64,000 nucleotides of DNA, from contig JAIVFH010000058.1 of NCBI GenBank assembly GCA_025765595.1, forward strand, positions 1 through 64,000, read 5' to 3'. Below the pieces are notes generated by a model, which saw only the letters and a list, made by a program, of their open reading frames with translations, was not told the DNA's origin and did not search any database. The stretch's first letter is position 1, and every line of letters starts with the position of its first letter. A program made the position numbers and the translations under genes. Shown here one piece after another: positions 1-64,000 of the stretch. Origin of the DNA: Obelidium mucronatum (taxonomy: Eukaryota > Chytridiomycota > Chytridiomycetes > Chytridiales > Chytriomycetaceae).

Positions 1-574
1 GTATGAGGAGCTGGATCTGAGATGGAATGCCTTTTTATAAAGATTGTTGTGTAGCATCTATTAGAATACATTTTGGCTTTTAACCTACCTTGTACTGAAA
101 AATAGAGTAATCGGAATTGAATAATTCAACCTGAAATGTTTAGACCAGAAAAATATAACCAATAGAATCTTCATAATTTATTACTGAATGAAAGCTAAAC
201 AAAATCTTAATGCTGGGTTTTTTCATCACAATATAGATTTTGGATTGAAATTTTCAATCCGTTCAACTCCAACACTTCTTAACTTAAACTTTAATATTAG
301 ACCACGAAAAATTGACATCATTTGTGATTGTGCTTGCATCAAAAGGCGGCAGGATATGACTACTTTTTTCAGGATCTCAAGTGACTCTTCTTATTGAAGA
401 TGCGTTGTGTATAATTGATATCTTAAATCATCTTTAGATAGCCAGAACTTGATGGCTATGGACTAGTTGTACCTTCCATATTGCATGGATGATCTATGAG
501 TAGAGCGGGTGGATCAAAGGAAAACTGGGCCAATGTCTGGAGCCCCCTCACCTACCACTGAGCAGGGAAACTAA
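1..574. other. AT-rich stretch without recognisable genes
   Basis: No open frame here reads like a protein and I see no RNA gene. The sequence is AT-rich and leads into the AGCGCT repeat array. Confidence 0.5.
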
Positions 575-578
575 AATG

Positions 579-957
579 AAGAGCTGAAATATTAATCACT
601 GAAACATTAAGCGCTGAAACACTAAGCGCTGAAACACTAAGCGCTGAAACATTAAGCGCAGAAAAGTAAAGCGCAGAATCAGTAAGCGCAGAAAAATTAA
701 GCGCTGAATAATTAAGCGCTGAAAAATTAAGCGCTGAATAATTCAGCGCTGAAAAATTAAGCGCTGAATAATTCAGCGCTGAAAAATTAAGCGCAGAATA
801 ATTCAGCGCTGAAACATTAAGCGCAAAAAATTAAGCGCAGAAAAATTAAGCTCAGAAACATTAAGCTCAGAAAAATTAAGCGCAGAAACATTAAGCGCAG
901 AAAAATTAAGCGCAGAGACACTAAGCGCAGAATAAAACGCTTAATCTTTCAGCGCTG
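579..957 (-). repeat. AGCGCT tandem array A (inverted relative to arrays B and C)
   Basis: About 25 degenerate units of roughly 15 bp built on TTAAGCGCTGAAA, the reverse complement of the unit found at 3.1-3.6 kb and 8.5-8.7 kb. Variation is mainly GCGCTGAA versus GCGCAGAA. Unlike the other two arrays it has no accompanying 600-bp unique segment, so it may be a detached piece of the same repeat family. Confidence 0.9.
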
Positions 958-1459
958 AACAGCCGCCAGAGCCAAATAGCCGCATCACCGAAACGTTAGG
1001 GGATCTCCCAAGACAAAAACAGACAGCAAAAGACACTGGGGACACCGCCCCCCGCCCCGACGCACCAAGGTGCGATATCGCGGCAGAGGAGGGACCCTGG
1101 CTAAGATGCGAATCAAAGCGTCACAAGCCGGCCCGAGCTGCCATCTGCGGTGTCCTTTCTCTTTGCAAGAAGATGGCCGCCGACACCTCCCTCTCCGATC
1201 AAACGGTTCACTCCGTGAGTTCAATCAGAGAGATTGGTGCCACCGTCAAAGGCGGCAACTTTCGAGCACAGAAGATGTCCATTGCTGTGTGTTCAATATG
1301 CCACGGTCAAAGCAACCTGCGAGTGCAGATGACATGGAGCGGTCAACTAAAATGAGAAAGGTTACCATTATTTAGTATAACAAGCGGTGTAGAGTAAGAA
1401 AGAAAATACTGGAGATGTCAAGATGTTTGGAAATAGACAAGAACCTCGAGCGGCAAACA
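958..1459. other. Gene-free segment
   Basis: GC-richer at 1020-1250 with overlapping short open frames on both strands, none of which resembles a known protein. I see no feature I can support. Confidence 0.4.
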
Positions 1460-1745
1460 AGGCCCCTGGTGGCAACCCGTAATTTTAAAGCGAGGAGCCT
1501 TTCAACTCCTCTTCAGGTCGCCAAACAAGGTCCCTTGTGGTGGCAACCCGTAATTTTAAAGCGAGGAGCCTTTCAACTCCTCTTCAGGTCGCCAAACAAG
1601 GTCCCTTGTGGTGGCAACCCGTAATTTTAAAGCGAGGAGCCTTTCAACTCCTCTTCAGGTCGCCAAACAAGGTCCCTTGTGGTGGCAACCCGTAATTTTA
1701 AAGTGAGGAGCCTTTCAACTCCTCTTCAGGTCGCCAAACCAGCAA
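1460..1745. repeat. 71-bp minisatellite, four copies
   Basis: The motif GGCAACCCGTAATTTTAAAG recurs at 1471, 1542, 1613 and 1684, an exact 71-bp period. Each unit also contains GCGAGGAGCC-TTTC-AACTCCTC, which can fold as a short hairpin (GAGGAG/CTCCTC). The copies are nearly identical, which suggests recent expansion. Confidence 0.95.
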
Positions 1746-2007
1746 GTTGCCATCAAGGGTGAGGTGTGTGGCCAGGTGGCCAGATCATTTTTGGAGGAAA
1801 AGTGAAAAAGAGAAAATATTAAAAATGAAAAGAAAAGATAAGATGAAGAAAATTAAATTAAAATACACCATTTTCATTTGGAAACACAACACATATTTCA
1901 TCCAAGAACATCTCAAGTAACCGTTCCAGCCGTTCCAGGTTTAAAGATTCCTTTTTTAACAATACTGAATTATTATCTGCAGGATTAATTTTGATGTAAT
2001 TAGCAGT

Positions 2008-2080
2008 AGCTGACTGGCAAAGCTGTGGTCTTGCATGCGGCGGGTGCCTGGATCAAACCACACAATGTGCGTTTTTTAAG
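2008..2080 (+). repeat. tRNA-like (A/B-box) sequence
   Basis: TGGCAAAGCTGTGG resembles a Pol III A box and GGATCAAACC, about 30 nt later, resembles a B box; a run of six T follows at about 2075. It does not fold into a proper tRNA, so it is better read as a tRNA-derived short element head than as a functional gene. Confidence 0.3.
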
Positions 2081-2385
2081 AACCATCATAATGATAAAAT
2101 TTAGTTTTTTTTTGGCACTCAAAGGTATTATGTATTATGGTTGTGTTTAGGTTATAGCAGTTGAACTTGGATTGAAAAATTCAATCCGCAATTTTTTTGT
2201 GACGAAAAATAAAAATTCTTCAAGCAGGAAACTCAATAATGAAATGGATTTGCATTGATGTTGAGTATTACACATAAAAGATCCAATATCACTTACACTA
2301 CTTTACAGAGATTAGAAATAATCTATAAGTTGTACAGATTGAATATTTCAACCCGAATCTTTATACTTAGAATAAAAGCACTTCC

Positions 2386-2456
2386 GGGGATTCGAACCTG
2401 GGGCATAAAGCTCTCAGTTTCAGCGCCTTAACCGCTGCACTAAACACTTATTAATG
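2386..2456 (-). repeat. tRNA-like sequence next to LTR-like repeat
   Basis: Read on the minus strand it has a D-arm-like GTGCAGCGGTTAAGGCGC and a good B box (GGTTCGAATCC). The acceptor ends do not pair and the T stem has mismatches, so a working tRNA is unlikely. It lies about 60 bp before the start of the LTR-like repeat at 2517, mirroring the one at 7767-7838. Confidence 0.5.
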
Positions 2457-2516
2457 CAGTTTAGAATACAATAATACACAATCCGTGTGCTGCCGACATT
2501 AGGAGACACCTTTGCT

Positions 2517-3735
2517 TACATGAGAAAGATGAATACATTTTGTAAATATTAATTTGTAATTAATTTCCCCTTCATGATTTCCTCCAATCAGAAATCAACA
2601 CATCAAGTTGATGCACCGCATCAATGGGCAAATAGGCTACAGGGTTCTCAACCTCAACAGGTCTCAATGGGACCATGTAAAAGAGTAAGGATTGATTCCT
2701 GCCAGGAACTTTGGAAATTCAAAATTTCATTTTATCACCTAACACAATAAAAATGAAGAGTAGTTTTTACATTTGCTACTACTTACTGTACTTGGCTGCC
2801 GGTGGTTTGGTGGTGTTTGTGTAACCTGCATTTGTAATACATTTTTGGATGTATATCAAAGTCAGTTTAGTACTCAAATATTAATAGTTGGTGTAAAAGT
2901 TCTGTTTTTGTATCATCAAATGATTGCAATTAGTGGGTGGTTTATGATTTTTTTGATTAATAGATTAATAAAAAGAGAACTTTTCATTTTTAGTTGAAAA
3001 ATTTTTCATGTAAAATTTTTCATGTACATTAATGTGTTCCGGATTAAGAGACTAATTTGGTGATTTTCTGGGCTTAAAATTTTCTCAGTGCTTGATTTAT
3101 AAGCACTTGGATGGTCAGTGCTTTCAATTATTTAGCACTTTAAGTGTCAGCGTTTAATTATTCAGCGCTTAAACATTCAGCGCTTAAAGTGTCAGCGCTC
3201 AATTATTCAGCGCTGAAATATTCAGCGCTTAAATATTCAGCGCTTAAAGTGTCAGCGCTCAATTATTCAGCGCTGAAATATTCAGCGCTCAATTATTCAG
3301 CGCTGAAATATTCAGCGCTTAAAGTGTCAGCGCTGAAATATTCAGCGCTTAAATATTCAGCGCTTAAAGTGTCAGCGCTCAATTATTCAGCGCTGAAATA
3401 TTCAGCGCTCAATTATTCAGCGCTGAAATATTCAGCGCTTAAAGTGTCAGCGCTGAAATATTCAGCGCTTAAATATTCAGCGCTTAAAGTGTCAGCGCTC
3501 AATTATTCAGCGCTGAAATATTCAGCGCTCAATTATTCAGCGCTGAAATATTCAGCGCTTAAAGTGTCAGCGCTGAAATATTCAGCGCTTAAATATTCAG
3601 CGCTTAAATATTTTGCGCTGAATTATTCAGCGCTTAAAGTGAATTTATACTCCATGGCGTCATATATAATTGTGAAACTTTTAGCAGTATGGCCGGTTAG
3701 TTCATTCAGTGAAGATAATGTGTAACTTGCGCTTC
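2517..3735 (-). repeat. LTR-like direct repeat, copy 1 (contains array B)
   Basis: A segment nearly identical to 7841-8775 and in the same orientation. It has about 600 bp of unique sequence followed by an AGCGCT array and a short tail. The pair flanks the minus-strand Ty3/gypsy coding region, so this copy would be the 3' LTR. The length difference (1.2 versus 0.93 kb) comes mostly from array size. Clean TG...CA ends were not established, so LTR status is an inference. Confidence 0.6.
3110..3640 (+). repeat. AGCGCT tandem array B with 120-bp higher-order repeat
   Basis: Units of 15 bp (TTCAGCGCTKAAATA and GTCAGCGCTTAAAGT variants). Many contain the perfect palindrome TTCAGCGCTGAA. From about 3241 to 3600 a block of eight units (120 bp) is repeated three times without change. 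As 15 is a multiple of three, the array stays open in one frame as a Tyr-Ser-Ala-Leu-Lys type pentapeptide repeat. I regard that as a by-product rather than a gene. Confidence 0.95.
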
Positions 3736-6145
3736 TTGTGTAAGGCGTACAGAGCGGACTTGGAAGTAGCGAGGGTGACGCGATCGATCCAGCTTTTGTC
3801 CGAATTGACAATGGTAATGTCATCAATATCCACATGTTGGAATAGCTGAATAAAGTTTTGTTTATGCAGCTCATTGCCTTGCTGAGTGACGTAATCAGGG
3901 CGGCGGGACAGCGCGTCTGGTTTTCCGGAAAGTCGGCCAGGGCGATGAAAAATTTTAAAACTAAATTCCGACAACTTAGTCATCCACCTATATTGGCGAC
4001 GGGTAAGTTGTTGAACGGCAGTAAAGTTTTGAAGGCGATCATGATCAGAGAAAACAATGATCGGATCTGAAGGCTCAACGGCTATCAGGTAATGTCTCCA
4101 AGCCGCGAACGCGTCTACGATGGCAAGCAGTTCCTTGTCGTGAGTATCGTAGTTGATTTCCGCTGGAATTAACTTGCGGGAGTGAAAGGCAACAGGATGT
4201 AACCTTCCATCCGAACCGAACTGGGATAAAATTGCGCCTAGTGCAAAATCTGAGCAATCAGTTTCCACATACACGGTACGACTGGGATCAAAGTGAATCA
4301 GGACCGGAGCGGTGGAGAAGGCATGTTTAAGCTTTTCAAAAGCCGATGCCGCGGCTTCGGACCATGGAAATGATCCAATTTTGGCTTCCTTACGCGTTAA
4401 GCTGGTAAGCGGTAACACAATATCGGAGTAGCCGGTGATAAATTGGCGGTAAAAATTTGCAAATCCTAGAAAAATTTGCATGTCCTTGACAGACTGAGGT
4501 ACCGGCCAACTGGAAACGGTAGCAACCTTGGCAGGATCCATCTTGACACCATCGGCAGAGAAGATGTGGCTCAGGAATTCCGTAGAACTGGTATGGAAAG
4601 CACATTTGGCAGGGTTGACTACCAAGTTGTGTTTCCACAAGCGCTCCAAGACTTCCTTGACGTGACGTTCGTGTAATTCTTCATCTTCGGAAAAGATTAG
4701 AATGTCATCCAAATAAACGATGACAAACACGCCCAGTAAATCCGAAAAAATGTCATTCATGAAGTACTGGAAGGCAGCTGGAGCGTTGGTTGACCGAAAC
4801 TAACCACATTATACTGGAAATGGCCAAACTTGCAGCGAAATGCAGTTTTCCATTTGTCACCAGAGCGTATTCTTAGTAAGTGGTACGCGTCCGGGAGATC
4901 CAAGTGAGTGAAAATTTTAGCCTTGGATAATTTTCCCGCCAAATCCGTGAACAGCGGTAGCGGAAACTTGTTCTTGACTACAATGTTGTTGATGGCATGA
5001 TAGTCAATGCAAAGGCGAAACCCACCATTTGGTTTCTTGACAAAGAAGCAAGGGGCGGCTACCGGAGAGGTAGAGGGAGATATCCAGCCTCTAGCCAAGG
5101 CATTAGTAAGATATTCCTGAAGAACTTTTTCTTCGGCTGGGCTCAGTGGATAAATTTTCCCAGCCGGCGGTAATTTTGCCGAAGTTCCATCTTCATTCTT
5201 AACGATCTCGATAGGCAAGTCGTAAGGGCAATGAGGTGGAAGCGGCCGAGGAGTCTCAGACTTGGGTGCAAACACGTCCGAGTACTGCTTGTAGCGTAAA
5301 GGCACTCCTCTATTGTCAGAATCGATAGCAGACTCCTGATAGTCCTTTGTATTAATCACAGCTGAAATTGACACGGTGGGAGTGTCATCATCTTTAGAAG
5401 AAGTGACATCCATTCGAGCGGCAAAGATAGTAAGCCCGTGTTTCTTGGCAATGCCAAAGAACGCAGTGGTATTAAGCAACTCAACATCAGGTGTAGAACT
5501 CGCTGGCGGATTTTCCGTCGGGATTGAAACAGAAGCGGTAGAAACCTCCAGATCCTTGACAGCTGGATCGTCTGGAGGAGAATAAGGCAAGGCGGTAAAA
5601 GCCTCAGGGGGCACGTGGTCAGCTGACAGGCAAGCCCCATCGGAGAATGTGACCAACATGTGACGCCAATTAACGCGAGGGTTGTGAAGGCAAAGCCATG
5701 GAAGACCTAAAATAAGCGGGCATGAAATATCCGCGACAAGGAGAGTCATCGTTTCGGTATGAGAACCAATTCGACAAATTAAAGGTAATGTTTGTTTAGT
5801 AATGGAGCGAGAACGCGAACCATCTGCTAAATTAACATTGTACAAAGTGGAGGAAGGAACAACAGGTATTTTATTTCTTAGAGCGAAATCTAAGGAAATA
5901 AGGCCGAAAGCCGAACACCCACTATCCACAAAGGCACCCAAAGAAAAGGGCTTGGTAAGGTTTGGAGATGAAGAAGAAGAAAATTTTTCCCCGACAACAA
6001 GTGTACATGGAAGCACAATCTTGGAATCCGATGATGAGGGAACGGAAAGGTTGACAGTTTGCATCGCCAAACTGGGCGGGGAATTTACGCCTGAGCACCC
6101 CTTCCCTGGGCGCTCCGAGCATTTTTTGCAACCAAGAGAGGGCAA
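3702..6145 (-). pseudogene. Ty3/gypsy pol (protease-RT-RNase H), frameshifted and lacking integrase
   Basis: Reading from 6145 down: an aspartic protease (AFVDSGCSAFGLIS, then ILGLPWL), then reverse transcriptase (FVKKPNGGFRLCIDY, HLDLPDAYH). The frame breaks near 4790, just after the YNVVSFG block. The rest of RT (VIVYLDDILIFS, the YLDD catalytic box) and RNase H (VETDCSDFALGAILS, HRPGRLSGKPDALSRRP) continue in another frame. The frame ends at 3702, about 30 bp inside the flanking LTR-like repeat, and no integrase follows, so the element cannot be autonomous. A single-base indel explains the break. Confidence 0.9.
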
Positions 6146-7361
6146 GCTTTGGTGTCAGAAGCACCCTTGCAACCGTCTTGAACACAGTAAGCGCAAAGAC
6201 CTTTATCCTTGCGGCGTTGACGTTCCTCGTGGGTAGGCTTGCCAGACTTGACATCAGCAGCGGCAACATCAGCAGACCCAGAGGGCTTGGAAGCGGCGCC
6301 TGGGTTATTGGAACGGGAGCTGGAACCAGAACCTTGGTTACCCTTGGAGGATCCAGAACGTTTGTTGTTAGCAAACACGCGCTCATCGAAGACAATGGCC
6401 TTGCGCATGAGCATGGAGAGGTTGGTTGGTTGAGGTTCCAGACCATGAATATAGTTCATCACGTGAAGCTTGAGACCTTGCTTGAACATCAACATCTTGG
6501 TGTAATCGTTGTGTTGAGTACCTGCAATCCAACGGAGAAAATCGCGGGCGTAGGCTTGACAAGAAGTAGTCTGGGTCAAGGTCTTGGCTTTGTCGTTGGC
6601 AATTGCTTCAGCGACACGTGGATCTTCGCCGAAGAAGGCGGCAAAGACATCAGCAAATTCCTGAAAGCTCTTGAACTGGAGCTCAGGCTTGGCGACGTGG
6701 TTGATGTACCACTTGGCAGCATTACCACCAAGGTAGGAAACCACAAAAGCAATCTTGGACTTGGTGGAAAGAATTCCCTTGGGTCCAGAATTATCAAAAT
6801 TGAGATAGACTTTGAGCATAAAGTCATCAAAATCATCAGTAGCGAGGCCCTTGAAAACAGGAGGCTTGGCAACACGAAGAGAAATTTTGTCAGACTTGGA
6901 GGATTCGAACCGGGAACCCGAGTCAGACTGATTATCAGAGCCGAAGCACTACCAACTGGGCTAACTGAACCCTGACGATGAACTTTACGATCGGCTTTTG
7001 ATGACGCGGCAAATGCTTCAATGACTTTATCAAGACGACTAGATTGATTACGGACAAGACGAGAAAGAGCCAAAAGATCCGTACGGAAAGCATCCATGGA
7101 TGTGGCCACATCAAATTCATTATCAGTGTTGGCTTCCATGTAGCGGCTGGCCTCGTCAATTCCATCCAGGACATTGTTGGTTTGTTGCTCCGATCCATCA
7201 TCTTCATCAAAATCATTCTTGAGAGAGACAAGGTCGGGAGCAACGGAGCGACAAGCAAGCAAAGATTGGTCAGCGGCGGGGTTTGAAGGACCAGCGGCCG
7301 AAGAGGTAGCGGCGAAACCAACAGATTTCCGAGGAGCGGTAGCAGGGGGAGTATCAGCCAT
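6085..7361 (-). pseudogene. Ty3/gypsy gag, interrupted by a tRNA-like insert
   Basis: The gag begins at an ATG at 7361 and reads through an acidic N-terminal region to KADRKVH. It is then broken by the tRNA-like segment at 6894-6976. Beyond this it resumes in a different frame with the capsid-like part (YLGGNAAKWYINHVAKPEL, FGEDPRVAEAIANDKAKT, TKMLMFKQGLKLHVMNYIHG). It ends with a basic Ser/Gly-rich tail and a cysteine cluster (CAYCVQDGC) that may be a degenerate zinc knuckle. Its end overlaps pol by about 60 nt in a different frame, as expected for frameshifted gag-pol expression. Confidence 0.85.
6894..6976 (-). repeat. tRNA-like sequence inserted in gag
   Basis: On the minus strand TTAGCCCAGTTGGTAG matches an A box and GGTTCGAATCC a B box, about 45 nt apart as in tRNAs. 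The outer ends GTCAG and CTGAC are complementary. D- and T-stem mismatches argue against a functional tRNA. It sits in the middle of the gag reading frame and shifts it. Confidence 0.6.
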
Positions 7362-7766
7362 TATTGTATTTTAGTTTCAGTACTATGTTAGAACCAGATA
7401 GTCAATAAAAGACTTAAGGGTTCTTGAAGGCACGAGGGCTTAGGGGGCACGAGGGCTTGTCCAATAACGGCTTGAGGTCACGAGAGACGGAACAAAGAGT
7501 CACAAAACTGTAAAACTAACACAGAATGTATTGAAACTGAACTAAACTCAGAGCAGAAAGCTTGCTATTTATGCAAGTTCTGGAATTTCAAATAACAAAA
7601 GTTCAAAAACAGAAAACAAACTGAAAATCAAACAGAAATTGTGATAGCAGGAGTGATAGCACAATAATATGTGAAATCAAGAATGATATCACAAAATGAA
7701 ACAGAAAAACTTAGTAAAGTGACAAATCAAAGATGACAAATACAAAAATAGAAACTTAAAGTAAAA
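7362..7766. other. Leader region upstream of gag
   Basis: Non-coding, A-rich sequence between the gag start and the tRNA-like sequence and LTR-like repeat. It contains a short GGCACGAGGGCTT duplication at about 7430-7457. I found no convincing primer-binding site on the minus strand. Confidence 0.4.
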
Positions 7767-7838
7767 TGTTACTAGCGGGGATCGAACCCGGGTTTCCACT
7801 GAGAGTCGCGCGTAATGACCACTAAGCTACGCAATGCC
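7767..7838 (-). repeat. tRNA-like sequence abutting LTR-like repeat
   Basis: Minus-strand reading gives GTAGCTTAGTGGTCATTACGC (D-arm-like), CTCTCAG (an anticodon-loop-like block similar to tRNA-Glu CUC) and CCCGGGTTCGATCCCCG (T arm). The 5' and 3' acceptor strands do not pair. It ends 2 bp from the start of the repeat at 7841. Confidence 0.55.
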
Positions 7839-7840
7839 TT

Positions 7841-8775
7841 TGTTCATATGAGAAAGATGAATACATTCTGTAAATGACACTTTATAAATTTGTAATTAAT
7901 TTCCCCTTCATGATTTCCTCCAATCAGAAATCAACACGTCAAGTTGATGCACCATATCAATGGGCAAATGGGCCACAGGGTTCTCAACCTCAACAGGTCT
8001 CAATGGGACCATGTAAAAGGGTACGGATCGATTCCTGCTTGGACCAACTTTGGAAATTCAAGATTTCATTTTATCGCCTAACACAATAAAAATGAAGAGT
8101 AGTTTTTACATTTGCTACTACTTACTGTACTTTGCTGCTGGTGGTTTGGTGGTGTTTGTGTAAACTGCATTTGTAACACATTTTTGGATGTATATCAAAG
8201 TCAGTTTAGTACTCAAATATTAATAGTTGGTGTAAAAGTGCTGTTTTTGTATCATCAAATGATTGCAATTAGTAGGTGGTTTATGATTTTTTTGATTAAT
8301 AGATTAATAAAAAGAGAACTTTTCATTTTTAGTTGAAAATTTTTTCATGTAAAATTTTTCATGTGCATTAATGTGTTCCGGATTAAGAGACTAATTTGGT
8401 GATTTTCTGGGCTTAAAATTTTCTCAGCGCTTGATTTATAAGCACTTGGATGGTCAGTGCTTTCAATTAATTGGCACTTAAAGTGTCAGCGTTTAATTAT
8501 TCAGCGCTGAAATATTCAGCGCTTAAGCATTCTGCACTTAAAGTGTCAGCGCTCAATTATTCAGCGCTGAAATATTCAGCGCTTTAAGTGTCAGCGCTTA
8601 AATATTCAGCGCTGAAATATTCAGCGCTTAAAGTGTCAGCGCTGAAATATTCAGCGCTTAAAGTGTCAGCGCTTAAATATTCAGCGCTTAAAGTGTCAGC
8701 GCTTAAAGTTTCTGCGCTTAAATAGTGAAGTTATACTTCATGGCGCCGTATAAATTTGTAGAGCTATTTCCAGTA
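7841..8775 (-). repeat. LTR-like direct repeat, copy 2 (contains array C)
   Basis: Partner of 2517-3735. It shares the block that starts at ATGAGAAAGATGAATACATT and runs through the ATTTCCTCCAATCAGAAATC segment, the 225-bp block at 8112-8336 and the tail after the array. It is the presumed 5' LTR of the minus-strand gypsy element. Confidence 0.6.
8450..8730 (+). repeat. AGCGCT tandem array C
   Basis: About 18 units of the same 15-bp family as array B, without the 120-bp higher-order structure. Confidence 0.9.
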
Positions 8776-8804
8776 CAGCTGGCTAGTTTAGTTGTAACAA
8801 TCTC

Positions 8805-8882
8805 TGCTCGCAAGAGAAGGACCGGGGATCAAACCCAAATGCAAATTTTAATGAAACCCTGAGCTAATGAGTATAAAACCCC
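8805..8882 (-). repeat. tRNA-like sequence after LTR-like repeat
   Basis: Minus-strand CATTAGCTCAGGGTTT (A-box-like) and GGGTTTGATCCCCGG (B-box-like) are spaced as in a tRNA, but the arms are poorly paired. This gives a tRNA-like sequence on the outer side of the repeat as well. Confidence 0.4.
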
Positions 8883-9869
8883 ACTCCTGGTCCTAACCCT
8901 AATCTCTGGCTTTCACATCTCAGTTTCAGTGTACTTTGTGGATACATATTGGGGCTGGATTCATATTGGGGCCTGCTGTTCTATTTGCATTTGTAAAGTA
9001 GTTATTCAATTTTGCTTGGTTTGTTATGTTTTTATTGGCGGGAAATTGCTTGGCGGGAAATTGCTTGGACAGTTTTCCTTTTTTTAAAACTACTCTAGAG
9101 ACGTATCCGCCCCCTTCCTCCCAATCCCTCCTCTCCAAACTGGATATAATGGAATGTCTGGGAAGAAGCATCAAAATGGCACAGCCACATGTATGGAGGA
9201 GCCCTTTGACAAAGCCTTTGCATCCCAAGCAGTCACATCACAGGGCTGGCATTGTAAGTCTTCTTGCCTGAGTGTTTGTGGCTTCTTTTATAGATAGGTT
9301 CATTTCTGTCAGGCAAGATATTTGTCCAATATTTCAGTTTTATTGGATGGCTGACACTTCCTAAAATTTTACTTCCAGATTACCGCCGTCTCTACATATT
9401 TCATTTTTGAAATTGCCTCGCATCTTAAATAGTTACATCAAAGAGCTGGCATTGTAGGCCAATACTTGTCTGAGTGTTTGTGAGTGATGTTTATTTGGTT
9501 TAGGCAAGATGTATGTCCAATATTTCAGACCCCAAAGTAGATTTTTTTACCAAGTCAAGTCGTTTTCAGTACTCGAGTTGGAAAGATTAGGCAGGATGGG
9601 AAGATATGGAGTGGAATGGAGGGGTGTTCGATGTGATGAAGTGCAAAAGAGGGGATACGTTGCCGATTTGATCAAAGGATTGATCGGCTTACAGAGAACC
9701 CCAAACTCTGCTGATATTAAATTTGCTCTTGCATCATCACTGTGAACCATGCCAGCGGCTCAGCCAGTAACACCATGCCCATTAGAGCACCGGTGAAACC
9801 TTTGAAAGGCGAACACTGCCCGGCTCCCCCCAAAGACAAAAAAAATAGCAAAATGAGGAAAGACAGCAA
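8883..9869. other. Gene-free segment with a diverged duplication
   Basis: A block around 9244-9340 (GCTGGCATTGTA ... GGCAAGATATTTGTCCAATATTTCAG) recurs at about 9440-9527 in diverged form. The short open frames do not look like proteins. Confidence 0.45.
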
Positions 9870-9871
9870 TA

Positions 9872-10376
9872 GGGGGTTTCAAAGTTACAAAAAAAATTCA
9901 TTTCTTTTGTTCATTTTTTTCTCAAAGGAAATCGTTTTTTTCTCAAAAAAGCATCTCCTGAGATGCTTTTTTCTCCCGTTTTTTTCTTTCTGTCATTTTT
10001 TTCTAGCAGCTATGCCAAAGGGTTGTGCCCTCATTCCTCAGGCTGCAACTAAGACAACGGCTGCGGCTACAAACGTTTAAACCATACGCAAAGCTCAAAA
10101 CTCCTGTTCAATAAAACGCAATCGTTTCCTGGCTGGAAATCACAGCCAAACTCAAACCTATTACTGGTTCTGCCGTTTTAAATGGTACTTATGTTTCAGG
10201 AGCCAAGTTGAAGAAAGCCAGGGCATTGGCGGGGCATTGGTAGGGCATTGGCGGTCCATGAAAAGCTGGGGATTATCTTTGAAACCCCCAGCCAGAAAAA
10301 CTCGATTTTTTTAGAGAGTTTTGACATCAAAGAAACAGCTTTTTTTGTTTGAAAAAAATCTAACTTTGAAACCCCC
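9872..10376. mobile_element. MITE-like element with 16-bp perfect TIRs and TA flanks
   Basis: GGGGGTTTCAAAGTTA at 9872 is repeated inverted at the right end (TAACTTTGAAACCCCC, 10361-10376). Both ends are flanked by TA (9870-9871 and 10377-10378), the target duplication expected of Tc1/mariner-type elements. About 505 bp with no transposase. The interior is T-rich and includes a hairpin around 9950 (AAAAAAGCATCTC/GAGATGCTTTTTT). A related TIR end occurs alone at about 54919. Confidence 0.7.
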
Positions 10377-10378
10377 TA

Positions 10379-11178
10379 ATGATTGCGCCGCCTCCACCAG
10401 AAGAGCTGACACCATACTAGCTGACACTGTGGTCCGTTTGTTGCTGTTGTGCAGACACAGGCAGCCGGATGGTTGTTTTGAGGTCCAAGACTGAGGGAGC
10501 TCTTTGGACACATCCATAACCCTTAGCCTACTTGGTAGGACTTTATACACTCACTTGATCAAATCCATAGGAATTCATCTGACATAGCGGCTGGATTGGG
10601 GTTCCTTGAAGGCATGGGAGGAGGCCTGCTCCCTTGCACATGCACTCTCAACAGTAGCTGATTGCTCAACAGTAGTTGAATCAGTGCGAACCATAATTTC
10701 CTTTGTGCCAACTTCAGACAAATAAAGCATCCAATGTGCGATTTCACCAATTTAGAATTTCCGTTTGAGAACGGATTCCGTCCGTGTCAGAACGGATTCC
10801 GTGCCAAAACGGATATTTTTTTTTCATACACTGAGACGCTGCTACCGCTCTGTGTGCCTGCTCTGGGATACTGCCTCTGGGAGCTTTCTGCCATGCTAGT
10901 CAGGAAGGCGTCCACCAGAAGGAGGCAGACACCAAAAAGGCTGAACACTCCTGATGCAACAGATTGCCCATTTTGCTTGAAACTTAGGCTTGCTATTGCA
11001 TCACGCGACCAACTCTAACAGACAGACAGAAAACACTCTGCTGGCCCAAATGGTCAAATAATAGTGCCAAAGTAATTCGTTTCGAACCTTGTGAAAATTT
11101 TATGACAAATACAAGACAAATACCAAAGAAATAACGAAGGCTTTGGCACAGAAAAAACATATTACATTCTTTAATTCC
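10379..11178. other. Gene-free segment
   Basis: Contains two close copies of AACGGATTCCGT around 10770-10801. No supported coding region. Confidence 0.4.
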
Positions 11179-12488
11179 TTAATTCTTCACTAAAGGAGAG
11201 AAATAATCAATTATGAATTTTGTGATGTAGTCTTGGCGACATGCGTCAAAGATACGTTTGCTTGGGCCCTTCAACCTCTACAAATAAGATTAAGAATCGA
11301 TTATAGGGGGGAGCAGATTAAGAATCGGTTATAGGGGGGAGCGCAACTTACTTTTTCTGCCAAGTTGCAATAAGCCTTTTCAAGAGAGCACAAGTTGCTT
11401 GTGAGAGTGTCCCTTTTGTCATCATCCCCATTTGCTGTCAGGGCAATAGCAATTTCGGAGTACAGGTTGGCATGGCTCGTGAAAAACGCAGGTTGCATAT
11501 AATCAGCGTGCAGAATATCAATGGCAGTTGTGTAAATCTCCATCCGCATCTCCAATTCAACTTGTTCTTCCTTTTTCCCCCCCTGCTGACTTCGCATAAT
11601 CTCCAAATCATCCTTCATTTTCTTAAGACAGCACAAATGCTCTGCAATAGACGCTTTGAGACTCTCAATTTTCAGTACATTGTATTTTCTTGCTGTGGTG
11701 AAGAGTTTAACGTCACCGTGCCAACCCGATAACATCCGCCCACTCAATCCAACTGAATAATAACGAGTCGATTGAGCTTCATCACGCCAATCATTGTCGT
11801 GTTCAACCGACAGAGTTTTTATGATGTGTTCAATATCGTGATCAACCACGATGCTCTTGGTGCATACAGTTGGGATCGTGACACCGAAAGAGGGGGAGAT
11901 ATCCCAACGCAGCTCGCCAATTTTAATAAGAGCGCTAGAATTCAAGGTCTGTAGTAATGCTTCGAGAGCCAATATTTCTAGTTCCCTCGCAACAATAAGA
12001 TCCGACAAAGTCTGGTAGACCTTGAAATCCTCAGTTAAACTGGAGATTTGAGATTTCATGTTCTCCACCGTATACTCCAAGTTTTTCAACACCAATTGAT
12101 CAATTCCCAGGAGTATTTTTGGTTTTTTGAGCATGATAGCAGAAGCTGTTGCTTCGCTCTTGTCTTGAACTGGAGGATTGACATTAACAACAGGGCATGG
12201 GGCAGGGGTGGCAGCAGAAGTTCTTGTTGTGCTACGAGGAGGTAATGCTTTGGATGAACAAGGAGGGAGATGACTCGAGGAAGGAGCAGCAGTAGATGGA
12301 GTTGCATCAGCCTGAGGATAATTTGGTGGTGTTTTAATGAGACCAAAAAAACACAAAAAAACTCCAAAACAAAGACATACCTTTGGGTCAATGCACAATT
12401 CATTTTCGACGCCGTCATAATACTTTTCTACTTTAAATTTTCCATTCGGGGCTTTCGCCAGGAATGAAGTTACAGGACTTGAGTTCAT
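11179..12488 (-). CDS. Coiled-coil protein of unknown function
   Basis: Not recognised. Three exons (12488-12381, 12311-11352, 11277-11179) join in phase to about 388 residues. Both introns have good ends (GTATGT and GTAAGT donors). The N-terminal part is short and followed by a Ser/Thr/Pro/Ala-rich linker. The rest is mostly helical with coiled-coil-like segments (LVLKNLEYTVENMKSQISSL and IESLKASIAEHLCCLKKMKD). The C-terminal exon is basic (RLKGPSKRIFDACRQDY). The second intron contains an imperfect 26-bp tandem copy of GATTAAGAATCG-TTATAGGGGGG. No signal peptide or membrane segment. The gene stands alone between a TIR element and eroded sequence. The ATG at 12488 is the first in frame; an upstream exon cannot be excluded. 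Confidence 0.6.
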
Positions 12489-12698
12489 TTGAATGCTATG
12501 TTCAGTACTTTTGTCAGTGAACTTTTTTTGATTCTTTAATTTGAATGGGTGGCTCCAGAATACAGATACTTGGGCTTGCGCTGCAACTGAGGTTGCAACG
12601 AAGATTCAGCCAACTTCACCAAAATATGTCTCAAAAATGCAACAGCCTCACCAAGTAGGAAGGATGTAACAAGACTTACGTTTATTTCAACGCTATTT

Positions 12699-14349
12699 TC
12701 AGTTTCTCAACTTTCTCTTTTGAAATATTCCTTCTTTCGAATAATTTTGTGGCACCGACCACGGTGTCTTCGTTGGCTTGAACTGCAAGCGACACACAAA
12801 TTGAACCCTTTCCCGTACAAAACGAATCTCACTAGCGTTCATTTCTTCTAAAAAGTCTTTGAAAATGCTTTCTTCCACAAACTCGAAAGAATCAAAGATA
12901 CCATACCATCTTGTCTGAAACGAATGCCCACAAAACTGGTGATAAAGTGAAATACCCCACTGCCAGTGATGGACTTCCAAAGCTGATGCTGTCGCGCCAT
13001 TCCGTCGGTCCAGTCACTGTCTTTTCCGAGGAAATTGCCTCAAGTGCTACCACTCCAACAATTAGTGTAACGATTTCCTGCAACACTTATTTCAAGATTG
13101 AAAACCGAAATATATGCTCATCTTGCCCACACTGGTGAAAAGGAGCTGCCGTTCACGCCCCAAGTCCTTGAGCCAGCCGTCACCCTGTTCCCTGAATTCG
13201 CAAGCAAAGATCGCTTTTCGATTGTCAAGCTTGCTGAACTTGTTGAGGATCTGCCTATACTTATTACTGCCATCAAGGATGAGATCGCTGCTTGCCGAAG
13301 CGGGATATCCAAGAAGTCACGGTTGAAAGTGCTCGCAAAACTTTGTTGTTGCCCGAAATGGAAGGAATGACCTTTCTTACCTTCTCTCCCCAGATGGTGC
13401 CGTTCTAGACTTTTTCACGCTTCTTGCTATCATCGGAGCTGCTCCGGTTAGGGTTAGGGTACCCTAACCCTTTGGAATTCCAATGGGGCCTCGACCGCCT
13501 GCCTCATCCTCCCACAAGGCGATGGGCTAGCGGCAGGTGTTGGGGAGAATATTCTTTTAATTTGATAATGAACACCCAATCCCTTTCAAAACAATTCCGG
13601 TTCCAAGCCGTTTTCGGCCATTAATTCTACAACCATATTTCTGCAGTTGAAAAACATGAGGATTCACCTTTGTAATTCGATGACAGTGACTTATGCCCAA
13701 TACCCACCATGGAAAAATTGCCAAGATACGAGACGTCAATATCAAAGCGCTCGATCGAGAGCGGGGTAGCTGTTTCAAATTTGCTGGCGTTATTCTTCAT
13801 AGCGTAAAGGTGGGCATTCAAAACAGATGACGAATTCGTTCCGGTGATTTATGCAACACCGAACTGCTGAAGCCAATTGGTATATTTGTTGATGTCATTC
13901 ATTACTTCATCCTTGAGACTGAAGGTTGACAGATCCCGAGTATCTGCTGTTTTGTGTGGATGGAATCGGCACCATGTACTACCCAAAAGCTTACCAGATG
14001 ATAACAACTTGATAGAAGCACTTTTTTGAAGTTTTCGGGCAAAGACAAAACGCGGAGGACCTCGAACTTTTTATCGGCAGTTGATGTATCGATGATATTC
14101 CATACAGCACTCTCTAATTATTGTTATTTTTTTTTTTTACATCCACTGTCACAATACTCATTTCATCTTTCGCCAGGGTCTTAAAGTTTTCTTGGCACCA
14201 CTGCACCAGTTGTATGATTCCATTCGTGGATTAAAGAGCGTACAGTTCGTCATCTGGAATTGCTCTGAGGTAACCCTAACCCCAACAAGTTTTGAAACCG
14301 GTGCCGAGTTAACCACATCACATTTAATTATCTCAATGAATCTTTCCAT
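12699..14349 (-). pseudogene. Eroded coding remnants, unidentified
   Basis: Several minus-strand pieces read like protein but are separated by stops and frame changes: ERFIEIIKCDVVNSAPVSKL (about 14345-14290), STADKKFEVLRVLSLPENFK (about 14085-14025), FSLKDEVMNDINKYTNWLQQ (about 13925-13865), FETATPLSIERFDIDVSYLG (about 13780-13720) and FEFVEESIFKDFLEEMNASE (about 12885-12820). On the plus strand, 13140-13330 also reads smoothly (VKLAELVEDLPILITAIKDE). I could not join these into a gene. They may be one or two decayed genes or an intron-rich gene that I failed to assemble. Confidence 0.3.
13444..13469. repeat. Head-to-head telomere-like motif
   Basis: GGTTAGGGTTAGGG is followed directly by TACCCTAACCC, so two short runs of the common fungal telomere unit face each other. 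Another short run (GTTACC/CCCTAACCCC type) lies at about 14270-14285. Confidence 0.7.
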
Positions 14350-14379
14350 TTACTCTCACAATGAACGGCTACTTCAATT

Positions 14380-15964
14380 TCACACAACCAATGCTTCACA
14401 TTCATTCTTGTGCCCACCATGCTTCCAGTGATATTCTTGGCAAAACGCACTGCAATACTTGATGACACGACACTTGCTGCACTTTTTGAACTTTTCCTTT
14501 TCCTTTTCTTTCTCATCTGCAGAGTCTTTCTCCATAAGCTGTTGTTCAGGAGCCAAACAATTCCCACAATGTTTCTGCTCCATAACGTTCCGAACCGCCT
14601 GTCGCCGCTTTTCCCCGTCCCCTGGTTTCGCGCCACCAGGACATATTGCATGATGATTAGCTATCATGGTCGCCCGAAAACATTCCTCCGAACAGAAATG
14701 CACCTTCTCGCACTTTTTACAGCTGATGGAATGCAAATGGGAGGCAGTCTCAAAATCCGAACATTCATATCGACTGCATTTCGCACTATACGGCCAATCA
14801 GATTTTGGAACATGCCCAAACTCGGAAAACATGTTTGGGTTCCGATGTTGCAGGATTTGTAGCATTTCTGCCCGGCGTGCTTCGTCTACAAGGGTTGACC
14901 GAGCATCTAGTTCCATATCCGTGCGGTTAGAGCCGAGAGGCAAGTCAAATTCCCTGCAAGTATCGCGGAATGCCCCAAACACTACGGAAAAAAAAAGAAT
15001 AATATATGAAAAAAAGGAAGACATTTTGAAAACGCTCACTTGAAATATCAACAGCATCTTGCATAAACAATCGACGGAGTAGCGGGAGCGAGAGACCGTT
15101 TATTGACGGCCCCAAATCCTTGAGAACACTCAAAATGTCAGCATTCAGTTTCTGACGCTTTTTCATGATTCCAAAGTTAGAACGACCGTACGGCGTCTCA
15201 TCCAGCATTTTTCGCAGTCTTGCAGCAAGTGATTGGACGTGTGGCATGCACTGTTTTGTCAACAGGCGTTTCTTGAATTGGTGAAAGAGGTGTTCCAAGA
15301 TTTCCAACAACCGACACAAGCGTTCTTGATCATCGCTATATGCGCCGAGGAGGTAAACAATAGTAGGCAAGACGCGCGGAAGCTCCTTGATAATGAATTG
15401 TACCGGAGGGATAATCTCGTCTTGTCCGGACTCTTCCAATTCCAGAAACTCGTCATCCCCCTCCGGCATGGCATACAAAGCCAAGTCTGCAAGACCCGTT
15501 GAAAAGCCCAGATTGAGGATAGCCTTCATGGTGCGCTTCTGGTCGCGATTCGCCTTTGAATTGTACTCGGTGACAGTCCAGAGGCGCTGCAGCTGGTCGA
15601 AGCCTCTGTTTTGCGCCAGCGGCAGCGCCTCGATCCGGGCCGCAATGTCCGGGTTCCCGGGGTTTGCGGCCAGGCCCCTAACAAGCACGGCGCGAGCGAG
15701 CGCGGCCTCGCCCAGGGCTTCGAGCGCCAGGGCCGCGCGCACCCAGCCCTTCGCCCACGCGGCGTCGGCGTCCGTGGCGGCCATCGCTTCGCTGAACGCC
15801 GCGTGGAAGCGGCCGCGCCGGTGTTCGACCAGCGAGCGGTTCGTCAGCAGCCGCGCGTCTCTTTTGTCCAGCGCGAGCGCCGCCGAGTAGTGCGCGTGCG
15901 CCGCGTCCATGTCGCCGGCGGCAAATGCCGCATTGCCTTTGGCGCGCAACTCCTCAATATCCAT
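14380..15964 (-). CDS. TPR and MYND zinc-finger protein
   Basis: Two exons (15964-15040 and 14981-14380) join in phase to about 508 residues. Residues 1-110 form three tetratricopeptide-type helical pairs (ELRAKGNAAFAAGDMDAAHA, LLTNRSLVEHRRGRFHAAFS), the kind that often binds chaperone C-termini. The middle is helical and armadillo-like. The C-terminus has a cysteine-rich block (CKKCEKVHFCSEECF) and then a canonical MYND finger (CSKCRVIKYCSAFCQ ... HW ... H ... C), a protein-interaction zinc module. The layout recalls fungal MYND/TPR cofactors, but no SET domain is visible, so I do not call it a methyltransferase. The first 300 bp are strongly GC-rich compared with the rest. Confidence 0.8.
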
Positions 15965-16070
15965 CAGCTGGAAAAGTTGGAAAAGATCTTTATTTTACAC
16001 CCCGTCCCCAAAAAACTGCTACCAACCTCCACAACCAATAAAATAAAACTTAGCGTAAAAAAAAAGCATC

Positions 16071-17052
16071 TTATACCCTTCCGTCTAGATCAGTTGGCGA
16101 CAGTTCTGTAAAGTTGTCATCATCGTCACCAGAGTCTTCTGCAGCTGCAGTATTCACTGCGTGTGCCGCTGCTCGTGCCGCTGCAGAAGTTCTCCTCCTC
16201 AAGCTACCACGACCATGTGTTTGCTGTTGCTGCTGGCAAGATTCACTCTTTGAACCCAGAAATGCCGAATGATCAACCTTTCGCATATGCCGTCTAGAGA
16301 CATGTCAGTAAGTAAGCAACCACCAGAAAACACATAGTCACGAGAAAAAAAAAAAAAAGTAACCTCATATCCTGACATCTCCGAAAAGTGGCTTCGCATC
16401 CTTCAATTTGACAAGAATAAGGTTTCCCTTCAGTGTGAGAGACCAAGTGAGACACAAGGTGATGACGCCGAAAAAACGACTTGTTGCAGTCAAGCTCTGG
16501 ACAAGTAAACTTTTTCATTGAAGTTGATAGAGACGAGCCACTCGCCGACGGACGAGGGTCCAGAGGGGGGATTTTCATTTGGCGAAGCTGTGACGGGTGG
16601 ATGGACGACAGCAGCGGTTTTTGCAGGAGCACCTGGTGCTGGTCGGCAGCTGGGGCCAGCGTCATGACGGTGTCGGCCATGGACGCGGCGGCGGCGGCCG
16701 GCGAGGCGGCAGCGGCGGCGGCAGCCGCGACAGGCGGAAGCACGCCAACTCCGAGGACGCCAAGCGGCTCGAGCTTGAAAAACACGGGCTTCGCGTCGCC
16801 GGCGGGCGCGGCAGCACCAGCGGCGGCGGCGGGCGGCGGCGGCGGGACCATCGGCGGCGCGCCGTCGGCGGCGGCGTCAGAGCCAGGCCCGCTGCTGTTT
16901 GGACCCGCCGCTTCGTCCACGTCCGAGGCGGCCGACGACACCGACGCCGCCACGGGCTCTTCGCTCTCCACGCGCCCCGGACCTGCTTCTTCTACGCTGG
17001 CGCCTGCCTCGAGCGTCAGTGCCGCGGCGGCCAAAAGGTCTAATGCAAACAT
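16071..17052 (-). CDS. C2H2 zinc-finger transcription factor (cluster member 1)
   Basis: Two exons (17052-16364 and 16293-16071), 303 residues. The N-terminal 150 residues are Ala/Pro/Gly/Ser-rich low-complexity sequence typical of an activation or repression region. Two fingers follow: C-x4-C-x12-H-x3-H (CPELDCNKSFFRRHHLVSH) and C-x4-C-x12-H-x5-H (CQIEGCEATFRRCQDM...). The intron falls inside finger 2 and uses a GTTACT donor; splicing completes the final histidines (RRHMRKVDH). The tail is Gln/Ala/Asp-rich. It is a probable nuclear DNA-binding regulator with unknown targets, and one of five related genes in a row. Confidence 0.8.
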
Positions 17053-17401
17053 TGGGAATCTGAAGCGGTCGCTGATATTATAAGAAGAATGATGCTGACA
17101 GATGCTGATGAAGATGAAGAGGAAGACGGTGCCGAGCAGGTGGGCGATAGATAGATGGATGCTAGATGCAATGCGAGCTTGTACGCAAGAAGGGCTTGTG
17201 TGCGGTGTTTTTTTTCCCTTTTGTCACAAACCACCAACAAACTGCTTTGTGTGTGAAAAACGTTCAAATCCACATGAATATATGAGTTTTAATCCAAAAA
17301 CCACCAAAAAGAAAAAGAGAAAACAAAGAAATCTCAAAGAGTACAGTAGCTTGACAAAGGATTGACAACGCGCCCGCTACTTCTCGCTCGCTGTTTCTTC
17401 T

Positions 17402-18625
17402 TCAACTTTCATCATGGTTCCACCAAAAAGTGCAGGCGATCCGTCGGGTGGTGATAACGACGCTGAATGGTGTGGGGGGTGACGAGGAGAAGGTCTGCAA
17501 ACGTCCATTCTCCTCTTTTTTCATATCTTCAACAATCTCCATTTCGTCCTGCTCTCCTCTTCTTTCCTCTTCCTTTACTCCCGACGAGCCATTATTATAA
17601 GACCCATGAGCAACTTTCCTCAAATGTCGTCTCAAGTCTTGGTTCCGTCGGAAAGTCGACTCACAGCCTGCCACTGTGCACTTGAATGGCTTTCCTTCAG
17701 AGTGAGAAACCATGTGAGAAACCAGGTGGTGCTTCCTGTGAAATACTTTGTCGCATCCTGGCGACGAACATGCAAACTTTTTAGATGCGGTTGATGCTGA
17801 GACAGTTGCTGCGACTGAAGAAGATGCTGTTGCTGCTGTTGCTGATATGGTTGATGCCGATGCCGATGATGCTGTTGCTAAGGCTTCAGTTGCTGATGTT
17901 GAAGTTGATGCAATGAAAGATGAAGGAAAACTATTCGCTGATTGAGTTGGAAATGTACCAACAGTGGTGGATGACGGGGCCGATGCTGATGCAGATGAAA
18001 ACCCAGAATAAGAGCTGGGGAGAGAATACGGAGTTGCTGCTGAGCCCGGACGCGTCTGTCGGCCAGCGGCGGCGGCGGCCAGCAGCGACGAGCCCACGGC
18101 CAGCGACGCGCGCCGAGTCGTGACGACCTGTGGCGCCGCGGACAGCGGCGACGTGGCGCGCGACGACGGACTGCTCGCGACGGTAAACGGCGGCGGCGGC
18201 AGCGGGCCGGCGGGCTTCGCCAGCGCCAGGCCCGCAAAGAGGCCCGGCGGCAGCGACAGGCGGCGGTACGACGCGCCCAGCAGCGCGGTGCTTTGCGGCG
18301 GCTGCTGCGGCTGCTGCGGCGGCGGCGGCGGCGGCGCGTGCGCGTGCGCGTGCGGCGGGTGAACGGCCGCCGGCCCGTCGCGCGCGCCGTCAGCCGCCGC
18401 CAGCGCAGACCCGCGCCGCGACAGACTCGTCAGCTGCGGCGTGCTCGGCTGCACGCTGGCTTCGCGTCCCAGCGGCCCCAGCCCGGGCCCGAACCCGCCA
18501 GCGCCGTCCACGCCGTCGCCCACTGGACCCACCCCGCCGCTGCGGTATTTGTCAGCAGTTGCTGTCGGATGAACGGCGCCCGGCGAACTGAGAGCCGCCG
18601 TCGCTAAAAGTTCAAGGGCGTCCAT
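17402..18625 (-). CDS. C2H2 zinc-finger transcription factor (cluster member 2)
   Basis: Single exon of 407 residues from the ATG at 18625 (MDALELLATAALSS). I prefer this start because the preceding in-frame residues look like untranslated AT-rich sequence and because cluster member 1 begins similarly (MFALDLLAAAALT). A long Pro/Ala/Gln/Ser/Thr-rich region is followed by two fingers: CSSPGCDKVFHRKHHLVSH...H and CTVAGCESTFRRNQDLRRH...H. The acidic tail is rich in Glu. GC content is very high over 18.05-18.6 kb. Confidence 0.8.
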   Translation of the reverse strand: MDALELLATAALSSPGAVHPTATADKYRSGGVGPVGDGVDGAGGFGPGLGPLGREASVQPSTPQLTSLSRRGSALAAADGARDGPAAVHPPHAHAHAPPPPPPQQPQQPPQSTALLGASYRRLSLPPGLFAGLALAKPAGPLPPPPFTVASSPSSRATSPLSAAPQVVTTRRASLAVGSSLLAAAAAGRQTRPGSAATPYSLPSSYSGFSSASASAPSSTTVGTFPTQSANSFPSSFIASTSTSATEALATASSASASTISATAATASSSVAATVSASTASKKFACSSPGCDKVFHRKHHLVSHMVSHSEGKPFKCTVAGCESTFRRNQDLRRHLRKVAHGSYNNGSSGVKEEERRGEQDEMEIVEDMKKEENGRLQTFSSSPPTPFSVVITTRRIACTFWWNHDES

Positions 18626-18823
18626 TTCACAGTCACTTCGAAGGTGCGAAGGGGGCTTGTTATAAATATAAATGTCGAAATTACTTTTGGATACCAAAAT
18701 ACTTCCATAATTCCAAATAAACAATTTACTTAGAGGTACAAGACTAAAGACAAAATACGAAAGAAAAACTGAAGCTAAGGTAAAAAGAAAAACAATGCGT
18801 AAATAAACTGAGTTGACAGAATC

Positions 18824-19402
18824 TCATTTCGAGGCATACAACTGCCGCAAATTGGCACTTTTTTTTGTGCCACCCGAGTGCCTTACAGCCATATGCGTGC
18901 GAAGACGATCTTGCCGATGAAAAGATAACCCACAATCAACACATAAATGAGTCCGCCGTTTCATGTCCATGATTTGGACGGGTTTTGCAAGCGAGGATGT
19001 AGTTGCCATTTGATGTAATAAGGAAAATAGAGGTGATTGAAACACTGGTTGTCGTTGAAATGCTGGCTGTTGTTGTGTCGGGTAGAATGAAGGAGGTGGT
19101 GTGGTGGTCATGTATAGCGGAGGAGGTGTTTGTAAATGTTGAGCTTCAGGAGTATTTGTCGGCGATGGCGTTCTGATTATAATAGAAGGTGACCGTGAAA
19201 CTGAAGTTTGGTGACTTTGCAGAACTTGCTCAGAGTTTGACTCAATCAAATTTGAAATATTCATGGGGTTGGTGGTTGGCTCTGTTTCTTTGCGGGTGGG
19301 TAGAATGACAAGAACCTGCGGAGCAGGACTTGCAGTTTGGAGAACAGGCACTGCGCCAGGAGGAACAAATCGCATGCGAAGTGTAGCTGGTTGCTCTGTC
19401 AT
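18824..19402 (-). CDS. Single-finger C2H2 protein (cluster member 3)
   Basis: Single exon, 192 residues. A Pro/Thr/Ser/Gln-rich region precedes one C-x2-C-x12-H-x4-H finger near the C-terminus (CVDCGLSFHRQDRLRTHMAV) and a short basic tail. It has one finger where its neighbours have two, so it may be a shortened relative or may need a partner for DNA binding. Confidence 0.7.
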   Translation of the reverse strand: MTEQPATLRMRFVPPGAVPVLQTASPAPQVLVILPTRKETEPTTNPMNISNLIESNSEQVLQSHQTSVSRSPSIIIRTPSPTNTPEAQHLQTPPPLYMTTTPPPSFYPTQQQPAFQRQPVFQSPLFSLLHQMATTSSLAKPVQIMDMKRRTHLCVDCGLSFHRQDRLRTHMAVRHSGGTKKSANLRQLYASK

Positions 19403-19613
19403 TTGCTGATAATTTGCGCGTATATTTTTTAAGGTTGGAAATGACTTTTAAAATGAAGCTAAGCTTGTATACCTGGGTGGCTTTAATTAAGGCTTTACAA
19501 GGCACGCAAAAAACCCCGGTACATTTGAGAAAAAGGTTATGTTATGTAAAATAGCGTGGATAGAGAAAGAGTAGTTTATTGCGGTGAGAGAAGTTACAAT
19601 AAGTATGTAGGTA

Positions 19614-20507
19614 TCAATGTTTAACGTTGCGCCAATGTCGCAGCAGATCTAAAAAATGGAGAAAAAAATATCGGTCAGTATTTTTTTCAATATTATCGCA
19701 ATGAGAACTATTATTTATAATAAGTATTTATAAGAAACTCACCTTGGTTTCTGCGAAATTTTGAAGTACATCCTGGAAGATGGCATCTGAAATTATATTC
19801 TACTTGGTGTGTCACAAGGTGGCTCTCGATGTGATGCTTCCTTTTGAATCCTATATAGGGCAAAACGAAAACTGTCAGATCGACAATTAAAGATATTGGG
19901 GTAAAAAAACTTGATATTTACCTTTTGCACATAGATTACAAGTATATTTCTCGGCTTTAACTCCATTCGCGTGGTATGTATACTGCAAGGATTTACTTTG
20001 ATGATTTTGGCCAGTGGGGCTGGTAGTTCTCTTCCGTTTGCTGGGTTTTTGTTCTGAGACTTGGCATTTTGTTGGCAATAAGGGAGATTGGTGAACTATT
20101 GCCACACCATCATGAGAAGAAGAACCAACACCAGGATGAAAAGATTCATTGAGAAAGAATGGGGAAGAAGATGGAGTCAGCAATGGGGTGAACTGCCTGG
20201 CTGATGCTGTGTGCTGGAAATCTTTCTCCAATGAAAGGTCTGACATTGATGCTCGGCTGCCAAAAGCGCATTGATTCTGCAGATAATCAGATTGACTATC
20301 GCCAATCATATCAACCAGACTGGAGATACTCATAGAAGAAGCCATAGATTGCGTGCCAAAGTCTTGCACTTTTGTGTCTTGAACTGGCCCAGACATCCAA
20401 TACGACGAGTTTTCGCTTGGGAAAGCCGATTCAGGCACATCTTGCGCGAGGGCTAGATTGACGAGAAGATGCAGCGGATCGAACGTTGGCTGAACATTGG
20501 AGGACAT
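19614..20507 (-). CDS. C2H2 zinc-finger transcription factor (cluster member 4)
   Basis: Three exons (20507-19922, 19850-19743, 19648-19614) join in phase to 242 residues. The N-terminal 180 residues are Ser/Gln-rich with a basic patch (PSKRKRTTSPTG) that could be a nuclear localisation signal. Finger 1 (CNLCAKGFKRKHHIESHLVTH) is split by intron 1 and finger 2 (CHLPGCTSKFRRNQDLLRHW...H) by intron 2. The fingers match the cluster signature RKHHLESHLVSH and FRRNQDL. The last exon is only 35 nt, so gene predictors could easily miss it. Confidence 0.75.
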
Positions 20508-20849
20508 TTTTTGGAAGTTTTCTGGTGGAGATTACAGCAGAAGGTGAATTTGATGTTTAAACGCCCAGGCACAGCAAAGCCCTGCGATGTTCAGGTTTGA
20601 TACAGTCCACTTAAAAGTCGCCCAGTTTAAGAACCTGTCGATTCAAACTTTCCATGCAGACATCCATGTTCCATCATTCATTTGTTAATGAAAGACAGCC
20701 AAAGAATTTCATCGGTTGGACGTGCCATATTCTACCGGAGGCTATAATTTAAACGAGAAACAATTGGTAGAATATTCATTGATTTCGAGAATCCTCCATC
20801 TACTTGTTCGTCCCATTCAAATGCATCATAATTTCACTCAGAAACAGAT

Positions 20850-21401
20850 ATGGACATTAGCTCCCTCATACTACCGACATCTCCAGAAGTTCAATCAAGG
20901 TCCGACGAGATACAAGTAACTCGTCCTATACTGCAACAGACTGCTAGTAGCACTACCTCCTGCAATTATATGACTTCTGTTTGGACTTCTCCATCAAGTG
21001 ACTTCTATGAGAAATTCAGTGATTCAAAATTCAGAGAATGTAACCAGCAGCGTTCAGGTTCAGCCCCAGCAACAATGTCACAGCCACTAGTACACTTTCA
21101 AGAACAACGAAGGAATAGCACTGCCCACTATGACCACCATCACCAAACAAACGTTCATCCGCAACAACCAATTCACCACGAGTTCTTTGTACCTCGAACC
21201 ACTCCTCGCGTGGGAAAGTATGAGTGTTCCTTTGAAGGCTGCCACAAAAGATTCCACCGAAAGCACCACCTGGAATCCCACTTGGTGAGCCATAGCCCAG
21301 AAAAGCCGTTTGTATGCAACATTCCGGAATGCTCAATGGCCTTCCGTCGACCGCATGAACTCAAGAGACACGTTGCTTCCAAACACGCCAGCAAGAGTTG
21401 A
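20850..21401 (+). CDS. C2H2 zinc-finger transcription factor (cluster member 5)
   Basis: Single exon, 183 residues, divergently transcribed from cluster member 4. A Ser/Thr/His/Gln-rich N-terminus is followed by two C-terminal fingers: CSFEGCHKRFHRKHHLESHLVSH and CNIPECSMAFRRPHELKRHVASKH. Finger sequence and spacing match the other members. It ends about 180 bp before the start of PHB1 in the left arm of the inverted duplication. Confidence 0.75.
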   Translation: MDISSLILPTSPEVQSRSDEIQVTRPILQQTASSTTSCNYMTSVWTSPSSDFYEKFSDSKFRECNQQRSGSAPATMSQPLVHFQEQRRNSTAHYDHHHQTNVHPQQPIHHEFFVPRTTPRVGKYECSFEGCHKRFHRKHHLESHLVSHSPEKPFVCNIPECSMAFRRPHELKRHVASKHASKS

Positions 21402-21578
21402 TGACCAAAATTGCGAGAAACTTAATACCGTGTATAAAAAAAAACAGGTCTTCGATAACGGGACCAGAATATTCTTTTTTTCTTTCACTTGTCGCAGGCG
21501 ATTTATAATAAAAAGTTAATCTTTATTCTTTTTCTTTTTATTCTGCCACGTCTCAAGAATTAAGTTGAAAAACAAATC

Positions 21579-22831
21579 ATGGCCAACATTGTCGACTCCA
21601 TCGCACGCTGGGCTCTTCCTCTTGGAATTGTGGCAAGCGGCTTGCAATACTCAATGTACGATGGTAAGTAATTCACTCTTTTGCTTGTCTGTCCTTTCTA
21701 GGTCGCAACTAACAGCCTGCTTCAACCCATGCATTCCCTCTGCATTTCCTCTGCAGTCAAGGGAGGCCACCGTGCTGTTCTCTTTGATCGTATCCGCGGA
21801 GTTTTGCCAGACACTGTTGAGTATCTGTTGCTTCCTCCACATTGTGTCATGTTTGAGTTAACACAAAACCAACACACGCCTCTCCTCCGTCTCTGTCGCA
21901 CAGGTTTCTGAGGGAACTCACTTCCTTGTCCCTTGGTTGCAGAAGGCTGTCGTGTTTGATGTCCGCACCCGGCCCCGCAATATTTCCACAACCACGGGGT
22001 CCAAGGATATGCAGATGGTGTCTCTGACTTTGAGAGTATTGGTGCGTTTCAATCAACCCCTCGACTTTTTGGCATGCGGATGAAGGAAGAGCGGGGCTCT
22101 GGCTTGCGTCTTGAGAGAAGGAAGGGTGTGCGTCTTGAGCCAACAGTAACGAAGCCCTACATTCGCGACTGCTAAACCCCACCCCCTACTTCATTATACA
22201 GCACCGCCCAGAGTACACACAGTTGTCCACAATCTACCAATCCCTCGGTCTCGACTACGACGACCGTGTTCTTCCATCCATTGGAAACGAAGTGCTCAAA
22301 TCGATTGTTGCTCAGTTTGATGCGTCCGAGTTGATTACGCAGCGCGAACTTGTCTCGCAAAGAATCCGTGACGATCTCGTGAAGCGATCCAGCGAATTCT
22401 CTATTGTGTTGGAAGACGTGTCCATCACCCACCTGACTTTCGGAAAAGAGTTCACGAATGCAGTTGCGTAGCCGTTTTTTTTTGTTGGGAATCACTTGTT
22501 TCGGGTGGAGTTCATTTGAATTTACGGTTTGTTGCACACACAGGTCGAGCAAAAGCAAATCGCGCAGCAGGAAGCCGAACGCGCCAAGTTTGTGGTTGAG
22601 AAGGCGGAGCAGGAGAAGTTGGCTGCCATCATCAAAGCGGAAGGAGACGCCACGGCAGCCGACTTGATTTCCAAGGCCATCAGCAAGGCTGGTCAGGGAT
22701 TGGTCGACCTGCGTCGTATTGAAGCGAGCAAGGAAATTGCAAACACTTTGAGCGGAGCGAGAAACGTGACGTACTTGCCTGGAGGATCAGGCAACAACCT
22801 GCTGCTCAACTTGGGCAACCAGCAGTCATGA
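21579..22831 (+). CDS. PHB1: Prohibitin-1, copy A
   Basis: Five exons (21579-21663, 21757-21815, 21904-22041, 22202-22462, 22544-22831) join in phase to 276 residues, the usual PHB1 length. Prohibitins form ring complexes with PHB2 in the mitochondrial inner membrane and act on respiratory-chain assembly and m-AAA protease activity. Seen here: a short hydrophobic N-terminal anchor ([20 protein letters not shown]), the SPFH/band-7 core ([40 protein letters not shown]) and the conserved C-terminal helical part ([20 protein letters not shown]). Introns 2 and 4 use GTTGAG and GTTGCG donors. AATAAA lies at about 22866. Copy B is identical in protein. Confidence 0.95.
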
Positions 22832-23107
22832 ATACACTGATGCGTTGGGTGTGGCGTTGCCGGTCAATAAAATTAAGTTTTGCAATTGATTCAAACAAGT
22901 ACAAGATGGAATATGTTCATACGCAAAACAACATGCAGATGGATAACGTACTAAAAATGTATTGTATTTGCTCTGGAGACACTGGAACGTACATTCCTCC
23001 TTCAACCAAACCATCCACAAGTCCATTTCCCACACAACACTTTGAGACATCAATCTCTAGAAACTTTGAACAGAAAAAACAACTGGCGCAGGGTGATTGC
23101 AGCTGAT

Positions 23108-23766
<659 letters not shown>

Positions 23767-23778
23767 TTTTGAATGTTA

Positions 23779-24334
23779 GAGGGGTGGGAAAATTCACAAC
23801 TTGAATAAAGCTCACTCAAGACCAAAGGCGTAGAAAGGCGTTTACCGATCCAGAACTCCCAGAGCCATCAAAATTGCCGCTAACGTCGTAAAGCCATCCA
23901 GTAAGTTTACGAGAATATTTTTGGGGCTCAAGGTCGAGTCGCGTTGATTTATTTTATTCCATCACTTGAACTGCAGTCTGAAAGTTTTGAAGATGCGGAT
24001 TCTGAAGACAGAACGGACTTATACCGGAAAGCCAGCCGCCTGCTTGGCTTTTCACTTTACTCATTTCGGACTCGCGACTTGCCAAGGCAACACACGTATT
24101 TTTTGAGGGTTTGACGGGAAGTTTGAGTACTCGGTGAAATGCACTGGACACCAGCTACTACAAGGCAAAAACTCTGGTTTAAATTAAGTGCGCTGCGGTT
24201 TGCTTGAGGCTACTACGCCACTTTACATTATTGACCAATGTTCATAACTTACCACACTGAACATTGAAAAAATTGGGATATCAAGGTGCTCAGCAAACAC
24301 AACATTGATATTATATCTTTAAAAATCTGTCAAT
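23779..24334. other. Intergenic region upstream of RPS30-A and the GH18 pair
   Basis: Unique loop sequence that must hold the promoters of RPS30-A (minus) and the first GH18 gene (plus). No coding region recognised. Confidence 0.5.
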
Positions 24335-26202
24335 ATGCTCTTCTTTCAGTTTGCTTTGGCTGCTACTGTTGCTGCGTCCTTCTTCCAAGATCTTGTCAAT
24401 TACGACCGCGATCGTATTCGCCAAGAACCACCGAAAGTTAAAAATGCAAATAGTCATACATCTTCTGCATCTATAGACGTGGACTCATCAAGGCAGGAAG
24501 CTGTCTCTGCTTTTGCGAACTTGACAGGGTTTATTTCTGGGAATGTGACAATCTCAGCATCTGGAAAAGTCGAAGCCATCATCACTGGGCTGCCTGCATA
24601 CAGACGAATCGGCATTGCACTAACGAAAGTCCGAGATTTTACTGCCATCAAGGTGTCTTGGCAATGTGACTACGACTTGTCCGCCCCAGAGTCACATCTA
24701 CTCTGCGAACTTTCCGCTGACGGGAATGGAAGCATCAGCTATGCCAATACCTTGACAGGCACTGCTTTTGACTTTTCTCTTTCTAATCTCGGAAGCCACG
24801 GGCTGGTTGTGCTTCATGAACAAGAATTTTGCCCAAAAGGAGTTCCGCTTGCGACAGCCCCCCTCGCCCTTCACAACGTTACCACAAATGCCACTACATT
24901 TCAAAATTCTGGTGCTTTTTTCAACGGTAAAGCCAACAAGGCTGATTTTCTCGAAGATATTGGAACCACGCTGCTTGAAATTCCTACAGTCGCCCCCACT
25001 ACCACCGCCACTAAAAGTACACCAGTACAAACCGATGAAATACAGGAGCCTCTACCAGGCAAGCCAAGTAAGGTTCCAGCGCCTGCAGCCCCTCTGTCGA
25101 AGAAAGTTACGTATGTGGATCAGTTGGTATATGCACCGACAGCTGCACAACTTGCAGTTCCAGGACATTCTGAAAATGACTACAATATTGTCAATTTTGC
25201 ATTTTGGGTCGAGATAAAGGGTCCAATGGATGCAGCGATTAGCTGGACACGACTTCCGGCTGCAACGAGAGAGGCATACATTAACGCTTTTCATTCCGCA
25301 GGAAAAAGGATTCTAATCAGGTGAATTTTATTTTTATACTCGTCGCAATTTGTGAAGCTGATCATTTGTACTATAGCGCGTTTGGAGAGATGGATGCACC
25401 AGCAACCAACGGTATTGATCCAATTGACTGTGCAAATCGACTTGCTGCATTTGTCATTGAATACGGATTCGATGGTGTAGATGTTGATTTTGAAGATCAT
25501 AAAGCCTTTGCAAGTGGAAAAGCTGAACCGTGGCTCATTGCTTTCACAAAGACCCTGCGATCCTTACTTCCAAGCCCAGAATATTCAATCTCACATGCCC
25601 CACAGGCACCTCTTTTTATGGAAAGCAAAGCTTTATTTCCGAGAGGCGCCTATATCACAGTCGCTAAAGCCGTGGGGGGTTTAATCGATTGGTACAACAT
25701 CCAATTTTACAATCAAGGGAACGAAGGTTATGACAATTGCACAACTCTGTTGACAAAATCGGGAGGGTACATTCCGAATACATCAGTATTTGAAATTGCT
25801 GCCAAAGGTATTCCGCTTTCTAAACTTGTGATTGGGAAGCCGTCGAGTGGAAAGGGTGCTACCAACAGCGGATACGTCGACGGAGCAACTTTGTCCAAAT
25901 GTGTTATTCAAGCACAGAAACTGGGTTGGAGTGCAGGAGTTATGGGTTGGAACTTTGAATTGGACCCGGAAGGAAAGTGGATCAGGTCGGCGGCAAGCAG
26001 TTTGGATGGTAATGCACGTGTAGCTCCAACAACGACAGCAACATTATCAGCAAAACCCAATATTACTCCTGATATTTTATCACCAGAAGACACGTACTAT
26101 GACCCTGTCTATGGTCTGTTGGTCCTTTCTGAGTCTGACATCAATATCCCCATCTATTTCCACATGATTTGCGGTTTCACAGCAGTATTATTATTGGCTT
26201 AA
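24335..26202 (+). CDS. Secreted GH18 chitinase-like protein with SOD-like N-terminal domain (gene A)
   Basis: Exons 24335-25320 and 25377-26202, 603 residues. A signal peptide (MLFFQFALAATVAAS) leads to a domain at about 50-190 that follows the beta-barrel pattern of Cu/Zn superoxide dismutases (GKVEAIITGLPAYRRIGIAL, LGSHGLVVLHEQEFCPKGVP) but lacks the copper-binding histidine set. A Thr/Pro-rich linker follows, then a GH18 barrel with the catalytic DGVDVDFED motif, general acid Glu368, and the downstream IQFYNQGNEGY and GWNFELDP strands. The C-terminal hydrophobic tail (about 575-603) may be a GPI-anchoring signal. Likely chitin or cell-wall remodelling at the surface. The intron falls right before the SAFGEMDAP strand, as in gene B. 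Confidence 0.85.
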
Positions 26203-26349
26203 AATAAACTTGGTTTAGCATTTTTCGAACAATTAAAATATCATGTTTGAGTTCAAAACTGCATGTTGTGTTCAAGTCGTGAACCCAGAAATCGGCCAAT
26301 AAAGCGCAGATTTATCGAAACACTCATCTTCAAAATTTTGGCATCGTGA

Positions 26350-28238
26350 ATGCTTATCGTTTACGTACTTTTGGCTGCTGCCGTCACCGCTACTGATCCG
26401 TTCTTCAAGATCGTCAATGCGAATACCAAACAAAAAGCCACAGCAAGCGAAAATAAGTCTCAAATGAGTCTTCCTGATCTTGCTACTGCCTTTTTCGCGT
26501 CATCTCATGTTTCGGGAGCAGTCAGTATTTCTGCCACTGGTACTTTGGAAACTATGATTACAGGCCTCCCCGCATACAGAGCCATAAGCGTTGCCTTAAC
26601 CCAAGTCGGTGACTTTTCTGCTGTTAAAATGTCTTCAACATGTGAACACGACGCTTCAACGCCTACTTCTTTTCTACTCGGCGAATATTTGGCTGACCAG
26701 CAAGGAACGGTGAACGCTTCAAGTTCTCTCGCCGTGTTTGACGTGACTATTTCCAGCCTGGCTGGACATGGTGTGGTTATTTTGCAAGATCCAGCCTTTT
26801 GTCCAAACGGAGTCCCATTAGCTGGATCCCCACTGGTTGTGGAGTCCAACTTGATGGGAAAGTCTCAAAGATTGACTTTCTCATCAATTGGCGAATTTCT
26901 CAATGCCGGTCAAGATATCGAAGGATCCAATGGCAGGTCTAACAAGGCTGAGATGCCCCACATTGCGTCCGTCGTTTCTGAACCAGTTGGTACCCTCCTT
27001 GCTGAAACGAAAACGACAAGTGCTCGGTCCTCGACGCGGTCCCAAATATCTTCCAAGCCCTCCTCCAGTGTAATTTCGGCGCCTTCAGAAGCCTCACTTC
27101 CTTCTGGGAACGTCACTATTCCAGCCCCTCGGTTACCGACTTCCAAAAAAGTCACTTACGTCAACCAACTTGCAAACTCGCCCACAGCCGCACAGTTTGC
27201 TGTTCCGGGATTCGCAGACAATGATTACAACATTATAAACTATGCTTTTTGGCTCGATGTCAGGGGCCCTGTGGACACAGCGCTGTCCTGGGTTCGTTTG
27301 TCTGAATCGACTCGGCAAGCATACGTTAATGCCTTCCACCAGGCTGGCAAGCGGCTTCTTATCAGGTGAGAATATTCTCTTTGTGTCTCAAATTTCAATC
27401 ACGCGCCCTGACCTTTTTTCTTCAAAGTGCATTTGGAGAAACAGATGCACCAGCATCGGCAGGAACAGACCCAGTTGACTGTGCGAAAAGACTTGCAGCG
27501 TTCGTAATCAAGTACGGATTTGATGGAGTTGATGTGGATTTTGAGGATCATGCGGCGTTTTCAAGTGGAAAAGCCGAGCCTTGGCTTATTGCCTTCACAA
27601 AAGAGCTTCGGTCCTTACTACCAAGTCCTCAATATGCAATTTCGCATGCCCCACAAGCCCCGCTATTCATGGAAAGTAAAGCCTTATTCCCAGGAGGAGG
27701 TTATCTCACCATTGACAAGGCCGTTGGAAATGATATTGATTGGCACAACATCCAGTTCTACAATCAAGGGAACGAAGGGTATGACTCGTGTGTTACTCTC
27801 TTCACACAATCAACCCCGAATACACCAAAAACTTCCGTGTTTGAAATTGCATCAAAAGGGATCCACCTTTCCAAACTTGTGGTTGGAAAGCCAGCGGCGA
27901 AAAAAGGAGCAACAAACACAGGATACATGTTAAATGCCGATCTTGCAGCATGTATAGGCCACGGAAAAGAGTTGGGTTGGAAAGCTGGTGTGATGGGGTG
28001 GAATTTTGAGTTGGACCCAAATGGAGATTGGATTTATGATGTGGCCAATTGTTTGGAAGAAGACGAAGTGTTGGAGACAGAGAGTGCCACCGTCTCACTT
28101 GAATTAGCACCTACCGAAACTCCAGAGCCAGAAGATACATACTTCGATCCCATATATGGGCTTCTAAACCTTTCAAGTTGCAAACTTCTGTTCCCCAACT
28201 TTGTGCTACTTTCCTTAATCGCAGCTCTTTTCTTTTAG
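26350..28238 (+). CDS. Secreted GH18 chitinase-like protein with SOD-like N-terminal domain (gene B)
   Basis: Tandem paralogue of gene A, 147 bp downstream. Exons 26350-27365 and 27428-28238, 608 residues, with the intron in the same place. Signal peptide MLIVYVLLAAAVTAT; degenerate SOD-like domain (TLETMITGLPAYRAISVALT, LAGHGVVILQDPAFCPNGVP); Ser/Thr/Pro linker; GH18 domain with DGVDVDFED (general acid Glu378), IQFYNQGNEGYDSC and MGWNFELDPNGDW; C-terminal hydrophobic tail. Protein divergence between A and B is clear, so this duplication is much older than the surrounding inverted repeat. AATAAA occurs at about 28254. Confidence 0.85.
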
Positions 28239-28450
28239 TTCCTAACGAAATCAAATAAAACATTATGTCAGTAATATGTCGTCCAAAAGTAACCTCAACA
28301 ACTCAATGCGCCGATGATGCTTCGGACAACGAAGCAACTCTGCCCTGAATGTTTGTTTCGCGATTAAAAATATTGGTTCGAGGTTGAGTTCGTGGGTGTA
28401 ATAAAAGTATCTCCATTGACCATTTTTCACAGTCCTCTTAACATTCAAAA

Positions 28451-29096
<646 letters not shown>

Positions 29097-29372
29097 ATCA
29101 GCTGCAATCACCCTGCGCCAGTTGTTTTTTCTGTTCAAAGTTTCTAGAGATTGATGTCTCAAAGTGTTGTGTGGGAAATGGACTTGTGGATGGTTTGGTT
29201 GAAGGAGGAATGTACGTTCCAGTGTCTCCAGAGCAAATACAATACATTTTTAGTACGTTATCCATCTGCATGTTGTTTTGCGTATGAACATATTCCATCT
29301 TGTACTTGTTTGAATCAATTGCAAAACTTAATTTTATTGACCGGCAACGCCACACCCAACGCATCAGTGTAT

Positions 29373-30625
29373 TCATGACTGCTGGTTGCCCAAGTTGAGC
29401 AGCAGGTTGTTGCCTGATCCTCCAGGCAAGTACGTCACGTTTCTCGCTCCGCTCAAAGTGTTTGCAATTTCCTTGCTCGCTTCAATACGACGCAGGTCGA
29501 CCAATCCCTGACCAGCCTTGCTGATGGCCTTGGAAATCAAGTCGGCTGCCGTGGCGTCTCCTTCCGCTTTGATGATGGCAGCCAACTTCTCCTGCTCCGC
29601 CTTCTCAACCACAAACTTGGCGCGTTCGGCTTCCTGCTGCGCGATTTGCTTTTGCTCGACCTGTGTGTGCAACAAACCGTAAATTCAAATGAACTCCACC
29701 CGAAACAAGTGATTCCCAACAAAAAAAAACGGCTACGCAACTGCATTCGTGAACTCTTTTCCGAAAGTCAGGTGGGTGATGGACACGTCTTCCAACACAA
29801 TAGAGAATTCGCTGGATCGCTTCACGAGATCGTCACGGATTCTTTGCGAGACAAGTTCGCGCTGCGTAATCAACTCGGACGCATCAAACTGAGCAACAAT
29901 CGATTTGAGCACTTCGTTTCCAATGGATGGAAGAACACGGTCGTCGTAGTCGAGACCGAGGGATTGGTAGATTGTGGACAACTGTGTGTACTCTGGGCGG
30001 TGCTGTATAATGAAGTAGGGGGTGGGGTTTAGCAGTCGCGAATGTAGGGCTTCGTTACTGTTGGCTCAAGACGCACACCCTTCCTTCTCTCAAGACGCAA
30101 GCCAGAGCCCCGCTCTTCCTTCATCCGCATGCCAAAAAGTCGAGGGGTTGATTGAAACGCACCAATACTCTCAAAGTCAGAGACACCATCTGCATATCCT
30201 TGGACCCCGTGGTTGTGGAAATATTGCGGGGCCGGGTGCGGACATCAAACACGACAGCCTTCTGCAACCAAGGAACAAGAAAGTGAGTTCCCTCAGAAAC
30301 CTGTGCGACAGAGACGGAGGAGAGGCGTGTGTTGGTTTTGTGTTAACTCAAACATGACACAATGTGAAGGGAGCAACAGATACTCAACAGTGTCTGGCAA
30401 AACTCCGCGGATACGATCAAAGAGAACAGCACGGTGGCCTCCCTTGACTGCAGAGGAAATGCAGAGGGAATGCATGGGTTGAAGCAGGCTGTTAGTTGGG
30501 ACCTAGAAAGGACAGACAAGCAATAGAGTGAATTACTGACCATCGTACATTGAGTATTGCAAGCCGCTTGCCACAATTCCAAGAGGAAGAGCCCAGCGTG
30601 CGATGGAGTCGACAATGTTGGCCAT
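29373..30625 (-). CDS. PHB1: Prohibitin-1, copy B
   Basis: Exons 30625-30541, 30447-30389, 30300-30163, 30002-29742 and 29660-29373 give the same 276-residue protein as copy A; the substitutions I spotted in exons are synonymous (for example in the HFLVPW block). The upstream sequence differs completely from that of copy A beyond about 6 bp from the ATG, so the two copies have different promoters. The domain description is as for copy A. Confidence 0.95.
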
Positions 30626-30753
30626 GATTTGATTTATGAAAAGTATTTATTTACTTTATGAGAACTTATTCACTTTATTATTTCATTCTCTTAAAAAAAG
30701 GAAGATTTTCCGTTGAGATTTCCAATTTTCCCCCCCAACTTTTTCTTCACCCA

Positions 30754-33700
30754 ATGCCGCAACTACAACAGCAACAGCAACAGCAGACGCAGCAGAAGCA
30801 ACAGTTAAACGACGATGGGTTCGACCCTGAGGGCGGCGGAGGCGGGTTTGCGATGGACTTTGGCGACGACAACGACTACTTTGGCACTGGCACGGACAGC
30901 ACTCAAATCGCCGACTCGTACGGCGGCGACGCCAGCAGCAACGCGTACAGCAACTACAACCACTCGTACGCGCAGGATCCGTGGTTCGCGAACCCCGACT
31001 CGTACGCGACAAACTCGTTCGAGCCCGAGGCCGACGAGCCCGAGCCCGCGCCCGAGTTCGCGGCGGACGCCGGCGCCGCGCAGCCGCAGCCGCAACCGCA
31101 GGCGCAGGCGACTGCGGACGGCGCCGGCGCCGCGCACCCGGCGGCGCACGCGCAAACGCTGCCGGCGCCAGGCGACGCTTCGGCGCCGCGCCCCGTGCCG
31201 CCGCCCGTCGCAACGGCGGCGAGGCCGGCGCCGGGCGACAAAGGTGCGTTTCTTTTTTCTTTCTTTTTCTTTTCTTTTCTGGCTGCTTCGGCGGCTGCAC
31301 GGCTTCTTTGACACGTCTATTTCCCCAATAAATCAGTCAACCAACACACTCCGCTGGCCGGAACGGTCGGCCACCCAATGTACGGCTCAAATGTTACTTT
31401 TACTCCTATGAACGGCGCCTCGCCGCTGTCTCCCAACGGCCATGTTCCTCCTGTCGGCTATGGATCCGCAATCACTGCTGATCAAGACCCATCCGATGTG
31501 GCTGCCACTTCTTCGTACCACCACGAAACTCTGATTGAAACCAATTTAGTCGCGTCCTATAAGTGGACCATTGATGCGTTTTCTTCCATTTCAGACGAAA
31601 AGATTGTTTCTCCGCCATTTGGGTCTTCAGATCACCCTTGGCAGTTGGTGGTATATCCCCGTGGTTCTTTAAAAAGTAGTTCTGAGGATGATGCTGAGAA
31701 TGATCAAGTGGGTCGTTTTCTATCCTGCTTTTTGAGACCGTTGAAAACATTACGTGAAATTGAAGAAGGTGATTTATTGTCTATTCACAAGATTAGGTTG
31801 TTGACGCCGTTGCTACTTTTTTTTTTTGTACAGGCGAGGATTGGTTCCGCCCTGTGCGGCGATTCACCATTCGTGTTCACAAACCAAGGCAGCAACCAGA
31901 GCGCCCATCGTATGGTTATTCAGAAGAGGATGACCAACAGCCTGAAGAGTCTTTTTCGTACACAATAAGCCCATCCCACCCCCTTGCCGACGAAATCCCT
32001 GAAGACGTGCTAGTTCAAGACACTTCTGTTGACACTGAATTCAATGGGTTTGCCGCGTCGGTTCCTGGTTGGGGATTCACCACCTTACTACCATTGGAAG
32101 ACCAGCTACCGCTTGCTCTTGACCCAAATACCGGGTCCCTTACCCTTAGCGCCTGTGTGGAATCATTACCAACTGTTCCCTGGACAACACAAACATACTC
32201 TTGGGCCATACCAGGAATCCAAAACGAGATTGATTCTCAAATATCCACTTTAGTCAGTCCAGCATTTGGGCCACCAAATGCGCAATGGACAATCCACTTG
32301 AATCCCGAGTACTCTTCTCAGACCGTAAGCGCGTTCCTCCAACCAAGTCTCTCCCCAGCAGAATTAGATTCTCCAAACTGGACGAGGAGTATTTCTTCAT
32401 TTACACTGAAAATCCAAAGCCCTCAATCTGAATATGGGTACACGCATAGCCCATCTCATGTTAGCTCAAAGACTCTGACGGGAGGCTACACGTTTTCAGC
32501 CCCTGACAACTTGAGCACGGGTTGGCCTGGCATGTTGCGGCTGGATCAAATTGCAGGATGTGTGGATTCACATGGAATCTTCCGTGTTGATGTCGAAGTT
32601 ACCTGGATCAGTTCAAGTGCTGTTGTTACCCATCAAGCAGCCGGCACATCTTCCGTTATGAATGCTGTAGGACTAAGTGTTACTAATGGAATCAGCGAAG
32701 AGGAGGTCCAAGAGCGCCTCGCCAAAGTTGAAGCGGAATGGGAGACTAAAATGCAAGCGTTGGTGCTTGAAAAGCAAAATTTGAGCGTAGAGATTGTAGA
32801 GTTGGAAGCAAATGTTTCGGCCACTCAAGCTGAATTGTCCAAGGAAGCTGATAAAGTGTCTGATTTGAAGGTGGAGCTTTCGACTTCGCGGGACAAGGAA
32901 CAAGCGTTGGCAGAAATGGAAGAAAGAGTGAAAGTATTTAAAGCCAGAGTTGCTCTATTACGTGCTGGGTTTGAGGACGGGGTTGAGACACGTCATGGTG
33001 GTGATGACGGCAGTGATGTTCATGATTCCCCTGCGCCTTCTAAAGTTGGTTTGCATCTTATTTATTCGGATGAGGAAAAGAAGGAGGACAACTTTTTTGT
33101 GTTGAAGGCCAGAGTGCTGAAGTTGGAGGCCGATTTGGCAACGGCTCATGAACTTGCAAGAACGCAAAAGGCGCAATTAGTAGATGCCAGGATTTTTGGA
33201 GCATCAGACAGACCAATGAGTCCCACAGTGCACAGACGGATGTCATTTATCAGTGAATGTCCAGACGGCCCCCTTGCCGTTGCTGAAGTGTTGGAAAATG
33301 TGACACAAGAACTCGAGGCTGCTCGCCAGTCTCTAGATGAGTTTTATAATCGTGGGGCCTATTCACATGATGTCGCGGCTCAAGTAACTGAAAAGAGCGC
33401 TGCTTTGGCGGATACATCCAGTTGAGTATTTTTTTAATAGGACACTGCGGTTGTTTTACTTATCCGTTTTATTATTTTCTTAAAAAAGTGCTTTATGCGG
33501 AACTGTCGCTCACTCGAGCTTCTCTTTTTGATTCCTGCTTTCACCATGAGCCACACAATTTCCCAACCCAGAATCCAAACTCCCAAGTCAGCGTGATGAT
33601 TTACGAAATTGAGCAGCTGATGGCTGAAGTGGACCACCAGTCTGCATATTTAAAGCCCCAAGCTTATGGTCAACACCAATACCCTCAACAAGGCGGTTAC

Positions 33701-35808
33701 TCTCCTTATGCAAACTCAAACCAAATGGCAATGAGTCCTTCTCAATACGCCCAGTCTCTTTCAATAAATACCCAGCAGCAGCAGCAGCAATACCAGTCGA
33801 CTGAAAGTCTGACGAAAATCCACGAACTTGAACTCCAAATTGAGCACTTTAAAACTCAATCCGAGATGCTTGCCGCCGAACTAGCATCCAAGAATCGATT
33901 GGATCAGCTCAAAGCACAAGGAATTTTCGAAGCAAACAGCCCTGGATTTCCAGCTAGCGTCATGTCAAGCCCTGGAGGTGCCCGAGGGATTATGAAATTT
34001 GGATCTACGGGGGCAGTACACGCCAGAGGGCGTGGTGATATGTACCCGGAACCATGGACCCCGGTTGGAAAGGACGGTGGCCCCGTTAGTGCAGCTGAAC
34101 TTTCTGTGAGTTGCAAAACAAATTTTTTTTTTGTTTACCTTTCGCTTACCCCCAAAAAAAATCTTTGTTGCATGTCTAGAAAATGTTGGCTTCACTTCAA
34201 CAATCCAGTTCCACCAGAAACTTTGTCAGCGCCACGTTATTCCTTGTAACACTTTTAGCCACCACTTTTGTGAGTTATGCGACTCTCCACGTGCATTGCC
34301 ATCCATCGAGCACGCAGGCCAATTCTCTACTCTGCCAAACGACCGTTCCAATCTATAACTCTCTCTCAGTCGCATGGCACACTGCTGCACAGAAATTCGT
34401 CAGTGATGTTGTTCCATACACATCCAACACGCTCTCTAGTGCAACGCAGAGCACTCTCCATGTGTTGGACCAAGTTGACAAGAAAGTCAAGAAGGATTGG
34501 GAACGAGCTGAACGTGAGCGAGTGGCCAAAATAGCAATGGAGAAGGAAAAGTGGGAACTTGAAAAACAGGCCAAAGAAGCGCAATTGAAACTTGATTTAT
34601 TGGAGCAAAAGAAAATGGAGGAGTTGAGATTGAGAGAAAAGAATTTGATTGAAAAGTGGGAGAGTGAGAGGAAGGCCAAGGATGAAAAGGTGGAGGCTGA
34701 ACGTAAGGCCAAGGAAGAAGCGGCAAGAAAGCAGTTGGATGAGTGGATTGAAAATGAGAAGAGAAAAGCTGCTGAAAAGATGAAACTGGATGTCGTTCGG
34801 GCGCCTTTGAATCAGGATCTACCAGAAGTTGTAAGGAAGGAGGAAGAAGCGAACACTGTTGTTGCAGAAAGCTCGATTCCAGGTTGGTTTTTTTTTAGAG
34901 TACAAGCAGTTGGTTTTAATTTTTTTCTTTCGAAAGCAGTGGTTTCAGTTACGGCCTCATCCGTGTCCAAAACTACCACCAGCAGCAGCAGTACTAGTAG
35001 CAGCATCTCATCGAACACAGCTGCTGCTTCTACTAGTGTCTCATCATCCGCCAGCACCGTCATTGCTGTCCCAACAAATTCTATTGAAGGAAGTGACAAG
35101 CCATCAGCACCAATTCCAACTGCTAGTTCCGACATACCAATCCCAGTGACGAGTGCTTCAGCTGCGGCTCCTGTCCAGACGTCAAAAATTGCTGTACCAG
35201 CACCGCCACCAAAGAGGGCCGGTCCACCTCCCATTGTCCCACCACCACCCGTTGTACCCCCAAGAGTCAGCGTGGCTAGTAGCATTATATCTTCAGCGCC
35301 AGTTTCTTCGTCATCTACTGTCTCCTCTGTTGCCGAGCCAACACCTGAAGTAATTGTTGAGCCAGCCACTGACATAAAGGTTGAAGAGTTGCAAGAAGAA
35401 TTGCCCACTCCAGTAGTTGATGTGCCAGCCGTTAACAAAGAAGTTGAAAATGCAGTCCCTGTGCCAGCGCCATCTGTTGAAGTTGTAGAATCGAATGAAC
35501 ATATTGCGGCATCCAAAGACGCAGTCTCGTCTGACGAACCAACGATAGTAGTGACCTCGAAAGAAACAATTGCAATAACTAGCGTGATTACTGCTGAACC
35601 CATTATTGTGCAAGCAACCAGCCCAGTGGCTGTGCCTACCCCGACTCCAACTGTCACTGAAGTTGTTGTGAAACCAGAAGGGCCAGTAATTGAAGCCAAT
35701 GCTGAAGTTATCCTGGAAAATGATGCTATTGCAGAAATTCCACCCGAGGAAGTTGAGAGTTCTTCTCCTTCCGAAAAAGAACCAATACCAGGCGAGAATG
35801 ACGCCTAA
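30754..35808 (+). CDS. Large MATH-domain, coiled-coil, membrane-anchored protein
   Basis: Six exons (30754-31243, 31337-31768, 31834-33420, 33489-34105, 34180-34882, 34937-35808) join in phase to about 1566 residues. Order: Gln/Ala/Pro-rich N-terminus (1-163); MATH-like domain 1 (about 238-320, YKWTIDAFSS ... RRFTIRVHKP); MATH-like domain 2 (about 429-565, TYSWAIPGI ... FRVDVEVTW); coiled coils (about 580-740); Gln-rich linker; one membrane segment (about 1054-1075, FVSATLFLVTLLATTFVSYA); a strongly charged Lys/Glu coiled coil (about 1115-1220); Ser/Pro/Val-rich tail. MATH domains bind peptides, often in TRAF or ubiquitin-ligase adaptors, but no RING, BTB or protease domain is present. Introns 3 and 5 use GTTG donors. 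If intron 3 is wrong, the gene would split in two near 33424. Confidence 0.7.
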
Positions 35809-35879
35809 AACCAAAACGATGTGTGACTATTATTGAGATGTGTGACTGTAGCCTGTTACTTTTATTACAATACCGCTTT

Positions 35880-36234
35880 TATTTTTATTTTTCTTTTCAG
35901 GATGGATAACCTTTCTTTCTTTTTTTTATCCTCCCTTTTTTTTGGGTTTGACTTCTGAATAGAAATAACAATGTAAAGCTATTTTTTTGATCTTATCAAC
36001 AAACTCACGTAAATATTTGATTTGATACTTCCATTTTACGCTTCGGCTTGAAGCTCGGTCCAAGCTGGAATAATACTCACATTTGTTCGGCTGCTGAGTC
36101 CGCCGCAAAAAATGATTGATGTTGAGCTGTTCCGGTCCGGGAAAGGTGGCGTTTTGTGGGCTTGTGCGTTTCCGAGCTGAGTGGCGGTAACCCCAACAAA
36201 AGAACAAAAACAAGCCGACAAGGAAAATTATCAA
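35880..36234. other. Intergenic region
   Basis: T-rich sequence after the MATH gene and before the small zinc-finger gene. Frames at 35926-36321 on the minus strand do not resemble a protein. Confidence 0.4.
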
Positions 36235-36746
36235 ATGATTGGAAGCGAAGGAGTTCCATCCGGGAACGGAACAGAGCGATATTGCCTTCGGAAGCGAATC
36301 AAGCATGACAGTATAGCACATTTAGCTGATTTGAACACCGAGACGTCTATGAAAAGTGGGGCGCAATCGTCAAGGGTCAACTCCATACCGATATCTTTCC
36401 TACTCAACGAAGACGACGATGAAAAGAAACCTCGGATAGAAGAACCAACGGGGAAAACGCTTCCGGTGCTTACTGGCAGTAGTACTGTGTTCGAGAACTG
36501 TTTTGCCAACCACCAGCCTCAGGTGTCACCCACCCTACAAAGTATTGCCACGCACAATTCGGGTATTCTTCATGAAGTAAAACGTCAGAAAGTTGTCCGT
36601 CCTTACTATTTTTGCAAAGTTTGTGGGAAAGGGTTTCGACGGAGAATCTTCATGGAACAGGTACTTGCAACCGGCGATAATTATATGAAAATACGGCAGT
36701 ATTAATGATTCTACTTTGCAATCAGCATTTGGCGACCCATAATTAA
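36235..36746 (+). CDS. Small C2H2 zinc-finger protein
   Basis: Two exons (36235-36660 and 36726-36746) give 148 residues. The 21-nt last exon supplies the two zinc-binding histidines: CKVCGKGFRRRIFMEQ is followed after splicing by HLATHN and a stop, completing a C-x2-C-x12-H-x3-H finger at the extreme C-terminus. The rest is polar and low in complexity. I chose the ATG at 36235 as the first in the frame. Role unknown; probably nucleic-acid binding. Confidence 0.6.
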
Positions 36747-37291
36747 TCGCGGTCGTATCGTAATCGCAACATCTGCTTTGTATTCATCTTCATTCAATGT
36801 CTATACCTTTACCACGCCTATATCTAAATAAACATACCAAATCACACATTCAAATATTTAAACGAAAGTTTGCAGGTTTAGTCTTTGGTCCAACAACTCG
36901 ATTCGAATCCACTTTTTAAATTTCATCTCCAGTTGCGGCGGTATACAATAACCTCACTCAAAGTCCGTCATCCGTTCTGACCTGCCGAAAAAGTGGTGTA
37001 CTCCTCAAAACCGACCCCTTTATTGGTAGCCAGAAATTTTCTCACCCTTTCCACAATGCCATGCCACACTTTCCACCATGTTCTTTCCACCATGTTGAAG
37101 TGACCTATATCCGGGCATCACTTCCGACAGTATATTTTGGCTATGAATCCCCAAAGGCGGGTCTTCAGCTCGCATCGCTATCGTTGTGTTGATGGCAGAA
37201 CCCTTCTCCCCAACTACGGCTAAATTCAAATTGTTCAAATTTGCTCTAATTAACCAATTTATTACATTTGCTTGAATCCGGTTTCTGAAAA
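36747..37291 (-). pseudogene. Decayed C-terminal domain of the zinc-finger gene 1a
   Basis: Reading on the minus strand, ILSEVMPGYRSLQHGG (about 37130-37080) matches ILSEVLPGYRSLSHSG in paralogue 2a. Beyond that point frame changes and stops break the similarity, though the DNA still resembles the paralogue down to about 36880 (ends matching FKKWIRIELL). The upstream gene stops at 37292 after a 1-nt insertion relative to its sister, and the sister's splice donor GGTAAGC reads TGTAATA here. Confidence 0.7.
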
Positions 37292-39084
37292 TCAACATCC
37301 TTTCTTTTTTGGCATACGCTCGAACAGTTCCTCCTCTTCATCCTCAGAAAATTCAGCAAGTTTACGCTTCCTGCCTTTCGGTCTAGAATGGATGGTATCA
37401 TCACCTTCAGGTTCGGACTCGATACTACTTATATCTAAACTCGGTACTCGATTTTGTCGGAGTCTCTTTCCTTGTTCAACAAGTGTGCCAGCCATGGTAC
37501 AATTCTCAGCGTGCCTCCGCAGTTTTCTTTTACAGTTATACGATTTTCCGCAACAGGGACAGGAAATCTTCCCGGTCTCTTTGTTTCGGACAACTAGTAC
37601 AGACAGAGTTATTAGGGAGATTATCTTTTGAAATATAACTTGCCTTCAACCAATGAAAACCCGTCCATAAAAGATATGACGTATTTCTCCCGATGAAATT
37701 GTCCGTTATGATTCGATAGCTGCTTTTCACCCATTGCGATTCCAAAGAATTGACAACCCTCAACTTCGCAAGATCTTTTTTCTAGAGCGGATGACTGCTT
37801 TTGCTGCCGATGTAAATTTGTGTTTTTCGACGATAGTTTGTCCTTGCCAACAGCATTTTTCAATGAATTCGTGTATTTTCTTTTACACCGCGCCACATGA
37901 CTCCGATAAGCTACCGGCGTATTAAACGGTTTCTGGCGCGCACACTTTTCAAAAGGACATTTGAGGTTTAAATCAATGTGCGGAGGAATGGAAACTTGAA
38001 GTTTTTTATTCTGAAGCTGTAGCGGATCTTGAGTCGGTTTCTGTGGATCTTGCGTTTGTTCCTGAGGGGAATTGATGGATGGGGTAGTGTCGGAAGTAGT
38101 TTTTGGGACAGCAACGGAACTCAAAAGATGATGTGCAGAGGCTAATACAAAGGGTAAAAACAAAGGTGAATTCATATTGGAAATCCGCACCCCAAGAGTC
38201 AGTGCAGGTTACTTACAGGTAGCTTTTGTTTTGCCGTAGGCGCGATATACAGTCTGTATCTCGAGTCCCATTATGGTTTGGTTCGCTAAGATTTTGTTGC
38301 TAGCTGGCGTCATTGCTGAAATTTTGGCGAGAAAGTCATTTTCGTTTGTCTGACCGAGTCTTTCGCAAGTAGCAGTTTTTGACATCGTGTAATGTGATGG
38401 GGTATCTACATTTATAGTGGACTCCAAAGGAAGTGACGCTTGAATTCGATTCTCCGCTGCCGTTGTCTCGCTACAAGGAAACTTTGTTGCATCAACATCC
38501 ATGGCTTGTTGGTCAGAGGTTTCATTCAGTCTTTCAGCCGGGCAATTAATCAGAGTCTCGGAAATAATTGGAGGCTTGGGGCCAGGGTAACTCAGTGGAT
38601 CTTTGGCGTTTGTTTGAAGGGAATGGCAGTCAAAACATGAGCAACAAGAATTGTTGATTAATAACATACGCGAAGTTCCATTCGGCCCCATAGTGGGAAT
38701 CTGGGAGATGCTTTTCGAGCAAACACTTTGTGGTGTTCGTTGAACTCGTTCTGCGCCATCGATAACTTTCAGGCGAGCCGGCATCGTTAAGCGCACGCGG
38801 TACGGCTTCCTTGCGGCGTACGCCGCCTCGGCTGCCGCCAGGGCGTCTTTCCACGCGGGCGGCTCGACGGCGGCCGCCAGAAGCGGCCGCAGGCGGCGCA
38901 GCGCCGCAACGTGCGGCGAGTCGCCGTCGCCGTCGCCCGGGTCTCCCGATTCGCGCTGCTCGGCCGCGACCGTCGCAAACGCCGCGCGCCAGAAGCTTTC
39001 GACCGGCGAAATTCGTTTCGTCAGCGCCTTCAGCAGCCACGCGGGCGGTCCGGGCGGGGTGGTGGTCGTGGTGTTGTCTGCCAT
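37292..39084 (-). CDS. Zinc-finger protein 1a of a novel local family (truncated)
   Basis: Exons 39084-38670, 38600-38217, 38141-37644 and 37593-37292 give about 532 residues. N-terminal unrecognised domain (about 12-92, AWLLKALTKRISPVESFWRA ... WKDALAAAEAAYAARK); polar middle; then Cys/His motifs CPFEKCARQKPFNTPVAYRSH-x4-C, CEVEGCQFFG-x12-H-x4-H and CPCCGKSYNCKRKLRRH-x4-C. The last intron (37594-37643) has a GC-AG boundary where paralogue 2a has GT-AG. It lacks the PAH module and the C-terminal domain of its sister. Divergently transcribed from gene 1b across a 224-bp gap. Probably a nuclear regulator, but no function is known. Confidence 0.6.
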
Positions 39085-39308
39085 TGTTTCTCGTTTTTGC
39101 GTATTTCGTTTGTTTTTTACAGTGATGATCTCGATATCGAAACACACTCGATTAATAATTCGACGACGAATACACCGACACCGTCGTGCAATCAAACACC
39201 GTCGCCTTCTCTGAATTGATTAAATGAATAAATAAATACTGCAAAAGTGATTGACTGAAGGAGTTGACGCATTGTATTTCAACCTGTAAAAACCGAAAAA
39301 CCACTGAA
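39085..39308. promoter_or_regulatory. Shared bidirectional promoter, unit 1
   Basis: The 224 bp between the starts of genes 1a and 1b must drive both. It is nearly identical to 44070-44293 in unit 2, including ATCTCGATATCGAAACACAC and AATAATTCGACGACGAATA, differing by a few substitutions and one small rearrangement around the run of AAATGAATAAATA. Confidence 0.65.
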
Positions 39309-40132
39309 ATGTCCAGCATGTGGACCGTCGCTGAGCTCGACAAACTCGCAAAGCAACAAATGGCTTCAATCGATCGACTCGAAACGCAAGTGAAGGAACT
39401 TCGACACGAGAATACGGATCTCCGCGAGGAGAACCGGAGGCTTCAGCAACAAATCCGAGACCATCGTTGTCCGGTCGACAGAGCGCCAACTGACCCAGTC
39501 ACTGTTCCAAAAACCCCAACAAGAACTGATCCTGCGTCTGTCCGTGGGAGCAAGCAGAACTCAGCCGGGGAGCCATCAAAACTTGCAACTGAAGCAACCA
39601 ATAACACCACTTTCCAGAATGCTCCGATCGATCAGTCGACGCCAAATGAAAGCCCGAATGCGTACGAGCAAGTATACACTCGAACTCAAAAACGAAGAAA
39701 ACTGAACTGCTACGTAAGGGAAACGGACGTCATAGGTATGTAAAGGGGGTACACACTCCGCCACGAATCCCTTTGTTAAAACTAGCTTCTTTCAAAGACC
39801 AACCTAAGTTGCATCCTTGGATTCACAGGTTTCTTCGCGAACTTGAATCCATCGACTGGAGCGCACACTACGAAAAGTATGTCAGGAAATCTGATGAGTT
39901 GGCGGAAAAATATGGAGAATTTCTGCTTTGTATTGACAACATTCAAAAAATTGAGAAGGACTCGTCCACACATAAGTATTATGCCGTGATCTGTGTCCTT
40001 ATAGACAACAACGTTCTTGGTAAAGAAGATGAAAGTGGCTTCATATCTGTGCCGGATTATCCCAAGAATTGGAAGCATATTCAAAAAGAGTGCAATCGCT
40101 GGTGGAAGCAACTTTCAAGACGCGAGGAATGA
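39309..40132 (+). CDS. Leucine-zipper-like protein 1b of the novel family
   Basis: Two exons (39309-39735 and 39786-40132), 257 residues. The first 85 residues are almost identical to gene 2b and form a leucine-zipper-like coiled coil (LETQVKELRHENTDLREENR) followed by a Thr/Pro linker. The second exon replaces the zinc-finger exons of 2b with a segment beginning HPWIHRFLRELESIDWSAHY, which weakly resembles the shared N-terminal domain (Pro-Trp, Leu, Trp pattern) of genes 1a, 2a and 3. No zinc motif. Head to head with 1a. Confidence 0.6.
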
Positions 40133-40474
40133 AAGATCGAGTATTTGAAATAAACAAATGACTCGTTTGGGTTATTCTGATTGAGGACTGAGAAATTTTA
40201 CCGTCCAAAAATTGCTTCGAAAAATTGTATGCAAAGCCCCTTTCACAATCACAATGGACGCTTGGATCTCTCGATTCTCTAAGCAATTAGCGATTTCATG
40301 CACTGGCACTATAAGAATCAACCTCTTTTCGACCAGCTGGAATATAAGTGCAAGGCTCTCGTATATTTTTCGTGCCGCAATCCACTTTGTATCATCACGA
40401 TTCATATTCATTCAATGTCTATATGCTAACAACGCTACGGCTAAATTTACATTTTTTCAAAATATAATACAAGT

Positions 40475-43400
40475 TTATTCCTCATCCAACAACTCGATTC
40501 GAATCCACTGTTTAAATTTCATCACCAATTGCGCCGGCATATAATAATCCCACTCAAATTCAGTCATCCGTTCTGACCCTTGCTTCGCCGTAAAAGCTAT
40601 GTTTTCTTCAAAACCGGCCCCTAGATTGGTGGCAAGAAAATTCCCAACTCTTTCAATGATATCACGCCTTCCACTATGTGAAAGTGACCTATATCCGGGT
40701 AACACTTCCGATAATATATCTTGGCTGAGAATTCTCAAAGGCTGATCTTGAGCTTGCTGCTCTTTCGTTTTTGTGTTGGCGGCATCTGCCGAAGCCTTGT
40801 CACCAACCCTATCTAAATTCAAGCTGTTTGAAATGGCACACATTAAAAAAATTGCTTACCTTTGCTTAATTCAGGTATCTGAGACTCCAATCCTTTCTTT
40901 ATTGCCCTGCGCTCGAGCGGCTCCTCTTCTTCATCCTCAGAAGATTCAACAAGCATACGCTTCCTGCCTTTATGTCTGGGATTGATGATAGTCTCATTAT
41001 CTGCAGGACTGGACTCGCTACTGCTCATATCCGAATTTGGTAGAGGATTTAGACGGGGTCTCTTAGCATTTCCAGCAAAGACCCCAGCCATTTTACACCA
41101 ATCAGCGTGATCCCGCAGTTTGTAAGAAGCTTTATATGATTTCTTGCAATAGGGACAGGAAACATCCCCGGTCTCTTTGTTTCGGACAACTTGTGCAGAC
41201 AGAGATATTAGGGATATCACCTTTTGAATGATAACTCACCTTCAACAACTGAAACACCGCCCAAGAACGAAATGACGTATTTCTCTTGATGAAATTGCTC
41301 GTTATGATACAATAGCTTCTTTTCACCCATTGCGGTTCCAAAGAATTGACAGCCAACAACTTCACAAGATCTTTTTTCCACAGCAGCTGACGGCATTTGC
41401 TGCTGATGTAGGATGGGGTTTTTCGACAAAAGTTCGTTCTTGTCAACAGCATCTTTCAATGAATTCTCGTATTTTTCTTTGCATCGTCGCACATGAAGCC
41501 GATATGCTCCCAGTGTTTTGAACGGTTTCTGGCGCTCACACTTTTCATAGGGACATTTGAGATTCGAATCAAATAATTTTGGCTCGTCTGAAGCGGGGTT
41601 TTTTGGGCCATCGCCGAATTTTCTGGTATTCGAATCCTTTTTAACCAGATATTCGTCATCGTGAACCTTCTTCATATGGCTTTCAAACTTGTCCCAAGTA
41701 TATCCAACTTGATGATGGAACTCGATAGTATTTGGCTCTGGGCACTTGTCAATTGGACACTCAAGTCCATATCCGGATTCGTGGAGTGGTACTACAAGGC
41801 CATGGAAGTTGAGAGGAGAATGGAACTTCCGTCGGTGGGCTGTCCAACTTTCATTTGTTGAATATATTGTGTTGCTCGTTGCACAGATTGGATGGGCTGA
41901 ACACTTGGTATCAAGAACATTAGAAAACTTGATAGTTGCTGGTGGAGCGGAGTCAGTGGCGCGTATCTTGCTTCGGTCAATGTTTGAAAGGTAACCTTCC
42001 TGGCTTTGCCCCTCCTTGCTTTGAGCGTGGAGAGGCATTGTCGAATCCAAAGTTGGAGAAGTTGCGCTAGTGTCTATTTCATCCGCAAAATTCTCGGTCG
42101 AACTCCTGAGTACCATTTAGAGACATGAAACTACACACCAGTGAAACAACATAATCAAACAAAATATCCTACCTAGGATTCACTAGAATGTCATCCGACT
42201 TTGTTTCACTTGAGGTCAACTCTGGTCGTCTTACGCATTTATCCTGATTTTTAAGCGACCTGAGAAATAAACGTTTGATTTCAGGTTGAAGACTAACAAA
42301 AGTTGATAACGAAACAACTTACGTCCACTCTTGGATTTGAGATTTCAAAACCTGCATCTCTTGCATGAATACGTCGATTCGGCCAGTAATTCTTTTAAAT
42401 TCACGCAAAGGGACTGTAACCAAGCGATCTTGGCCATCACTCTCATCAAAATCCATACAAAGGTGCTCAAGAAAAACTGGCTCTGAGTTTCGATGTTGTA
42501 CAACAGGTGTCATTTGTACATTATGAGGCGGGGCGTTATTTTGAGGTGGCTTTGAAGAAGCGTTTGCCGCCGTGGAACACATGGCGACGTACGGAGGAAT
42601 GGAAATTTGAGTTTTTTGATTGAGAAGTTGTGGCGCTTCTTCTTGTGTTTGCGTGGTTCGTTCTGGGGTGGGGAGAAAGTCATCTTCCTTTGTCTGGCTT
42701 ATTCTGCCTCCAGTAAAAGTTCCTGACGGCTTGTGATGTGATGAAGTGTCGACATTGGACTCCAAAGGATGTTGTGGAGGTGGTGGCACTGAGACATTAG
42801 AAAAAGTAGGAGCAGGAGCTAGCGGAATAGAAGCATGTTTACTGCCAGGACTAACCGAAGGCATGAAAGGAAGAGCATTTAATGAAGAAGAAGAAGCCGG
42901 GGTAAGCGCCACAGGCTTGATAGGGCCACCAAAGTTTCCGGGACCATCATTCGGATAAATAACGCGAAATGGTTCGAGGGGGTTGGAAGTTGCTTCAATG
43001 CGGTAACCAGGGGGCAGAAACGTGCAGAAGCCAGTGACGAGGGATGGGTGGTCACGAAACAAATTCGAGACGAGATCAATTACGCCTGGTATGTCGACTC
43101 TGGAACAGTATTTTCAGAGAATAAATAGGAAGGAAAAAAGAAACGCACGTTTGCGACTTGAAGTCCCTCATGATATCCTCGAATCTGTTGAACACATTTG
43201 GTTGGTTTGCCAACTGGGACTTCGCCTGATCCAAGTAGGTCTCTGCATCTTTGACGCTGAGCGATCGTGACCCTTTCTGCTGTTGTTGCTGTTGATGTTG
43301 TTGTGGATTTTCCGTTGTCGTTGGCTCAAAGTCTTTGCTGCTGCGAGCAGACGCTGGTGTATCAACATCTTCGGCTTCCTGGTTAGAGGTTTCCTTTAGT

Positions 43401-44069
43401 CTTTCAGCAGGATAGTTGGCGGGAGGCGTGGTAACAGTTGAAGGCTTGATTAAGCTCGGTGTATCGTTGGCTTTGGCGTTCGATGCTATGTTTGAGGGAT
43501 AGAGTATAAGCAACCTTGCCAAGAATTGATGACAACATACGTGATGATGTGCCATGGCCGAGAGTATGGTTGAGACGCGTCTCTGACGTGCATGCAGCAT
43601 TAGATTCCAACAAAAGGACGAGTTGGTCAGCAACGTCCGACTCTTCAGCAGATCTCGCTTGGGTCTCCGTAGGGACTGCGGAAATGCTGTTTAAGCCAGG
43701 CCAAGGCAAGTCCGCATTTGGCGCAGACGGATCCGCCGACGCCTGGCGCCGCTTTTGCCGCACAGCCGAGGCGCCCGGCCGCAGCAGCCGCTTCCTTGCG
43801 GCGTACGCCGCCTCGGCTGCCGCCAGGGCGTCTTTCCACGCGGGCGGCTCGACGGCGGCCGCCAGAAGCGGCCGCAGGCGGCGCAGCGCCGCAACGTGAG
43901 GCGAGTCGCCGTCGCCGTCGCCCGGGTCTCCCGATTCGCGCTGCTCGGCCGCGACCGTCGCAAACGCCGCGCGCCAGAAGCTTTCGACCGGCGAAATTCG
44001 TTTCGTCAGCGCCTTCAGCAGCCACGCGGGCGGTCCGGGCGGGGTGGTGGTCGTGGTGTTGTCTGCCAT
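40475..44069 (-). CDS. Zinc-finger protein 2a with Sin3-type PAH module, novel family
   Basis: Seven exons (44069-43541, 43485-43149, 43099-42323, 42259-42173, 42105-41240, 41189-40860, 40812-40475), every junction in phase, about 1087 residues. Order: N-terminal unrecognised domain (12-92, nearly identical to 1a); a paired amphipathic helix module (about 260-325, VKDAETYLDQAKSQLANQPN ... LFRDHPSLVTGFCTFLPPGY) of the type Sin3 corepressors use to dock transcription factors; Ser/Pro/Gln-rich linker; zinc motifs (CPIDKC-x17-H-x4-H, CPYEKCERQKPF-x7-H-x3-C, CEVVGC-x14-H-x4-H, CPYCKKSY-x8-H-x4-C); acidic/basic stretch; C-terminal unrecognised domain (about 985-1080, ILSEVLPGYRSL ... YYMPAQLVMKFKQWIRIEL). 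It is likely a chromatin-associated regulator by domain content; this is inference. Confidence 0.7.
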
Positions 44070-44293
44070 TGTTTCTCGTTTTTGCGTATTTCGTTTGTTT
44101 TTTACAGTGATGATCTCGATATCGAAACACACTCGATTAATAATTCGACGACGAATATACGGACACCGTCGTGCAATTAAACACGGTTTCCTTCTCTGAA
44201 TTGATTGATTAAATGAATAAATACTGAAAAAGTGATTGACTGAATGAGTTGACGCATTGTATTTCAACCTGTAAAAACCGAAAAACCACTGAA
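44070..44293. promoter_or_regulatory. Shared bidirectional promoter, unit 2
   Basis: Counterpart of 39085-39308, between divergent genes 2a and 2b. Confidence 0.65.
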
Positions 44294-46167
44294 ATGTCCA
44301 GCATGTGGACCGTCGCTGAGCTCGACAAACTCGCAAAGCAACAAATGGCTTCAATCGATCGACTCGAAACGCAAGTGAAAGAACTTCGACACGAGAATAC
44401 GGATCTCCGCGAGGAGAACGAGAGGCTTCAGCAACAAATCCGAGACCATCGTTGTCCGGTCGACAAAGCGCCAACTGACCCGGTCACTGTTCCAAAAACC
44501 CCAACAAGAACTGATGCTGCGTCTGTCCGTGGGAGCAAGCAGAACTCAGCCGGGGAGCCAAGTTCAAGTACAGCAACCAACACTGCAAAAACAAACTCTC
44601 TCGACCTGCTGGAATGCAAGTACAAGGCTCTCGGATGTACTCGAGTTGGGTTTCCTTCCATAAGGGCATATACGTCTCATGGTTATCGGTGCAAAGAGAA
44701 GTTCGAAAAGCAGGCGGACAATCCGTTGAAGCCCACTGAAGACAAAAGCCAAACTGAAGGGGATTCGGCCAATGATGAAGAACCTGATGATGGTAAGTCT
44801 CGTATGTTGGGCTTCACTAAACTGTGAGTCTAGTAGATAAACCAAACGCTCTCCACCTGCTGGAATGCGAGTACAAGACTTTCGGATGTACTCGTGTTGG
44901 TTTTCCTTCCTTAGGAGCATATAAGTCTCACATCTACCGGTGCAAAGAGAAGTTCGAAAAACAGCCAGACAATCCTTTGGAGTCCGCCGAAAGCCAAACT
45001 GATGGGGATTCGGCGAATGATGAAGAACCTGATGATGGTGAGTCTCGTATGTTGGGCTTCACTAAATTTTGAGTCTAGTAGATAAACCAAACGCTCTCCA
45101 CCTGCTGGAATGCAAATATAAGGCTCTCGGATGCACTCGTGTGGGTTTTCCTTCCTTAGGAGCATATAAGTCTCACATCTACCGGTGCAAAGAGAAGTTC
45201 GAAAAACAGCCAGACAATCCTTTGGAGTCCGCTGAAGACGAAAGCCAAAATGATGACGATTCGGCCAATGATGAAGAATCCGATGACGAAGAGTCTCGTA
45301 TGTTGTGTTTTGTTACCAGTTGTATACACTAAACTATGTGCAGGCAGTGAAGGTTATCAAAAAAGAAACGCAAAGACTTCGCGTACTTTTGGGTGTTTGG
45401 AGAATTGTACACGTCGAAGCCAAGCCGACAGAACAAAGTGCTATCAATACCATAGACCGGAATACACCCTTGCTGGTTTGGGGGTTGTTAAACGACGAAG
45501 CGATCATCTTTTGCCGTGTTCTTGTGGGGAGCTGTTTAAGGCATACTTTCAGCTATCACGACATTTCGAAGCAAACCACCTGAAGTCAGTGATTTGTTTC
45601 CGTTTTGGTATGAGACTTAAATTGTTCTTCTAGGGATTCTCAGCTAGTCGGCGATAGCCAAGAGTCAGACGACTTGGAAAACATGATGCCTGCCAAGAAG
45701 AGATTGAGGCACGCTTCTGTTGAAGCTGAAGACGATGTACCTATTGAAAGCATTGCAGCCTTTGAAAAGCTTGACTCGACAGGTATGATGCAAATGTAAT
45801 TCCAAAGTGTTTCAAATGCCTGGAATATCTAGAGAATTCACTGAAATCTTCGCCGTCACAAGATTTCGTAATTGACCTTACAGAAGATGAAAATCGAACG
45901 AATCCTAAATTGCAATGTAGCCATGAACTTATGCTTGAAATCATGCCATCTTTTGACACTATACAACCGGATGATTACGCAGCTATAATGGCCGCAGTTC
46001 AAGAGTTCTTACTGGATCAAAAGCTTGATAAATGTGAATTGAACCACTATGGCGACCACCCACCAGAGTCTTTGGTCGATTATATGGTTCCTTTGGCTTT
46101 TGCCGATGAGTTCAGGGAATGGATTTTCGACGAGCTTAAATTCAACGGGTTTTTGGAAGTGGAATAA
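44294..46167 (+). CDS. Leucine-zipper and triplicated zinc-module protein 2b, novel family
   Basis: Six exons (44294-44792, 44834-45037, 45079-45297, 45344-45584, 45634-45782, 45833-46167), all in phase, 548 residues. N-terminal coiled coil as in 1b. Exons 1 (end), 2 and 3 each encode a near-identical module with a C-x6-C-x12-H-x4-C zinc-like motif (GCTRVGFPSLGAYKSHIYRC) and an acidic tail (DSANDEEPDD). Exon 4 adds a CSCGELFKAYFQLSRHFEANH finger. Exon 6 encodes the family C-terminal domain (LMLEIMPSFDTI ... DYMVPLAFADEFREWIFDEL). Divergent partner of 2a. Function unknown; a DNA- or chromatin-binding role is likely from the fingers. Confidence 0.7.
44590..45297 (+). repeat. Exon-intron tandem triplication in gene 2b
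   Basis: Three copies of a zinc-module exon of about 205-220 nt, separated by introns of 41 nt that are almost identical to each other (GTRAGTCTCGTATGTTGGGC ... GAGTCTAG). The duplicated unit is therefore exon plus intron. Copies 2 and 3 are more alike than either is to copy 1. Confidence 0.85.
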
Positions 46168-46391
46168 AGTCGTGTGTTCTCGAGTACTGATGATTTGGAA
46201 CACAATGTGTTGTTTATTAATAACGCGCATATTGATGAAGTAAGGTGAATTATGACGAAGTAAGCATATTCATCATGGCGCTTCCAGAATTCATGGAAGT
46301 CCACGCTCCCCTTGAATAGGCCCATCTTGTGCGTAAAGTCTCCATGCTTACTTTTACCCAAGCCTTTCGGGATTTTCCTCACTTCAATAAC

Positions 46392-49300
46392 TCACCTCTT
46401 CACCATACATTGTAGCAACATATACTTCGTATCCATGTGTTTCGTCCTGTGCCTGTCCGCCCCTTCCTGAGTGTTTCTCACGGCTCCGGCGTTGTCACAG
46501 TGCAATACAGTTGGCTTCGGCTGTGGAAATCCCAGCCATTCCATCACGTTTCTTCCCCATTCTGCAATCTTTCCGCCGCTTGCTAGCGCCAATGTCTCCG
46601 ATGCGACTGTGGAGTCCGTTACAATATCTTGACTTTTCGACACTGGAGCTATTGCTGCGCCAGCCAACATCATCACAATTCTGGAAGTTGACTTCCTTGT
46701 GACCTTATTTCCAGCCAGGTTTGCGTCACTGAATACTTCCAGTATCATGTCAGTGTTTGCTTTGAAGTACAGCTTCGTTGTGTTGGATCCATTTAAGTAT
46801 TGCAGTAGATGTTGAGCTGCGGCCCAGTGGGTCCTATTGGGGTTGTTGGCGTAGGAGCACATTCTACCTAGAGTTTCAATAATGTCCGCTCTGGTGAGGC
46901 ATGCAAATCGCAGTAGTCCCAGTAGTCTCATCCATCTCCCCTCGAAGAACGCAATGTCCTCACTTGGCGTTGGTTGGTCTGTATCAAAAGTGTCTTCCAA
47001 TTTTGAGTTCCATGGAGTCGATCTTGAAATTGGCTTGTTTCCCGAAAAATATTTTTCTTCCAGAAATTTGTCAATGATGCTTTGAATGTACACTGGTCCA
47101 TGGTAGAGTACCCCTTGTAGTATTTGCAGTTGATTCCAGCCCACATTCCGATTCCTTCTTGCCATTTCACTTCGACTTTTGAAGCTAACCATTTCCAAAA
47201 TTCTAGGGTGTCTTCCTTGAATTGGCAGCCAAGCTTTCCGCCGTCAGAATGCCAAAGAGTATACATGATGCCTCCTGTCTTCTTTGATCTGGCTTTGAAA
47301 AGACATGGTGAGCCGGGGCATTCTTCAAATTCATACTTGGCAAGGAATTCATTTCTAAGACACTCCCAGAGGTAAGCACCTTGTTTTAGGCCGTAAATTC
47401 CCTTTAAGGCTAACAATACTTTTCCTTTGTCATCTTCTCCTAGTTGCATTCCTTGCGGGATTCTGACGTGGATTACCTTTTCCGTGAATTGGTCCAGTCC
47501 AGTTCCTCGTTGATTGCTGCCACCCACTCTTTGCCCTTCAACGCTTCTTTGATGTTCTTTGGTCCATCGATGGTTCCAAATGCAAGGCCTCAATGAACAC
47601 TAGGAATGTTGGTTTGTGGATCATGTTTCCGGTGTTGTCATTCTCGCAAGTCCGGCAAAGAGGGCAAGCCGATTTGGTGGTTTCAATTCTCTGGGAGATT
47701 GCCTTGGTGGAGTTTGAGGAGTTGGTGGTGGAGATATTGTGCTGCAGGAGTCGAGGGGTGGCAGGGATGTGGTGCTTGGTGTGTCGCTGCAGATAGAGGA
47801 TGTTTCTGACATGTATTCGTCTTGGGGTTTGTAGTTGGATCTTGAGTCTTCTAGGTGAGTTTCCATGTCCATGGCTTGGATGTCCATTCCATTGTCCTGG
47901 ATAATGCTTTCCAGCTCCTCTACACTTCTCTCAACTTCCATCCCATCAAATTCTTCTTCATTCTTTGCCTTTTTTTGTACAGTTTCCTTTGCGTTGACAA
48001 AGTCTTTGTCTTCATCCCATCCTTTTTTATCGTGGTGATTGTTGTATTGAGTTAACTGAATCTTCGACATCAAATTGGTTCTCGACAAAGAAGACGTCTC
48101 TGCTAATAACTGTGCTGTTGTCATCAAAAAGGATTCTGTATCCCTGTTGCGTGTTTGTCTGCCCATCAGGATAGGCATAGGAGATGAAAGGTCCTCTCCT
48201 TGCTCTGTCTTGGGTCTTTCCGCTTCCTGGAATGAAAGGGTATGCCAAACATCCGGGGACTCGGAGATCTGATACTGTTGGTTTGTGCTTGAAGGTCATT
48301 TCGTATGGGGTGAGTGCCATTGAAGAATGTTTTGATCTGTTCCAAACATAACATTTGCACTCCAGGAGATCCGGCCATAAGTCCCTTGGCATTTTGGTTT
48401 CAGATAGAGTCGCCCTGACTCTGTCCATTGCAGTTCAGAACCATCCATCAATTTCCCCATGGTTATTGTGCACCGGCTGATGTTGTTATGAGCTGAATCC
48501 CGGCCTCATGGCAGACGTCCTTCAATGTGGATCCCGTGAAGTTACTGCCCTGGTCAGAGTATATTTCTTTCAGTTTTTCACCGGTAGTTCTTTCTAACAT
48601 GTCTTTCACCCATAGGATAATACTGCTGGCTTCCTCCATCTTCATGGAGAAAAGTTTGAACATCAGTCTCAGTTGAGTCCAGTGAAAGTTCACTCCTAGA
48701 TAGCCTATGACCCAGCCTCTCCCTAGTCTTGCTGTACCATCTTCCCCTTGCAATGAGAGTTGCTGGTGCTTCGGGTACTAGCTGGATTTGGTCAACCTCA
48801 AACTCTCCAAAGTTCATTGACCATTGGATTCCGGCACTTTGGATATTATTGCCTGATGCCGTTTCATATGCTATTGTTGGTCCAGCTATCTGGTTTGACA
48901 GTTGGTTTACGTCACCTGTCATAGATTTGCTGCATGCTGAGTCGAGGTATACTGGGGACTTGTTTTCGGAAATTGGAGCAGAGATGTAAGCGGAATCGTG
49001 GCTTTCGCCACCTTTATTTTAGCCCCGTTCAACACCTTCCTGTCCTTCTCCTTCACTAACTTTTCTACATCCAAACTTGTGAATGGCTTCTCTAATATGA
49101 TTATGGCTTATGTTCCACCTGATTTTTTGGACACTGCTACAAAAGAATTGTCTGCCAGGAGTTTTTATACTCCATGACATGTAAAAACTCCTTACATTTT
49201 ATGAGATCGCAAAATTTGTGGTGGTAAGTTGTCTAAATCCACAATCGGCTTTGCTCATGCTTTCGGGGAAGCGTCGGCCATTGGCACTGGAATGACTATT

Positions 49301-49560
49301 AAGGGTGAGTCCGTGGGAGGCACTGGAATGACTATTAAGGGTGAGTCCGTGGGACAGTTGCGCTTCCTCCCTGTTCAGCTGTTTAACTTCACTTTCAAGG
49401 CAACTAATAGTCATTTGGAGGCCTTTGACGCTCTCTAAGTGCTCCTTCATCAGATTCTCTATGACACTTGGTTTCATTTTTTTTAATGGTTTTGACAACA
49501 ATGGGAGTTTCTCAAAGGATAATTCTTATGAAAACTCTGACGGAGTGTCAAGGTTTTGCA
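46392..49560 (-). mobile_element. Ty1/copia retrotransposon remnant
   Basis: Degenerate pol in copia order on the minus strand. Protease-like YLDSACSKSMTGDV (about 48955-48910); integrase core IYSDQGSNFTGSTLKDVCHE (about 48570-48510); integrase C-terminal region (YVWNRSKHSSMALTPYEMTF, VPGCLAYPFIPGS); reverse transcriptase (VRIPQGMQLGEDDKGKVLLA, ALKGIYGLKQGAYLWECLRN) with a damaged catalytic box; RNase H (LEVFSDANLAGNKVTRKSTS, LHCDNAGAVRNTQEGADRHR). Several frameshifts and stops. A coiled-coil scrap at 49199-49501 may be gag and contains a 36-bp tandem copy. No LTRs identified. Confidence 0.85.
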
Positions 49561-49588
49561 AGGCGCACTGCCCAACCAAAAAATTTAA

Positions 49589-51909
49589 GGCCCCGTTTGG
49601 CAGGGAAAAAGAAAATTTGAGTTTATTTCCAAATCCCAAATATTGGGCCAGATTGAATATTTTGAAATATTGTGCTCCCATCGCAATTTACAGATGTTCA
49701 GCCGCATTTCCAAAAGAAACGAAGCAAAAGTAAAATTTTCGTTCACTAATTCATATATTCTATATCATCTATAAAAATTCCAAAAACATCATCTGTTTCT
49801 CACAACGCTGGTAGTCCTACCATATCGCCTCTACAATAAAGTCCCAATAACCTTGACAACTCTATCCACACCCTCACACCACCCACCGCTTCTTCTTGAC
49901 CACCTTCTTCACCTTCGAAAGTCTCACCTTCGAAAGTCTCAGGCCGGTAATCAAAGCCCATTCCGTCGCTTCGCACGATTTTAAACAAGACACAAGACGC
50001 AGAGGGAAAAAAATCCCAGAGTTTTTTGTGCGCATGCTCCCATTGCTTCAAACACCTGGAACGTCATGGTTTGGGTTGTTGCACAATGTGATACGCATGA
50101 TGCCAGGAAACACGGCTTATTTGAGCCTTCAATTTGTAGAACTACTGCAACTTTAAGTTACATCAAGGAGGGCAATTAAAAAAAACGGGACTTACTCTTC
50201 AATGGCCATTCTCAAGTTCTCCAACAACCATGATGGCGAGACGTTCTCCAATAACCAGGATGGTGAGACGACAGCATCTTGTTCAGCAAGGTGAGTCAAT
50301 TCATCGAAAAAAATGAAGTTGAGAAAAAATGCATGACGCAATTGCAACTGGAACAAGTTGACCAATCGGCATCTTCTGATCACAGGACTTGTCACGTGCC
50401 TTTGGTTTCCTTCTTTTTGTTTCCCTGTCTGTTCTGTTCATCAGTTTTCAATTTCTTTCCTGGCACTTGGCGCTTCTTTGGTTTGTGTTCGAATTCTTCA
50501 TTCTTGACGTATGCGTTCATGTATCTGCTAGAAGTTGTTGTCCATCCAAAAGGAAAGTGAAAAGAAACAACTGAAAAGGAAACTGGAAGAACTACAAGAA
50601 TATGAAGACAGAGCATTCAAGGAGCTGAGAAAAGGGAAAACGACATTAGAAGAAATCAGCCATGACATAGCAAGGGAAAGACAAAGACTGGAAATACCTG
50701 ACGAAGATGTGGACATGGGACTGGTGTCCCTACAAATACCCAAAGGATGGCGACAAGGGTCGACCCATCCAGAGGGGACCCTACCAACACAAGGACCAAG
50801 CAAGCAGCAAGGGGACTGGAACCCCACAAGCAAGAGACATATGGTGGAAGGGAGGCCAGATGGGGGCTCTCTTTTTTCCCCACAGGGGTTCTTGATAATG
50901 AGGCCCCCGATAAGTGTGGAAGCTCAAGAGGAGCTGAGGGATGGGAGTGGAGGAAGTGGGGTTGTTGTAGATTAGGGGTGCACAATATAGGTGGAAACTC
51001 AAGACAAGTTGGAGGATGGGAGCGGGGAAGTGGTAGTGGTAGTAGACTGGGGATCTACAAGGGGGGTTAGGTGGAAATCATCGCAACCCAGAGTATGAGG
51101 CCAGGCCTTACTAATCAATCCGAGTAATTGGGGGGAAAATAGTAGTTCGACAAGTGTTTATTACAAAATACAGTTCATACCAAAAAAAAAAAAAAAAAAA
51201 AAAGTCACGTGCCTTTGGTTGTAAGCTGTCCTTTTTGACTCTTCAACAAAAAAAAATGTTGTGAAGAATTGACCAACCCGAATACCTACTGGAGTGGCTG
51301 CGCAGCCACATTCTTTAATACAGGGCAACACTTGCGAATCATTCATGATGTGTGGAACTTTGTGCTGGATTGTTGGAACACCAAACTCACCATCAGCCAA
51401 CTCAAGTCCCTTCGGGTTGACTGAACTTCATTTTATTTGCATAATACAAACCCCTTCTGCTTATTGTATAACACACGTTCCTTTTATAATTTCAGCCACT
51501 TAAAGAGGAGCATTGTGCAACTACTCGAAATCACAATTGTTTTCTATCATCCTCTACCCTTTTACTCCATTCTACCCTTTTACTCCATTACTGTTGTTTT
51601 TTGTTATTGTAGTGTTTTTGAATAGATTGCATTTATTGTTATTATTCACGTTTTTCTATCATTTTTGAAAGTCAAAATCTGAAATGCTGCTTCAAGCTGC
51701 ATTTGATATTCACGCAATATTTGACCAAAATATATGATTTTTGCATTTGGTTTTTTTTGGATATTTGCAAATACTAAATTTGACCAAAATCTGAAATATT
51801 TTTTTGAAATCGTCATTTTTGGCAAATTGGTATTTACAAATATTTTTTTTCAAATATTTATTTCTTATTTTCATTTTTCCCTAGGGAAATTTTCCTGCCA
51901 AACGGGGCC
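49589..51909. mobile_element. 2.3-kb TIR element with TAA target duplication (PIF/Harbinger-like)
   Basis: GGCCCCGTTTGGCAGG at 49589-49604 is exactly inverted at 51894-51909. The flanks are TAA on both sides (49586-49588 and 51910-51912). A 3-bp TWA target duplication and GG-C-C-GTTTGG ends fit PIF/Harbinger elements. The interior has no transposase I can read. It contains a charged coiled-coil open frame (around 50545-50720), a 23-nt A tract at 51182 and AT-rich subterminal sequence. Confidence 0.75.
50545..50975 (+). other. Charged coiled-coil open frame inside the TIR element
   Basis: Starts with a Lys/Glu-rich helix (QLKRKLEELQEYEDRAFKEL, ISHDIARERQRLEIPDEDVD), then Gly/Pro-rich sequence. 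There is no clear ATG at the start of the frame and no recognised domain. It may be a scrap of element-encoded ORF1. Confidence 0.3.
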
Positions 51910-51912
51910 TAA

Positions 51913-52042
51913 GTTAAATGACAAATACACCCGTTCTGAAACTTTTCGTCACTTAGAAATTTTTTGTCTCCTTTCTTCACTTTGATTAGAAGGAATTCCA
52001 TAATAATTCAAAGTCGTGCTATATTACCAATGCTACCATGGC
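51913..52042. other. Short gene-free segment
   Basis: AT-rich; nothing recognised. Confidence 0.4.
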
Positions 52043-52491
52043 TTATATATTTATTGATATGATTTCAAAGGAGACTAGAGGAGAGTGTCGTTGTTTGTGC
52101 TCCTGGAACGCTCAACCATCCAAAACATTAGTTGGCATGCCGACAAGAGACCGAGAAGTACTATCTGCAATCTTGACGGAGTACACTGCCACTTGAAGAC
52201 CAGACTAGTTACGGTTTTCAAGACAACATGCCTCCAGCAACACAGCCAGGGACTCGACACTGAATGTTCCTGCTTTTCTCTCACCTTGGATGCGCGATGT
52301 ATAATTGGCAGATAAACAACGAAAGTGCTTTCGTTACAATCTCCACAACATTGCAGCGCTTCACCGTCTGTGGAGGCGACAGCTCCCGCTTTCATCTTCT
52401 CGAGCGTCATATCCCGCTCTGTCAAGACTGCTGTCAAGGCAGCAGTCTTGCGTCTGAGTTCGTCGACGTAGTCCTCCAGAAGTTCGTTTGT
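52043..52491 (-). CDS. Partial coiled-coil coding segment, unidentified
   Basis: An exon from 52491 to about 52293 reads smoothly (ELLEDYVDELRRKTAALTAV, ERDMTLEKMKAGAVASTDGE). It can be spliced in phase at GTGAGA to a short last exon ending at 52043. The sequence before 52491 ends in an acceptor-like AATGTAG, so upstream exons are expected, but I did not find a convincing one. A perfect 11-bp hairpin (CAAGACTGCTG) lies in the coding region. Not recognised; it may be a relic. Confidence 0.3.
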
Positions 52492-52619
52492 CTACATTCG
52501 CAAAGGGTCTCGAAAAATCCTGGAAAAATCCAATATTTCAAACATATTTGTTATTTGTATCGTATTGTTGTTTTGTACCACAACGGCGATTATTGCCCGG
52601 CACCTTCAGCGGGATAAAA

Positions 52620-54515
52620 ATGACACACCATCGGGCGGACGTTAGGAATTTGGTGAAGGTGGAGATAACGACGAAAGCGATGCGTCAGACACTTCCAGTC
52701 GCAACCACACCAACAATGCAACCGTGGTTCCTATCTTCGCTTGCATCACTGAGTCCCGACATGGAGAGCTGGAAGGCGGAGTTCATCCGATTTTCAAACG
52801 GAGCCAAAGTCTCAAATCTGGAAGGAGACAGATTCACCGCTGTTATTCAAAAACTGGGTCAATTCGCTGAATTAACGAGTGCTCCGAATAACTGGCCAAG
52901 TCTTGTTATGGATGCTGCGCGGACATTCGCTGTTGGAGCCGCAATGCAGAAGAAACAGCGACCTCTACCCCATCCGCCGCAAACGAGTACCCCTTCTTCT
53001 GTGACCACCATTGTAGACGAGCCTGCAAAATGTCTGAATACGGCCGGTTAGTTCAATTTGTAGATTGTGTGTTTGTGCTAACTTTTTTCTTGAGATTCCA
53101 CTACTTCGCTCCCTCAAGTCATTCGTCGGAAAATAGACAACCCAAAGGTCACTCCAAAGTTCACTACAAAAGATACCCAAAGAATTCTGGAGCTGTATAG
53201 TCGTTATGAGGACGAAGGGAAGATTGGCAGAGTATCTACCGTTGGCCGCGTTGCCAAAGCTGTGAAAGATACTTTTCCAGGTTATCACGATGTTTTGATT
53301 GAAACCATTAGGGCGCGAATAAGGTTTGTTTCGCCTTCGTCTCACAATTTTTTCCTAACACTAAATTTATAGAAACATAATCGAGAGCTCCAATTCTATG
53401 GATGGCAGTAAAGCCCCCTCCATGGAACCATCAGACGTTTCCTATGCGTCTCGAGGCACTGAAAAGGAAAGAAGGCTGATGGAAACACCATCCGCACAAC
53501 CTCCTTGTACTAAACGTATACGGTTGGATGATGGTACAACTGACCCAAACGATGGTTTATCGATACTGTATTCTTCGAAGCAATTGTCCAGTACCGGCGC
53601 TCAGTTTGCTGTTGACACTAAGAACGATCAGCTTCGTGATTCTGCTCATAACTCCTCACAAATACAAAGTCCCATCCTGAACGATAACGACAATTTTGCA
53701 TTGAAAAATGCCCATCCCCAAGTAGCCAAAAGCAAACCCATCAAATCATTCGCTCCTGAGGAGAGATACCTGGACCTTGTTCGTGAAAGGGATTTTTATC
53801 AGTCCGAATTGAACCGACTCAAAGTGGAACTTCAGGCCTTGAAAGCCGAAAACCAGGACTTGATTGTCAAAAACCAAAATTTGGTGGCTGAAAAGTTGTA
53901 TCCTGTTACATCCAGGACAAAGATGGCCCCTTCGATAACGAAACTCTCCCCTAATCTTGGCGGCGGGAATCTTTCTCGCCGGGAGTGTCCTTACAAATAT
54001 CGCGGATGCATACGAACCAAGGATAGTTTCGTATCTCGAGAAGCTTTCTACTGCCATGTTCGGCGATGTGGGTCAAGCGCAGCTGTGCAAAAGTTCTTAC
54101 CGACGCCAGAGGAGGATATCATACCGGACCTTCTCTCGCCTGAGTATTCGAAAGTGAAGGTTGAAATAACATCAAATCCTGAAGAATGGCCGAGGGATAC
54201 AACGTAAGTATCTTCGTATTGCTTTTCTTGGTGGGCTGATGGTCGCATTGCAGGTTATTGACTGCTATCATGCCTGGTTACACAAGTCTTATCGAACGTG
54301 AGAAGCTCGCTGTAAATGCCGGTGTTAAGGAGTTTTTGATGGAGAGTATGGCCAATATTGGGCCATGCATCGTGCCCACAAGAGGAATTACGCAATTCCA
54401 TGCAGACTATTTGATTCCTTTGGAGCTTGTGGAATCATTTCAGATATGGGCATATAGAGAATTGAAAGAGATATTTGTTCACAATCACGTTCGAAACCCT
54501 TTGAAGTCCAAGTAA
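52620..54515 (+). CDS. Zinc-finger protein 3 of the novel family
   Basis: Four exons (52620-53046, 53095-53323, 53373-54203, 54254-54515), all in phase, 582 residues. The N-terminal domain (about 33-113, QPWFLSSLASLSPDMESWKA ... NWPSLVMDAARTFAVGA) is a diverged match to that of 1a and 2a. Then a basic helical segment (FTTKDTQRILELYSRYEDEG), a polar region, a coiled coil (LKVELQALKAENQDLIVKNQ), a CPYKYRGC-x16-H-x3-C zinc-like motif and the family C-terminal domain (LLTAIMPGYTSL ... DYLIPLELVESFQIWAYREL). Introns 1 and 2 use GTTAGT and GTTTGT donors. It lies 6.5 kb from the 36-46 kb cluster, beyond the mobile DNA. Confidence 0.65.
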
Positions 54516-55500
54516 AGAGATGTAATTTTAGCAATTAGCTTTAAATTCTCGGTATTGGTTCCCGGTCAATCGTCATGCATTGAACGTCGATCCTTTCAGT
54601 TATTGCAGTCGCCTTGAATATCCGTCCAATCCTTGGATAGCAAGTATGAAGCCACTATCATCTTCATCGCCAAGAACGTTGCGCTAGGATACTAATCACG
54701 GCGTAATACTTGCGTTTGAACAACTCTTTCAATCTATTTGACTTCCAACGAACGTCTTCTTCTTACAACGACGGTTCTTCTAGTCATGTCTTCATTGGCG
54801 CCTTCTCATAATAAAGATTCCAATCTCACAGGTTGGATAGGTAATGCTCGAACGTGGACGTACATTCTGGTTGCCACAGGTTTCATTTTTGATTTGGAGA
54901 AAAAAGCGAGCGAATCCCTTAGGGGGTTTCAAAATTGCGATTTTTCAACAACAAAAATTTTGAAGAAATTGGTCGAAAAAATTTCTCCGATTTTGTCAAA
55001 AAGGCTGTTTCAAGTAGTCTTTTAAGAAAAAAATGATGAGTCACCTCTTTTATTGAATTTGTGTTTTAAGTACGTACACAGAAGAACTTAGCAACTGCTG
55101 CGGTTATCACCAGCTATTGCCGCTTATTTTGCAAATGTCAAACGGTTGCATCCAGGTCATTTTGACTTCTGAAGCTGGTCCTGGGCCTGTCAGAAGGCAA
55201 AACCCCCAAGAATCAAGGCCATGTTTTCGCAGACATTGAAGAAGGGAGCGAAAATGACGGCAGTGCTTTCCTTCAGAATCAAAAAGACTCTCAATTGGAA
55301 GTACAGCCATCAATTAAGTATTAGATTTGGCAATTTTGCAATTGGTTCAAACCTTTCCGAAAGGCATCCCACTCAACGGCAGTAGTTGGCAATTTAATAA
55401 AGAGTTTCAAAAGCTTGAATTGACTACTTGGATCACTCACAGTCAAAAAAAGACAGCACCAAGGGAATTTCCAGACAAAACAAGAGAAGACTCCAAAAGG
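54516..55500. other. Gene-free segment with a lone TIR-like end
   Basis: TTAGGGGGTTTCAAAATTG at about 54917 matches the TIR of the element at 9872-10376, but I found no inverted partner nearby. It may be a broken copy. Nothing else is supported. Confidence 0.45.
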
Positions 55501-55539
55501 CACTAGGAAAAGCAGAGTAATGGTTAGTTGAACAGCAAA

Positions 55540-56220
55540 ACACGGTGGGGAAGAAAATGGAAAGCGCAACAGCACAAGCCATCACCAAAATGATTGAAGA
55601 AAACATGGTAGCAAGGAACAATAGAATGAACAAAAACACAAAGAGATTCCTCAACAGTGACCTTGACAGATTCCACAAAATTGACCTAATCAAGATGGCA
55701 ACAGCCACATTGAATTCGACAGCGAGGAAGTAAAGAAAGAAGTTGCAAAACAGATGAAGGAGTGGTTCCACAGAATACCAGGTAAAGAATTCAAAGAAAA
55801 TGCAATATTCCTTGACACGTACAAACTGTTGGAAAGTTTCAAGGAGAGCATCTATGAACCCATGAAAGCAATGGTCGCTGAAGACAAAATTGCCACAGCA
55901 CTGGAACAACTTGGGACCAAAAAAGCTCCAGGAACCAGTGGAATAACCAAGGAACTAATCCCCAAGAGAAGGAAGAGAAAACTGGAAACTTATAATAAAG
56001 ATGAAACAAACAAGTGAGGAATACATGGAGTTGGCTGCAAGGAATCATAAACCCAATCCCCAAGAATCAAGATTGTCATTGGGGCGCCAACATCATTGCA
56101 AAAATTTCCTTAGACCTTTTGTGCCAGAAGGGGGGCCTGAGCTCAGGGTGGAAATTGAGTGTGGGTGTAGTGGGGAAAATAAAAGGCTACTTAATTGTTC
56201 ACATTCATAAAAATGTCTGT
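55540..56220 (+). mobile_element. LINE (non-LTR) reverse-transcriptase remnant
   Basis: ALEQLGTKKAPGTSGITKEL (about 55900-55960) matches the KAPG-DGI block that opens LINE reverse transcriptases. In another frame about 50-80 bp later, WLQGIINPIPKNQD matches the following PIPK motif. An N-terminal Lys-rich region precedes them. Stops and frameshifts are present and no endonuclease is readable. Confidence 0.7.
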
Positions 56221-56229
56221 TAGTAAATT

Positions 56230-56962
56230 ACCACCAATTCAGGTGCACAAATGGCAACTTTCTTTGTTGAACAAGATGGTTGCCAGATTTGCAACTAATT
56301 TAGTCCTGGTTTATGCCAGGAGTACAATGGTAAACAGTTGCCACTTAAGACGTCTAAAATGCCCATTTTTTGTCTTAAATTTTGTCATGAAAGTCCAGCC
56401 ACCAACTTTGGTGCAAAAGCACCATCAAAACTCACAGAGAATTTTCAACAAAGATTAAGTAAAGAAATGCATTCCCTTTAATGAGAAAAAGTCAGAAATG
56501 AAGGATTCAAAACATTCCACAGAGTCAAAACCTTCAAGTGCAAGCACACAGAAAGCGACCACCTTGAGGCTGCAGGCGGCGTTTGGGATCAAATTGGGTA
56601 GCTAAGCCTCTTAGATTGCAAAGCTGCCCACCGTCTGTGATTGATATGGGTAGTACTCTGTCTCAATTGCAAACACATCCAGCGCAGCCCAATTCTGTTA
56701 TAAACTAAAGCAGATGGTTAGCAGAGTAAATAATTAGCAGTTTAGTTAGGGCAATAGAGACGTTCTTTCATGGTCTTCCGCAATCAAATATCCACACCAC
56801 TGAACCAAGAGAGAGAGAGAGAGATAGAGTGTGTGTGTGTGTGTGTGTTAGAGAGAAAGCCAAATGAGCGCCGCTTTAGAGAAGCGGGCTCGTCAGCTGC
56901 GCAGCATAACCTGAAGTCTGCACCACCGCTCAGAGCAATGTTAGCGGGTAGAGGATAGAATA
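56230..56962. other. Gene-free segment with GA/GT microsatellite
   Basis: A (GA)n then (GT)n microsatellite occupies about 56809-56848. No coding region recognised. Confidence 0.6.
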
Positions 56963-57422
56963 TGTCAAAGATCACGGTGAGTGGTCAGTGTGTATAGCAC
57001 ACTTGTTTCGTGAAAAGTTCTCTACTTTCTCTTTCTAACACTTCTTTCTTTTCATACCCAGAGTTAGTCTGAAACACGCGTTTCAGGTATTTCCCCCAGA
57101 ACACACTAACGCCTCATTTCATACTAATACGCTTATTCTAATTGTACTATGGTCCACGAGTGAATACCATTCATGAGTCTTTCTTCCAAAGTTGTACGTC
57201 TGGCTTTCTTGCTTCCAAGGAAAGCTGACCACATATCAACCTTAGAATCCAGATGTGGTAAGTTAGATTACGCGTTAGATCAATTAAATAAAGCTAGTGT
57301 GTTTATTATATTCTACATACGATTTAGTTCACTAGAATAAGTTAGGGTGTTGCGTCTATTGGATTAAGAGTCTTTTTTATGTGTATACACATGAGATTTA
57401 TTCACGACCAAATACCAACGTC
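56963..57422. repeat. LTR-like direct repeat, left copy
   Basis: Begins TGTCAAAGATCAC and ends ATACCAACGTC; the same sequence recurs at 59178-59769 in the same orientation. The 5' TG and the CA after the right copy fit LTR ends; the flanks AATA (left) and TAATA (right) suggest, but do not prove, a target duplication. Confidence 0.65.
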
Positions 57423-57424
57423 TG

Positions 57425-57500
57425 TCACTCCCCCGTGAGGCTCAGGTGGTTAAGACCTGATGCCAATGTGCTGCAGGTTCCCGGCTCAAACCCTGGTGGA
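57425..57500 (+). repeat. tRNA-like sequence (SINE-like head)
   Basis: GGCTCAGGTGGTTAAG resembles an A box and GGCTCAAACCC a B box, about 35 nt apart, followed by non-tRNA sequence to about 57600. This is the usual form of a tRNA-derived SINE. Confidence 0.5.
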
Positions 57501-57735
57501 ACCGAAAATGAAGTTGGTGGTAGTTCAGGAGCCCTCAAAGGAGACCTGCACTTTCTGAACTGCAGAGTAGAGTGGAAGGTGCCCATGAAAAAGAGGAAGT
57601 AGACGGGAGGTCTGCAAGGGGCGTTGGAGTGCAAAGTCACTTGCTGTCCAGAATGTGAGCGGGGCCTAACTATATTCTTCTGAAAAATTGGGAAGAAGTA
57701 CTTGTGTGTCAAAGTGTTAATTACAAAAGAAATAA

Positions 57736-58707
57736 CCAATTGGGCTCCCCGGGAGCCCGTGGCTCCCCCCCACTCATAGTGAGTCACCAAATAAAGTATG
57801 ACTCATACTTTTTTTCAAGTAATTTATTGGTAAAGTGACTTCTTTGTTTTTTTCGGACAACCTACAACAACGGGCCACAAGAAGCGACCAAGTGCAGTGA
57901 CCAGCAGCAAAGACATCGCAGGCTCTGCAAGCTGGAACAAAGATCCTCTCGAAAAAGGGGATTGCATGTACTCTGGGATCGACGAACAATCTGGCAACAC
58001 TCTTCCTTGCTCATGAACTGGAAAGCCGCTCACTGTTTCCCTTGGCGCAGATATTTTCAAGCTAAATTCACCATGTACTGATATATCTATATAAATAAAG
58101 TGTTTTGCCAGTGTTTGATAACTGTGCGACCCAGGCCAATGGAACGGGGCGAAATTTTCAACCCACCTACACCGCTCAAGCAAACACGACACAAAAGGAG
58201 TGGGATACATTCTGGGGACTCTATGAGGAAAAGGGGGTTGTATCTTTGAACCCACCTATGCCTGAGCAGATGTTGCTGGAATCACCTCAGGCTGTCATTC
58301 AGAGCATCTGTGACGAGAAGGGGGTTGTAATTATCAAACCCACCTACGCTCAAGCAGATACTGGTTCGAATTGCGTGGCCGTGTTGTGCATCTGTGATGA
58401 GATTGTAGTCATAACCTATGTTCAAGCACCTGCTGTTCAAATCCATCGAACAATAATTGGAACAAACAATGATTTTTATCAAGCAGTGCGTTTTAACAAG
58501 AGGTTTTATTAATATTTTCGTTCATAGTCTTTACCAGTCTTTACAAGGTTTATATGTATCGGACATGGGGGGAGCCCGAAGGGGGGAGCCGTATAACGCA
58601 ACTCCTCCTGATGTCTCAAAACGGCTCCCGGGAGCCGTAGACACTTGGGGCTCCCCGTGACTCATTATGCCAGGGGGGAGCCGCAGGCTCCCGGGGAGCC
58701 CAATTGG
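57736..58707. mobile_element. TIR element with about 50-bp imperfect inverted ends
   Basis: The left end CCAATTGGGCTCCCCGGGAG (57736) is repeated inverted at the right end (to 58707). Similarity extends through GGCTCCCCCC to about ATAGTGAGTCAC. About 970 bp long. The interior contains a roughly 60-bp diverged tandem unit (TCTGTGACGAGAAGGGGGTTG) at 58215-58440, where one open frame (58105-58512) has no known domain. The ends are self-complementary, so the target duplication cannot be fixed. It is nested within the LTR-like pair. Confidence 0.7.
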
Positions 58708-58740
58708 AATTTCCATTACAAAATACATTCACATAGAAAC

Positions 58741-58768
58741 CAAAAAAAAAAAAAAAAAAAAAAAAAAA
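58741..58768. repeat. Poly-A tract
   Basis: About 28 consecutive A bases directly after the TIR element; it may mark the tail of a retroposed sequence. Confidence 0.6.
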
Positions 58769-59177
58769 GGTTGGTTGGATTGCCATGGATCATTTCATAT
58801 GCCATCTTTGCTGCGATTTCTGCCATCTAAATCTCGCACTGGGATCTCCAGTTTTTAGAATCTATGAGTTCAGGCATGTCATCGCCAGTTTTTGACATTT
58901 CAATATACAGATCTCGGTTACAGTAGCTTATGCTATGTTGTTGAGATAAGTTCTCTTGTTGGGTTTTATTTATAGGATGTGACTGCCATCAATTTCAACT
59001 TCTGCAGGTTCGATCGATAGGTTGTTTAAACTGCAGTTGTACTCAGTCAACCCTGTGTTCTTGCTTATAGCGGTTTTTGTGTCTACCGTGGACATTGATT
59101 TCAACCCAGCCGATTGGAGCAAGCTCTGCTCAGAGAGTACTCGCTCAGGGACCCATAGCACTTTAACTACAACTTTG

Positions 59178-59769
59178 TGTCAAAGATCACAGTGAGTGGT
59201 CAGTGTGTATAGCACACTTGTTTGGTGGAAAGTTCTCTTCTTTCTCTTTGTAACACTTCTTTCTTTTTATACCCAGAGTTAGTCTGAAACACACGTTTTA
59301 GGTATTTCCCCAGAACACACTAACGCCTCATTTCATACTAATGCGCTAATTCTTGTTGTAGAGGGACTGGAAGCAGCACTGGTTCTGTAGACAGATGAGC
59401 TGATCGTTGTGGGCACTAGAGAGATTTTGGAGATAATTCTTAAACTTTATTCCCAAACATGGAGCTTGCAACATGATGCAACATGAGTTTCATGTGCCTC
59501 CAACAATTCTAATCTATCCATTCAGTCCACAAGTGAATACCATTCAAGAGTTTTTTTTCCAAAGTTGTACAACTGGCTTTCTTGTCTCCAAGGAAAGCTG
59601 ACCACGTATCAACCTTAGAATGTGGTAAGGTAGATTACGCATTGTATCAATTAAAGAAAGCTAGTGTGTTTATTGTATTCTATATGCAATTTAGTTCACA
59701 AAATAAGTTGCTATGTTGCGTGTATTGGATTAAGAGTCTTTTCTCATGTGTATACCAAATACCAACGTC
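59178..59769. repeat. LTR-like direct repeat, right copy
   Basis: Matches 56963-57422 but carries about 165 bp of extra sequence (about 59357-59520) not found in the left copy. No pol sequence lies between the two copies, so the element would be non-autonomous or gutted. Confidence 0.65.
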
Positions 59770-60033
59770 ATAATAACTGTCATTCCACCTGCAGGGCAAC
59801 CCCAGGGGCTGTGGCTTACCTCTGGAGTTAGGTGCCTTTTGGAAATGAAAACAGAAGATAGAATTTTTTTGTTTTTTTTTATGGATGATGAAAAATAAAT
59901 AAAATTCCGAAGAAAAACACCCAACTGCAATCAAATTGTAGCAAAAAAGCATGAAAGTGGTCATTTTTATCGATATTTTCACTCTCAATTCCCAACTCAT
60001 GACTCTGAAATAAACAATCAGCTTTATTCACAT
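59770..60033. other. Gene-free segment
   Basis: AT-rich; nothing recognised. Confidence 0.4.
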
Positions 60034-60640
60034 TCAAATTTTCTTATTCCTAAGAGCCTTTTCATATTTATCTATGGACTGGCTATCTCTCTTGGCTTTG
60101 ACAGTTTTAATTGTTTCAACACATGCATTCTTGCTAAGTCTCTGTCCCACTGCAACAGCCTTCAATGCATCAATCTTCTCAACAATCACTTTCCTGACTG
60201 TGTTAGCTGTGTTTCTGTGTTTCCGTGTTGTTGGCCAAGGTGTTCCAAACTTGGTTTCCATCCACTCAACTGAGGGCTTTCCTGAAAACCCATCCTCTAA
60301 CTCCTGAAAGAGATTTTTCATGTTGAGAGTGTATGCTCTTGACATGAACTGAAGTCTGTTGCACCAGGCTCCCCAGTCACTTGTTCTCCATTGTCTGCCA
60401 CTCCTTGTTCCATGACTACCACCAACTTTTTTGACGTGTACTCTTGAAAACTTGGCAATAAATTGCAATTGCACTTCAGAAAGTCAAGCATTTGACAGAG
60501 AGACTTGAGACGTTAGAGTGGGAACATCTATTGAAAGTCCCGTTGAAAGTCCTGAAAGTAAATTTTGGATAGTATTCTGCTCTGGAGTCGTTACTGTTGC
60601 CATTTCAACCAGTAGTTACTCCTTGAAGGCCACAAACTTG
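60034..60640 (-). pseudogene. GCR1_C-domain protein remnant (possibly Crypton-derived)
   Basis: The frame from about 60474 to 60034 contains NMKNLFQELEDGFSGKPSVE and WMETKFGTPWPTTRKHRNTA, matching the GCR1_C DNA-binding pattern (aromatic, G-x-G-x-PS, Y/F-G-T-x-W, then R-x-x-I). The upstream part (TTPEQNTIQNLLSGLSTGLS) is joined to it through an in-frame stop near 60480. GCR1_C domains occur both in yeast-type glycolytic regulators and at the ends of fungal Crypton tyrosine recombinases. In this repeat-rich setting I favour the latter. No recombinase domain is visible. Confidence 0.5.
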
Positions 60641-60849
60641 GATCCTTCCAAAATGCATATTGCAATGGAATGAAGCTTCACAACAGCTGGATTGTTGCTT
60701 GCTGAAGTTGACGACCCAAGTTTCTCTGCTGCAACAAAGTCTTGTATTCCGGAAACTGCTAGCTTCAAGCAAATTCACAAAACCAGTGTCTGCTATGTCT
60801 CCCTACATATTTTTTGGTGGCATTTTTGGGTTCGCCATCACCAAAAATG

Positions 60850-61236
60850 AATAAATACTACTACACTGACAACAACATCAGAAAACGTAAGCGAAAGCGC
60901 CAACAAGTCCTCCTACTATCAGTGTTTCTTCTACAGTGCTCAAAGTCTGTTATGAACACAAAAGCAATTCAAATTCCAGACGCTCGCTTTCACTTTGACA
61001 GGCTGGACTCCGCTACGTGCATGTACCTCTTTCGCCTTGATAAATTACACATCCAAGCATTGCGTTTGCGTGTTGTGGTTCCGTTGGCGGGCTCTGTGTT
61101 GCTCATCCTGCTAACACGATTTTTTTTTCTTCGTGATTTTCTTTATTGCAAATTTTGTTGGGCATTTTCTTTGTGGCCACCACTAACACGAATGAAATTT
61201 GTCGACTGCGAAACCTCTCAAATATTGATCACATGA
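60850..61236 (+). pseudogene. Possible transposase N-terminal remnant
   Basis: FHFDRLDSATCMYLFRLDKL followed by HIQALRLRVVVP resembles the helical N-terminus of DDE transposases of the Harbinger type. The catalytic part is missing and hydrophobic AT-rich sequence follows. Weak evidence. Confidence 0.3.
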
Positions 61237-61370
61237 TATATATATATATATGTGCGATATATACAACAGATAGGGCTGCGGTGCACGCAGCCGAGTGGAT
61301 GGAATAATAAGCCTAGAAGACGCGGCGGTGCCGCGGGTTCGGCAACGCGTTCAGACACAACATCACCCCT

Positions 61371-61700
61371 CTACGCTCGTGGTGGCAGAGGCGGTGCGTT
61401 GGTCGGGAGCTTGTGCTTCGTCCCTTTTCTGCGACTCTGGAGGAATTCCCGGATGATTGCCGTATCCTGGAACGCTGAATGAGGTACCCATTCGTTGTGA
61501 GATGGCGAGAAGTTCTTCCACTTCACCAGGTATTCGTCTTCGAGGCCTTTTTTCTGGCAGTGTTCCATGATTTTCTCGACTTCTGTCGTTGGTAAGAAGG
61601 ATGTGTTGGGCGAGATGTCTTTGAGCCGATGGGGTGCGTAGTTGCGGGCGAGCAGGGTCGAGGAGCCGGTATGCTCCGTTCGTGCGTCTTACTACACGGA
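61371..61700 (-). pseudogene. Chromovirus integrase tail with chromodomain (Ty3/gypsy remnant)
   Basis: One frame reads LLARNYAPHRLKDISPNTSF, the end of a GPY/F-type integrase C-terminus, then a chromodomain (EDEYLVKWKNFSPSHNEWVP, FQDTAIIREFLQ). The rest of the element is absent. The roughly 2.3-kb integrase-less gypsy element at 3.7-7.4 kb is a different piece and need not belong to it. Confidence 0.75.
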
Positions 61701-62285
61701 CTTTCGTAGCGGGGCTCGTCTTAAAGCGATCACAAAAAGGGGGCCGTGCTGACGCATGTCCGCGTATGCGTACTAACGCGAACGTACGGTCCGCCTTGTC
61801 TGAATCACGTGAAATTTTTTTTACACACGAACGAAGATAACCGATCCATTATGGCTGCCGGAATCCCATCTCTGACCCAAATCGTATAAAAAGCGTGGAT
61901 TTCAACAAAATAAGCGCTGCTTTCAAAATCCAGCTTCCAGGCATTTGAATCCGTCAATCATACGTCAATAGGTATGTTCACCACACTTCCAACACACTTC
62001 CAAGCTTCGATTTTTCTGTAAGCGAAGAATAAGCCATTGTTTAAGCCGATGCACTCAAGATCAGCTTACCGTCTTACCGAGACGACAATTGTATACGCCT
62101 TCGGTGAGTCACTGTGACTCACTTTGTGACGCAGACGGATGGTCGAAAAAAGCGTGTAGCTTTATTTGCGAAAAGCCAAAAAGGACAAACCCTGGTTTTT
62201 TAGGCTTGATTTTTGTTTATGGTGCCATTTTCAAAAAAGAAAAAGTATAAGTAGTCGTCACCAGTTTAGGAGAGTCACTGGTGTC
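61701..62285. other. Upstream region of the SNF2-family gene
   Basis: No coding region; presumably contains the promoter of the gene starting at 62286. Confidence 0.45.
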
Positions 62286-64000
62286 ATGAAGCGCAACAGA
62301 ACGAATTTGCTGAAATATTGGTTCGTCCGTTGGGTTTTATGAGCTCTTGTTAATTACGTCATTCTCAATCATAATAGTGCAAGACCAAAGGAGGAACCAG
62401 CATTGATAGGAACCGTTACTTTGGTGTTACCGCCTGTTGCCATTCCTTCAAACTTGCCAGTTATACTGAACACCTTCAAGCTTCAACTTGAAGTGCTTGG
62501 AAAAGTTGATGAACTGTCTCTATTGAACTCGGTGACTGACTTGCAACGAAATGGATTCATATCGCGGGTCGACCAATCTTTTGGTGACCAACAAGAGCTA
62601 AAACTCACGTTGTACAACAACCCTGTGAAAACCCAAGATTTCTACTTGAATCAACACCTGATGGAGCAATTGTTTCCATTTCTTGTCCCCATGGCCGCCG
62701 ATAACGTGGAAGCCCATCTTTTATGGGAGTGTTGTGCAGACAGGTTACCACCTGCCCAACAGGCTGAGGCCGATGACTTGGTAGCCAATTCACTCAAATG
62801 CCAGCTGAAGTCTTATCAAGCTGCCAACGTCCAATGGATGATTGATCGAGAGCGCGGATTAGTTGGAGTCGATATCCATCCGGCGGTGGGCGAGTTCCAT
62901 ATCAATGCCAGGTCGGGGCGGCTTTATTTTAAGGCGAACCCGCAGGAGTTTCAATCGGACGCGAATAAGATACTTGGCGGGTTTTTGGCAGGTTGGTTGG
63001 TATAGCATGTCAAAAAATCGAAACCTAAGCCAGAATTTTAGATGAAATGGGTCTTGGAAAAACAATTTGCGCTTTGTCATTAATAAGATGCCATATTCCC
63101 GATGATGATATCATGCCAATGCCGGAATTATTGAGAAGTGCTGGAACACTGGTTGTTATTCCGGACACACTTGTTGACCAATGGGCAGCTGAGATTGAAG
63201 ATCATATGCCAAACCACAATTACTATATCTACAAGCGCGCGGGACTCCAAGGCGGGAAAGGAGTGACCACAGCTGAACTTGCCGATTTCGAAATCGTACT
63301 ACTTTCACACTCAGACCTTAGCACGGAGTACCACCTGTCCTCGGATGGAAAAGAGACAAGGCAGTCGAGCACAAACGATCGCGCTTACAGTCATTTTACG
63401 AAGATCTATTGGCGGCGAATCGTGGTTGACGAAATTCAGAAGGTCCAAAAACCAAAACGCCATCCTGCCGAGCTAATTGCCAAAATTAGTGCTCGATTTC
63501 GTTGGGGCATGTCTGGAACTCCAATGGCCCAGAAGGGTATTGAAGACCTCGAAAACCTCACGAAATTGTTTCCAAACATGAACGATGACATGAAAGACTT
63601 GGCCAAACGAAGAGAAAAAGGAGAGTTTCACAAGCATATCCTTTTTTACCCTATGATTATGCGCCGCAATTTCAAAAAGGTTGTGAATGATGAGTTGATG
63701 ATCCCGCCTCAAATCGAGTTTGTAGTGCCAGTTCCATTCAGCTTTCTTGAGAAAATCTTGTACGATACAACGCCTATGAAATGCGAAAACATTGTAGCCT
63801 TGCGTGAGCTGAGGTATTCCTGTCTACTGTTTTGTGTAGAAATTGTCATTCTGAAGTTTCCACAGCTCCCACCTCCCACCCAAGCAAGGCTCAATACAAA
63901 ACCTCTCAGACATTCGCAACAGCCTCTTGTCTGAATTTGACAGAGATTTTATGAAACTGATTCGGGAACGTTTGGATCGGAAGGTTTCGTTGGTCTTGTG
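62286..64000 (+). CDS. SNF2-family ATPase (SHPRH/RAD5-like), 5' part
   Basis: Exons 62286-62320, 62378-62991, 63042-63813 and 63866 onward, all in phase; it runs off the window. DNA-dependent ATPase of the SF2 group that remodels chromatin or DNA-protein complexes. Seen: LKSYQAANVQWMIDRERGL (Q-motif region), Walker A DEMGLGKT at about 217-224 created by splicing across intron 2, motif Ia LVVIPDTLVDQWAAEIEDH, Walker B VVDEIQ (DEIQ at about 346-349) and motif III WGMSGTPMAQ. The long insert between motifs I and Ia and the IYWRRIVVDEIQKVQ context resemble SHPRH and RAD5 more than remodeller ATPases. A RING finger, if any, would lie outside. The short first exon (MKRNRTNLLKYC) is inferred; introns 1 and 2 use GTTCGT and GTTGGT donors. 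Confidence 0.85.

Follow-up and report, generated by a model that had tools for sequence, protein, structure and literature searches.

The window analysed here comprises the first 64,000 nucleotides of the 224,741-bp contig JAIVFH010000058.1 of Obelidium mucronatum and contains two divergent gene pairs (1a/1b and 2a/2b) followed by a fifth gene (3). Gene models were built for all five, with introns of 41-75 nt and splice sites that are all GT-AG except for one GC donor in 1a. The models for gene 3 and gene 2b are 100% identical over their full length to the NCBI proteins BDR26DRAFT_866969 and BDR26DRAFT_866959, respectively, so the exon joins of these two genes are independently annotated. The genes, and two features that accompany gene 3, are:

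37292..39084, minus strand: gene 1a, exons 39084-38670, 38600-38217, 38141-37644 and 37593-37292; 532 aa
39309..40132, plus strand: gene 1b, exons 39309-39735 and 39786-40132; 257 aa
40475..44069, minus strand: gene 2a, 7 exons, 1087 aa; internal exons agree with NCBI BDR26DRAFT_564347, both ends inferred
44294..46167, plus strand: gene 2b, exons 44294-44792, 44834-45037, 45079-45297, 45344-45584, 45634-45782 and 45833-46167; 548 aa
52620..54515, plus strand: gene 3, exons 52620-53046, 53095-53323, 53373-54203 and 54254-54515; 582 aa
53124..53327, plus strand: helix-turn-helix-like segment of gene 3, likeness by eye
54602..54730, minus strand: 3'-end fragment left of a 1b-like gene (73% over 142 columns), in convergent orientation to gene 3

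Gene 1b encodes a coiled coil and a 114-residue C-terminal part, and a genome search places the latter at a single position; the same is true of the helix-turn-helix-like segment of gene 3, for which a PDB search found no relative.

The first-pass annotation had described a local family of three genes, 2a, 2b and 3, that share a C-terminal domain (the C-domain). The shared domain is borne out. When the 1,563 open reading frames of the window are searched with a profile built from gene 3 and two paralogues outside the window (P0002 and P0003), 2b scores E 2.2e-7 and 2a E 2.6e-5, and the first non-family frame appears at E 1. The sequence pattern proposed for it, beginning [IL]MPGYxSL, fits gene 3 only and is thus a loose description, as 2a reads VLPGYRSL, VGNFL and DYYMP, and 2b reads IMPSFDTI. 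Gene 1a carries an N-terminal domain and fingers without an intact C-domain, and a decayed copy of the latter lies behind it:

36885..37157, minus strand: C-domain remnant behind 1a, 52% identical to the 2a C-domain, with 3 internal stops (2 TGA, 1 TAA)
40478..40729, minus strand: C-domain of 2a
45919..46164, plus strand: C-domain of 2b
54243..54500, plus strand: C-domain of gene 3

The family is neither small nor confined to three genes. The genome has 27 C-domain places, of which two are identical and 17 lie on this contig; 23 uninterrupted copies were recovered by iterated HMM searches of the contig and of 8 loci on other contigs, and further searching added 4 places. For 13 of the 17 copies on the contig, reading of the surrounding sequence revealed a plausible finger-like Cys/His motif on the same strand, no more than 3.5 kb upstream. 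The window holds the edge of a cluster of C-domain genes that reaches, with gaps, to ~188 kb on the contig. More typical members of the family lie outside the window, such as the one at contig position 119735. Protein searches yielded at least 3 matches for the whole of gene 3 (7,990 candidates scored), 1 match for residues 90-547 of 2b (5,212 candidates) and at least 17 matches for the whole of 2a (7,987 candidates scored). Outside O. mucronatum, the matches listed for 2a are 16 proteins bearing the PAH domain (PF02671), a list that is not complete since the fungus's own SIN3 is missing from it. Among the candidates scored for genes 3, 2b and 2a, the family has so far been seen in O. mucronatum alone.

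A second shared domain, at the N-terminus of 1a, 2a and 3 (the N-domain), is recovered less readily. With a profile of the gene 3, P0002 and P0003 N-domains, 2a scores E 0.0041, 1a E 0.0054 and the next frame E 3.3, in agreement with the first-pass annotation. As a lone query, the P0003 N-domain detects 2a at E 0.019 and 1a at E 0.016, and that of gene 3 finds neither at E 1. Only 5 copies exist, every one on this contig, and the N-domain is a minor accessory of the family. The 1a and 2a copies are not independent, because they sit inside a block of 771 alignment columns that is 97.5% identical between the two gene pairs:

38805..39575, no strand assigned: cassette containing the shared divergent promoter and the first-exon starts of 1a/1b, matching 43790-44560
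38806..39084, minus strand: N-domain of 1a
43791..44069, minus strand: N-domain of 2a, identical in protein sequence to that of 1a
52710..52982, plus strand: N-domain of gene 3

This degree of identity suggests that the cassette was homogenised by recent gene conversion between the divergent gene pairs.

The region between the end domains contains varied zinc motifs, as had been claimed, and the wider family adds to them a recurrent finger type (34 places, 30 on this contig and 4 on contig C52) and a further domain, MID. The motifs in the window are:

41089..41903, minus strand: zinc motifs of 2a, four by pattern, starting at 41903, 41555, 41366 and 41157
44615..45188, plus strand: three tandem C2HC finger copies of 2b, starting at 44615, 44866 and 45111
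53986..54069, plus strand: C2HC finger of gene 3

A fifth motif in 2a, C-x4-C...H-x4-H with wider spacing, can be seen by eye near 41759. The Cys/His spacings of the family fit C2H2 or C2HC variants by pattern alone; no finger in the window reaches a Pfam cut-off, and against the C2H2 families PF00096 and PF13894 the best finger of the family scores 18 bits where 27 are required. The 1a/2a finger region has a dN/dS of 0.36 over 113 codons and the 2b finger repeats, compared with each other, give 0.19-0.26; the third finger and acidic stretch of 1a/2a are nearly neutral (dN 0.31, dS 0.33). The coil of 1b and 2b resembles the zipper part of bZIP proteins, at scores (E 6e-5 and 3e-5) that do not reach the cut-off. 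MID is represented by 17 sequences, some of them partial, and profile alignment indicates that it is related to the C-domain (hhalign 91%, E 8.8e-7; none of 100 column shuffles scored as high).

Gene 2a also encodes the PAH module that had been placed between its end domains, and PF02671 matches it above the cut-off (31.7 bits against 21.3, from the second half alone). The module and the proposed 2a junctions are located as follows:

42772..43276, minus strand: SIN3 PAH1 segment within 2a, PF02671, with the homologous intron at 43100-43148
43486-43540, 43100-43148 and 40813-40859, minus strand: proposed 2a junctions

The segment is 88% identical at the DNA level to PAH1 of the same genome's SIN3, intron included, and its protein matches the SIN3 chain 8kc7_B at phmmer E 4.9e-39; by sequence it is a DNA-level copy, a captured piece of the fungus's own SIN3. 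The SIN3 corepressor has several PAH repeats and a deacetylase-interaction region, whereas just one PAH was found in the exons of 2a searched against Pfam, and the other Pfam families that are listed for SIN3 matches are absent from those exons; compared with SIN3, 2a holds only PAH1 and part of the linker that follows. The captured PAH is apparently under relaxed constraint, with a dN/dS of 0.72-0.89, and two leucines conserved in the genome's own SIN3 and in SIN3 structures of the PDB are glutamates in 2a, at positions that we take to be important for the hydrophobic cleft formed by PAH helices 1 and 2.

These substitutions and rates, together with the NCBI annotation of 2a only as a 613-aa protein, BDR26DRAFT_564347, which begins after the PAH module and ends within the last intron of our model, are what would be expected if 2a were not one protein and its N-domain, PAH and C-domain stretches were decaying or separate. 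We consider this unlikely, as the second PAH exon and the first NCBI exon form one open frame, the frames and splice sites of 2a are all intact, and single annotated proteins (gene 3, P0002 and P0003) carry both N- and C-domains. From the frame, the splice sites and the architecture of the paralogues we infer that the three domains of 2a are joined in one protein. Gene 2a is a clear example of a domain gained by DNA-level exon capture, intron included, with the donor SIN3 still present in the genome. A comparable arrangement, in which a PAH is joined to a DNA-binding protein, is described for the plant protein WRKY19 (PAH-WRKY-WRKY-NB-ARC) in PMC4350883, although WRKY19 and 2a are unrelated proteins.

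To what the C-domain is related was approached through profile searches. Pfam contains no match to either the C-domain or the N-domain, Pfam, NCBIfam and fold searches with the C-domain gave no match at the usual cut-offs, and a literature search found nothing on such a family, consistent with the first-pass view that no named family has this architecture. However, the first half of the C-domain resembles the histone fold of NF-YB, and the domain may therefore not be wholly undescribed. When a 22-sequence C-domain profile was searched against the PDB, ranks 1-7 were all of NF-YB type (E 0.0017-0.023) and the first other protein followed at E 0.12; human and fungal NF-YB chains compared with the C-domain profile gave only E 0.26-0.41. 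With an earlier 5-sequence profile, a single NF-YB had appeared (E 0.32), ranked below an unrelated protein. The hhalign score between the C-domain and NF-YB is 25.1, whereas 200 shuffles gave at most 18.6, and the similarity is confined to helix 1, loop 1 and helix 2, with loop 2 and helix 3 unmatched. In the reverse search, an NF-YB HMM (E up to 50) reported 9 of 25 C-domain frames versus 50 of 4,856 others, 9 of 22 versus 8 of 930 when only frames of 80-300 aa are counted, and none of the 25 C-domain sequences when reversed. The 9 frames share one register, an agreement that is not independent evidence as the members are related; 2 of them fall below E 0.1, and the best frame overall (E 0.022) is unrelated. 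When 22 C-domains were compared with Pfam at E up to 1, PF00808 (NF-YB) did not appear among the families listed, and we accordingly call the C-domain a probable relative of NF-YB and not a member. The genome also has an apparently ordinary NF-YB, on contig C17.

The structure prediction and fold search proposed in the first-pass annotation yielded an AlphaFold model for the gene 3 C-domain, computed from 5 sequences before the larger family was known (pLDDT 74, pTM 0.56), and no Foldseek match (of 8 chains realigned, the 5 shown include no histone). The model has helices at 2-11, 14-32 and 56-80; relative to a histone fold, helix 2 is shorter and helix 3 longer. This poor fit, the lack of database matches at the usual cut-offs and the finding that MID, a relative of the C-domain, shows no similarity to NF-YB would also be explained if the C-domain and MID constituted a small helical domain of a new kind, which would serve a lineage-specific zinc-finger family for oligomerisation or for binding a partner, as KRAB, SCAN or ZAD do in animals. 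That NF-YB tops the PDB profile search and that the similarity passes the shuffle and reversal controls speak against this alternative, which we regard as possible and the less probable of the two. Somewhat better than even, in our estimate, are the chances that the C-domain is related to the NF-YB-type histone fold, in a degenerate form that keeps its helix 1, loop 1, helix 2 part.

We propose, with a probability of about 0.55, that these genes are members of a large, clustered and most likely lineage-specific family of nuclear DNA-binding regulators that have an NF-YB-like C-domain and that grow by duplication, shuffling, conversion and capture. Nuclear DNA binding, dimerisation and a regulatory role are predicted: the zinc fingers would read DNA, and the coiled coils and C-terminal domain would form dimers or larger complexes. 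Tandem duplication would enlarge the family, finger exons would be duplicated or swapped, and gene conversion would homogenise the divergent promoter with its first exons; copies are also lost, as in 1a, and in one case, 2a, the PAH1 exons of SIN3 were taken up. Alternatively, the genes could descend from partly domesticated mobile-element proteins, as BED-like finger spacings occur near contig positions 126111-128573 and copia-like fragments lie between 2b and gene 3 (both named by eye), and gene 3 has a possible helix-turn-helix. This origin seems very improbable, since no transposase or integrase is among the Pfam matches listed for 20 window frames, 22 C-domains and 12 MID segments.

The proposed family can be compared with two known systems. 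Its sequence pattern over helix 1, loop 1, helix 2 is also that of NF-YB/HAP3, the histone-fold subunit of the CCAAT-binding factor; the similarity is weak and the C-domain is placed behind zinc fingers. Animals provide the best-known examples of clustered zinc-finger gene families that evolve fast and share an effector module, and the Obelidium family may be a fungal counterpart of these. The Pfam matches listed for 20 window frames (for two of them the best 25 of 28 and the best 25 of 32) and for 22 C-domains include no KRAB, ZAD or SCAN domain. In a bolder and rather doubtful form of this comparison, an early-diverging fungus independently evolved clustered zinc-finger regulators whose module is a reshaped, NF-YB-descended histone fold, through finger-exon shuffling, promoter gene conversion and SIN3 capture, as a counterpart of the KRAB/ZAD clusters and possibly with mobile elements as adversaries. 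The convergent evolution of such families could be tested with a fungal example whose module may be a histone fold. Like the KRAB-, ZAD- and SCAN-type C2H2 families, the Obelidium genes form clusters of fast-changing members that share a non-finger module and undergo tandem duplication and module loss; unlike them, they are fungal, their module is a different one located at the C-terminus, and their fingers are mostly C2HC-like variants.

Spliced models were made for five genes of the window, i.e. the divergent pairs 1a/1b and 2a/2b and the single gene 3; the window covers bases 1-64000 of the 224,741 bp contig C58 (JAIVFH010000058.1) of the chytrid Obelidium mucronatum (Chytriomycetaceae; assembly of 48.3 Mb in 694 contigs). 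The introns of the models are 41-75 nt long and GT-AG, the sole exception being one GC donor in 1a. For 3 and 2b the models coincide with NCBI proteins from end to end, and the gene 3 protein is 100% identical to the hypothetical protein BDR26DRAFT_866969 of Obelidium mucronatum. NCBI's 2a model (613 aa) has internal exons in common with ours, starts after the PAH segment and ends inside the last intron; both ends of 2a are presumably joined to these internal exons. Both 1b and 2b open with a coil whose similarity to the bZIP zipper lies under the cut-off of the Pfam scan.

The first-pass annotation held that some of these genes share an N-terminal domain and some a C-terminal domain (N-domain and C-domain), in an architecture of no named family; profile HMMs recover both domains. 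The HMMs were built from gene 3 and its NCBI-annotated paralogues P0002 and P0003, which lie at 79-82 kb of C58 and each carry both domains in a single annotated protein. Among 1,563 window ORFs, the C-domain HMM reached 2b at E 2.2e-7 and 2a at E 2.6e-5, followed by the stop-ridden C-domain remnant behind 1a (E 0.55) and, at E 1, by the first ORF that does not belong to the family, and the N-domain HMM reached 2a at E 0.0041 and 1a at E 0.0054, the next ORF being at E 3.3; gene 3 alone as N-domain query recovered neither 2a nor 1a from the window ORFs. For 20 window ORFs, Pfam gave no match over either end domain among the matches listed, and 22 C-domains had no Pfam match below E 0.06. The predicted N-domain model consists of four helices (pLDDT 72, pTM 0.59), and a fold search with it returned no match.

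Single-domain genome searches, together with an iterated HMM run over all of C58 and eight loci fetched from other contigs, revealed the extent of the family. The iterated HMM yielded 23 C-domain copies uninterrupted over the match (17 on C58, three on contig C52, and one each on C31, C65 and C234), as well as two pieces of the 1a remnant. The genome search added C52:97840, C633, C119 and C89 (E 1.4e-9 to 0.0015), giving 27 places in the genome; the copies on C65 and C234 do not differ across 86 aa and could represent a single gene that was assembled twice, so the count is 26 or 27. It excludes a match of 27 residues on C4 (E 0.0011) and one on C220 (E 0.054). The five N-domain copies, counted without weak matches on C8 (E 0.27) and C99 (E 0.55), are all on C58, and in every case a C-domain or the remnant of one follows downstream. 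Family features on C58 span 36.9 to 188.6 kb, with feature-free stretches at about 106-119, 128-172 and 175-187 kb, and the window is the edge of this span. The zinc-finger family first described as local, of putative DNA-binding regulators, is real, most likely lineage-specific and larger than that description allowed.

Fingers were sought by a pattern search that also reports chance motifs, and plausibility was judged by reading. Plausible C2H2 or C2HC fingers lie upstream on the same strand of 13 of the 17 C58 C-domain copies; by the same search and reading, the copies at 80900, 119735, 120481 and 121975 are without them. Of 35 rows for a recurrent finger, R...G...CPCG...HAKKC-x-G, 34 are significant (30 on C58, 4 on C52), among them those of 1a and 2a. 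A second domain, MID, occurs in 17 rows, three of them partial, and comparison by hhalign relates it to the C-domain (91% probability, E 8.8e-7; as high in none of 100 shuffles). In 1a/2a, dN/dS is 0.36 across the 113 codons of the finger region and 0.93 for the third finger together with its acidic stretch; comparing the 2b finger repeats with one another gives 0.19-0.26. At C58 77445-79119 (+), a two-finger unit is repeated in four successive frames ahead of a C-domain, with 53-81% mutual identity where matched, a finger duplication like that in 2b. BED-like C-x2-C...H-x4-C fingers, named by eye, occur at C58 126111-128573 (-), inside two long frames (125926-126909 and 127545-129821).

In 2a, the PAH region corresponds to PAH1 of SIN3 (E 4.9e-39), and the genome's own SIN3, on C69, is split at the same place. 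Their DNA alignment begins at a CAA/CAG tract and extends into the linker past PAH1, and the introns, 73 and 49 nt long, resemble each other across the first part and last bases. Over 143 codons nucleotide identity is 87.9%, with dN 0.121 and dS 0.168 (ratio 0.72; 0.89 in the first 75 codons), and two SIN3 leucines are Glu in 2a. Gene 1a is without the PAH block; its flanks of the site match 2a on the 5' side at E 6e-33, cassette included, and on the 3' side at E 1e-4 over 34 residues, this 3' flank being positioned otherwise in the whole-length 1a/2a alignment. The cassette, i.e. the divergent promoter and first-exon starts, is 97.5% identical between the pairs over 771 columns, versus 75.5% over 1,108 columns for the best-matching remainder of 1a/2a. 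With dS at 0.445 in the 1a/2a finger region, at 0.168 for the SIN3 segment, and at 0.013 on the a side of the cassette and 0.046 on its b side, we infer that 1a and 2a split first, that capture of the SIN3 segment followed and that the cassette was homogenised last, noting that rates vary by gene. GC3 is 0.84-0.85 in the first 93 a-side codons versus 0.41-0.44 in the remainder, and GC-biased conversion is a possible cause.

Other features of the window
4763-6154 (-): reverse transcriptase domain, PF00078, E 2e-9
17408-18823 (-): C2H2 zinc-finger protein, PF00096 above cut-off; clusters with ORFs at 16297, 19714 and 20832 (all-against-all)
22175-22786 (-) and 29418-30029 (+): two frames of 204 residues, one on each strand, that share their weak matches
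23436-23801 and 28266-28768: frame pair accompanying the preceding pair; together the pairs look like an inverted duplication
46392-49018 (-): Copia-like polyprotein fragments between genes 2b and 3 (by eye)
63029-63928 (+): SNF2-related domain, PF00176, E 6e-27

The family is unnamed in the parts consulted of the literature on Obelidium, on PAH with zinc finger, on chytrid lineage-specific zinc fingers and on NF-YB with C2H2, in the leading entries on divergent promoters with gene conversion or on KRAB/ZAD, and in passages of PMC4350883 and PMC5415576; a literature search for Chytridiomycota that combined the histone fold with zinc fingers was without result.

To trace the kinship of the C-domain, 22 of its copies were combined into a profile and compared with 177,635 distinct PDB sequences (E up to 5). 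Thirteen of the 23 matches are of NF-YB type, including all of ranks 1-7 (E 0.0017 to 0.023; rank 2, titled Oocyst rupture protein 1, is so by its own match); the first other protein stands at E 0.12, and human and fungal NF-YB at E 0.26-0.41. An earlier five-sequence profile had found one NF-YB only (E 0.32). The alignment is without gaps and covers helices 1 and 2 of NF-YB together with loop 1 between them, helix 3 being unmatched. Against five NF-YB/NC2 beta sequences, the profile scored 25.1 (maximum 18.6 in 200 shuffles). The reverse search, an NF-YB HMM against 4,881 ORFs (E up to 50), reported 59, among them nine of the 25 ORFs with a C-domain, which share a single register: ranks 2 and 3 at E 0.032 and 0.066, the remaining seven at E 6-44, and an unrelated ORF first (E 0.022). 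On reversed sequences, none of the 25 was among the 51 reported. Counting against the kinship, besides the result of the five-sequence profile and the unmatched helix 3, the Pfam NF-YB model was reached by none of the 22 C-domains, profile comparison gave no match between MID and NF-YB, and the gene 3 C-domain structure model had no match in the fold search. We put the probability that the C-domain is akin to the NF-YB-type histone fold at 0.5-0.6, and it is probably a distant histone-fold relative.
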